Virus record (IMG/VR): IMGVR_UViG_3300035183_001074
Coordinates: 1-32,408 of that record
DNA from: a virus
DNA: 32,408 nucleotides
Direction: 5' to 3' (one strand)
The notes under the pieces were generated by a model. That model did not search any database. It was not told the DNA's origin and worked only from the letters and a program-made list of their open reading frames with translations. A program made the translations under genes and the position numbers. This document shows positions 1 to 32,408 of this stretch, piece by piece. Positions within the stretch are counted from its first letter, which is position 1. Each line of letters opens with the position of its first letter.

Positions 1-712
1 CGGTCCACACCCAGGGCAGCGACAGATCCCACCGCAGCAGCGGCAGCCGCTCGCGGCCCCACGGCGTCACGGTGACATCCAGGATGCGGTCGAAGGTGTC
101 GCGCCAGACACGATCGAGGTTGCCGAATACGATCGTGGAGCCGTCCGTCGCGTACTCGTTCGAGCCCGGCGGCCGCCGGTATCGCCAGGTGGGGTAGACC
201 ACACCAGTCGCCGCGACGCGGTAGAAGAGCCACTCCGACTCCGTCGTGGTGAGCAGCGTGTAAGGGTGTCCGACCACAAGGCCATGATGACGGTCGGGAA
301 GCTGATCCTGCCGGACGCCCTGGCAGAACAGCGCCCCATCACGCGCGCGGACGCCCACCCAACACGGACGGTCGCGCGCATCGGCGACCACCTCGGCCCA
401 GTTGACCCACTGGGCGTCCGCATCGGGCATCGCCAGCACGTGCGGCTCGCCGCCAGGCGTCGCCGGGAGAAGATACACGTTGACGGGATCGCCAGAGGCC
501 GTCGCGGAGATCGCGAGGATCTGACCGTAGTGCCACCACCGAGCCATGCGCCATTGCGCGTCAGGACTCGCCGGTGGCGGTTCCGTCCACTGGCTGCCAT
601 CCCATACGTGGACCGACGTATTGCCGGCCAGCAGGCGCGTCCCATCGGGCGACCACCGGGGCCACCAGAAATCGCCCGTCGCCGTGGTCAGGATCGTCGG
701 TCTCGTCGGCAT
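1..712 (-). CDS. Predicted beta-propeller (WD40/TolB-like) protein, 3' end cut by window edge
   Basis: The frame opens at ATG 712-710, 6 bases after an AAGGAG ribosome site, and stays open to the left edge (237 codons), so the C-terminus is missing. Near the N-terminus it reads WWPRWSPDGTRLLAG followed by VHVWDGSQW, the blade signature of TolB/WD40-type beta-propellers. Further Trp-rich, strand-like segments follow about every 40-50 residues. I see no signal peptide. It is the last visible gene of the leftward operon and starts 26 bases after the preceding gene ends. Propellers usually bind proteins or sugars, so an adhesion or scaffold role is possible, but the function is not known. A different frame at 67-645 is also open, but it is Arg/Ser-rich and has no such pattern. 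Confidence 0.75.
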   Translation of the reverse strand, partial: MPTRPTILTTATGDFWWPRWSPDGTRLLAGNTSVHVWDGSQWTEPPPASPDAQWRMARWWHYGQILAISATASGDPVNVYLLPATPGGEPHVLAMPDADAQWVNWAEVVADARDRPCWVGVRARDGALFCQGVRQDQLPDRHHGLVVGHPYTLLTTTESEWLFYRVAATGVVYPTWRYRRPPGSNEYATDGSTIVFGNLDRVWRDTFDRILDVTVTPWGRERLPLLRWDLSLPWVWT

Positions 713-737
713 CTTCGACTCCTTCTCGTCCTCGTCC

Positions 738-941
738 TTACGGCACCGTGTGCAGATCGAGCGGCTCGACGAGCTCGTGCAGCCGGCGTCGGACCTGATC
801 CGCCCACGCGGCCCCATTCTTCGCTTCCAGCCGCAGCCATTCGTCGAGATCGCGTAACGCGGCCAGCCAGACGTGGCCGAACTCGGCCGCGTAGGCGTCC
901 TCGCGCTCAGCCGGCAGGGTGAACGTCAGGGTCTTGCGCAT
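738..941 (-). CDS. Small hypothetical protein (67 aa)
   Basis: ATG at 941 is preceded by a GGAAGGA ribosome site. The protein starts MRKTLTFTLPAEREDAYAA and then has a helical, acidic/aromatic stretch (HVWLAALRDLDEWLRLEAK). The order is a short beta strand followed by helices. Its start lies inside the end of the resolvase gene (35-base overlap), so the two are probably translationally coupled. I recognise no family. The compact amphipathic pattern and clear ribosome site support a real gene. Confidence 0.7.
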   Translation of the reverse strand: MRKTLTFTLPAEREDAYAAEFGHVWLAALRDLDEWLRLEAKNGAAWADQVRRRLHELVEPLDLHTVP

Positions 942-1458
942 CGTCCTTCCTGGTCGCCGCCTGATGCTGTATCGTCCGTTGGCGGCGGCCGTACTCGGCG
1001 ATCAGGAGCGCGTCGGCGACGGCGTGCGTGAGGCGCTGCGCGGGGAATAACTGCCGCGCGCGACGAAGCGTGACGCGCTTGTCGCCGCCGGTCAAGCACC
1101 CGAGGGCGCGCATCCAGCGCGCCGGCGCGACCAGCTCCGTCGTGAGTTCATACGCCATAAGGGCCGCCAGGCACGCCCCCACGGACCGACCGAAGGCGAA
1201 CGCGCCCGACGCGTGCCAACCCTTGTGCGCCTGCACGCGTTCGAGATACGCGATGAGACGCACATGCGCAAGGGCCGCCGCCCGATAGATCCCATCGACG
1301 AGCCTGACGAGCCCCAATTCGTCGTCCGGCATCGGTTCGAGTCGGAGGACCATCCCGTCCGCATCGATCACGGCGAGGCCTCCGCTCGCGCCGGGGTCGA
1401 TGCCGAGAATCCAGGGCGACGTGGTCGAGGGCGGGATCGGTGTCGGATCGTGGCTCAT
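907..1458 (-). CDS. RuvC-like Holliday junction resolvase / RNase H-fold nuclease
   Basis: This 183-residue protein carries the RuvC-type core. LGIDPGASGGLAVID gives the first catalytic Asp (about D21), AYLERV gives the Glu (about E73), and HAVADALLIAEYG near residues 145-157 gives the last His/Asp pair (H145, D149). Such phage resolvases cut branched DNA made by recombination-dependent replication before packaging. It shares the operon with an ERF annealing protein and an exonuclease, which fits that job. I chose ATG 1458, giving MSHDPTPIPP, because the same ten residues begin the neighbouring gene at 2102. A longer frame reaches 1722, but that extension is Arg/Ser-rich. No strong Shine-Dalgarno is visible. 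Confidence 0.85.
   Translation of the reverse strand: MSHDPTPIPPSTTSPWILGIDPGASGGLAVIDADGMVLRLEPMPDDELGLVRLVDGIYRAAALAHVRLIAYLERVQAHKGWHASGAFAFGRSVGACLAALMAYELTTELVAPARWMRALGCLTGGDKRVTLRRARQLFPAQRLTHAVADALLIAEYGRRQRTIQHQAATRKDDAQDPDVHPAG
1426..1458. repeat. 33-bp perfect direct repeat, copy 1
   Basis: This stretch is identical to 2070-2102 (offset 644). On the minus strand it contains the start codon and first codons of the resolvase gene. The repeat ends exactly at the ATG, and bases beyond it differ in the two copies. Confidence 0.95.
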
Positions 1459-1516
1459 ATCAGCATCTCGTGCGATCGCTGGCGCCGGGCGAAGGCGCGG
1501 ATCACGCATGGGGGGC

Positions 1517-1717
1517 TCACACCGCGAGGTGTTCGCGGTAGGCGTCGCAGCCGTCGCACTCGTACACCCGGCCGCACGCCTCCCGGACGCGCGGCGTGAC
1601 CGGCTGCGGCACGCTCCCGCCTCGGCCAGCGCAGCTCGGACATGGGAGCCACGTGACCAGGTGCCTCCGGCGACAGACCGGGCACCACGCCAACCACACG
1701 TAGCGCTGGCGGGCCAT
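1517..1717 (-). CDS. Small zinc-finger-like protein (66 aa, CxxC pairs)
   Basis: Reading from ATG 1717, the protein has CPVC (12-15), CPSC (26-29), a lone C48 and CDGC (54-57). These are enough Cys ligands for two zinc sites. The ATG lies two bases after the stop of the upstream gene and 8 bases after a GGAG. A TTG start at 1756 would lengthen the protein by 13 residues but has no ribosome site. Small Cys4 proteins are common in phage early operons, where they may bind DNA or host proteins. The function here is unknown. Confidence 0.7.
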   Translation of the reverse strand: MARQRYVWLAWCPVCRRRHLVTWLPCPSCAGRGGSVPQPVTPRVREACGRVYECDGCDAYREHLAV

Positions 1718-1718
1718 T

Positions 1719-2102
1719 TCACTCAGCTCCAGAGCCTCGTCGGACAGAGGCCCCAACGTCGGCGTGAAGTGCCTGCAGGATCGCCAGCACGCGACCAGCC
1801 GTGTACCGCATCCCCACGTGCGCGCTCACCAGTCGCGCTATCTCTGCCTGGCGTTCGGTCAAGACGAGGCACGGCGTGGGGGGCATCCCGCTGCAATGGT
1901 CGATCGTGTAAATCATCCACGGCGAGCCGGATGACATGAGCACACGATGCCCAACCGCGCGCCACTGGTGGCGCGGGCATGACCAATTCGCCCACGCCGC
2001 CAGAATGCAGCCGTCCTCGGATTTCGTGTACATCCGGCGCTGCGGCTCCCGCCGCAGCCACCGCACAAACGAGGGCGGGATCGGTGTCGGATCGTGGCTC
2101 AT
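1719..2102 (-). CDS. Hypothetical protein (127 aa) with N-terminus duplicated from the resolvase gene
   Basis: The start is ATG 2102, which overlaps the previous stop as ATGA. The first ten residues match the start of the resolvase at 1458 and are encoded by a perfect 33-bp DNA repeat. The middle is rich in Trp, Cys and His (AAWANWSCPRHQW). The C-terminal part (LTERQAEIARLVSAHVGMR, about 81-99, and on to ILQALHADVG) looks like a helix-turn-helix or coiled helical unit. I recognise no family. Its place between small early genes suggests an accessory role. Confidence 0.65.
   Translation of the reverse strand: MSHDPTPIPPSFVRWLRREPQRRMYTKSEDGCILAAWANWSCPRHQWRAVGHRVLMSSGSPWMIYTIDHCSGMPPTPCLVLTERQAEIARLVSAHVGMRYTAGRVLAILQALHADVGASVRRGSGAE
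2070..2102. repeat. 33-bp perfect direct repeat, copy 2
   Basis: This is the second copy of the repeat at 1426-1458. On the minus strand it encodes the N-terminus MSHDPTPIPPS of the 127-aa protein. It begins at the ATG and extends only into the coding side, so the ribosome-site regions of the two genes are not shared. Confidence 0.95.
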
Positions 2103-2305
2103 GAGGCCCTCTCGCGGGATCGGATCAGGCGCCGCGCGAAGGCGCGGAGCCCATGCCGCAGTCGCCACCAACAATCCGCGAGGCGCAGCCGCCAGGGCCA
2201 CGTGCGGCGCGTCTGCTGCCAGCGACGGATCGCATGGCGGCGCAGCCCGCGTTCGAGGATCGCGCGCCGCGAGATCTCGTCCTCCCACCACGGCGTCGGC
2301 GTCAT
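2099..2305 (-). CDS. Small basic hypothetical protein (68 aa)
   Basis: ATG 2305 follows a strong GGAGG site by 8 bases, so I preferred it over an upstream in-frame start at 2344. The protein opens with MTPTPWWEDEISRRAILER and continues as an Arg/Trp-rich helical segment. The high Arg content would suit nucleic-acid binding, but no family is evident. It overlaps both neighbours by 4 bases (ATGA), a sign of translational coupling. Confidence 0.6.
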   Translation of the reverse strand: MTPTPWWEDEISRRAILERGLRRHAIRRWQQTRRTWPWRLRLADCWWRLRHGLRAFARRLIRSRERAS

Positions 2306-2499
2306 CGTGTGGACCTCCGCGGTCGTCTGGGCTCCTCGCGCCACGTGCGCGTCATCGCCTCATGGTCAGCCATCCAGAGGGCCAACCAGGACACGGAGGG
2401 GTGCGGTCCCAAGAGCGCGCCCCCAATCACCCCGCCATCTCGCCGATCGAGACGCGGCCACACGACTTCGTGGTCGATATGCTCAGGCGTGCGCATCAT
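2302..2499 (-). CDS. Small hypothetical protein (65 aa)
   Basis: Two adjacent ATG codons (2499 and 2496) follow GGAGG by 3 and 6 bases. The second has the better spacing. The protein begins MRTPEHIDHEVVWPRLDRR and contains VSWLALWMADHEAMTRTW. It ends in a 4-base overlap with the next gene. I recognise no family. The function is unknown. Confidence 0.6.
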   Translation of the reverse strand: MMRTPEHIDHEVVWPRLDRRDGGVIGGALLGPHPSVSWLALWMADHEAMTRTWREEPRRPRRSTR

Positions 2500-2680
2500 G
2501 AGCCTCCACGGCGTCAGAGAAGGGGCGGAGCCGCAGCGCGTTGCCGCTCTGTGACCGGGCTGCGGCCTCCGCCCGGATCGATCCGGCCGTCCACCTCCGA
2601 GTCCGGATCAGCCGAGGACTGATCACCGCGCGCCGGGCTGATCCGGCGATGAGAGACGGCACGCGGTGCCGGAGCCCCAC
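2483..2680 (-). CDS. Doubtful small reading frame in an operon gap
   Basis: Between the membrane-protein gene and the 65-aa gene lies an open frame with a GTG at 2680 just after GAGGAG. The frame extends upstream to an ATG at 2755, which would overlap the previous gene by 68 bases. The product is Arg/Ser/Ala-rich with no recognisable pattern, and an inverted repeat lies inside it. Its main support is that the rest of the operon has no untranslated gaps of this size. It may equally be non-coding. Confidence 0.25.
   Translation of the reverse strand: MGLRHRVPSLIAGSARRAVISPRLIRTRRWTAGSIRAEAAARSQSGNALRLRPFSDAVEAHDAHA
2603..2646. repeat. Perfect 11-bp inverted repeat with 22-bp spacer
   Basis: CCGGATCAGCC at 2603-2613 is the exact reverse complement of GGCTGATCCGG at 2636-2646. 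It lies in the widest gap of the leftward operon, and a further CTGATCAC sits in the spacer. It could be a protein-binding site, an RNA hairpin or a replication element. No T-run follows on either strand, so an ordinary intrinsic terminator is unlikely. Confidence 0.7.
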
Positions 2681-2687
2681 CGGCTCC

Positions 2688-2873
2688 TCAGCGAGACTGG
2701 TCCCAGCGTCCGACGCCTCGGTGGCGCCGGACTCGGCGCCGGGGTGGCGCCGCATCAGTCTCGCGGTCTCCGATCAGAGCCGTCTCGATCCACACGGCCA
2801 CCCAGGCGCAAGCGAGGCCGAGCACGAGACAGCCTCCGATCGCAATAAGCAGCCACGTCTCAGGCACGATCAT
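2688..2873 (-). CDS. Single-pass membrane protein (61 aa)
   Basis: ATG 2873 follows GGGAGG by 7 bases. After MIVPET comes one hydrophobic helix (WLLIAIGGCLVLGLACAWVA, about residues 7-26, running on to about 36). A charged, Arg-rich tail (RRRVRRHRGVGRWDQSR) follows. This topology of a short N-terminus, one membrane helix and a basic tail is seen in small phage holin-like or spanin-accessory proteins and in superinfection-exclusion proteins. Its place in the early operon argues against a lysis role. The function is unassigned. It overlaps the upstream gene by 14 bases. Confidence 0.75.
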   Translation of the reverse strand: MIVPETWLLIAIGGCLVLGLACAWVAVWIETALIGDRETDAAPPRRRVRRHRGVGRWDQSR

Positions 2874-3348
2874 CGTGGGCCTCCCGCGCGCCGCCACGAG
2901 GGACGTAGCGGCGCCGCGCTTCGTAGATCGGGTTGGGTCGATGGTCTGGATGTGCCGGGTGACAGCGACAGGGCGAGACGCAGACGACGGTGGCCTCCTC
3001 ACCGTAGATCGGCGCGCGCCGCGTGGATCGGCGCCAGCCGGTGTCCTCGCAGTCCCGACAGGCGATCTCGCCCTCGGCCAAGGCGGCGGCCACGGCGGGG
3101 GGGATCCGGCGGCGCCGCGCGGCCTGCTGTGCGAGTGCCGCCGATCGAATCGAGGGGAGATCGGGGAAGAAGCGATCGCGCTGGGCACACGTCTCGATCG
3201 CGGATGCGAGATCCACCCAGTCGAGATCGGCCAGGAGCTCGACCAACGCCTCAGCCCGATCCGGCGGCAGCCGGGTGCCGCGCCGCGCGGCGGCGCAGCG
3301 CTGCAGCGCCGTCAGGGCGTCGATGCGCTCATCGAGGGAGAGGGGCAT
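2860..3348 (-). CDS. Hypothetical protein with CxxC zinc-ribbon-like centre (162 aa), possible replication accessory
   Basis: ATG 3348 is preceded by GGAG at 7 bases. An in-frame upstream start at 3387 has less support. The N-terminal 75 residues are helical (SLDERIDALTALQRCA, then LVELLADLDWVDLASAIE, then RFFPDLPSIRSAALA). This arrangement resembles the helical domain of phage replication or helicase-loader proteins, but I cannot assign it firmly. CRDCEDTGW (about 97-105) and CVSPCRCH (about 123-130) form a probable zinc site. It overlaps the membrane-protein gene by 14 bases. Confidence 0.7.
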   Translation of the reverse strand: MPLSLDERIDALTALQRCAAARRGTRLPPDRAEALVELLADLDWVDLASAIETCAQRDRFFPDLPSIRSAALAQQAARRRRIPPAVAAALAEGEIACRDCEDTGWRRSTRRAPIYGEEATVVCVSPCRCHPAHPDHRPNPIYEARRRYVPRGGAREAHDDRA

Positions 3349-3367
3349 GCGGATCTCCAGTCTGATA

Positions 3368-3568
3368 TCAGCCGGCGGCCCTGTCAAGCCCTGCGTGCGG
3401 CTCAGCCGCGACCAGCGCGACCTGCACCTCGCGAAGGATCTCGATCGCGCGAATCAGATCCGTGAACACGCGATCCGGCGGGCGCGGCGTGGCCACGGCG
3501 AGGCGCAGCCAGATCTGCTGCAGGTGCTCGACGAGTGGCTCGAGGTCTCGGTCGAGGGGGGCCATCAT
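3368..3568 (-). CDS. Small helical hypothetical protein (66 aa)
   Basis: It starts at the first of two ATGs (3568), overlapping the preceding stop as ATGATG. The sequence is strongly helical: LEPLVEHLQQIWLRLAVA followed by FTDLIRAIEILREVQVALVA. This could be a small helical-hairpin or dimer-forming protein. I recognise no family. Heptad-like Leu spacing suggests oligomerisation. Confidence 0.65.
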   Translation of the reverse strand: MMAPLDRDLEPLVEHLQQIWLRLAVATPRPPDRVFTDLIRAIEILREVQVALVAAEPHAGLDRAAG

Positions 3569-4104
3569 GGGCGTCCTTCCCGGCGCAAGCGCTCCCGATA
3601 GGCGCGCGCCTCCGCCTCGATGGCCGCACGTTCCTCGCGCGGAGCCGGCTCGGGCGCACGAAACGTCGAGGCCGTGCCACCCTGCGCGAGATGCGCCGAG
3701 AGCTCGCCGAGTTGTGCGCGGAAGAGGCCGAGACTCCGACCGCCGGTGCGCGCGGTCGGAATCTGCCACCACGTCGCGATCAGGGCGCGGAGTTGGTCTT
3801 GGGGATACGACGTGATGAGCACGTCGAGATGCTCGAGGTCGCGCGTCGAGGCCAGCAGCGGCAACCGCGCGCCGTGGCGCGCCGCCGTCTGGCGCCACGT
3901 GTCCCACAGCGCGGCGAGCGTCCACGAGGGCGACGGCGCGATCGTCTGGGCTGGCGGCGGCACCGCCGGCGCGCCCGCGCGATCGAGCCAGGCCAGCAGC
4001 TCCTGCCATGCGGAATAGGCGAGGTCACGCGGGGTGTCCGGCGCCACGCGAACATACGCCGTATACGTCTCCGATCCGACGGTCAGGGTGACGCGACGTG
4101 TCAT
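3565..4104 (-). CDS. Hypothetical early protein (179 aa)
   Basis: ATG 4104 overlaps the exonuclease stop as ATGA. It begins as a beta segment (RRVTLTVGSETYTAYVRV). A Pro/Ala-rich linker near residues 45-60 follows, then a Trp-rich helical domain (LAALWDTWRQTAARHG, then LEHLDVLITSYPQDQLRALI and GRSLGLFRAQLGELSAHL). It ends in a charged Arg/Glu helix. The YP..QLRALI pattern and position between the exonuclease and replication-like genes suggest DNA metabolism, but this is inference and no family is recognised. Confidence 0.65.
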   Translation of the reverse strand: MTRRVTLTVGSETYTAYVRVAPDTPRDLAYSAWQELLAWLDRAGAPAVPPPAQTIAPSPSWTLAALWDTWRQTAARHGARLPLLASTRDLEHLDVLITSYPQDQLRALIATWWQIPTARTGGRSLGLFRAQLGELSAHLAQGGTASTFRAPEPAPREERAAIEAEARAYRERLRREGRP

Positions 4105-4772
4105 GCGCCGTCTCCCGGGAGGCGCAGCAGGCCCAAGCGCTGCGCGAGCCACCACGTCTGTTGCACGTCCGCGTGACAGTGGGCGCGCACGTCCTCCCAC
4201 GCCTCCGCCTCGACGAGCCGCGGAATATCGGCGCCGTCACCGACGGCGATAATCGGGCACCCAAAGCGGCGCGCCATCGAGGCGAGCGACCGCGAGAGCA
4301 CCGGTGTGGGCTCTTGGCCCGCACAGGTGAGCCGATCATAGAGATCCACGACCGTCGCGTTGCCGTACCGGCGGAGATCGACGCGGTCGTAGATCGACAT
4401 CGCGACGGCCAAGATGCGCGACCGCGCCAAGAGCACGGGCAGATCGAAGCGCAGGAGGTTGTAGCCGAGGACGCGCGTGCCGGGCGCGATGATCTCTTCG
4501 GCGACGCGCCGAATAAGCCGCACCTCGTCCTCGACGGTTGGGGCGAGGGCCACCGTGGTCTCCCCGGATTCGGTGGCCCACCCGATGGCGACAATGCGGC
4601 AGGTGTAGGGGTCGAGGGCGAGGCGCTCGCGCCGTTCGGCCTCGCGTCGGGCCAGATCGGCGGCAATCTTGTCGGGGTCGCGGAGGTGCTTGGCCGGCTC
4701 GACCGGATCCAGCCAGGCTGAGGCGTCCGGCAGGGGTGCCGTTTCGAGATCCAGGCAGATGGCGCGCCGCAT
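4101..4772 (-). CDS. DnaQ/PolB-type 3'-5' exonuclease (223 aa)
   Basis: ATG 4772 follows a full AAGGAGGT site. The three DEDD-family motifs are visible. ICLDLETA near the N-terminus supplies D8 and E10 (Exo I). VLGYNLLRFDLPVL supplies N105 and D110 (Exo II). AHCHADVQQT near residue 198-206 supplies D202 (Exo III). Such enzymes remove nucleotides from 3' ends. With a neighbouring ERF annealing protein, the likely role is end processing for recombination or replication. The length fits a stand-alone exonuclease of the group related to the polymerase-B exonuclease domain. No polymerase domain is attached. Confidence 0.85.
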   Translation of the reverse strand: MRRAICLDLETAPLPDASAWLDPVEPAKHLRDPDKIAADLARREAERRERLALDPYTCRIVAIGWATESGETTVALAPTVEDEVRLIRRVAEEIIAPGTRVLGYNLLRFDLPVLLARSRILAVAMSIYDRVDLRRYGNATVVDLYDRLTCAGQEPTPVLSRSLASMARRFGCPIIAVGDGADIPRLVEAEAWEDVRAHCHADVQQTWWLAQRLGLLRLPGDGA

Positions 4773-4782
4773 GAGCACCTCC

Positions 4783-5523
4783 TTAGAAGGGCGTGATAGC
4801 GTCTGGTGCGGGCTCAATCGCCGCGGCATCCGGCGACTGGAAGAGCTGCACGATCTCGTCGTACCGCGAGACCGGAATCTCGCGCGAGGAGCTGAAGCCC
4901 AGCGCGATCAGCTTCGCCCTGATCTCCTCGTCCGTCCAGCCGGTCGCCTTCGCGATCGCGTAGAGCCGCTTGCGCTGCGGCTCCGAAATGAGGCGTGGCG
5001 AGGTGGGCGGCGTGGGCGTTGGCGGAGGAGGAGGCGTGGGCGGCTCCGGCTTCGGCTCGGCCGACTGCACGGCCGGCGTGACCGCCACCGCGTCGTCGTC
5101 CTCGCCTCGCGCGGCCACGCCCAAGAGGGCGGTCAGGCCGTAGCGGCGGGCATAGGTCACGGCCGACCCTTTGCCCTGCGCGCCGAGGGTGGGATCATAG
5201 GGGACGAGCATGGACACCCCGACCCACTGCTCGCCCTTGGCGATGACCGTGAATGCCCCGGCCTGGCCCTCCGCCTCGATCGGGCACTGGATGAGGGCGA
5301 TGCCGTGCTCGGCCAGCGCGGGCCGCACGGCGTCCAACACGTCCGCGAGGTCCGCGTACGCGTAGGTGTAGCGCCCACCCGTGCGCCGCGAGATGACCTC
5401 GGCGGTGCGTTCCTTCATGATGGGCGCAAACTTCGGCTGCGCCGCCGCCAGGGCCTGCATGAGCTCGCCGACGGCGTCGCTCCGGTAGAGGCCCGGAATC
5501 CCCCGATACGGCTCACTGGTCAT
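4783..5523 (-). CDS. erf: ERF-family single-strand DNA annealing recombinase (246 aa)
   Basis: ATG 5523 is preceded by GGTGGAG. The N-terminal two thirds carry ERF-family hallmarks: ELMQALAAAQPKFAPIMKE, then YTYAYADLADVLDAVRPALA, and GKGSAVTYARRYGLTALLGV near residue 130. A Pro-rich linker (about 175-190) leads to a C-terminal helical domain (EPQRKRLYAIAKATGWTDEE) of the kind seen at the end of several ERF and RecT-like proteins. The protein anneals complementary single strands during phage recombination. It overlaps the HTH gene by 11 bases, and the exonuclease follows 10 bases after its stop. Confidence 0.9.
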   Translation of the reverse strand: MTSEPYRGIPGLYRSDAVGELMQALAAAQPKFAPIMKERTAEVISRRTGGRYTYAYADLADVLDAVRPALAEHGIALIQCPIEAEGQAGAFTVIAKGEQWVGVSMLVPYDPTLGAQGKGSAVTYARRYGLTALLGVAARGEDDDAVAVTPAVQSAEPKPEPPTPPPPPTPTPPTSPRLISEPQRKRLYAIAKATGWTDEEIRAKLIALGFSSSREIPVSRYDEIVQLFQSPDAAAIEPAPDAITPF

Positions 5524-5728
5524 GGCTAGGCTCCACCTCGTCCACATCGGCCAAGAGGACGTGGATCGGCAGCCCGAAAGCCGCCTCCAACGCCGCGGCG
5601 CGCCGCGCGCGCGGCCGGACGAGCCCGCGTTCATAGAGCGAGATGTCGCTTTGGCCCATGCCGGTCGCCTGGGCCACGTGATGTTGCGTCCAGCCCCGCC
5701 GGACGCGTTCGAGTCGCATCTGTCGCAT
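5513..5728 (-). CDS. Xre/Cro-type helix-turn-helix regulator (71 aa)
   Basis: ATG 5728 follows GAGGAGGA. The protein is little more than one HTH_3 domain: MRQMRLERVRRGWTQHHVA, then ATGMGQSDISLYERG (recognition helix region, about 25-39), then AALEAAFGLPIHVLL. The short acidic tail lacks a C-terminal cleavage or oligomerisation domain, so it is Cro-sized rather than CI-sized. It probably binds operators in the divergent region at 6269-6378 and may shut down the leftward operon in which it is second. That target is inferred. Confidence 0.85.
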   Translation of the reverse strand: MRQMRLERVRRGWTQHHVAQATGMGQSDISLYERGLVRPRARRAAALEAAFGLPIHVLLADVDEVEPSHDQ

Positions 5729-5739
5729 ATCGGTCCTCC

Positions 5740-6075
5740 TCAGAACTCCACCGGCGCCAGCCGCCGCTGCATGGCGTCGAGCACGGCGCCGATCTGATCG
5801 AGCCGGCGGTCGATGCAATCCGCCTGGCCCACGAGATGGGCCGCCTCGGCGAGCCCGTAGTCATCGAGGCGCGCGAGGGCCTCGCGCAGCTCGGTGATGG
5901 CATTCTGTGCGCGGACGAGGAACATCGCGGCCGCGTCGGCGGCCTCGAGGGCCGCGGCGCGATCATCGGGATCGCGGGGTGGCCCGGAGCGCACCAACAG
6001 GTGCGGTTCGCAGTAGAGGAGGCTGCTGGGCGATAGGGGCCGCCCACAGCCACTGACGATGCACACATCCGACAT
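5740..6075 (-). CDS. First gene of leftward operon: small zinc-finger-like helical protein (111 aa)
   Basis: ATG 6075 follows GGGAGGA by 8 bases. A GTG at 6099 in the same frame is less likely. C5, C10, C22 and H25 could hold a zinc ion. The rest is helical: AALEAADAAAMFLVRAQNAI, then ELREALARLDDYGLAEAA and LDQIGAVLDAMQRRL, with heptad-like spacing that suggests a coiled coil. As the first gene after the strong leftward promoter it would be made earliest. I recognise no family. Confidence 0.7.
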   Translation of the reverse strand: MSDVCIVSGCGRPLSPSSLLYCEPHLLVRSGPPRDPDDRAAALEAADAAAMFLVRAQNAITELREALARLDDYGLAEAAHLVGQADCIDRRLDQIGAVLDAMQRRLAPVEF

Positions 6076-6262
6076 GACGCATCCTCCCTGTCTGATCACG
6101 ATCTCCGGTGGCGCTCAGAGGATTTCCACGGGCTCTATCCCGTGACGGGATCCCGGCCCTCCAGCGTGGCCTGCTCAAGGAGCCAGGCCGGGGAGACAGA
6201 CGTCCTCGCGCCGTTCGGGGCGCGGTCCGCCGTCGCCACCCCGTGCCCAGCGGAGCGGCGCG
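6076..6262 (-). other. Structured 5' leader of the leftward operon
   Basis: If transcription begins about 7 bases after the -10 at 6269, a leader of roughly 187 bases precedes the first start codon. It contains a hairpin at 6168-6189 (9 base pairs with one bulge and an AAG loop), another at 6207-6224 (CGCGCC paired with GGCGCG), and a 15-bp palindrome at 6137-6151. No protein-coding pattern is visible. An antitermination or RNA-control role is possible but unproven. Confidence 0.5.
6137..6151. promoter_or_regulatory. 15-bp perfect palindrome, operator candidate
   Basis: ATCCCGT-G-ACGGGAT has 7-bp arms around one central base. It has the same geometry as the palindrome at 6320-6334 but a different sequence. 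It lies about 110 bases downstream of the leftward promoter inside the leader, so it could be a distal operator or a small RNA hairpin. Confidence 0.45.
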
Positions 6263-6268
6263 AGACGC

Positions 6269-6296
6269 ATGATATCACTCCGATATCTGCTGTCAA
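6269..6296 (-). promoter_or_regulatory. Leftward early promoter, near consensus
   Basis: On the minus strand the -35 is TTGACA (6296-6291), a full match. A 16-base spacer leads to the -10 TATCAT (6274-6269), five of six matches. It lies in the only clearly AT-rich stretch of the region and points into the leftward operon. Confidence 0.75.
6271..6287. promoter_or_regulatory. GATATC-N5-GATATC operator candidate inside the leftward promoter
   Basis: Two GATATC half-sites separated by ACTCC form an inverted repeat centred between the -35 and -10 of the leftward promoter. A dimeric HTH repressor bound here would block RNA polymerase. The obvious candidates are the 71-aa Xre protein or the 72-aa protein at 6385. 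Confidence 0.5.
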
Positions 6297-6319
6297 GCCC
6301 ATTCGACATACCCTATGCA

Positions 6320-6334
6320 CTTTGTTGAACAAAG
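6320..6334. promoter_or_regulatory. CTTTGTT-G-AACAAAG palindrome, operator candidate
   Basis: This perfect 15-bp palindrome lies between the divergent promoters. Its right half overlaps a possible rightward -35 (TTGAAC, 6325-6330; possible -10 TAAATT, 6347-6352). The location fits a switch controlling both directions. Confidence 0.5.
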
Positions 6335-6350
6335 ATCGAAAGGGCATAAA

Positions 6351-6378
6351 TTGGGCGGATCTCTGGCCGTGCTATCCT
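6351..6378 (+). promoter_or_regulatory. Rightward promoter giving a leaderless transcript
   Basis: TTGGGC (6351-6356), a 16-base spacer and TATCCT (6373-6378) form a plausible sigma70 promoter. The expected start point, about 7 bases past the -10, falls on the A of ATG 6385. No ribosome site precedes that ATG, which fits leaderless translation as known for some phage repressor genes. Confidence 0.5.
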
Positions 6379-6384
6379 GATCAC

Positions 6385-6603
6385 ATGTCCACACCCAAGC
6401 CCGCCACGACATATCTCCGTGCCCGCGAGCTGGCCCGGATGCTCGGCGTGTCATGCGCGACGATCCGGCGCTGGGATCGCGTCGGCCATCTCCCACGCGG
6501 GGTGCGCCTCTCCCCCGGCGTCGTCGTCTGGCGCACCGATGTCATCGAGGCGTGGACGCGCGCCCGCGCCCGCGACACGCCGCCCGCTCCTGATCGCGCG
6601 TGA
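6385..6603 (+). CDS. MerR/excisionase-type helix-turn-helix protein (72 aa)
   Basis: After MSTPKPATTYL comes RARELARMLGVSCATIRRWD and then RVGHLPRGVRL. This is the winged-helix pattern of the HTH_17/AlpA/Xis family, in which the helix-turn-helix is followed by an x-G-x-L-P wing. VVWRTDVIEAWTRAR ends the domain. Members act as small DNA-bending regulators or excisionases. With no integrase in view, a regulator of the divergent promoters is the safer reading. It has no Shine-Dalgarno and overlaps the next gene as GTGA. Confidence 0.8.
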   Translation: MSTPKPATTYLRARELARMLGVSCATIRRWDRVGHLPRGVRLSPGVVVWRTDVIEAWTRARARDTPPAPDRA

Positions 6604-7136
6604 TCTCGCGCACGACCGACGATCGCCGTCGGTGGATCGCCACCGCGGATGGCGCCTGCCGACACCACGAATCGGCGACCGCCGCCGCCATCCTCTATAC
6701 GCCCGCCGGTCGTCGCGCCGCCTGGGCCGTCGCCTCACTCGGATGCGCGACCAGTAACGAAGCCGAATACATCGCCATCCTCTTGGCGGTCCATCTCGCC
6801 CGTTATCACGACGTCCCCGCCCTCGAGGTGCGCAGCGATTCCCGGCTCGCCATCGAGACCATCCGGGGCCACACGCGCGCGAAGACTTGGCGCCTCGCGC
6901 AGCTCGTCGCCGAGATCCGGACCATCGCCGCCACGCACCCCGCGATCACATGGACGGCGATGCCTCGCCATGCGACCCGCGAGGCCCATCGTCTCGCCGC
7001 ATGGGCGCAGGCGCAGATGGGCTGCCGCCGCGCACCGCGCTGGCAGCCAAATGGTCCCACCCAACCGGTCTTTCTCTTCACCGCCATGCCGTCCCACAGC
7101 ACAACATCGCTTGACGAGGCCAGGATCGGCGCGTAG
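6600..7136 (+). CDS. RNase H-like (RVT_3 family) protein (178 aa)
   Basis: The GTG at 6600 overlaps the previous stop. TADGAC (D17), the segment SNEAEYIAILLAVHLAR (E56) and VRSDSRLAIETIRG (D80) match the first three catalytic acids of ribonuclease HI. The fourth position, where the family normally shows an Asp in an A-D-x-L-A context, reads AHRLAAWA (H130). The enzyme would cleave RNA in RNA-DNA hybrids, for example primers or R-loops. Loss of the last acid could lower or change activity, though archaeal-type RNases H tolerate variation there. The last 40 residues are low in structure. Confidence 0.8.
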   Translation: MISRTTDDRRRWIATADGACRHHESATAAAILYTPAGRRAAWAVASLGCATSNEAEYIAILLAVHLARYHDVPALEVRSDSRLAIETIRGHTRAKTWRLAQLVAEIRTIAATHPAITWTAMPRHATREAHRLAAWAQAQMGCRRAPRWQPNGPTQPVFLFTAMPSHSTTSLDEARIGA

Positions 7137-7139
7137 ACT
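7111..7139 (+). promoter_or_regulatory. Possible promoter at the end of the RNase H gene
   Basis: TTGACG (7111-7116), a 17-base spacer and TAGACT (7134-7139) resemble a sigma70 promoter; the -10 overlaps the stop codon of the RNase H gene. The expected start point falls within a base or two of ATG 7147. It could drive the late genes. Confidence 0.35.
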
Positions 7140-7146
7140 AGCGAGC

Positions 7147-7614
7147 ATGCCTGCGTGGCTCCCGTGCGTGACTGGGTTGGCGCGCACGGAGACAGACGTA
7201 CCCGGCGACCCCATCGGATCCACGCGAGCGATTCCGCCGACGGCGACCGACGCTCGCGCCGAACGGGACACGCGCCGTGGCGCTCCGCGAGCTGTCGGAC
7301 GCGTTGGCCGTCGCACCAACGTATACGCGGGGTGGGCCTGGGGACTCAGGACGGCCGGAACGTACGGCCTCGCCGACGGCGAGGTCGATCCCCAGGGCTC
7401 GCCGAGCGTCAGACCCGAATCTCCCGCCGCCTCGCGCGGCACCCCGACCGACCGACGCCGACGGACTCAGGCCTCTTCTCCCTCCCGCGCCGCCGCGTCT
7501 CGATCAGACGCGGCGGCCCCTCGACTCGACGCGCCCCCCCCCGATCGTACCGATCCGGTACGGCCGTGGCTGGCGGTGTCTGCTGTCGTGTACGGGGCGC
7601 TGGGACGGGCCTAG
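7147..7614 (+). CDS. Doubtful reading frame in the gap before the terminase (155 aa)
   Basis: The stretch 7137-7742 has no convincing gene. The best candidate starts at ATG 7147, right after a possible promoter and with no ribosome site. Its middle (RRTNVYAGWAWGLRTAGTYG) has the G/C-rich third codon positions of real genes here. The rest is Pro/Arg/Ser-rich, and its end is short and hydrophobic (PWLAVSAVVYGAL). Hairpins at 7368-7384 and 7546-7562 and a run of nine C at 7534-7542 lie inside it. The region may instead be untranslated leader or hold the packaging start site. Confidence 0.25.
   Translation: MPAWLPCVTGLARTETDVPGDPIGSTRAIPPTATDARAERDTRRGAPRAVGRVGRRTNVYAGWAWGLRTAGTYGLADGEVDPQGSPSVRPESPAASRGTPTDRRRRTQASSPSRAAASRSDAAAPRLDAPPPDRTDPVRPWLAVSAVVYGALGRA
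7368..7384. repeat. Short perfect hairpin (7-bp stem, GAC loop)
   Basis: CCTCGCC and GGCGAGG are separated by GAC. No T-run follows on either strand, so it is not a typical terminator. It lies in the uncertain region upstream of the terminase genes. Confidence 0.4.
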
Positions 7615-7742
7615 AGCGCGGAAACCGCCGACGGGCGACTCCCAACAGGCCTAGATTTTGAGGCGGAGGGAGAGAGGGGCAGGGGAGATGGGCGGAGGTG
7701 TCGGGCAGTGGTCGCGCGGCCATAACAATGCGGAGATAGGCG

Positions 7743-8099
7743 ATGCCTCCTCGTGGGCGTCCCTTCAAGCCGGGCGAAGGCGGTCGCCCCCATGGCGCCA
7801 TCAACCGCACCACGCGCGCCATCCGCGAGCTCGCCGCAATGATTCTCACGGACGAGCGCGGGCGCGCGAAGCTGCTCCAGCTGTATCGACAGGGTCGCCT
7901 GCCGGCGCCCATCTTCATCGCGCTCTGCCACTACGCGGCCGGGAAGCCCCCCTCGACGCTGCGCCTCGAAGGCGAAGAGCGGCGGCCGTTGGTGATCGAT
8001 TTGATTCGCGATCCGGAGGCCTGGCGGCGCGAGATGGCTGAGGCGGAGACGGACGATCAGCTGGATAACGAGGAGGCCGAGGACGGCGCCGCATGCTGA
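7743..8099 (+). CDS. Terminase small-subunit-like protein (118 aa)
   Basis: The N-terminus RGRPFKPGEGGRPHGAINR is the basic (G)RPFKPG..GRP.G..N motif that opens a family of small phage proteins encoded just before the large terminase. The central helices (AIRELAAMIL, LCHYAAGKP) and the acidic C-terminus fit a DNA-recognition subunit that loads the packaging motor. It overlaps the large-subunit gene by 7 bases. The role rests mostly on the motif and the neighbour, since small subunits diverge strongly. A GGAG lies upstream of the ATG. Confidence 0.65.
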   Translation: MPPRGRPFKPGEGGRPHGAINRTTRAIRELAAMILTDERGRAKLLQLYRQGRLPAPIFIALCHYAAGKPPSTLRLEGEERRPLVIDLIRDPEAWRREMAEAETDDQLDNEEAEDGAAC

Positions 8100-9439
8100 C
8101 GGTCGCGAACGCCACGCCTGTGACGCCGATGGCGCAGCCGCCGCGACCCGCGCGCCGCCTGTATCTCCATCCCGGCCAACGCGAGCCCTACGACGCCCCC
8201 GCGCGGTTCAAGGTGATTGCCGCCGGTCGCCGCTGGGGCAAATCCTCGCTGGCGCTCGTGGCCCTGCTCTCAGCCTGCCTGCAGCGTCAGGGGACCTATC
8301 GGTATGTGGCGCCGACCAACGTGATCGCGCGCAAGACGTTTTGGCGTCGCGTGCGACGCGCGGTCGATCCCTCCTGGCTCGCGCGCCCGCCGCACGAAAC
8401 CCATCTCGAGGTCGAGTTCCGCACGGGCAGCGTGCTCGAAGTGATGGGCGCCGATAATCCGGATGGCCTGCGCGGGGCGGGCGTCCACGGCGTCGTGCTC
8501 GACGAATACGCGGATATGCGGGCCGAGGTGTGGGAGGAGGCCGTACGGCCCTCACTCTCGGACACGGGTGGTTGGGCGCTCTTCGTGGGCACGCCGAAGA
8601 GCCATAATCACTTCTATCGGCTCTACCAGCGCGGCCACGATCCGGAGCATCCCGCCTGGGCCGCGTGGCAATTTCGGTCGATTGACAATCCCCTCCTCGA
8701 TCCCGCCGATATCGAGGAGGCGCGGCGCACGCTGGATCCGCGGAGCTTCCGTCAGGAATACGAGGCCAGCTTCGAAGCCATCGCGGGCCGCGCCTACTAT
8801 GCATTCTCGCGTGCCGAGCATGTGGCGCCCGTGGGCCTCGACCCCGCGCGGCCGGTCTGCATCGCCTTCGATTTCAACGTCCACCCCGCGACGGCCGTCA
8901 TCGGGCAACAGCGCGGTCCGGACGTGACGATCTGGCGAGAAGTCTGGGTGCCCTATGCGGGCGGTGAGGCGACGCGGGCGGCCGCGACGACGGCCCGCCT
9001 CCTGCTCGCGCAGGCGCGGTGGGCGGGGCCGATTCGGCTGTACGGCGATCCGGCCGGCCAGGCCGCGAAGACCACAGGACCCTCCGATCATGCGGTCCTG
9101 CGCGAGGTGTTTCCGGGCGCGACCTGGTGCATCCCTCGGCAGGCGCCGCATGTGCGCGATCGCGTCGCGGCCGTCAACAGCCGCCTCCGCACGATGGACG
9201 GCCAGATCCATCTCCGGATCGATCCCTCCTGCCGGCACCTCATCGACGATCTCGACCAAGTGGTCTTTCTCCCGAATGGGGATCTGGACAAGCGCACCGA
9301 TCCGTTGCGGACGCATGTGTCGGACGCGCTCGGCTATTGGCTGGCGGAAGCCTTTCCCGCGACGCCCGCGGTGCAGCTGGCCGTGTGGCGTGTGCCGCGC
9401 GAGGCCGGCGCGCATGGCGGTACGTGGGTCCGTGGCTGA
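8093..9439 (+). CDS. terL: Terminase large subunit (packaging ATPase/nuclease, 448 aa)
   Basis: The ATPase domain has Walker A GRRWGKSS (about 45-52), Walker B GVVLDEYADM (acid pair D137/E138) and the coupling motif FVGTPKSH (about 164-171). The C-terminal RNase H-fold nuclease shows its acids in AFDFNVHPATAVIG (D260), LYGDPAG (D319) and HVSDALGYW (D411). The enzyme cuts concatemeric DNA and pumps it through the portal. The length is normal for a compact TerL. The reading frame is intact and the portal gene follows one small gene later. Confidence 0.95.
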   Translation: MLTVANATPVTPMAQPPRPARRLYLHPGQREPYDAPARFKVIAAGRRWGKSSLALVALLSACLQRQGTYRYVAPTNVIARKTFWRRVRRAVDPSWLARPPHETHLEVEFRTGSVLEVMGADNPDGLRGAGVHGVVLDEYADMRAEVWEEAVRPSLSDTGGWALFVGTPKSHNHFYRLYQRGHDPEHPAWAAWQFRSIDNPLLDPADIEEARRTLDPRSFRQEYEASFEAIAGRAYYAFSRAEHVAPVGLDPARPVCIAFDFNVHPATAVIGQQRGPDVTIWREVWVPYAGGEATRAAATTARLLLAQARWAGPIRLYGDPAGQAAKTTGPSDHAVLREVFPGATWCIPRQAPHVRDRVAAVNSRLRTMDGQIHLRIDPSCRHLIDDLDQVVFLPNGDLDKRTDPLRTHVSDALGYWLAEAFPATPAVQLAVWRVPREAGAHGGTWVRG

Positions 9440-9758
9440 ATACTACGCGCGCGCAGCGATCGACGGCAGGGCGGTCCTCGTCTATGACTCGCGCCCCGGC
9501 GGAGATGGCACCCCCGAACCGCGCCTCTGGCTGGTGCGGATCGCGGAGGCGTATTGGCTCTGCATGGACGGGCCGCTCTGTGGCGACACCATGCGCCCCG
9601 TCGCCGCCGACGTGCTGATCGTCGATCTCGTGCGGCGCTGGCGCTGCGAGCGGCGGCAGTGGCTCCGGTCCTGTGGGATTGGGAGGCCGCGGAAGACCGC
9701 GATGGAAAAACCCTCGCGACCACGCGCGCGGACCGGCGTACACTACCAACATGCCTGA
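9414..9758 (+). CDS. Small hypothetical protein between terminase and portal (114 aa)
   Basis: ATG 9414 follows GAGG by 6 bases and overlaps the terminase end. A GTG at 9432 is an alternative start. The first 75 residues look folded: AVLVYDSRPGGDGTPEPRLW, then LVRIAEAYWLCMDGPLCGD and ADVLIVDLVRRWRCERRQW. A basic, unstructured tail follows. I recognise no family. It overlaps the portal start by 8 bases. Confidence 0.6.
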   Translation: MAVRGSVAEYYARAAIDGRAVLVYDSRPGGDGTPEPRLWLVRIAEAYWLCMDGPLCGDTMRPVAADVLIVDLVRRWRCERRQWLRSCGIGRPRKTAMEKPSRPRARTGVHYQHA

Positions 9759-11253
9759 GGTCCTCACCGCGCCGTCTCCCCTGACCGCGCTTCTCGCGCT
9801 CGAGCCCGACCAACGCCGCGCCATCCTCGAGCGGACGCATCCCGCCTACGACGCGCATCACGACGAATGGCGCGTCTTGCTCGATGCCTACGATGGGGTG
9901 GGCGGCTTTCTCAACGGGGCCTATCTCTGGCGCTACCCGAACGAAGAGCCCGCCGATTTCCGGGATCGGCAGCAGCAGGCGCGGTATCACAACGTGGCCC
10001 GTGCCGTCATCGACCTCTACGTGCGGCATATCCTCGGCCAGACGGTGACGCGCCAGACGACGGATCCGGACCTCGCGGCCTGGTGGACGAATGTGGATGG
10101 ATCAGGCCTGCCCATCGACAGCCTGATGCGGCGGGCCACGGCGATCGCCCTCGTCGCCGGGCATGTCGGGTTGCTCGTCGACAAACTGCCGGTGCCCGCG
10201 CGCGGGCCGACGCGCGCCGACGATCGCACGCCGCCCTTCGTCACGATCTATCCGCCGCTCGCGATTCGCGATTGGCGGCTCGATCGTGGGACGCTCGTCG
10301 CGCTCAAGCTCGCAGATCAGGTGCCGCAGCACAATCTTCTCGACGCGATCGATCCGACGGCCGTGCAGTACACGCTGTGGGATCGCGCGCTCTGGGTGCG
10401 CCTGAGCGCCGAGGGCGAACTGTTGGGGCTCGCCGAGCACGCCACGGGCCAGGTGCCGTTTGTCTGGATCGCGCCAATCAAGGCGGTGATCGATCCGTTG
10501 CTGGGCCGCTCGATCTTGGGCAGCGCGAATACGTTTCGCGCGCTGTACAATCGGCACTCGGAAGAGGATTCCGTCCTGCGCGCCCAATCCTTCTCGATGC
10601 TGGTGTTGACGGTGCCCGACGCCGCGAGCGTCGAGCGCGAACAGCAATTGATGTCGCGCGATGTCGGGGCGACGCGGGCGCTCATTACGTCGGCACAGGC
10701 CACCTATCTGACGCCGGATCAGCAAGTCCCCATCGCCATCCGGCAGTCGGCCCAGGCGCTCGTCCGCGAGGTCTATCGCGCGGCGCATGTGCGCTTCGAG
10801 CGTGACTCCCTCGAGGCCGAATCGGCGGAAGCGATTCGGCTGCAATTCGCCGAGCTCAACGAAGCGCTCGAGGGGATCGCGGCCGAATTGCAGGCGGCCG
10901 AGATCAGGTTGGCGCAGCTCTATTACGCATGGACGCAGCCGACACCGGCCGCGGCCGAGGCGGCCTTCACCCGGGCCCAGGTCCAGATCCGCTATCCCAG
11001 TGAGTTCTTCGCGCGCGATCTGCAGGCGGATCTGGAGGCGCTCGCGCAAGCGCTCGCGTTGGATTTGGGGCCCACGTTTGCCGCGACGATGAAAAAGCGC
11101 CTCGCGCGGCAGCTGGATCCCGAGCTCGATGCGGCCACCCGGGCGCGCATCGACGCGGAGATCGACGCGGGGACGCCCACGAGCGGCCCACGCTCCCCGG
11201 ACGATCTGGTCGCGCGCACCGCGTCGCGGCTGTCGGCGCTGGCCGGCGAGTAA
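9751..11253 (+). CDS. Portal protein (500 aa)
   Basis: The protein has the size, position and layout of phage portals. An N-terminal part (YHNVARAVIDLYVRHILGQT) is followed by a beta-rich core and then a strand-helix block around RALYNRHSEEDSVLRAQSFS. A long helical C-terminal region (AELNEALEGIAAELQAAEIR, about 365-390) is consistent with the portal stem and crown. Twelve copies would form the DNA entry channel and the head-tail joint. The gene lies directly after the terminase block and before the MuF gene. ATG 9751 was chosen because the upstream frame lacks conserved-looking sequence. No ribosome site is visible, so coupling to the preceding gene is likely. Confidence 0.85.
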   Translation: MPEVLTAPSPLTALLALEPDQRRAILERTHPAYDAHHDEWRVLLDAYDGVGGFLNGAYLWRYPNEEPADFRDRQQQARYHNVARAVIDLYVRHILGQTVTRQTTDPDLAAWWTNVDGSGLPIDSLMRRATAIALVAGHVGLLVDKLPVPARGPTRADDRTPPFVTIYPPLAIRDWRLDRGTLVALKLADQVPQHNLLDAIDPTAVQYTLWDRALWVRLSAEGELLGLAEHATGQVPFVWIAPIKAVIDPLLGRSILGSANTFRALYNRHSEEDSVLRAQSFSMLVLTVPDAASVEREQQLMSRDVGATRALITSAQATYLTPDQQVPIAIRQSAQALVREVYRAAHVRFERDSLEAESAEAIRLQFAELNEALEGIAAELQAAEIRLAQLYYAWTQPTPAAAEAAFTRAQVQIRYPSEFFARDLQADLEALAQALALDLGPTFAATMKKRLARQLDPELDAATRARIDAEIDAGTPTSGPRSPDDLVARTASRLSALAGE

Positions 11254-11256
11254 CCG

Positions 11257-12126
11257 ATGGCGACGCCCCCCAGCTCGCGCGAGCTCGCCGCGCGGGCGGC
11301 CGATCAGGCGGATCAGATGGAGACGCTCTCGCGGGCCTTCGCGCGCGAGCTCCAGCAGGTCCTGCGGCTGCTCGACCGCCAGATCCGCGGCCTGCTCGAC
11401 GACTTGCAGCGTCGCGGATCGCGGTTGGTCACGACGCGCGACAATCTGCGGCGCGCCGTGACCCTGCGCCGTGATTTGTCGGAGGCCCTCACGCGCGCGG
11501 GCTATCCACGCCTGGCGGAGCGTGCCGTCGGTGATCGGCTGGACACGATCGCCGAGGCCGTCCTGCGCGATCAGCCCGAGGGCGCGGCCCGGCTCACGCG
11601 CGTGGATGTGGACGCCTTGGCCGCCCTGCGCGACGGCCGGCTCGCCGATCTCCTCGGGCTCGGTGCCGATGCCATCTCCGTCATCTGGCGGACGACCCTC
11701 GACGGGGTGCTCGGTGCCAGGCCCCTCGATGACCTCGTGGACGATATCGCGGATGTGCTCGACGTGAGTGCCCGTCAGGCGCGCGTCTATTACGATACGG
11801 CCGTGTCGACGTATGCGCGACAGGTACAGGCGCTCGCCAGTGAGGGGACGCCGGATGAGCTCTTTCTCTACGTCGGCCCGGTGGATCGGAAGACGCGGCC
11901 ATTTTGCCGGCGCTTGGTGGGCCGCGTGCTGACGCGGGCCGAGATCGACGAGCTGGACAATGGCATCGTCGGCTATCCCAACGTGTTTCTCTCGGGCGGC
12001 GGGCCGAATTGCCGGCATCAATGGCGGCGCGTGTCGCGCACGCTCCAGCCGGAGCTGGCGGCGCTGGCGGGGACGCGCGACCGGATCGCCTCGGCGGCGT
12101 CGGCGCTCGCCGCGATCGAGGCGTAA
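11257..12126 (+). CDS. MuF-like head morphogenesis protein (289 aa)
   Basis: The first 100 residues are helical. The C-terminal part carries the Phage_Mu_F signature: VDRKTRPFCRRLVGRVLT (about 209-226, with D210 and C217) and later SGGGPNCRHQWRRV (about 246-259, with C252 and H254). These Cys/His positions resemble a metal site. Family members are minor head proteins found next to the portal in siphoviruses. The gene begins 3 bases after the portal stop. No toxin or other domain is fused to it. Confidence 0.88.
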   Translation: MATPPSSRELAARAADQADQMETLSRAFARELQQVLRLLDRQIRGLLDDLQRRGSRLVTTRDNLRRAVTLRRDLSEALTRAGYPRLAERAVGDRLDTIAEAVLRDQPEGAARLTRVDVDALAALRDGRLADLLGLGADAISVIWRTTLDGVLGARPLDDLVDDIADVLDVSARQARVYYDTAVSTYARQVQALASEGTPDELFLYVGPVDRKTRPFCRRLVGRVLTRAEIDELDNGIVGYPNVFLSGGGPNCRHQWRRVSRTLQPELAALAGTRDRIASAASALAAIEA

Positions 12127-12130
12127 GCCC

Positions 12131-12625
12131 ATGCCCATCCGATGGCAGACGTCGCATCGCGTGCTCATCCCGAGCCTCCAACTCGATCGCCGCCTATTGC
12201 AGGATATCGGCGATCTGGCGATGCACATCATTCGGGAGCGGACCGTCCAGGGCCGAGACGTCGAGGGCCGCCCCTTTCGGCCGCTCTCGCGCCGCTATGC
12301 CGCGCAGAAAGCACGGGCCGGTTTGCGGCCGCTCGCCGATCTGACGGTCTCGGGGCGCATGCTCAATGACATGGTGGCACGCCCCCTCGACGACCGCACG
12401 GTCGAGGTGCGCTTCGCCTCGCGCGGGGCCAGCCGGTCCGCGCGCGGCCAAACTTTCATCCAGCGCTCGCGGGCGATCGGCGCTGCCGAAAAAGCCGCTT
12501 GGCATCATGAGCTGGGTGCGGGACAATCGCGCGTGAAGCGCCCGTTTTTCGCGCTCTCGGATCGAGAGGTCGCGGACATCGAAGCGCGCGTGCTCCGGGC
12601 CATCGATGCGAGCCTGGAGCGCTAA
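12131..12625 (+). CDS. Virion morphogenesis / tail-completion-like protein (164 aa)
   Basis: ATG 12131 lies 5 bases after the previous stop. The segment RDVEGRPFRPLSRRYAAQKA, then LTVSGRMLNDM, AAWHHELGAG and VKRPFFALSDREVADI match the order of motifs in the Phage_tail_S (gpS) family. That family works at the head-tail junction and in tail completion. The position between the MuF and scaffold genes is earlier than usual for this family. It could be a connector that acts on the finished head. Confidence 0.75.
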   Translation: MPIRWQTSHRVLIPSLQLDRRLLQDIGDLAMHIIRERTVQGRDVEGRPFRPLSRRYAAQKARAGLRPLADLTVSGRMLNDMVARPLDDRTVEVRFASRGASRSARGQTFIQRSRAIGAAEKAAWHHELGAGQSRVKRPFFALSDREVADIEARVLRAIDASLER

Positions 12626-12644
12626 CCCGCGTCCAGGAGTGGAC

Positions 12645-13466
12645 ATGCACGAATCGCTGTGGTACGCACAAGCCCCTGACAGTCCGGGATCGGGCACCGC
12701 CTCGGGATCGAGCGGGCCGACCGGGCCGGAGGATCGCAGCCGTGGATCGAGTGACGCGGATCAGGCGGCGGGCGATCCCGACTACTGGCGCGCCGAAGCC
12801 AAGAAGGCCTTTGCCGAACGCGACCGCGCCAAGCGCGAATTGCGCGAGCTCGTGGGACGGGCCTTGACGGAGGAGGAGATCGCCGAATATCGGCGGCTGA
12901 AGGCCGAACGCGAGCAGGCCGAAGAAGAGCGGAAGCGCAAGGCCGGGGAGTTCGACGCGCTGCGCCAGCAGCTCCTCGAGCGGCACCAGAAGGAATTGGC
13001 CGAGGTGCAGCAGCGTGCGCAGCAAGCGGAGCAGCGCTACCGCCAGACGATGATTGGGCTCGCGTTTTCGCGCGCGACCGAGTGGTTCGGGCCGACGGGC
13101 CAGACGATTTATCAGCCCGCCGTCGCGCAGAAGGTCTTCGGCGACTACGTCGATCTCGATCCGGAGACCGGCGAGGTGGTCGTGATGGATCCGCAGGGGT
13201 CGCGCCTCCTCGATCCGAAGACCGGGAAGCCGATGCCCTTCGCCGAGGCCATCGGCGAGCTGATTCGGAGCTTGCCCGACCGGGATTACCATCTCCGTGG
13301 AAGCGGCAAAGTCGGCAGCGGAAGCGCCGGGGGAACCACGACGACAGCGGGACCCGCCGACCTGGAGACGCTCATTGCGCGAGCGAAGAAGGGCGACAAG
13401 GAGGCCATCAAAGCCCTCCAGCGTCGGCATGCGGAGCTCGGCGGCCTGCAATTTGGGTCCGTCTGA
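12645..13466 (+). CDS. Probable capsid scaffolding protein (273 aa)
   Basis: ATG 12645 follows AGGAG by 7 bases. A Ser/Gly-rich N-terminus leads into a long charged coiled coil (AEAKKAFAERDRAKRELREL to about residue 140, rich in Glu, Lys, Arg and Gln). A small folded segment (YQPAVAQKVFGDYVDLDPET) follows. A Gly/Ser/Thr-rich linker and a helical C-terminus (LETLIARAKKGDKEAIKALQ) complete it. This layout and the place immediately before the major capsid gene fit a scaffold that guides prohead assembly and is then lost. No protease gene is adjacent. Confidence 0.8.
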   Translation: MHESLWYAQAPDSPGSGTASGSSGPTGPEDRSRGSSDADQAAGDPDYWRAEAKKAFAERDRAKRELRELVGRALTEEEIAEYRRLKAEREQAEEERKRKAGEFDALRQQLLERHQKELAEVQQRAQQAEQRYRQTMIGLAFSRATEWFGPTGQTIYQPAVAQKVFGDYVDLDPETGEVVVMDPQGSRLLDPKTGKPMPFAEAIGELIRSLPDRDYHLRGSGKVGSGSAGGTTTTAGPADLETLIARAKKGDKEAIKALQRRHAELGGLQFGSV

Positions 13467-13497
13467 GCACCGAGACGCCTCCAAGGATTGAACGACC

Positions 13498-14400
13498 ATG
13501 GCGAATGAGATGACGACCACCACCCTGACCGAGGTCATCGAGCGCGAGGCCTATGCGGCGAGCGTGCTGTACTTCGCCGAAGTGCCCGGCGTCTCGAACT
13601 TCGTGGCGCGGATGGACCTGACCGGGCAGCCGACGCTCACCGCGCGCTTCCCGATCTACGACAAGGTGAGCGCGCAGGCCGTCGCGGAGATGACCGACTT
13701 CACGACGAATGCGGCGCTCGATCCGACGGCGGTCGATGTGACCGTCAGTGAGCACGCGATCCGGTTCGTGATCACGGATCTGGCGGCGGGCGCGGCGCGC
13801 GACCAGATTTTCTCGGCGGCGCAGCGCGAGTCCTCGATCGTCGGCCGCGCCGCGGCCGAAGCGCTCCAGCGCCGGCAGGATCAGGATCTGACGGCGCTGT
13901 TCTCGGGCTTCGATACCTCGACGGGCTCGAACAGCGGCGCCATCACCTCGACGCTGCTCATCCAGGCGATCGGGCAGCTCGACATCGCGTCGATTCCGCG
14001 CAGCCCGCGGACGATCGTGCTGCATCCGTTCCAGTGGCGGACGCTCATTCCGGTCTTCGACGAGGCGAGCACGTACGGCGTGCAGGGCCAGCAGGTGGTC
14101 ACGAGCGGCCTGGTCTCGCAGAATCTGTACGGCGCGAACCTCTTCGTCACCGCGAATGTCGCCACGGCCACGGTCTCGACCAGCACGGTCTACGCCGGGG
14201 CGGTGATGCACCCGTCGGCGATTGCGCTCGCGACCAAGGGCGACATGCCCTCGTTCGAGGTCGAGCGCGATGCGTCGCTGCGGGCCTTCGAGGTCGTCGC
14301 GACCGGCGTGTGGGGCGAGGCCGAGTACCGGGGCGGCGCCACCACGGCGGGCCGCGGCGGGGCCGGCGTGATGCTGTATTCGAACTCGACGGTCGCCTAA
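13498..14400 (+). CDS. Major capsid protein (300 aa, HK97-fold type)
   Basis: The ATG follows AAGGA by 9 bases. The protein is Ala/Thr-rich, soluble and highly regular. Features that fit a capsid subunit are VIEREAYAASVLYFAEVPGV at the N-terminus (N-arm), a middle helix around SSIVGRAAAEALQRRQDQDL (spine helix) and PRTIVLHPFQWRTLIPVFDE near residue 170. A C-terminal block (ALATKGDMPSFEVERDASLR) then ends in AEYRGGATTAGRGG. It starts 31 bases after the scaffold stop. A large hairpin follows the gene. No maturation-protease site is obvious. Confidence 0.85.
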   Translation: MANEMTTTTLTEVIEREAYAASVLYFAEVPGVSNFVARMDLTGQPTLTARFPIYDKVSAQAVAEMTDFTTNAALDPTAVDVTVSEHAIRFVITDLAAGAARDQIFSAAQRESSIVGRAAAEALQRRQDQDLTALFSGFDTSTGSNSGAITSTLLIQAIGQLDIASIPRSPRTIVLHPFQWRTLIPVFDEASTYGVQGQQVVTSGLVSQNLYGANLFVTANVATATVSTSTVYAGAVMHPSAIALATKGDMPSFEVERDASLRAFEVVATGVWGEAEYRGGATTAGRGGAGVMLYSNSTVA

Positions 14401-14414
14401 TCGCGACGCCGAGC

Positions 14415-14460
14415 GCGCACGGGATGGTGCGCGTCCACCTCCCGCGACCATCCCGTGCGC
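14415..14460 (+). terminator. Perfect 14-bp hairpin after the capsid gene
   Basis: GCGCACGGGATGGT (14415-14428) and its exact reverse complement (14447-14460) enclose an 18-base loop. The hairpin begins 15 bases after the capsid stop and ends 18 bases before the next ATG. No T-run follows, so it may be a weak or Rho-assisted terminator, or an RNA end that protects the capsid mRNA and lowers downstream expression. Confidence 0.6.
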
Positions 14461-14478
14461 CCACGTCCAGGAGGGCCG

Positions 14479-15027
14479 ATGGACTTTCGTCCCGTACCGC
14501 TGGATCTGGCCTGGGTGACGGGCCGATCGGATCTCAAGGCCATCTATCAACGCCCCGTGCTCAGTTGGGCCGGATCACGCGTCGTCCAGGCCACGGATGC
14601 CGAGGGTCGGCCCCGGTGGGATCTCACGGCGGGGCTGCCGCTGCGGCGGCACATGCACTGGGTCGCCAAGGGCTACCAGTACGTGACGCTCGCCGATGCC
14701 GAGTCGCTGCGCGCGCCGGAGGTCGTCGGATCCCTCCAAGCGCGCGGCCTGCACTGGCGGGACTTTATCTGTGATCCGGCGACGGGATCGCCCTGGTCGT
14801 ACGAAGCGTATCGCGCGTGGGCCGACCAAGCGGCGTCGGAGGCCTCCTCGCAGCAGGATGCGGTGATCGCCCAGTATGGCGCGGAGGTCGTCCGGGCGGT
14901 CGCGAGTGCGCTGACGGGGCAGCGGGCGCCGGATCCCCCCGCGCTGGATGTCGCCCCACCGGTACCTGAGGATCCCCTGCCGGTGCGTCGCGGGCCGGGG
15001 CGGCCCCGGAAGGTGCCCGTGCCGTGA
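14479..15027 (+). CDS. Hypothetical head-region protein with AT-hook-like C-terminus (182 aa)
   Basis: ATG 14479 follows AGGAGGG. The sequence begins MDFRPVPLDLAWVTGRSDLK and stays globular to about residue 120 (RRHMHWVAKGYQYVTLADAE, DFICDPATGSPWSYEAYRAW). The C-terminus, after a Pro-rich linker, is RRGPGRPRKVPVP, which contains the GRPRK core of an AT-hook. A role at the head or connector is suggested only by position. The basic tail could touch packaged DNA. Confidence 0.7.
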   Translation: MDFRPVPLDLAWVTGRSDLKAIYQRPVLSWAGSRVVQATDAEGRPRWDLTAGLPLRRHMHWVAKGYQYVTLADAESLRAPEVVGSLQARGLHWRDFICDPATGSPWSYEAYRAWADQAASEASSQQDAVIAQYGAEVVRAVASALTGQRAPDPPALDVAPPVPEDPLPVRRGPGRPRKVPVP

Positions 15028-15827
15028 GGCTCGCACTCGGGATTATTCTCGCGCATGGATTTCCCGCGCCGAGCGAGTTCTGGCTGAGCCTCTTTCGGGT
15101 CCTCGAATCCATCCGGCGCGGCGAGGGCGGCGTCACCGCGTTGCGGCTTATTCATTCGACCGCGTTTCCCACCGATGTCGCGCGGAATGAGATCGTCCGC
15201 GTCATGCTGGACGAGAGTGAGGCCGACGCGCTCCTCTTTCTCGATGCCGATATGACGCATCCGCCCGATATTGCGGCCCGGCTGCTGGCGCACAATCAGC
15301 CGGTCGTGACCGGCCGCTACCATATGCGCCGGCCGCCGTATCACGTGGTCGCCTACGTGAAGCACCGCACGCTCACGCATGCCCACGCGTATGCGCCCGT
15401 TCATGTCGGCCGAGGCCTCATCGAGATCGAGCGTGGCGGCGCGGGGGCGCTGCTGATTCGCCGCGAGGTGCTCGAGCGCATCCGCGCGCGCATCGGCGAC
15501 AACTGGTTCCGGTATCAGCGCGGCCCACAGGCCCCACACGACTACACGGTCAGCGAAGATTTCTGGTTCTATCAGCAGGCCCGTGCGGCCGGCGCACGGT
15601 GCTATCTCGATTGGGACTGCGAGTGCCAACACTTGCAGCTCGCGGCGATTGATGGCACATGGCAGCGGGCCTATATCCAGGCGCAATTCGACGCGCTCGC
15701 GAGCATGACGCCGGAAGCGCGGCAGCGGGTGGCGGATAGCCTCGTCGTCTGTGGCTATCCGGAGGGGCTGCGCCTGCCGACGGGCGAATGGGTGCCGCCG
15801 TATCAGGTGACGGAGGGCGAGCGATGA
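15024..15827 (+). CDS. Glycosyltransferase-like protein 1 (GT-A type, 267 aa)
   Basis: The GTG start overlaps the previous stop by 4 bases. VARNEIVRVMLDESEADALL leads into LFLDADMTHPPD, where D74-A-D76 is the DxD metal/nucleotide-sugar motif of GT-A enzymes. YTVSEDFWFYQQARAAGARC (E179, D180) supplies the acidic catalytic-loop pattern, and H204 follows. Two other genes here (15824 and 18637) share this whole layout. The enzyme should transfer a sugar from a nucleotide donor. The acceptor is unknown, but its place between head and connector genes suggests a virion protein. No membrane helix is seen, so it would act in the cytoplasm. Confidence 0.8.
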   Translation: MRLALGIILAHGFPAPSEFWLSLFRVLESIRRGEGGVTALRLIHSTAFPTDVARNEIVRVMLDESEADALLFLDADMTHPPDIAARLLAHNQPVVTGRYHMRRPPYHVVAYVKHRTLTHAHAYAPVHVGRGLIEIERGGAGALLIRREVLERIRARIGDNWFRYQRGPQAPHDYTVSEDFWFYQQARAAGARCYLDWDCECQHLQLAAIDGTWQRAYIQAQFDALASMTPEARQRVADSLVVCGYPEGLRLPTGEWVPPYQVTEGER

Positions 15828-16711
15828 TCGCGGCCGATCCGCTGGGGGGGGCGGTGATTCCGCCGCCGGCGCCGCGGCCCGCGGTCATCTGGCTCGGCGT
15901 GCCGACGTTTGGCGTGGTCAGTGTGCCCTGGCATCTCGCCATGCTGCAGCTCCAGACGCCCCTCAATCGCACCGTGCGGCACTGTTATGTCGCCGGTCGC
16001 GAGGTCGGCGAGGCCCGCAACGATCTGGTCCGCCGCGCCCTCGCCTATCTGGGGCCGAGCGGCGAGCGGGTGTCGCATGTGCTGTTCGTCGATGACGATG
16101 TGATCGTCCCGGCCGATGCCATCGCGCGGCTGCTCGCGCATGACCTGCCGCTCGTGAGCGGGCTCTATTATGCGAAGACGGAGGCCGAGCAGCCGCTCAT
16201 CCTGGGCCCGATGGGCACGGGCACCCGGCGCGACTGGCAGCCCGGGGATCTCGTGGCGTGCGAGGCGCACGGCATGGGCTGTACGCTCATCGCGCGCGAG
16301 GTGTTCGAGGTGCTTGATCCGCCCTGGTTTGCGACGGCGATGGCGTGGGTGGGATCGGATGCGGACGGTGCGCCCATTTGGCGCGCCGAGAGCGAAGATG
16401 TCTGGTTCTGCCGGCGCGCCCGTCGCGCCGGGATCCAGCCCGTGGTCGATACGGGCCTCTTTTGTTGGCACTGGTCGCTGACCGAGCATCGGGCCTATCC
16501 GCTCGCGCGGTGGCGGGAGGCGGTGCGGCGGGGCGAGGCGCCGGCCACGGCCTATGTGCCGGACGCGGCGCCCTGGGATGGGCGCAGTATGGCCCCGCCG
16601 GCGGCCCGGGCTGGCCCAGGTGAGGCGCTCGCCGTCGCCGCGGCCACGAGCCCCTGGGAAGGCGACGACGCGTCGGAGAGCCGCCTGCGCGGCCAGGAGC
16701 CCCATGCGTGA
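15824..16711 (+). CDS. Glycosyltransferase-like protein 2 (GT-A type, 295 aa)
   Basis: ATG 15824 overlaps the previous stop as ATGA and follows GGAGG. After a Pro-rich N-terminus comes VIWLGVPTFGVVSV. EARNDLVRRAL and HVLFVDDDVIVP (D90-D92) then match gene 15024, followed by LVSGLYYAKTE, GMGCTLIAREVFEVL and AESEDVWFCRRARRAG (E191, D192), with H216 after that. A run of eight G lies at codons 7-10 (15844-15851) and would put the rest out of frame if its length changed. The disordered, Ala/Pro-rich last 50 residues are unique to this copy. Confidence 0.8.
   Translation: MIAADPLGGAVIPPPAPRPAVIWLGVPTFGVVSVPWHLAMLQLQTPLNRTVRHCYVAGREVGEARNDLVRRALAYLGPSGERVSHVLFVDDDVIVPADAIARLLAHDLPLVSGLYYAKTEAEQPLILGPMGTGTRRDWQPGDLVACEAHGMGCTLIAREVFEVLDPPWFATAMAWVGSDADGAPIWRAESEDVWFCRRARRAGIQPVVDTGLFCWHWSLTEHRAYPLARWREAVRRGEAPATAYVPDAAPWDGRSMAPPAARAGPGEALAVAAATSPWEGDDASESRLRGQEPHA
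15844..15851. repeat. Run of eight G near the 5' end of a glycosyltransferase gene
   Basis: The run lies 20 bases after the ATG of the second glycosyltransferase gene. Runs of this length are prone to slippage, and a change by one base would stop expression. In this copy the gene is in frame. Confidence 0.85.
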
Positions 16712-17195
16712 GGGCCTGCGCGCCTCGGTCGAGGCGGCCCGGGGCCGCCTCGAGGGCTACCCCAAGGGCAGCGTGGTCCTCTGCGCCGCCTGTGGCCGGC
16801 CCCTCTATCGCCTGCGGCGCGCGATCGAGCCCGGCGCCTCCGTCGCGCGGAGCGTGACGGCCTATGGGCCCGTCACCCCGGCCGATCTCGAGGCGTTGGC
16901 CGAGCTGGCTGGGTTGGCGCCCCCGGAGGCGGAGGTACGGGCCGCCCGGCAGGCGTATTGTGCCCGCATCCCGGAGGTGCGGACGGGCCAGCCGGCCTGC
17001 TGTCCGTTCTGCGGACTGTCCTGGGTGCGCGTCTGGGCACCGACCGCCTCGGAGTTGGTCGACCGCGCCTATACCTGGACCCTCGTCGTCCTACCACCGC
17101 TCGGCCGCGTGGGACGACGGATTCGGCGCCGCTGGCGCGTGGAGCAGGCCCAATGTCGGAGCGTCCCGTCGTCCTCGCCGTCGGCTGCGGGCTGA
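16704..17195 (+). CDS. CxxC zinc-binding-like protein in the modification cluster (163 aa)
   Basis: ATG 16704 follows AGGAG and overlaps the previous gene by 8 bases. VVLCAACGRPLYRLRR (C27, C30) and ACCPFCGLSWVRV near residue 100 form two Cys knuckles separated by a helical stretch (ADLEALAELAGLAPPEAE). This is a split zinc ribbon. The last part is basic. I recognise no family. Its position between a glycosyltransferase and a methyltransferase suggests it may be a partner of these enzymes, or a small structural protein. Confidence 0.65.
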   Translation: MREGLRASVEAARGRLEGYPKGSVVLCAACGRPLYRLRRAIEPGASVARSVTAYGPVTPADLEALAELAGLAPPEAEVRAARQAYCARIPEVRTGQPACCPFCGLSWVRVWAPTASELVDRAYTWTLVVLPPLGRVGRRIRRRWRVEQAQCRSVPSSSPSAAG

Positions 17196-17797
17196 AACAG
17201 CGCGTCGAGGACTATGGCTTGCGCCTGGGCGGCCCCGGCGCGCCGCCGACGCGCGCGGACGAGGTGACCTTGGTCACGCTCGATGCGGATCCGCGCGTGC
17301 GGCCGCAGATCGTCTGCGAGCTCGGGCGCGATCGCATCGCGCTCCCGGACGATTCGGTGGACCTGATTCTCGCCATGCACGTGCTCGAGCATATCGGGCG
17401 TCAGGGTGAGATCGAGGCATGGTTCCACGCCTGGGGCGAGCTCTATCGGGTCGCGAAACCGGATGCGCGGTTGGAGTTCGAATGCCCCTACTTCAGCTCG
17501 CTGTGGGCGTGGGCCGATCCGACGCATACGCGCGCCATCAGCGAGATGACGTTCCTCTATCTCGATCAGGATGCCTACCGGCGGCCGGGATCCGCCATCC
17601 CGCGGTATCGGCCGCCGTGTGATTGGATGATCGTGGGCCTGAATCTGCGGCCCGATGTGACGAACCCGGAGGTTCGGGCGCGCGAGCCCGTCTCGTTCCT
17701 GCACGGCGTCCTGCGCGCCCGGAAACCCTTCGCCCCGTGGTGGGCGGACCAGGAGGACACCAAGCATGGCGTGGTCCAGCCTGTCGCTGGTCACTGA
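17153..17797 (+). CDS. Class I SAM-dependent methyltransferase (214 aa)
   Basis: ATG 17153 follows GGAG by 8 bases. VVLAVGCGLK (motif I, about 6-15) is the SAM-binding loop in a shortened form. LVTLDADPR carries the acidic residue (D44). LPDDSVDLILAMHVLEHIG (about 64-82) and ELYRVAKPDARLEFECPYF (about 96-114) are motifs IV and post-IV of small-molecule or sugar methyltransferases. ADPTHTRAIS (about 121-130) is a stretch often seen in enzymes encoded beside glycosyltransferases. The substrate is unknown; a sugar added by the neighbouring enzymes is a reasonable guess. It overlaps the next gene by 32 bases. Confidence 0.8.
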   Translation: MSERPVVLAVGCGLKQRVEDYGLRLGGPGAPPTRADEVTLVTLDADPRVRPQIVCELGRDRIALPDDSVDLILAMHVLEHIGRQGEIEAWFHAWGELYRVAKPDARLEFECPYFSSLWAWADPTHTRAISEMTFLYLDQDAYRRPGSAIPRYRPPCDWMIVGLNLRPDVTNPEVRAREPVSFLHGVLRARKPFAPWWADQEDTKHGVVQPVAGH

Positions 17798-18647
17798 CGC
17801 GGATCTCGGGGCGCTCGAGCCCGAGGCGATCGCGGGCACCTGGGGCGCGGCCTCGTGGCCGACGGCGCGTGACGAAGCCGTGCGCGATCTCCGCATCTGG
17901 CTCGAAGCGGATTATCCCGAGATCCCCGATGTCGCCGATCGTATTCGCGATCAGTGGCGGCCGAGTCGCGTCTGGAGCGCGACGGGTGGCGTCTGGACGG
18001 ATCGCACCACGGAAGCGAGCTCGCTGGACGCCGATGATCTCGCGCTCGCCAGTGTGTTCGCCACGCCGAGCAGCGATGCGCTCTATGTCGGCCTCGGCCA
18101 AGCCTTCGAGGGGCTCTTCGTCCGCATGCTCGCCACGCGGAACAGTAATGCCTCGACCCTCACGGCCTCGTATTGGGGCCCCACGGGTTGGACGAGTCTG
18201 GGCGCCGAGGATGGCACCAAGCAAGGATCGGCGACGTTTGGCCGCACCGGTCGCGTCAGCTGGGCGATGCCCATCGACTGGGAGCTGCGCGAGCTCCAGG
18301 ACGAGGGCATCGTGCGATACTGGGTGCGGCTTACCGTCTCGGCCGCGTTGAGCAGCGGCACGGCCGCGGGGCAGATCCTCCCGATCCGGCCGCCCACGGG
18401 GCTCCGGCGCGTCGCCACCTATCTCGCCCTGGCGCATGTCTGTCGAGGCCTCGCGCCGAAGGCCTCGGAGCCCGCGTTCTGGACGGATCGGGCCGCGTGG
18501 TATCACGACCAGGCCACGGCGCTCTACGCGCGCCTCCGGTCACAGGGCGGCATCCCCATTGATCTCGATGGCGACGCGTCGGTGAGCCCGCCGACGGAAA
18601 TCCCCTCGCCGAAGACGCGCAGCGTCAAGGTGTACCGTGCCGGATGA
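17766..18647 (+). CDS. Probable neck/connector structural protein (293 aa)
   Basis: ATG 17766 follows AGGAGG by 10 bases and lies inside the methyltransferase end. The first 60 residues are helical (TARDEAVRDLRIWLEADYPE). A beta-sandwich-like middle (ALYVGLGQAFEGLFVRMLA, YWGPTGWTSLG, WAMPIDWELRELQDEGIVRY) follows, then a helical block (VATYLALAHVCRGLAPKASE). The order resembles phage head-tail connector proteins with an added beta domain. Its place before the tail terminator gene agrees. No enzyme motif is visible. Confidence 0.6.
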   Translation: MAWSSLSLVTDADLGALEPEAIAGTWGAASWPTARDEAVRDLRIWLEADYPEIPDVADRIRDQWRPSRVWSATGGVWTDRTTEASSLDADDLALASVFATPSSDALYVGLGQAFEGLFVRMLATRNSNASTLTASYWGPTGWTSLGAEDGTKQGSATFGRTGRVSWAMPIDWELRELQDEGIVRYWVRLTVSAALSSGTAAGQILPIRPPTGLRRVATYLALAHVCRGLAPKASEPAFWTDRAAWYHDQATALYARLRSQGGIPIDLDGDASVSPPTEIPSPKTRSVKVYRAG

Positions 18648-19413
18648 CCGCCGCTGTCTCGTGGCCGTCTGCACGAATTGGCCGTCGATCCCGACGCCGA
18701 CGGCCATGTCGCTGATGGAGCTCGGCTGGGGCGATCGCATCCCGCGCGCCAAAGCCGAGACGGGCTTTGCGGCGATTGACTTCCTGTGGGCGCGCGGCTT
18801 CCCCCGCGTCGACGCGCTGCGGAATTGGGCCGCGCGGCAGGCCCTCGCCGCGGGCTATTCGCATCTGCTCTATCTCGATGCGGATAATGTATGGCCCACC
18901 GATGTGCTCGCCCGCCTGCTGCGTCACGCGGATCGCGATATCGTCGGCGGCCTCTACGTGATGCGCGGTGAACCGTACGCGCCCGTCGCCCTCGTGCGCG
19001 GGCACCGCCAGCCGGATAGCGACATTACCGCCTACGAATATGACCACGAGGCCATCTGGGCGCAGGCGCTCCGCGAGGTCGAAGTCCTCGGTATGGGCTG
19101 CACGCTGATTCAGACTCAGTGGTTCGCGCGTCTGCCCGGGCCGCACTGGTTCGCGTACCGCGATGATGCGGAGGGCTGGCCAGCCGTGACCGAAGATGTG
19201 CCGTTCTGCGAGGCGGCGCGGGCCGCGGGCGCGCGGATTTGGCTCGATCCGACGATTGTGTGCGGGCATGTCACGCAGGTGCTGACCGATGTCCGGTGGC
19301 ACCAACGCTGGCTGCAGGCGCAGCGCACGCCACCCCCGGTACCCACGCGGGTCACCTGGCGCGAGCAGGTCGATCCGTCGGCCGCGGACCCGGCACCGGC
19401 CGCCCACGGATAA
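18637..19413 (+). CDS. Glycosyltransferase-like protein 3 (GT-A type, 258 aa)
   Basis: The GTG at 18637 follows AAGGTG and overlaps the connector gene by 11 bases. VDALRNWAARQAL, HLLYLDADNVWPTDVLARLL (D81, D83), VGGLYVMRGEPYAP and GMGCTLIQTQWF match the two earlier copies in order. WPAVTEDVPFCEAARAAGAR (E186, D187) and H211 complete the set. The invariant RN, DxD, G-x-G and ED positions show common descent, yet the copies differ elsewhere, so they probably use different acceptors or donors. Confidence 0.8.
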   Translation: MPDDRRCLVAVCTNWPSIPTPTAMSLMELGWGDRIPRAKAETGFAAIDFLWARGFPRVDALRNWAARQALAAGYSHLLYLDADNVWPTDVLARLLRHADRDIVGGLYVMRGEPYAPVALVRGHRQPDSDITAYEYDHEAIWAQALREVEVLGMGCTLIQTQWFARLPGPHWFAYRDDAEGWPAVTEDVPFCEAARAAGARIWLDPTIVCGHVTQVLTDVRWHQRWLQAQRTPPPVPTRVTWREQVDPSAADPAPAAHG

Positions 19414-19414
19414 G

Positions 19415-19843
19415 ATGGCCGCGACAACGCTCTCGGCGATTCTGACGCGCATCCGAGCGGTCTGCGAAGCGTCTCCGTTGTTGCTGACGCCCGCGAGCGA
19501 GCCGTTTTCTCATGACCGCGAACCGACGCTCGCAGTCGATCAGGCGTATGTCGTCCTTGATGAGGGCCTCGAGTCGCATCGGTCGCTTACCAATCAGGCG
19601 GCCGCGCGGATCGACCGCGTGACGATCCTCGTCGCCCGCCGGCTCGGCGCCGATCCGGCGACCACGATCGGCGAGCTCGAAGACACGCTGCTCACGCTCG
19701 AGCGCGCGATCAAGGCGGATGGCCCCGCGGGCAGCTATCATGCGGAGATTCTGAGCCGGCGCGTCTCGAGGCCGGCGGGGAAAGAAATCGCCCTTGGCAG
19801 TCTCACCGTCACCGTGGATTATGACTTGAGCGAGGCGCTATGA
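19415..19843 (+). CDS. Probable tail terminator / head-tail joining protein (142 aa)
   Basis: ATG 19415 is one base after the previous stop. The sequence starts with a helix (LSAILTRIRAVCEASPLLLT), has VDQAYVVLDEG, RVTILVARRLG and a helix (TTIGELEDTLLTLERAI), and ends with strands (ILSRRVSRPAGKEIALGSLT). This strand-helix-strand order, size and place just before the tail tube gene match tail terminators of siphoviruses. The assignment rests on position and predicted fold, not on a signature motif. Confidence 0.6.
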   Translation: MAATTLSAILTRIRAVCEASPLLLTPASEPFSHDREPTLAVDQAYVVLDEGLESHRSLTNQAAARIDRVTILVARRLGADPATTIGELEDTLLTLERAIKADGPAGSYHAEILSRRVSRPAGKEIALGSLTVTVDYDLSEAL

Positions 19844-20040
19844 GCCCAGCACGCGTGCGTCTGTTGTATGTCGGGCCGCCCTTGGCGGAATCGCCCGAGG
19901 TCGGGCCGCTCGAGCCCGGCCAGGCGTACGAATGGCCCGCCGAGCTGGCCGAGTATCTGGTCCGGCAGCATCCCGATCACTGGCAGCGCCCGCCCGCCGC
20001 TCGGGCGGCGGCGACCCCGACCCTCTCGACCCAGGAGTAA
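19840..20040 (+). CDS. Small structural-region protein (66 aa)
   Basis: The ATG overlaps the previous stop by 4 bases. VRLLYVGPPLAESPEVGPLE followed by QAYEWPAELAEYLVRQHPDH is a short beta-then-helix unit. Small proteins of this kind occur beside tail tube genes in many siphoviruses. The Pro/Ala/Thr-rich end is likely disordered. I recognise no named family. Confidence 0.65.
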   Translation: MSPARVRLLYVGPPLAESPEVGPLEPGQAYEWPAELAEYLVRQHPDHWQRPPAARAAATPTLSTQE

Positions 20041-20043
20041 GCC

Positions 20044-21129
20044 ATGACGGTCTCGGCCCGCCAGATTCGAGTTGGCGTCAACAAGGCGACGTCCGGCAGC
20101 TGGGGGACCGGCGCCGCGGTCGCCACCGCGGTCGGCGCCGGCGACGGCGTCTACGTCTTTGATGACCTCGGCATCCAGATCAGCCGCAACTACACGCGCG
20201 ATGAAAGCGCGGGACAGGCCTTCATCGGCAATGTGATGGGCGCGACGACGAGCGCGATCTCGGGCGCCATCCCCTCGTTCCTGCACTATCATGACAGCTT
20301 CCAGAATGTGCTCTGGGCGCTGACGCTCGGGACGGGAGGCACGACGCCCACTCAGCTCGGCACGACGACGGCCTACACGAATACGTTCGAGCCGGCGGGG
20401 TCCGCCGGCAAGAACGGCAATTACGCGACGATTGTGCGGGATGTCTCGCATGGCATCCTCGAGGTCCCGGGCGCGAAGTTCACGGGCTTCGAGCTCTCGT
20501 TCGGCCAGGATGGGCGTGCCGAAATCCGCTGGTCGTTCCTGGGCGACACCGAAAAGCGGGATTCCACGATCAATACATCAGCGCAGATCGCGGCGTTGAC
20601 GTTCCCGACCCTGGGCCTGCGTGCCCACTTCGATGATGTGACGTTTCGCGTGAACGCCCAGAGCGGCGGCGCGCTGGCGGCGAGTGATGCCGTGAAGATC
20701 ACCTCGCTGCGCGTGCGGTACACGCAACCGCTCGACACCAAGTTCGTCGCGGGCCAGCTGACCATCATCGAGCCGCTCGAAGATGGCTGGCCCGAGGTCG
20801 AGATTGAAGCGGAATTTGCGCGCTTCCTGAGCACGGATCTCTCGATCTTCCGTGACGCGCATACGAACGACACGCGGCTCAAGGCCGACATCACGTTCAT
20901 CGGGCCGACACTCGCCACCACGAACTACGGGCTCCTCTTCCAGTTCCCGAACCTGTATATTCCCCCGGGCGGCTTTACGTTGGCCGTGCCGGGCGGTGCG
21001 GGCCAACTCGTGCCGCGCGTACGCCTGATGGCGCTGTCGACGACGACGGCGCCCACGGGCATGACCGGCGTGACCGTGCCCATGCGCGTCGTGACCACGG
21101 GCGTCTCCAGCACCAACCCCTTCGCGTGA
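20044..21129 (+). CDS. Major tail (tube) protein (361 aa)
   Basis: The ATG follows AGGAG by 7 bases. The protein is rich in Thr, Gly, Ala and beta strands, starting RQIRVGVNKATSGSWGTGAA. It repeats strand pairs typical of tail-tube folds (VPGAKFTGFELSFGQDGRAE, then VKITSLRVRYTQPLDTKFVA, WPEVEIEAEFARFLS and LKADITFIGPTL). Rings of this protein form the tail tube. It is longer than minimal tube proteins (about 200 residues), so an added Ig-like or surface domain is possible. It lies between the terminator and chaperone genes, the standard order. Confidence 0.8.
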   Translation: MTVSARQIRVGVNKATSGSWGTGAAVATAVGAGDGVYVFDDLGIQISRNYTRDESAGQAFIGNVMGATTSAISGAIPSFLHYHDSFQNVLWALTLGTGGTTPTQLGTTTAYTNTFEPAGSAGKNGNYATIVRDVSHGILEVPGAKFTGFELSFGQDGRAEIRWSFLGDTEKRDSTINTSAQIAALTFPTLGLRAHFDDVTFRVNAQSGGALAASDAVKITSLRVRYTQPLDTKFVAGQLTIIEPLEDGWPEVEIEAEFARFLSTDLSIFRDAHTNDTRLKADITFIGPTLATTNYGLLFQFPNLYIPPGGFTLAVPGGAGQLVPRVRLMALSTTTAPTGMTGVTVPMRVVTTGVSSTNPFA

Positions 21130-21133
21130 TCAC

Positions 21134-21604
21134 ATGGCAGGACCCTCGGGGATTCGCATTCGGGGCTTGTTGGCCGATGGATCGACGGATCGGTCGAGCA
21201 CGATCGAGTATGTCTGGGGCGATCTCGATCACGGCAATAAACCCTATCTCGACGATCAGGGCCAGCCGCTGACGGTGGTGACGCTGCGGCAGCTCTCCGC
21301 CGATGATCTGCGGCGGCTGCGCAAACGCCACACCATCGCGACGTGGAAGAACCATCAGCGCGTCGAAGAGCTCGATGAGGACGCCTACACGGCGGATCTT
21401 ATCGACTATCTCATCGTCGAGTGGCGCGGCATTCTGTCGGAAGACGATCAGCCCGTGCCCTGCACGCGCGAGGCCAAGCTGGCGGTCGCGAACCGGGCGC
21501 CCGGTCGGCTCGCGCATATGATCGAGGTGGCGACCAGCGCGGAGGTGGTGGACCGCGAGGCGTCCTTTCGCGAACCTGCGGGCCTACCTCGAATGGCGCG
21601 CTGA
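21134..21604 (+). CDS. Tail assembly chaperone, short product (156 aa)
   Basis: The ATG at 21134 lies just after the tube stop and has no clear ribosome site. The protein is acidic with a helical centre (LRQLSADDLRRLRKRHTIAT, EELDEDAYTADLIDYLIVEW). It sits between tube and tape-measure genes, where siphoviruses encode the chaperone pair that coats the tape measure. The last 12 residues after position 145 (REPAGLPRMAR end) differ from the sequence of the other frame and look like a read-out tail. The next frame holds the longer product's extension. Confidence 0.75.
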   Translation: MAGPSGIRIRGLLADGSTDRSSTIEYVWGDLDHGNKPYLDDQGQPLTVVTLRQLSADDLRRLRKRHTIATWKNHQRVEELDEDAYTADLIDYLIVEWRGILSEDDQPVPCTREAKLAVANRAPGRLAHMIEVATSAEVVDREASFREPAGLPRMAR

Positions 21605-21935
21605 TCATCCGCATGTGCGCTGCTGCCACTGGGCGACGCCCGAGGAGCAGCGCCTGCGGCCGGAGAAATACGATTGCCGCACGTGCGCGTGGCGCCTCCA
21701 ACACGCGCAGCTGTGGGTGATCAATCAGGAGGCGATCGCGTTGGCCCAGCTCCTGGGGAGCCGCGCGGTCGCGGAGACGCAATCGGCGGCCGCCGTCTTG
21801 GCCCGTTGGTTGGCGGATCATGCGTGGGCCGAGGCGGAGGATATGATCCGCCGCCTCGATCTGATCTTCGAGATCCTGGTGCCGCATGGCGGCGAGTCGC
21901 GAGATTACCATCCGCATCGTCGCGGAGACGGCTGA
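21570..21935 (+). CDS. Frameshift extension of the tail assembly chaperone (about 121 aa)
   Basis: This frame opens after a TGA at 21519-21521 and runs to 21935. It has no ATG or ribosome site near its start; the first possible GTG is at 21615 with nothing before it. A +1 shift at TCC TTT CGC (codons 21563-21571) would let the Phe tRNA slip from TTT to TTC. The fused sequence then reads EASF|ANLRAYLEWRADHP, a smooth join. The extension has CCHW and CRTCAW knuckles and helices (EAIALAQLLGSRAVAETQSA). The fusion would have about 266 residues. It overlaps the tape-measure start by 50 bases. Confidence 0.7.
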   Translation, partial: ANLRAYLEWRADHPHVRCCHWATPEEQRLRPEKYDCRTCAWRLQHAQLWVINQEAIALAQLLGSRAVAETQSAAAVLARWLADHAWAEAEDMIRRLDLIFEILVPHGGESRDYHPHRRGDG

Positions 21936-24627
21936 CGCCCAGCAGCGCCTGGGCGCGATCCGCGATCGGATCGAGCAGCTGGGGCGCGACGTCAAGGCGG
22001 GCGCGATCTCCTGGGACCAGTACGAAACGCAGCTGCAGGCGGTCGTGCACGATGCCGATCGGCTGCAGAAAGAGCTGAGCCAGACCGCCCGCGTCACGCA
22101 GGATCAGACGCAGGCGACGCAGCGTGGGACCACGGCGCTCCAGGACCTCCATAGCCTGCTGCTGCGCTACGTCTCGGCGGCGGCCATCGGATCGGCCATC
22201 CGATCGACGACCGAGTGGGCCGGTCGCCTGACGGATCTCGCCGCGCGCACGGGCATTTCGACGCAGACCCTGCAAAAGTTCGAGCTCGCGGCCAAGCTCA
22301 CGGGGGGCACGCTCGATGAGGTCGTGATCGCGACGCAGCGGTTGCAGCAGCGGCTTTTTGATCCCACCACCAACAAGAGCGTCGTCGCCGCGGCCGAGCG
22401 CCTGGGGCTCTCCTTCAAGCAATTGCGGGAGCAGCGGCCCGATGAAGCCTTCGCGGCCGTCGCCCAAGCCTTGGCCCAGATCGAGCGGCCCGGGGAACGG
22501 GTCGCGCTCGTGACCGAACTGATGGGGCGCGGCGCCGAAGGCGTCCTGCCGGCGATGTTGGCGCTGGCCGACGTCCTGAAGCAGGACGTGCCATTGGCCT
22601 CCGAGGCATCGCTCCAGAAACTGGATGATCTCGGCGATGCGATCAGCGAGCTGTGGCAGCGGGGCAAAGTCCTCATCGCGGAGATCTTCACGCCGTTGGT
22701 TCCGATTCTCCAGGCGCTCGCGGGTCTGCTGCGGCTCCTGCAGCCGCTGATCAGCGGCGTGGCGACGGCCTTCGCGAAACTCGTGGATGCGATGGCGGGC
22801 CGGGCGCTCCGGGAAGCGCGCGAGAATCTCACTCTGTGGTTCGGCACGGTGGCCCCGCCTGGCGCGCCCGGACGGCCACGCCTGCCGATGGGCGAACCGA
22901 TCACCGCGCCAGGCCTACCGCCCGATCTCGATCAGATTCTGCGCCAGCCGATTGCCACGCCCTCGGAGGGGGGCCGCGCGAGCGCACGAGGGCGACGCGC
23001 GTTTGTCGCGGGCGTCACGATCCGGCCGATGACGCCCGAGGATGCCGCGGCCTGGGTGGCGGCCATGCCGACATTGCCCCTGCCGCCCCCCGAAATCATG
23101 CGCACGGGCCTGGTCCCGGCGCGCGGCCTGCCGGGCGGCGGGATGATCACGCTGCCGCTGTCGCCGACACCCGTCTCCCCAGGGACCGCCCGGATCCCCT
23201 GGTTCGAGCGCCTGTTCGGGACGGACTTTGCGCCCTCGATCGCGTCCACGATCCTCGGCTCGCTCATGGGCGGCGGATCGGTGGGCCGCAGCCTCGGGGG
23301 CCTCGCCGGCGGCGCGTTCTTCTCGGGATCCGTCGGCAATCTCCTGGCGCGCGGCGCGATGAATCTCTTCGGATCGACGATCGGCGGGGCGCTGGGATCG
23401 ATCCTGCCCGGCGTCGGCACCTGGCTGGGGTCGATGGTCGGCGGGCTCTTCGGCAAGCTCTTTGGCGGCAGCGAAGAGTCGCGGGTCGTCAATCCCAAGC
23501 GCGATGAGTTCCTCGCGCAGTTTGGGGGCGCCCAGGCGTTGGCCGCGCGCTTGGCGGAGCTGCCGGTCTCGATGGGCGGGGGCGTCGGCGGCGGCCGCCT
23601 GATGCAGGATCTGTTTGACGCGAAGAAAGCTAAAGACTTCGAGCAGGCCGTACGCAACATCGTCAACGCCCTCGAACAGTATGAAGCGACGCAGGGCCGC
23701 ATCAAGACGCTCGAATCGCAGATCGAGACGCTCCGTAAGCAACAGGCCGTGAGCTGGAAGGACATGGAGCGCATCGCGCGCGAGTATGGCATCGAGATCG
23801 ACGCGCTCGGGCAGGAGTTCCAGCAGCTGAAGGGCACGGACTTTGCCACGAAGATTCTGAACGATTTCGACGTCCTCAAGCGCGGTGGGGCGGACGTCGG
23901 CACGATCCTGTTCGGGATGAAGGAAGAGTTCAGCGAGCTCGTCCGCTTTGCGCTCAAGTTCGGCGTGGCCCTGCCCGAGAATCTCCGGCCGATGGTCGAA
24001 GAGCTCGCGCGCGCGGGGCTGCTGACCGACGAGTTCGGCAACAAGATCGAGGACGTCTCACAGCTCACATGGGGCGAGCCCGTCAAAACGCAGTCCGAGA
24101 TCCTGGGCGATGCGATTCAGAAGCTCGTCGAGGAGCTCGAAAAGTTGCGCCAGACGTTGGCGGGGGAGCTGCCGCGTGGGGCCCGCGAGGGCCTCGAGGA
24201 GACCGACCGGATTCTGCGCGGGTATGAGCCGCCCGAGATCGAGGTGCCCTATCGCTTCCGGGCGCATGGGCCGGGACCGGGCGAGGGCGGGGGGGACGAG
24301 TTCGCGTCGGCCGGTGGCCTCGTAACGCCCGACGGCCTGCGCACCTTCGCGCGCGGCGGCCTGGTGCGGGGCTTGGATCGCATCCCGGCGCTCTTGGAAC
24401 CGGGCGAATTCGTCTTCTCGCGCGGGGCCGTGCAGCGGCTCGGCGCGCGCGCGCTGCAGGCGCTCAATCGCGGCGCGAGCTTCGCGGTGGGTGACATTCA
24501 TGTGACCGTCGATGCGCGCGAGTCCGTCTTTGATGAGGTCTCGGCGCAAGCGCTCGCGCGGAAGCTGGCGACAGCGTTGACGACAGAGCTGCAGCGCCGC
24601 GGCGGCCTAACGCCGGTGGTGGCCTGA
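21886..24627 (+). CDS. Tail tape measure protein (913 aa)
   Basis: The longest gene in the window follows the chaperones. It opens with SREITIRIVAETADAQQRLG and a long charged/Gln-rich coiled coil with regular heptads (RIEQLGRDVKAG, DRLQKELSQTARV). A TP901-like core follows (TTEWAGRLTDLAARTGIS). Residues about 443-528 are a Gly/Ala/Leu hydrophobic stretch (TILGSLMGGGSVGRSLGGLA and on) suited to membrane contact during DNA ejection. A second coiled coil (QYEATQGRIKTLESQIETLR) comes after it. At about 0.15 nm per residue, a tail near 135-140 nm is expected, though this ignores processing. Confidence 0.9.
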   Translation: MAASREITIRIVAETADAQQRLGAIRDRIEQLGRDVKAGAISWDQYETQLQAVVHDADRLQKELSQTARVTQDQTQATQRGTTALQDLHSLLLRYVSAAAIGSAIRSTTEWAGRLTDLAARTGISTQTLQKFELAAKLTGGTLDEVVIATQRLQQRLFDPTTNKSVVAAAERLGLSFKQLREQRPDEAFAAVAQALAQIERPGERVALVTELMGRGAEGVLPAMLALADVLKQDVPLASEASLQKLDDLGDAISELWQRGKVLIAEIFTPLVPILQALAGLLRLLQPLISGVATAFAKLVDAMAGRALREARENLTLWFGTVAPPGAPGRPRLPMGEPITAPGLPPDLDQILRQPIATPSEGGRASARGRRAFVAGVTIRPMTPEDAAAWVAAMPTLPLPPPEIMRTGLVPARGLPGGGMITLPLSPTPVSPGTARIPWFERLFGTDFAPSIASTILGSLMGGGSVGRSLGGLAGGAFFSGSVGNLLARGAMNLFGSTIGGALGSILPGVGTWLGSMVGGLFGKLFGGSEESRVVNPKRDEFLAQFGGAQALAARLAELPVSMGGGVGGGRLMQDLFDAKKAKDFEQAVRNIVNALEQYEATQGRIKTLESQIETLRKQQAVSWKDMERIAREYGIEIDALGQEFQQLKGTDFATKILNDFDVLKRGGADVGTILFGMKEEFSELVRFALKFGVALPENLRPMVEELARAGLLTDEFGNKIEDVSQLTWGEPVKTQSEILGDAIQKLVEELEKLRQTLAGELPRGAREGLEETDRILRGYEPPEIEVPYRFRAHGPGPGEGGGDEFASAGGLVTPDGLRTFARGGLVRGLDRIPALLEPGEFVFSRGAVQRLGARALQALNRGASFAVGDIHVTVDARESVFDEVSAQALARKLATALTTELQRRGGLTPVVA

Positions 24628-24629
24628 CG

Positions 24630-25982
24630 ATGGGCATCTCGGGATCGCAGCTCGCCCCCACGTATGCGCGCGCGAATCGGGCGCGATTCGGCGCGGCCCG
24701 GACGGACTACTACCGGCCCATCAATCTGCATCTGCGGATCAATGGGAGTCCCGTCGGATCGCGGCTGGATGTGTCCTCGTTCACCCTGACGCTCGAACGC
24801 GAGGCGTCGACGCTGAGTTTCGTGCTCTTGGGTGGCACGGCCCCCACGGTGGGCCAAGAGGTCGTGGCCGGATTGGGATCGGCGGACAATCGCCTCTTCG
24901 GCGGGCGGATCGTCTCGATCACGACGCACGTGGGCTTTCGCGTGGGCGCGCGCGTGCAGTATCTGTGTCAGGCCGTCGATTACACGTTCGACTTCAAGCG
25001 CCTGGTGCTGAGACGGTATACCAATTGGTCGGCGTCGGCGATGGTCGCCGATCTCATGACGCGGTTCGCGCCCAATTTTTCGATCAACCACGTGCAGACG
25101 GGCCTGCCGGTCATCAACGAGATGGCCTTCACGATGGAGAGCGTCCCCGCCGCGCTCACCCGGATCGCGCAGGCCGTCGGCGCGAGCTGGTACGTGGATC
25201 CCAACAAGGATCTGCATTTCTTCACGACCGATACGACCAAGGTGACCGTCGAAGCGATCACGGCGAGCAGTCTCCATGAATGGCGGCATCTGCAGCATAC
25301 GACCGATCTGAGCGGGGTGCGGACGCGGGTCTATGTCGAAGGTCGTGGCGGGCCGCTGAGGCAGAACTGGAACGCGTCCTACGAACTGGGCCAGCTTTAC
25401 GTCGATGAGGCGCCGATCCTCTTCGCGGACCCCACGATCATCTCGCCCGCCTATGTGCGCGTCAAGCAGGCGCGCGTGCGGTATCAGTTGATCCACAGCA
25501 CGCCTCCGCCGACCTATCTGGTCGTCCACAGTGAATCCGTGGGCGAGGCTCTCTCACATCCCCAACAGGCCGTCGTTGGAGAGGACGTGAATCAATGGGT
25601 CGAACGGAATGACACGAGCGCGCAAACGGCCTTGGCGGGTCTGGAGGGCGGCGATGGCATTCGCGAGGCCTACGTCCAGGATCGCCGCCTGAGCTATGAC
25701 GGCTGCGTGGCCCGTGGAGATGCCGAGCTCGCCGTGCGCGCCACGCCCGATGAGGCGATTACCTATGAGACCCGCGATCCGAACAGCTGGCCGGGGCGTT
25801 CGGTCACGGTGAATGTGGCGGGGATCAGCGGAACATATCGGATCCAACGGGTACAGTTGCGCGGCATCGAGCTCGATGGCCGGAACGACTTTCCGCTTCG
25901 GCGGGTCTGGGCCACGAATCGCCCACGCGATTTCTACGCCTACTTGCGCGAGTTCGAACAGAGCACGGCACGACGATCGTGA
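24630..25982 (+). CDS. Tail hub / baseplate-type protein (450 aa)
   Basis: The protein is beta-rich: INLHLRINGSPVGSRLDVSS, STLSFVLLGGTAPTVGQEVV, RLFGGRIVSITTHVG, then FNLK-like repeats. AMVADLMTRFAPNFSI and TRIAQAVGASWYVDPNKDLH follow. The sequence of an OB-like barrel, small alpha/beta units and a LysM-like patch resembles the gp27/gpD-type hub at the tail tip. It follows the tape measure directly, as hubs do. I see no catalytic motif. A precise family is not assigned. Confidence 0.7.
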   Translation: MGISGSQLAPTYARANRARFGAARTDYYRPINLHLRINGSPVGSRLDVSSFTLTLEREASTLSFVLLGGTAPTVGQEVVAGLGSADNRLFGGRIVSITTHVGFRVGARVQYLCQAVDYTFDFKRLVLRRYTNWSASAMVADLMTRFAPNFSINHVQTGLPVINEMAFTMESVPAALTRIAQAVGASWYVDPNKDLHFFTTDTTKVTVEAITASSLHEWRHLQHTTDLSGVRTRVYVEGRGGPLRQNWNASYELGQLYVDEAPILFADPTIISPAYVRVKQARVRYQLIHSTPPPTYLVVHSESVGEALSHPQQAVVGEDVNQWVERNDTSAQTALAGLEGGDGIREAYVQDRRLSYDGCVARGDAELAVRATPDEAITYETRDPNSWPGRSVTVNVAGISGTYRIQRVQLRGIELDGRNDFPLRRVWATNRPRDFYAYLREFEQSTARRS

Positions 25983-25988
25983 GGGTAT

Positions 25989-26564
25989 ATGGCCGCGACG
26001 ACGATTTCCCGCGCGACGATTACCGACGATGATGGGTCGGGCACGACCGGCACGATCCTCAATAGTGCCTGGGTCAACAGTGCCATCTATGACCGCATCG
26101 ATGCGCTCTTTACGCAGCAGACGTTCGAGCTCGAGTCCGCGCATGCGGGCACCAGTAAAACGCTGACGGTCGCCAATACGAGTAACACGTCGTCATCATC
26201 GACTCTCCTCGTGATTACGGTCGGTGGCTCGAACGCGGGGAATCCATATATCCAATACAACGTCCAAAACATGACGTCGTGGGCCCATGGGATCGATAAC
26301 AGCGATAATGACAGTTGGAAGTTGGCACCGTCGGCCACCGTGTCCGTCAATACAGCCCTGACGGTGACGGTCAGCCGGCGCGTCATCATTGCCGGTGGCT
26401 ACAGCGCGCCCACGGGCGTGCTCGAAATCACCGGCCGTCCCGTTACCTCCCTGCCCGCCGGGAGTGCCAGCGAAAACGGACGACTCGAGATCGACACGAC
26501 GAACAACCGCTTGGTCTATTATGCCGGCGGCAATCGGTACTATCTCGTGGGTGGAACTTTCTGA
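25989..26564 (+). CDS. Beta-rich tail fibre-like protein (191 aa)
   Basis: ATG 25989 follows GAGGG by 3 bases. The start ATITDDDGSGTTGTILNSAW and the following NSAIYDRIDALF resemble the N-terminal attachment part of many phage tail and fibre proteins. A Ser/Thr/Asn-rich beta region (VANTSNTSSSSTLLVITVGG) and a C-terminal tip of the kind that ends in Gly/Tyr (RLVYYAGGNRYYLVGGTF) follow. The last residues fit a trimeric fibre tip. Receptor binding is possible but not shown. Confidence 0.6.
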   Translation: MAATTISRATITDDDGSGTTGTILNSAWVNSAIYDRIDALFTQQTFELESAHAGTSKTLTVANTSNTSSSSTLLVITVGGSNAGNPYIQYNVQNMTSWAHGIDNSDNDSWKLAPSATVSVNTALTVTVSRRVIIAGGYSAPTGVLEITGRPVTSLPAGSASENGRLEIDTTNNRLVYYAGGNRYYLVGGTF

Positions 26565-26566
26565 TC

Positions 26567-26827
26567 ATGGATCAGCCTTCGACGCCCGCCGGCGAGATCG
26601 CCGCGCGGTTGGATCCCGCCACCTATTGGCGGCTGCGGGCCTTGCAGTGGGCCTGGGAGCGCGCCCAGTGGCGCGCCGAAGCCTGGCGCTGGCGCGCGGA
26701 GATGGAGCGGCGCGAGTACGAGGCCGCTTTCGCGCAGGTCGCGCGGGAGTTGGCCCTCGATCCCGCTCGCGCCTATACCTGGGATGATGCCGCCTGCGCC
26801 TGGCGCTGGCCGGAGCCGATGCCATGA
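26567..26827 (+). CDS. Small Trp-rich hypothetical protein (86 aa)
   Basis: The ATG lies 2 bases after the previous stop. The core is a long helix crowded with Trp, Arg and Glu (LRALQWAWERAQWRAEAWRW, then AEMERREYEAAFAQVARELA), followed by YTWDDAACAWRWPEPMP. I see no membrane helix or signal peptide. Its function is unknown. It is the first of several short genes leading to the lysis-like pair. Confidence 0.6.
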   Translation: MDQPSTPAGEIAARLDPATYWRLRALQWAWERAQWRAEAWRWRAEMERREYEAAFAQVARELALDPARAYTWDDAACAWRWPEPMP

Positions 26828-27006
26828 CCCGGATCGATCGGCCGGAGCGGGACTGCCCACATTGCGATGGGCGCGACGCCGCGGAATGGGACGCCATTCT
26901 GCGCCGCTGGGTCTGCCCGCGCTGCGCGCGCGCATGGCCGCCTCGCGTGCCCGATGAGACGGTCGATCCCGAGTGCGCGCGGACGGATGTGGGAGCCTCG
27001 CCGTGA
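26824..27006 (+). CDS. Small zinc-ribbon-like protein (60 aa)
   Basis: The ATG overlaps the previous stop by 4 bases. DCPHCDGRDAAEWDAILRRW and VCPRCARAW supply two CxxC pairs (C11/C14 and C31/C34), the pattern of a zinc ribbon. The sequence after about residue 40 is acidic. It might recruit or regulate the proteins of this small-gene group, but no function can be named. Confidence 0.65.
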   Translation: MTRIDRPERDCPHCDGRDAAEWDAILRRWVCPRCARAWPPRVPDETVDPECARTDVGASP

Positions 27007-27554
27007 CGACACGCCAAGCGGCGCGGGTGGCCTGGGTGCGGCAGGCCCTCTGGCCGGCGACCCGGGCGCTCTTGCCGCCTGAGATGGGCTCGGATGATGC
27101 CCTGGCCCTCTTGGTCGCCATCGGCTGGCAGGAATCCCGGTGGTCAGCACGTCGGCAGATGGAGGGGCCCGCGCGGGGGTTTTTGCAGTTCGAGCGCGCC
27201 GGCCTGGATGCCGTGCTGCGCCACCAGGCCACGCGCCGGCCGGCCACGTCCCTGGCGTACGCCTTGGGCTATCCGGCCGACGTGGCGGCCCTCTGGGACG
27301 CGATCGCCGACAATGACGTGCTGGGCCTAGGCCTCGGACGTCTGTTGCTCTGGAGCCTGCCTGAGCGGCTGCCGGGGCCATCCGAACCGGATCGGGGCTG
27401 GGCCCAGTATCGGGCCGCCTGGCAGCCCGGACGCCCGAGGCCCGAGACATGGCCCGAGGCGTGGGCCATTGGCTGGGATCAGCGGGAGGACCGCCATGCT
27501 CTACGTGGCCGTCGCCGGCACGTGGGCGCAGCACGACGCCGACACGGCGATTGA
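27003..27554 (+). CDS. Lytic transglycosylase / lysozyme-like protein (183 aa)
   Basis: The GTG overlaps the previous stop. LLVAIGWQESRWSARRQMEG (with E44 in the QES motif) followed by ARGFLQFERAGLDAV matches the core of lysozyme-like transglycosylases: the catalytic Glu, then the G-x-x-Q-F segment. The remaining helices (LAYALGYPADVAALWDAIAD, LGLGLGRLLLWSLPE) fit this fold. It would cut peptidoglycan for host lysis or for tail-driven entry. The last 30 residues overlap the next gene by 59 bases and are basic. No holin or export signal is evident. Confidence 0.7.
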   Translation: MTTRQAARVAWVRQALWPATRALLPPEMGSDDALALLVAIGWQESRWSARRQMEGPARGFLQFERAGLDAVLRHQATRRPATSLAYALGYPADVAALWDAIADNDVLGLGLGRLLLWSLPERLPGPSEPDRGWAQYRAAWQPGRPRPETWPEAWAIGWDQREDRHALRGRRRHVGAARRRHGD

Positions 27555-28164
27555 CCCGTGGCGGGATTGGTGGCACCCACAATCCCACTATGCCGCCGAG
27601 CTCCGGGTGTTGGGGTGGACGCCACTTCGGCCCGATCCCTTCCGGTGGTCCACGGATCTCGATGGCACATGGCTGCAGCGCCTCGTCCAGCGCCGACGCT
27701 GGGGCGATTGGCTGGCCGCCGCCTATGCCCTCTGCTACTACTGCGATCAGGCGCCCCAGGGCGCGCGCCCGAGAGGCCCCCGCAGGCCGGCGGATCGTCC
27801 CGTGCTGATCGCGCATTCACACGGCGGCCAAGTCGCCCTCCTCGCCACGGGTCTCTTGGGTCTCTCTGTCGCCGGCCTCGTCACCGTCTGCACGCCCGTG
27901 CGCGCCGATGTGCTGGATCTCGTCGGCGCCGACGCGCCGCAGCCGTGGTGGCACCTCTATAGCGATGGCGCCGATCGCTGGCAGTGGCTCGGCGAGTGGG
28001 GCGATGGCCTGTTGCGCGTCGCGCGCCAGATGCCCCCGCCGGCGATCAATCTCCCGGCTGCCGTCGGCTTCGGTCATACTGGCCTGCTGACGACCCGCGC
28101 GGGGCTCCGCGTCTGGCCCGATCTGCTGCGGCGCCTCGAGGCGGCCGTATCGCGGGAGCCATGA
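27496..28164 (+). CDS. Alpha/beta hydrolase, esterase- or LysB-like (222 aa)
   Basis: ATG 27496 follows GGAGGA by 5 bases, so the longer frame at 27469 is not needed. The first strand MLYVAVAGTW, the nucleophile elbow IAHSHGGQVALLA (S108), the strand AGLVTVCTPVRAD, an Asp in LYSDGADRW (D157 or D160) and a His in GFGHTGLLT (H194) give a complete catalytic triad. The enzyme probably hydrolyses an ester in the host envelope. LysB enzymes of mycobacteriophages do so, but have a different motif around the Ser. Position next to a lysozyme-like gene supports an envelope role. Confidence 0.75.
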   Translation: MLYVAVAGTWAQHDADTAIDPWRDWWHPQSHYAAELRVLGWTPLRPDPFRWSTDLDGTWLQRLVQRRRWGDWLAAAYALCYYCDQAPQGARPRGPRRPADRPVLIAHSHGGQVALLATGLLGLSVAGLVTVCTPVRADVLDLVGADAPQPWWHLYSDGADRWQWLGEWGDGLLRVARQMPPPAINLPAAVGFGHTGLLTTRAGLRVWPDLLRRLEAAVSREP

Positions 28165-28526
28165 CCAGCGAGGATCTCTGGCGACAGCTGCGCGGCGAGC
28201 GCGATGCGTGGCGGGATTTCGGCTTGCGTGCCTTGGCGGTGCTTGCGACGATGGTGGAGGGCGAGAGTGTCCCGCTGGTCCCGGCTCGTGAGCTGCTGCG
28301 ACGGGCGGCCCGCCAAGCCGTGGGCGTCTGTGGCGGATCGCACCGCGCGGCGGCGAGGCTCCTGGGGCTGTCACCGCGGATGCTCTCGTACTATCTGGCG
28401 GAGGGGTCCGAGGCCGATGCTGCCGATTCCGACGCGCCTGGCCACGGTCGTGGCGACGCTCTCGCGCCTCGGCGCGGACGCCCTCGCCCACGAGGTCGTC
28501 GAGACGCTGCAACGGCTGCCCATTGA
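28161..28526 (+). CDS. Fis-type helix-turn-helix protein (121 aa)
   Basis: The ATG overlaps the hydrolase stop by 4 bases. ELLRRAARQAVGVCGGSHRA followed by AARLLGLSPRMLSYYLAEG (about 45-81) matches the Fis/HTH_8 fold: the helix with CGG and the LLGLS..ML.YYL recognition helix. Such domains end bacterial enhancer-binding regulators. Here the domain stands alone with a short helical N-terminus. The C-terminal 40 residues are low-complexity and lie within the next gene. It could bind DNA during late transcription. Confidence 0.65.
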   Translation: MTSEDLWRQLRGERDAWRDFGLRALAVLATMVEGESVPLVPARELLRRAARQAVGVCGGSHRAAARLLGLSPRMLSYYLAEGSEADAADSDAPGHGRGDALAPRRGRPRPRGRRDAATAAH

Positions 28527-28707
28527 CGCCGTCGTCCTCGAGGTGGATGGGCGGCTTGTGCTGGCGCCCTATTGGGAATTGTTCTGCCTCGAAGTCGAAG
28601 CGGTGCGCCACGTGGATCGCGCGAGCGCAGCACGCCTCGACTGGTTGGCGTGGGTGTGGCGGCAGACGCTCGCGTCCACCCCGCATGTCTCGTCCACGCG
28701 CGTCTAA
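28417..28707 (+). CDS. Small hypothetical protein overlapping the Fis-type gene (96 aa)
   Basis: The start at ATG 28417 lies inside the preceding gene, giving a 110-base overlap. The sequence looks folded: LATVVATLSRLGADALAHEV, then AVVLEVDGRLVLAPYWELFC and RLDWLAWVWRQTLA. This helix, strand pair, helix order is more protein-like than the read-out in the other frame. A GGAGGG lies 12 bases upstream. The function is unknown. Confidence 0.6.
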   Translation: MLPIPTRLATVVATLSRLGADALAHEVVETLQRLPIDAVVLEVDGRLVLAPYWELFCLEVEAVRHVDRASAARLDWLAWVWRQTLASTPHVSSTRV

Positions 28708-28721
28708 GGAGTCACGAGCTG

Positions 28722-29459
28722 ATGGCCACGATCCCTCGCACCGTCACCCCGGCCGGGCGCCTCCGCCTTGTGCGGCACTCGCCGCCGCGCGTCGGCTGGC
28801 GCTGGCATCTGCAGAACTGGCTGCGCTACCGTCGTCACGATCTCTGGCGCCAGGTCATCCAGGCCCTCGCGGCCGCGCATCGCGAGATCATTGTGGCGCG
28901 CAGCACCCTGCGGCTCGCGACCTATCGGGCCGCCTGGGACGAGTTGGCGCCTTGGCAAGCCGAGACCTTGCGCCGCCTGCTCGCCGAGAATCACCCGGTC
29001 GCGTATCTGCCCGCGCACTTTGGGGGGCACGTGGTCGACTACGGCGTCGTGAGTACGCGCGTCGTGACCAACGCGGGCGTCAACTATCTGGTGGATTCCC
29101 TGCAGGGCACAGTCGAGCCAGAGAACTTGCGCTATCACGGCTTCGGCACCGGCACCAACGCCGAATCGGCGTCCGATACCGCGCTGCAGACCGAGCTAAC
29201 GACTCAGTACAACCCCGATAACACGCGGCCGACGGGCTCGCTGGGCGAAGGGGCCAGCGCCAACGTCTTCCGCACGGTCGGCACGCTCACGCCGGATAGT
29301 GGCGGCACGATCGCCATCACCGAGCACGGGATCTTCTCGCAGGCCGGCACGGGCGGGGGTACGCTGCTCGATCGGTCGGTGTTTGCGGCGAACAACATCA
29401 CGGCCGGCAGCGACAGCCTGCAGGCGACCTACGATCTCACGCTGAGCTCGGGAGGCTAA
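28722..29459 (+). CDS. Virion-associated structural protein (245 aa)
   Basis: ATG 28722 follows AAGGAG by 11 bases. The first 100 residues are helical and basic (WHLQNWLRYRRHDLWRQVIQ, AWQAETLRRLLAEN-like). The rest is beta-rich with VTNAGVNYLVDSLQG, HGFGTGTNAESASDTALQTE, TVGTLTPDSGGTIAITEHGI and LLDRSVFAANNITAG. This block resembles a conserved phage virion domain that I have seen with similar GTG, TEHGIF and LLDRSVF patterns. I cannot name the family or its place on the particle. Confidence 0.7.
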   Translation: MATIPRTVTPAGRLRLVRHSPPRVGWRWHLQNWLRYRRHDLWRQVIQALAAAHREIIVARSTLRLATYRAAWDELAPWQAETLRRLLAENHPVAYLPAHFGGHVVDYGVVSTRVVTNAGVNYLVDSLQGTVEPENLRYHGFGTGTNAESASDTALQTELTTQYNPDNTRPTGSLGEGASANVFRTVGTLTPDSGGTIAITEHGIFSQAGTGGGTLLDRSVFAANNITAGSDSLQATYDLTLSSGG

Positions 29460-29463
29460 TATC

Positions 29464-29874
29464 ATGGGGCGACGCCTGATCCGGGTCATCGTCGGGCTCA
29501 CGCTGATCGCGGCCTGGAACCACACGGCGGTCGCACAAACGCCGATCCCGCCCCCGAGCGGGCCGGTCGTCTTCTGCGCCGAGCAGACGCCGCCGGCGGC
29601 GGACAGCTATCAGCTCCGTTTCGATGGCGGGGCCCTCGAACCGCTGACGATGGATGCCTCGCTCGATTCCGCCTGCGCCGGCGTGTCGGGCGCCACGCAC
29701 TCGTTCCGGCTGCCGGCCGCGCGCTTCACGGTTGGGACGCATACGCTCCAGGTGCGCGCCAGGAACGCGTTCGGATCGACCGATGGGCCGGTGTTCAGCG
29801 TCGTCGTCGGCATTGCACCCGGGCCCCTGACCATCAAGGCGGTGATCGCGCCGTCGGGCGGCGGCCTCGAATGA
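29464..29874 (+). CDS. Exported Ig/FN3-like small protein (136 aa)
   Basis: The ATG follows GGAGG by 9 bases. MGRRLIRVIVGLTLIAAW is a typical signal sequence with a likely cut after AVA (about residue 24). The mature part is one beta domain (YQLRFDGGALEPLTM, SFRLPAARFTVGTHTLQVRA, SVVVGIAPGPLTI), with Cys residues near positions 38 and 70 that could form a disulfide. The motif APGPLTIK near the end recurs as APGPLMIR in the product of 30104. It may be a surface or periplasmic protein. Confidence 0.65.
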   Translation: MGRRLIRVIVGLTLIAAWNHTAVAQTPIPPPSGPVVFCAEQTPPAADSYQLRFDGGALEPLTMDASLDSACAGVSGATHSFRLPAARFTVGTHTLQVRARNAFGSTDGPVFSVVVGIAPGPLTIKAVIAPSGGGLE

Positions 29875-30104
29875 CCCGGCGATCCGCCCTCCGGGTGATC
29901 GGCCTCATCGCGGGCGGGGCGGGCCTGAGTGAGACCCCGCCCGCGTGGGCCACCCGTCTGGCGGACGCCTCTCGGCGTCGGCCCGTCCTCACGATCGACC
30001 TCGGCCAGTGGGACGCCATCGTCGTGCGGCATCCCGTCTATGGGCGGGAACCCTACGCCGCGGATCCGGCCGAGATCGCGCGGGCATTGGCCGCGGAGGA
30101 CTGA
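29871..30104 (+). CDS. Small protein with Tat-like signal (77 aa)
   Basis: The ATG overlaps the previous stop by 4 bases. MTRRSALRVIGLIAGGAGLS has the twin-Arg pattern (T-R-R-S-A-L) and a hydrophobic stretch typical of Tat export. A cut near AWA is possible. The remaining part, LTIDLGQWDAIVVRHPVYG and an acidic helix, is short. The overlap pattern shows it is co-translated with the two exported proteins around it. I recognise no family. Confidence 0.55.
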   Translation: MTRRSALRVIGLIAGGAGLSETPPAWATRLADASRRRPVLTIDLGQWDAIVVRHPVYGREPYAADPAEIARALAAED

Positions 30105-30460
30105 TGCGCTTGGCGCTCCTCGTGGCCCTGCTCGCCCAAACGCCCACCATGCGCCAGGTCGAAGTGCGGTGGAACCTCGATCCGTCGCACGAAGGCGTCA
30201 CGACGTGGCAGATTGAGGCGGATGGCACGCTCGCGCCCTGTACGGATGTCGCGGTGGGCTCGACGTATCGACGCTGCGTCTGGGTGGCGGAGGCGCGACC
30301 ATACCGGGCGATCCGGCTGCGTGGCATCCGAGATGTGTGCGTCGCTGCGGACGGCACCGTGCTACAGCCCTGTGCCGGCGCGTGGTCCGAGCCCATCGCG
30401 GCCGACCTGTCAACCGCCGCGCCGGGGCCGCTGATGATTCGGCAACTGCGAGGAGGGTGA
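30104..30460 (+). CDS. Exported Ig/FN3-like small protein (118 aa)
   Basis: The ATG overlaps the previous stop as TGATG. MRLALLVALLAQTPTM is a short signal-like sequence. The mature part has strands (VEVRWNLDPSHEGVTTWQIE, VAVGSTYRRCVWVAEARPYR, IRLRGIRDVCVAADGTV) and four Cys, enough for two disulfides. APGPLMIRQL near the end echoes the gene at 29464, so the two may be diverged copies. Confidence 0.6.
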   Translation: MRLALLVALLAQTPTMRQVEVRWNLDPSHEGVTTWQIEADGTLAPCTDVAVGSTYRRCVWVAEARPYRAIRLRGIRDVCVAADGTVLQPCAGAWSEPIAADLSTAAPGPLMIRQLRGG

Positions 30461-30463
30461 TCG

Positions 30464-30970
30464 ATGCCGCGGATCTCGATTCTCAACGCGGTCAACTACG
30501 ACGCGGGGGTATTTGACGATCTGGTGAGCAACCAGATCACGGCGGCGGCCGCGCCCTCGGTCGGCAACCAGATCTGCACGGTCATCTCGGACGCCGGCAC
30601 CAGCCGGGGGATCTACGGGCGGTTCACCGTACCGCAGGACTACACGGGATCGCCGGTGCTCCGGATCGTCGGCATCCTCGATGGGGCGCCGGGGGCCAGC
30701 GACGTGCTGGCCTTCGGCTTCCGCAAGCGCAGCGTGGCGGACAATGCCGCCGCGGACGGGACGTTCGACGCCGCGAACACGGGCTCGCTCACGATCGGAT
30801 CGTCGGGTGGCAACTACGCCGACGAAGATCTCGTCGTCCTCACGATCACGCTCACGGCCGCAGACTACGCGGCGGGTAACGAGGTGTTCTACTGGCTCTA
30901 CATCGATGCCACGCCGAACACCTACGCGGGCAACCTCCTGCTCTGCGACGTGGAGTTCCAGTACGCCTGA
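30464..30970 (+). CDS. Beta-rich structural protein (168 aa)
   Basis: The ATG follows AGGAGG by 8 bases. The sequence is Ala/Thr/Asp-rich and beta-type: ISILNAVNYDAGVFDDLVSN, GRFTVPQDYTGSPVLRIVGI, LVVLTITLTAADYAAGNEVF and YWLYIDATPNTYAGNLLLCD. This looks like a jelly-roll-type decoration or fibre-associated protein. It lies directly before the LamG-like fibre gene, which suggests a fibre or tip role. I assign no family. Confidence 0.6.
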   Translation: MPRISILNAVNYDAGVFDDLVSNQITAAAAPSVGNQICTVISDAGTSRGIYGRFTVPQDYTGSPVLRIVGILDGAPGASDVLAFGFRKRSVADNAAADGTFDAANTGSLTIGSSGGNYADEDLVVLTITLTAADYAAGNEVFYWLYIDATPNTYAGNLLLCDVEFQYA

Positions 30971-30981
30971 GAGCGCCGGCC

Positions 30982-32408
30982 GTGTCGCACAATCACGCGC
31001 CGAACAATTCGTGGCTCATCACGACGGCCAATGTCCCGACGTTTGCGCCCTGGACGGTCTCGCTCTGGTTTCGTGGGTCCACTGGCGCCGGCACCTGGCG
31101 CGGCCTCTTCCAGTGGGTCGACGTGAGCGGGCAGATCTGGATTGGCATCAGCGATGCAAACCAGATCGAACTGTGGATCGAGGGCGACACGACTGGCACG
31201 GTCGTGCTGTCGTCGGTGTCGTTGAACACGTGGTACTGGGTCGGGTTGGTCTCAGCGTCGATGACGAGCCGGACGGGCTACGCCTCCGATGGGATGGGGA
31301 CGATCGCGTCTGGGACGAATACCCGCAGCCTCTCCGCTTCCAATCCGCAGAGCATGCGGATTGGCAACTCGACGTTCAATGAGCCGTGCAAGAGCGAGAT
31401 CGCCGCCATCAAGATCTGGTCGGCGGCGCTGACGCTCGACGAACTCCGCGCCGAGCGTGACAGCGTCGAGCCCAAGCGGCGCGCGAATCTGAATCGCTGG
31501 ACCCCCTGCTGGAGTGCCAGTGATGCCAGAGACTACGGGCCGTTGCAAAGCAACTGGACGGCCAACGGCACCATCGTCACCGGCGTCAATCCGCCGATTC
31601 GGTACCGGCGTGGGACCACCCGACGGGCGAAGGTGGTCGGTGGCGGATCGTTCACGGTGTCGGTCGCCGGTACACTCAGCTCCTCCGGTGCGCTGCTGAA
31701 AGACGCGTCGCGACGCTTCTCGGCGACTCTGACGCCCTCAGCCGCCGTCCTCCGATCCGCCCAGAAGGGCTTGGCGGCTTCGCTCACCAGTGCGGGCTCG
31801 ATCCGCCGCCAACCGCAACGCACCGTCGGCGGCACGCTCACCATGGCCGGCGCCCTCGATCTCGTGCGCGCCCTGACCGTGGCCCTGGCTGGCACGATCA
31901 CGTCAGCCGGGGCGCTCATCCGACGCGCGGATCTGCTGCGCGGAGGCGTCCTGGCCCCCTCAGCCGCCATAATCCGATCCGCGCAGAAGGGCCTCGCGGG
32001 CTCACTCACCAGTGTGGGCGGCCTCGCGCAGGCCGTCAGCCGCCGTCTCGTGGGTGCTCTCACCCCGACGGGGAGCGCGACGATCACCAAGCAGATCCAG
32101 ATTGCTGTCGCTGGCACCCTGGCCTCAGCCGGCAGTCTGGCGCGCCAAGCGCAACGCGCCCTCGGTGGCACCCTGGCCTCCAGTGGCATACTCGCGCGGA
32201 CGGCGGCGCGCAGCGTCACGGGCGCCATCTCATCGACGGGCGGCCTCGCGCAGGCCGTCAGTCGCCGTCTCGTCGGTGCCGTCACCCCGACGGGCAGTCT
32301 GACGGTCACCAAACAGATCCAGATCGCCCTGGCTGGCGTCCTAGCGTCCGCCGGCAGTCTCGCGCGCCAGGCGCAACGACGGATCGGTGGCACGGTGGCC
32401 TCGAGTGG
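30982..32408 (+). CDS. LamG-like fibre/adhesin with 18-residue repeats, 3' end cut by window edge
   Basis: The frame starts at GTG 30982 (SHNHAPNNSWLITTANVPTF) and stays open to the right edge (about 475 codons). The first 200 residues look like a LamG/concanavalin jelly roll (FAPWTVSLWFRGSTGAG, IELWIEGDTTGTVVLSSVSL, RIGNSTFNEPCKSEIAAIKI), a sugar-binding fold. From about residue 225 the protein is an array of units of 18, 18, 18 and 20 residues, each with a hydrophobic-G-x-L-x-S-x-G core. The likely role is a receptor-binding fibre, with the solenoid as its shaft. The start is uncertain because no strong ribosome site is visible. Confidence 0.7.
   Translation, partial: MSHNHAPNNSWLITTANVPTFAPWTVSLWFRGSTGAGTWRGLFQWVDVSGQIWIGISDANQIELWIEGDTTGTVVLSSVSLNTWYWVGLVSASMTSRTGYASDGMGTIASGTNTRSLSASNPQSMRIGNSTFNEPCKSEIAAIKIWSAALTLDELRAERDSVEPKRRANLNRWTPCWSASDARDYGPLQSNWTANGTIVTGVNPPIRYRRGTTRRAKVVGGGSFTVSVAGTLSSSGALLKDASRRFSATLTPSAAVLRSAQKGLAASLTSAGSIRRQPQRTVGGTLTMAGALDLVRALTVALAGTITSAGALIRRADLLRGGVLAPSAAIIRSAQKGLAGSLTSVGGLAQAVSRRLVGALTPTGSATITKQIQIAVAGTLASAGSLARQAQRALGGTLASSGILARTAARSVTGAISSTGGLAQAVSRRLVGAVTPTGSLTVTKQIQIALAGVLASAGSLARQAQRRIGGTVASS
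31717..32408. repeat. 222-bp superrepeat within the fibre gene
   Basis: Three successive 222-bp units (31717-31938, 31939-32160, 32161-32382) plus the start of a fourth can be aligned in frame. Each encodes four repeats of 18, 18, 18 and 20 residues. Stretches such as CCGATCCGC (31752 and 31974) and GGCCTCGCGCAGGCCGTCAG (32020 and 32242) recur at exactly 222 bp. The array continues beyond the window. Confidence 0.85.

Follow-up and report, generated by a model that had tools for sequence, protein, structure and literature searches.

A probable virion-glycosylation cassette with a methylation step in the head–tail operon of an uncultured phage lineage

The block of genes at positions 15024–19413 of an uncultured viral genome is probably a virion-glycosylation cassette with methyl capping that is co-expressed with the head–tail genes. 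The window analysed here is a 32,408-base stretch, the IMG/VR virus record IMGVR_UViG_3300035183_001074, which is possibly partial. In order, the block encodes a first and second glycosyltransferase (GT1 and GT2), a CxxC protein, a methyltransferase (MT), a putative connector, and a third glycosyltransferase (GT3). A wider statement is more tentative: an uncultured soil lineage may build an O-methylated virion glycan with three GT-A enzymes that are old and non-redundant, plus an exchangeable methyl cap, supplied by either a class I MT or a PF04989 protein. Systems of this kind are already known; new here are the set of enzymes and the interchangeable methylation step.

Gene layout and conservation of the capsid–tail interval

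The late region runs in tailed-phage order: terminase, portal, Mu-F-like protein, scaffold position, capsid, cassette block, tube, tape measure, and tail genes (Table 1). Starting just after the capsid gene and ending just before the tail-terminator position, seven genes (14479–19413) are joined head to tail with successive overlaps of 4, 4, 8, 43, 32, and 11 bases, which suggests coupled translation. All the genes described in an earlier sequence-only reading of the window are present and open where it had placed them, except that GT2, given there a start at 15788, most likely begins at the ATG at 15824, in an ATGA overlap with the GT1 stop.

Table 1. Features of the capsid–tail interval of the window
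Feature	Coordinates	Strand	Basis or remark
HK97-fold major capsid protein; candidate acceptor	13498..14400	+	Profile A6 matches to solved capsid proteins
Small conserved protein	14479..15027	+	Directly after capsid gene; overlaps GT1 by 4 bases; alignment A16
GT1, predicted GT-A-fold glycosyltransferase	15024..15827	+	AF2 model, STIV A197 PDB match, PHROG 1574
GT2, probable GT-A-type glycosyltransferase paralogue	15824..16711	+	PHROG 1574; A9 orthologue alignment; by homology
CxxC / CxxC protein, zinc-ribbon-like	16704..17195	+	Conserved Cys pairs in orthologues
MT, class I SAM-dependent methyltransferase	17153..17797	+	Methyltransf_11; HVLEHIG and WADPTH motifs
Putative head–tail connector	17766..18647	+	Position; weak profile match to DSL-LC06 gene
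GT3, predicted GT-A-fold glycosyltransferase	18637..19413	+	AF2 model, STIV A197 match, PHROG 1574
Putative tail terminator	19415..19843	+	Position only (between connector/GT3 and tube gene)
Tail tube protein; candidate acceptor	20044..21129	+	Phage_tube_2 E 2.7e-6

The block had been read as lying between capsid and tail terminator genes. Its capsid end is borne out by profile matches to solved capsid proteins (9jwb, E 1.7e-9; 4bml, E 1.1e-5; also 8i4l), but the names connector and terminator are positional. The putative connector is conserved in 5 relatives plus a fragment, and the gene that it weakly matches in phage DSL-LC06 occupies the same position; neither it nor the putative terminator matched a solved structure or a Pfam family, and a profile comparison of the putative terminator with the DSL-LC06 terminator gave no match. 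The CxxC protein lies among the glycosyltransferase genes as had been described and has two CxxC pairs; the first CxxC and a CPxC are conserved in full-length orthologues, one fragment aside, and its profile matches are weak and DksA/TraR-like only. Homologues of the small protein that follows the capsid (n = 13) are present in nearly all relatives.

With capsid, GT1, MT, and GT2 as probes for relatives, we found ∼20 distinct uncultured contigs in which GT1 lies downstream of a related capsid gene and parts of the cassette are kept; contig 3300036768_001403, whose cassette is identical to that of the window, was left out as non-independent. Capsid relatives show 51–77% identity, and capsid identity reaches down to 54% among the cassette contigs that keep the capsid gene. 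Gene order is kept in the relatives, and the cassette genes lie in the capsid–tail interval in every one of them; GT3 is found in every sequence that extends beyond the connector, six in all (the window, L005, L024, L026, L029, and L037). Several relatives have an extra small protein, possibly a decoration protein, between GT1 and GT2, a place where the window has none. Values of pN/pS in close pairs (GT3 0.07, GT1 0.04, and MT 0.21; tube 0.09 and capsid 0.07) indicate that the cassette set is under purifying selection similar to that on the tube and capsid genes. Members of the capsid family are found with no cassette in L018 and L047 and in the distant HTVC111P and DSL-LC06; the cassette is therefore an addition, unneeded for assembly as such. 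Two matches of the capsid profile in genome contigs lie in Acidobacteria MAG contigs, evidence too weak for host assignment.

Viral contigs often carry relatives of GT2 (249 confirmed candidates). In contigs outside the lineage, the neighbours that could be named include tail fibres, head–tail connectors, terminase, an SU10-type capsid, and methyltransferases, in a tally that is descriptive and made without a background control. A search of annotated phage genomes with GT1 by tblastn gave no match, one with GT3 gave distant matches only, and none of the window's cassette proteins received an informative name from NCBIfam.

Three GT-A-type glycosyltransferases

GT1, GT2, and GT3 are paralogues, 35–38% identical in alignment and matching one another within the window at E 2e-13 and 3e-12. 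Each matches the PHROG 1574 profile over most of its length (GT1, E 5.6e-11; GT2, E 6.7e-12; GT3, E 9.3e-17), and GT3 also matches PHROG 12406. The shared order of RN, DxD, GxG, ED, and a late His, noted earlier from the window, recurs across 31 homologues gathered from viral contigs. In GT1 numbering, R54, D74xD76, Y99, G139xG141, D179, F182, and H203 are invariant among them, with N55 and E178 conserved in at least 90%; the DxD metal site and the acidic catalytic residue are thus kept in all 31. The DDD, HGMG, ED, and H motifs are likewise present in the GT2 orthologue alignment (n = 9). Against PF00535 (Glycos_transf_2), the Pfam scan gave no match for GT1 or GT2 and 17.3 bits for GT3, below the gathering cut-off of 23.3; several of the homologues do match this family, up to E 1.6e-7.

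The GT-A assignment, for which fold prediction had been set beforehand as the refutation test, was upheld: GT1 and GT3 have the GT-A fold in their predicted models, and homology assigns it to GT2. The AlphaFold2 model of GT1 (pLDDT 92.6) finds STIV A197, an archaeal-virus enzyme (PDB 2C0N), as its top PDB match (E 2.3e-10), while that of GT3 (pLDDT 90.2) matches A197 seventh among PDB structures, with a TM-score of 0.71 by target length and E 6.3e-10. At a Foldseek probability of 1.00, both models match A197, COLGALT1, LH3, Mnn9, and polypeptide GalNAc-transferases, and the remaining PDB matches are mostly protein-modifying GT-A enzymes (COLGALT1, LH3, and ppGalNAc-T). A profile of the 31 homologues likewise ranks A197 highest of the solved structures (E 3.6e-7), followed by Mnn9 and procollagen galactosyltransferase. 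D179 of GT1, within its ED motif, aligns with the A197 motif GEDVYF, whose Asp151 is the catalytic base (PMC4187194), so that the GT1 residue corresponds to that base. None of the enzymes shows an apparent membrane helix (maximum 19-residue hydropathy, 0.8–1.4).

The three glycosyltransferases form three separate clades (supports 99/97, 100/99, and 98/97), and the trio is therefore old, with no recent triplication. As judged from these sequences, the clades say only that the enzymes are not interchangeable copies.

Methyltransferases and the target of methylation

A class I methyltransferase had been recognized between the glycosyltransferases, and it scores above the Pfam cut-off for Methyltransf_11 (PF08241; 26.6 versus 21.2 bits). 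In an alignment of 11 members, the GCG and the acidic end of strand 2, which make up the SAM-binding motif, are conserved. The window record itself has no match to the PF04989 rhamnosyl O-methyltransferase/CmcI profile. PF04989 proteins occur in the same interval of seven relatives (L016, L022, L028, L029, L031, L032, and L048); in the six scanned with Pfam, E-values range from 2e-37 to 7e-56, and that of L029 was detected with a model built from the other relatives' proteins. The PF04989 protein of one relative scores 103.5 bits against the NCBIfam rhamnosyl O-methyltransferase model, below its cut-off of 400.

A methyltransferase of either the window type or PF04989, which are unrelated families, is present in 12/12 distinct cassettes read far enough (the window, L016, L022, L024, L025, L026, L028, L029, L031, L032, L037, and L048). 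PF04989 accounts for seven of these, L022 alone having both types. All seven cassettes with PF04989 have GT2, compared to one of the five without (Fisher p = 0.010, uncorrected for relatedness); the cap may therefore sit on the sugar that GT2 would add. Members of PF04989 have a known role in sugar O-methylation, which points to the glycan as the target, and the filling of one slot by two unrelated families suggests that the methylated product is under selection. It is this replacement that most strongly supports methylation of the added sugar. The earlier suggestion of methyl-capped glycans thus gains independent support from the cassettes of relatives, from which we infer the methylation of a glycan.

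A competing explanation accepts virion glycosylation and has the MT act on a structural protein or other target. We regard it as unlikely, although it is the strongest of the alternatives. The window MT matches generic methyltransferase models only and, coming from so generic a family, could methylate something other than a sugar; moreover, MT lies upstream of GT1 in L013, L024, and L026, so its place relative to the glycosyltransferases is not fixed. Set against this are the PF04989 identity of the cassette methyltransferase in relatives, the presence of one type or the other in every cassette, and the pairing of MT with GT2-like genes in other phages: the two are direct neighbours in L069, L095, L102, L112, and L129, and in several contigs outside the lineage MT lies directly upstream.

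Proposed function, known systems, and alternatives

We propose that the soluble glycosyltransferases would draw on activated sugars in the cytoplasm of the host and attach them, in a metal-dependent reaction, to a structural protein of the phage at about the time of assembly. Candidate acceptors are the capsid, the tail tube, a neighbouring decoration protein, and the small protein that follows the capsid. GT1, GT2, and GT3 may have different jobs, adding successive sugars or serving different acceptor sites, and the MT, replaced or joined in relatives by the PF04989 sugar O-methyltransferase, would then methylate a sugar of the glycan. The particle would probably benefit through protection or altered binding outside the cell. 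No sugar-nucleotide biosynthesis genes were recognized in Pfam scans of the window, and donors would therefore come from the host. Because these soluble GT-A enzymes, without an apparent membrane segment, are made with the head–tail proteins, cytoplasmic glycosylation of virion proteins is most plausible. A probable decoration of virions, put forward in the sequence-only reading, is supported by location, gene overlaps, conservation, and precedent; we infer the virion location of the sugar from gene position only.

That reading had also implied that the layout is unusual, which does not hold: cluster J mycobacteriophages already show glycosyltransferase and methyltransferase genes between capsid and connector. 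In the Omegavirus Wanda, gp15–gp24 comprise several glycosyltransferases and one MT between major capsid and connector, as in the window, in the order capsid, GT, kinase, MT, GT, GT, GT, protease, GT, connector. The search for the same gene order in other phage genomes, which that reading had called for, thus yielded parts of it in the ∼20 uncultured contigs and a similar layout in Wanda, and glycosyltransferase genes are embedded in the structural operon of the window, its relatives, and Wanda alike. Wanda differs in including a kinase and a Zn-protease, in its larger genome, and in its different capsid lineage. Its first glycosyltransferase, gp15, matches PHROG 1574 and belongs to PHROG 12406, the family also matched by the window GT3, while its other glycosyltransferases fall in other PHROGs and its MT is not detectably related to the window MT. 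We considered direct common descent of the two cassettes and rejected it; with unrelated MTs and a single Wanda glycosyltransferase matching PHROG 1574 at the threshold applied, convergent assembly from a common pool of glycosyltransferases is more likely.

Other viruses offer partial parallels. STIV A197, the best or near-best structural match of the window enzymes, shares their fold and motifs; the STIV coat protein is its proposed substrate for glycosylation, and the virus fails to replicate when A197 is lost (PMC10551542). A197 is a single enzyme of an unrelated icosahedral archaeal virus, and no linked methyltransferase is described in the literature examined. According to work cited in PMC12363180 and PMC11256854, the mycobacteriophages Che8, Corndog, and Myrna have glycosylated capsid and tail tube and encode their own glycosyltransferases; Che8 gp110 and Corndog gp38 are there single proven enzymes, compared to the trio in the window, which they resemble in function. 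PMC11256854 places the glycosyltransferase genes of Che8-type F1 phages near the genome 3′ end, and location alone is therefore no rule. A064R of chlorovirus PBCV-1 combines two rhamnosyltransferase domains with a third, a methyltransferase, which adds a methyl group to the terminal rhamnose (PMC7019647). Viral glycosyltransferase activities and a sugar O-methyltransferase that caps a capsid glycan parallel the scheme proposed for the window, although A064R is one fused three-domain protein of a eukaryotic algal virus and the likeness is one of scheme. A glycosyltransferase and methyl-cap scheme acting on a viral capsid glycan thus exists in nature.

The remaining alternatives concern the glycosyltransferases as well. 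Phage glycosyltransferase and methyltransferase genes often modify the host surface, as in gtr operons, and PHROG lists related families (34859, 12406, and others) as moron/host takeover; the enzymes could accordingly alter an exopolysaccharide, O-antigen-like glycan, or teichoic acid, blocking superinfection or changing receptor use, with their place in the late operon incidental. We judge this improbable, given the absence of an apparent membrane helix from every enzyme and of any flippase or membrane glycosyltransferase match by Pfam among the genes scanned, the overlap with the connector gene, the confinement to the capsid–tail interval in every relative, and a late structural timing that is poor for receptor masking. 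Glycosylation and methylation of phage DNA, yielding hypermodified bases, is very improbable: some phage DNA glucosyltransferases do have a GT-A fold, but the record, possibly partial, contains neither a thymidylate synthase homologue nor a TAGT-type DNA glycosyltransferase (controls positive for both), and the genes sit in the structural operon, apart from replication genes. Tet/JBP also had no match in the record, but its control likewise gave none. Least probable of all is that the proteins have a GT-A fold but no activity and serve as structural or assembly factors, a role that would suit their constant place among head–tail genes and an activity so far predicted, but that sits poorly with the strict retention of DxD, ED, and the late His in 31 divergent proteins, as expected for catalysis, and with the methyltransferases that accompany them.

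To our knowledge, virion glycosylation has been shown in only a few phage isolates. A conserved cassette with non-homologous replacement of the methylation enzyme would mark methylated virion glycans as a selected trait of soil phages. The cassette encodes enzymes that lend themselves to individual tests, and it would also offer a hypothesis on the role of PHROG 1574, which is widespread and currently classed as of unknown function.

A small protein beside the glycosyltransferases

Several relatives carry, between the first two GT-A-type glycosyltransferase genes of the cassette (GT1 and GT2), a gene for a small protein of roughly 130–140 aa with a conserved DEATTDVA segment, which is possibly a capsid decoration protein and candidate glycan acceptor; no such protein was found in the window.

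Coordinates of cassette-associated and other genes in the window and compared phages
Feature	Genome	Position	Setting
DEATTDVA protein	L022	9867-10283	between GT1 and GT2
DEATTDVA protein	L048	8211-8666	between GT1 and GT2
DEATTDVA protein	L029	1873-2334	between GT1 and GT2
DEATTDVA protein	L028	11247-11933	between GT1 and GT2
DEATTDVA protein	L008	7557-7955	behind GT1
Methyltransferase (MT) homologue	L043	9992-10507	
Additional methyltransferase; GT-B-type glycosyltransferase (PF13524)	L032	15052-15654; 17716-18792	among tail genes
Acyl- or acetyltransferase-annotated gene	HTVC111P (L050)	14876-15283	beside baseplate/tail genes
Acyl- or acetyltransferase-annotated gene	DSL-LC06 (L051)	15449-15934	beside baseplate/tail genes
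Alpha/beta hydrolase-like gene (weak Pfam match)	window	27469-28164	among tail genes
ERF single-strand annealing protein and PolB-type 3'-5' exonuclease	window	4104-5634	minus strand

Other possible modification genes and the early region

The distant capsid relatives HTVC111P and DSL-LC06 lack the glycosyltransferase cassette; their acyl- or acetyltransferase-annotated genes perhaps represent another kind of virion modification. Because of its two extra tail-region enzymes, the relative L032 may have larger glycan machinery. In the window, the ERF and exonuclease genes form an early-region recombination pair, divergent from the late genes.

Methyltransferase context and PHROG 1574

In the L043 homologue of the window's class I methyltransferase, the stretch CFSRDTEILTENGW..., beginning immediately after the DPTH motif, looks like an intein start inserted in the active-site region. 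Other MT homologues lie directly upstream of a GT2-like gene in L069, L095, L102, L112, and L129, phages in which no match to the window's capsid family was detected; this arrangement suggests a portable MT–GT pair. PHROG 1574, the family matched by all three window glycosyltransferases, is still listed as of unknown function; our analysis points to a GT-A glycosyltransferase identity for its members.

Follow-up and report, generated by a model that had tools for sequence, protein, structure and literature searches.

The window analysed here, 32,408 bases long, is an entire virus record (IMGVR_UViG_3300035183_001074). On its plus strand, a tape-measure gene is followed by a weak match to a baseplate hub, by ORF295 and by a gene that joins a LamG domain to an array of short repeats. 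The latter gene starts with GTG at position 30982 and is open past the window end; the repeats lie in frame within it. The features are as follows:

21886-24627, plus strand: tape-measure gene (PHROG tape-measure matches, best E 3.4e-14)
24630-25982, plus strand: weak baseplate hub match (PHROG, E 0.001)
28572-29459, plus strand: ORF295, conserved neighbour of the arrays, with a PHROG 5417-like C-terminal domain at 29025-29456
30982-32408, plus strand: LamG and repeat-array gene (ORF call and translation), complete in the sibling contig L002 at 5335-6975 (546 aa)
31021-31446, plus strand: Laminin_G_3/concanavalin-A-like domain (residues 14-155; Pfam PF13385)
31381-31650, plus strand: linker or adapter segment (residues 134-223), from comparison with the second LamG gene of L002
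31666-31887, plus strand: superperiod block 1 (18,18,18,20), from unit parsing
31888-32109, plus strand: superperiod block 2 (18,18,18,20), from unit parsing and DNA self-comparison
32110-32331, plus strand: superperiod block 3 (18,18,18,20), from unit parsing and DNA self-comparison
32332-32408, plus strand: first part of block 4, truncated by the window end (the L002 copy has further 18-residue units up to residue 522, then a 24-residue tail)
31828-31887, plus strand: 20-residue unit 4, from unit parsing
32050-32109, plus strand: 20-residue unit 8, from unit parsing
32272-32331, plus strand: 20-residue unit 12, from unit parsing

The LamG-like character of the N-terminal domain, claimed in the original prediction, was supported by Pfam: PF13385 matched at E 2.3e-8 with 34.7 bits (cut-off 27.6) over profile positions 10-150 of 151. 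That prediction had also proposed to count the repeats by extending the sequence to the right. The rest of the gene was supplied by L002 (IMGVR_UViG_3300036768_001403), which is 99.956% identical to window positions 25648-32408 (6,761 bp). There, the 546-residue product consists of the LamG domain, the linker, 16 units in all and the 24-residue tail; the units occupy residues 229-522 and run 18,18,18,20 three times, then 18 four times.

The predicted array of 18+18+18+20 residues with a superperiod of 74 residues was clearly recovered. BLOSUM autocorrelation of the L002 array gene, compared with 500 residue shuffles, peaked at lags of 74 (z = 22.6) and 18 (z = 12.5), with further signals at lags of 148 (z = 10.9) and 6 (z = 5.1). 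The array starts at about 31666, however, and not at 31657 as first given. On the DNA level, identity within the array at a lag of 222 was 58.4%, compared with 31.4 ± 4.4% for codon-phase lags. Describing stretches of the copies 222 bp apart as near-identical was too strong: the best copies were 79% identical over 196 nt (31991-32186 and 32213-32408) and 83% over 69 nt, and the sole exact run of at least 15 nt at this lag comprised 24 nt (32016-32039). Tandem Repeats Finder, run on the window, did not report the array.

Codon usage was then informative about how the array grew. At a lag of 74 residues, the same codon was used at 74 of 119 identical residues, a count attained by 0 of 2000 codon shuffles (48.0 ± 4.9); the 222-bp blocks were therefore duplicated stepwise as DNA. 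Adjacent blocks shared 20/32, 29/45 and 25/42 codons, separated blocks fewer (9/23 and 14/28). Growth of the 74-residue blocks in the window by DNA duplication, mainly from neighbour to neighbour, is thus supported. At a lag of 18, the excess of shared codons was not significant (40/81 compared with 34.1 ± 4.1 in codon shuffles; P 0.09). The single 18- and 20-residue units look much older than the block duplications.

Relatives of the array were collected in two ways. When viral contigs were searched with a two-unit DNA pattern, 11 stretches were found; with a four-block profile, the yield was 30 loci. Together, the array-based searches yielded 34 distinct arrays of at least six anchors (46 raw rows). 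This set was found by patterns of the G-T-L type, and its consensus is biased accordingly. The other search used the ORF295 domain alone as the query, which contains no part of the array, and from its 401 confirmed loci, the best 80 were retained; the resulting set is free of the G-T-L bias, and T-P turns are present in it. Pooling gave 89 arrays (32 + 57, the latter from the best 80 of 401 ORF295 loci) that are distinct by a shared-8-mer rule, with a median of 13 units and a range of 4-34. Thus, the array is not unique to the window, and the number of units varies among relatives.

Unit lengths were strongly restricted in both sets. Spacings in the 34 arrays were 18 (335 cases) and 20 (88), with 34 for all other values, and the 793 units of the ORF295-search set (best 80 of 401 loci) measured 18 residues in 594 cases, 20 in 172 and 19 in 14. 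One array (L127:6420-8234) departs from the preference for even lengths, most of its units being read as 19 residues long. The 18-residue consensus of the 34 arrays is G-T-L-T-S-A-G-A-L-V-K-Q-T-S-K-A-L-A, from which the 20-residue unit departs after position 9, and the motif of the array family can be written as G-T-L-T-S/P-A-G-A-L-x-K-x-x-x-K-x-L-A. Across 1174 units, a turn of the form T-P/S-x-G was evident: its glycine, at position 7, was present in 87% and a proline at position 5 in 45%. Position 1 was likewise a glycine in 88% of units, and K/R occupied positions 11 and 15 in 85% and 77% of the 18-residue units. The same residues, but not the same DNA, recur in the 89 arrays, often behind a LamG or another N-terminal region. 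This speaks against an origin of the periodicity in repetitive DNA alone, with the ORF untranslated in the array frame, which the G+C content of 69% and a long antisense ORF over the array (31533-32408, minus strand; probably itself a by-product of the G+C content) might otherwise suggest and which we regard as highly improbable.

No model in Pfam, NCBIfam or PHROG describes the repeat, and NCBIfam gave no match at all to the full protein. Laminin_G_3 (PF13385) proteins share the N-terminal domain, whereas the repeat array is outside any curated model searched. PHROG 18536 (function not assigned) matched array segments weakly (window, E 0.0011; L039, E 1.6e-5), but among the arrays of 10 relatives scanned, it matched that of L039 alone and thus cannot serve to define the family. 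Arrays also gave scattered, weak matches in Pfam and PHROG (e.g., aldolase, E 1e-4, below the cut-off), which were rejected as composition matches. In tblastn searches of 50,697 annotated phage records, the whole array protein found none at E 1e-3, the window array five records at E up to 10 (best E 2), the L039 array none at E 0.1 (and none in 72,556 plasmids at E 1e-3) and the L025 array a single match at E 0.1, to MW202615.1 (E 1e-4). A long plus-strand ORF of that record (L050:4710-7709) carries an 18/20-residue array nearly free of glycine; in its place, the annotation of MW202615.1 has a hypothetical protein on the opposite strand (5774-7585). Cellular genome contigs contained two stretches with the G-T-L pattern, which would miss the common T-P variants, and neither carried an array of at least six units. 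In PDB sequence searches, the best E values were 0.66 for the array profile and 1.2 for the whole protein, and open-access PMC, searched with exact terms only, gave no account of an 18-residue phage repeat, of LamG with repeats or of tape-measure repeats. Modular phage adhesins with repeat shafts are already known. Judged from sequence, this is thus a repeat family without a curated model in the libraries searched, in what would be a known kind of protein.

The alternation of 18- and 20-residue units was not confined to the window. Two or more consecutive 18,18,18,20 blocks were present in 21 of the 89 distinct arrays, and the rhythm is therefore more than a local duplication. At least two 20-residue units occurred in 66 arrays, one in 20 and none in three. 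Where the gap between 20-residue units was measurable (62 arrays), 21 arrays kept it at two 18-residue units throughout, 17 at three and four at another constant value; the other 20 were mixed. In the 57 arrays of the ORF295 set, gaps of two (40) and three (31) clearly exceeded those in shuffles (14.2 ± 3.5 and 10.3 ± 3.0, respectively). The excess persisted in 15 arrays without block similarity, where units in equivalent phase resembled each other no more than they resembled the rest: 34 gaps of two or three, compared with 12.7 ± 3.1 and a maximum of 24 in 3000 shuffles. Block duplication alone does therefore not explain the rhythm. In these tests, each array counts as an independent case, an assumption that relatedness among the phages violates; common descent might be the source of the rhythm. 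Exceptions to the 18/20 rhythm are 23 gaps of zero in the 57 ORF295-set arrays and a few arrays (L075, L077, L087 and L091) that consist chiefly of 20-residue units. It is conceivable, and we propose it only tentatively, that the rhythm reflects a structural rule in a fibre fold not yet described, with a shaft of fixed pitch, which serves as a platform for exchangeable heads and whose rhythm is kept by selection. Keeping the coils or strands in register would then require a 20-residue unit behind each run of two or three 18-residue units (a superperiod of 56 or 74 residues); selection would maintain the rhythm while sequences turn over, and the shaft would be common to many phages of uncultured hosts.

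When the window proteins were compared with the array loci by tblastn, ORF295, above all its C-terminal domain, was found to adjoin most arrays. Among the best 80 of 401 loci retrieved with this domain, the window's own contig (L051) was set aside; of the other 79, 67 had an array score above 40, whereas the maximum in the 79 reversed loci was 20.2. Positions were counted in 57 of the 67 array-bearing loci, leaving out ten that were mostly near-duplicates. The array shared the strand of the ORF295 domain in all 57, downstream of it in 33 and upstream in 24, and the distance between the two was within 2.7 kb in 56 and 5.3 kb in one. An array above 40 was absent from 12 of the 79 loci, several of which are short contigs, but two of which measure 12.4 kb (L057 and L078). 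The ORF295 domain matched PHROG 5417 in 14 of 15 members examined (E 3.8e-14 for that of the window); a tail-fibre PHROG was matched weakly by one of the 15 (E 0.0047) and a head-protein PHROG by one. PHROG 5417 is without assigned function, and it matches the neighbour gene, not the array. ORF295 had no tblastn match in the 50,697 phage records at 1e-4, and a PDB sequence search with it returned nothing.

The regions attached to the arrays differed between relatives. According to Pfam, LamG also precedes the array in L028 and L038; sub-cut-off, weak matches were seen to Kelch after the array of L041 and to lipocalin-like and DUF6250 families in L011, and no Pfam family was found for L022, L027, L030, L035, L037 and L044. 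L009/L021 and L031 are a close pair with different N-terminal domains and units: their flanks and arrays are 91-96% identical on the DNA level, yet the L031 ORF has a region of 236 residues before the array that is absent in L009/L021, and the arrays differ by one unpaired 20-residue unit and at one place where an 18-residue unit in one stands against a 20-residue unit in the other. The variation in repeat number that the original prediction had proposed to look for among relatives was thereby observed as a net difference of one 20-residue unit. In L002, the array gene is followed by a second LamG gene (6964-7712). Its linker is identical to that of the array gene in 82 of 90 aligned residues (residues 134-223), whereas its LamG body has diverged (only 54 of 126 residues identical to residues 1-133). 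The two LamG genes of L002 are separated by a duplicated 3′-terminal stretch of the ORF that precedes the array gene (window 30868-31032).

The carbohydrate-type head, the exchange of heads and the paralogous LamG genes, in which the heads diverge and the linker stays, argue for an adhesin of the tail region, and the order of tail genes on the plus strand was counted in favour as well. We therefore consider it probable, with moderate confidence, that the array gene encodes a modular virion adhesin of an uncultivated tailed phage, composed of a LamG head and a long, basic, duplicating and beta-rich stalk. The head would bind glycans, judging from the domain type, and the stalk, probably beta-rich and oligomeric, would hold it off the virion or dock it there. 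Stalk length would change by duplication or loss of units and of 74-residue blocks, and the binding module would be swapped by recombination. Counted against this reading were that PHROG 5417 has no function, that a tail-fibre PHROG was matched by only one of the 15 ORF295 domains and that 12 of 79 ORF295 loci are without an array above 40; the putative placement on the virion is read from gene position and domain content. The orientation counts against it too: usual fibres carry a distal head at the C terminus, whereas the LamG head here lies N-terminal to the array. Host range is set by the proteins that carry the binding heads of phages, and for phages that have not been cultured, few of the shafts behind such heads have been catalogued. 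The 89 arrays of uncultivated phage contigs observed here have a single motif and strict unit lengths in common, with heads that vary and a neighbour gene that is conserved. If the array is a fibre shaft, environmental phages could be searched with it for probable receptor-binding loci, and its naturally varying repeat numbers would lend themselves to work on shaft geometry.

The fold of the array was approached from the unit itself. The T-P/S-x-G pattern is expected of beta-turns; together with the glycines at positions 1 and 7 and the two-residue steps, it favours beta structure, and the even unit lengths count in the same direction because a length change of two residues (18 versus 20) keeps beta alternation. 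Beta is thus the favoured fold, with a helical alternative that stems from segment 8-17 of the 18-residue unit: its hydrophobic moment was 0.50 at 100 degrees and 0.08 at 170, and the helix moment exceeded the beta moment in 92% of 335 units. This helix-like moment counts against a beta stalk, as do the helices that AlphaFold2 predicted at low confidence for window units 5-12 (39 rows; pLDDT 34.7). Both would fit an array that is no rigid shaft but flexible and basic, in part an amphipathic helix, with envelopes, LPS or nucleic acid as its binding partners; the net charge of the 34 arrays (mean +8.6 per 100 residues, range 3.4 to 13.4) and their composition (G+A+S+T 54%) would fit it as well. 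A continuous helix would, however, be broken by the two-residue insertions and by glycine at positions 1 and 7; such strict spacing is also unusual for disorder, and a flexible segment of this kind is considered unlikely.

A different prediction was obtained with the more regular array of the relative L025 (316 aa, 9-row alignment), for which AlphaFold2 built an all-beta model in which each unit forms roughly one long strand (pLDDT 57.6, pTM 0.50). This model suggests a monomeric parallel beta-solenoid with one coil per 18-residue unit, in which 20-residue coils would carry a two-residue bulge. Among 124 Foldseek-ranked chains re-aligned with VIA-align 2, which re-aligns solely chains ranked by Foldseek, the beta-helical antifreeze protein 3p4g_B came first (Z 21.3, rmsd 3.1, 266 aligned), followed by curli CsgA (8c50_A; Z 15.8, rmsd 9.8), so that the low-confidence model aligns with parallel beta-solenoids. 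Foldseek itself, however, gave nothing significant in the PDB (best E 0.038, TM about 0.2) and nothing at E 0.001 or better in BFVD (best E 0.0013), and the more diverged array of the window gave no such fold. Nor did the array follow the rules of two known solenoid types. Left-handed hexapeptide beta-helices have an aliphatic residue at every sixth position, three per coil, whereas the best phase of the array was hydrophobic in 0.98, 0.97 and 0.07 of the units at the three positions. RTX calcium-binding beta-rolls have an aspartate-bearing nonapeptide in each turn; with 3 acidic residues in 293, the L002 array is too poor in acids for such a calcium-binding motif per unit, which sets it apart from the RTX-type 3p4g. 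According to PMC11795689, AlphaFold2 frequently builds solenoids from perfect repeats, and stacked uncompensated charges are a warning sign. Because of this over-prediction, and because K/R recurs at two unit positions (11 and 15) with few acids, the L025 model was not taken as the fold, and a monomeric solenoid is considered improbable.

Repeat size, Gly/Pro in the turn, the mixture of short and long units and the vicinity of tail genes would also fit a trimeric fibre, that is, a triple-beta-spiral or a related fold as in the shafts of adenovirus fibre and reovirus sigma1, which are likewise surface-attachment proteins with tandem short units; for a trimer, a monomer prediction would be expected to fail. 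The triple-beta-spiral consensus given in PMC3150272 requires hydrophobic residues at c, e, g, k and m and G/P at j. When the 335 18-residue units were compared with this consensus in all 18 ungapped registers, none reproduced it: the best register had a mean hydrophobic fraction of 0.56 with G/P at j in 1%, and in the registers with G/P at j, the fraction was 0.13-0.15. The hydrophobic positions of the array are therefore off those of the adenovirus and reovirus shafts, and with no PDB sequence match to the repeat profile below E 0.66 either, a trimeric fibre of this type appears quite unlikely.

Apart from the array gene, the structural gene region of the window contains three PHROG 1574-like proteins (15024-15827, 15788-16711 and 18637-19413), two of which have glycosyltransferase PHROG matches.
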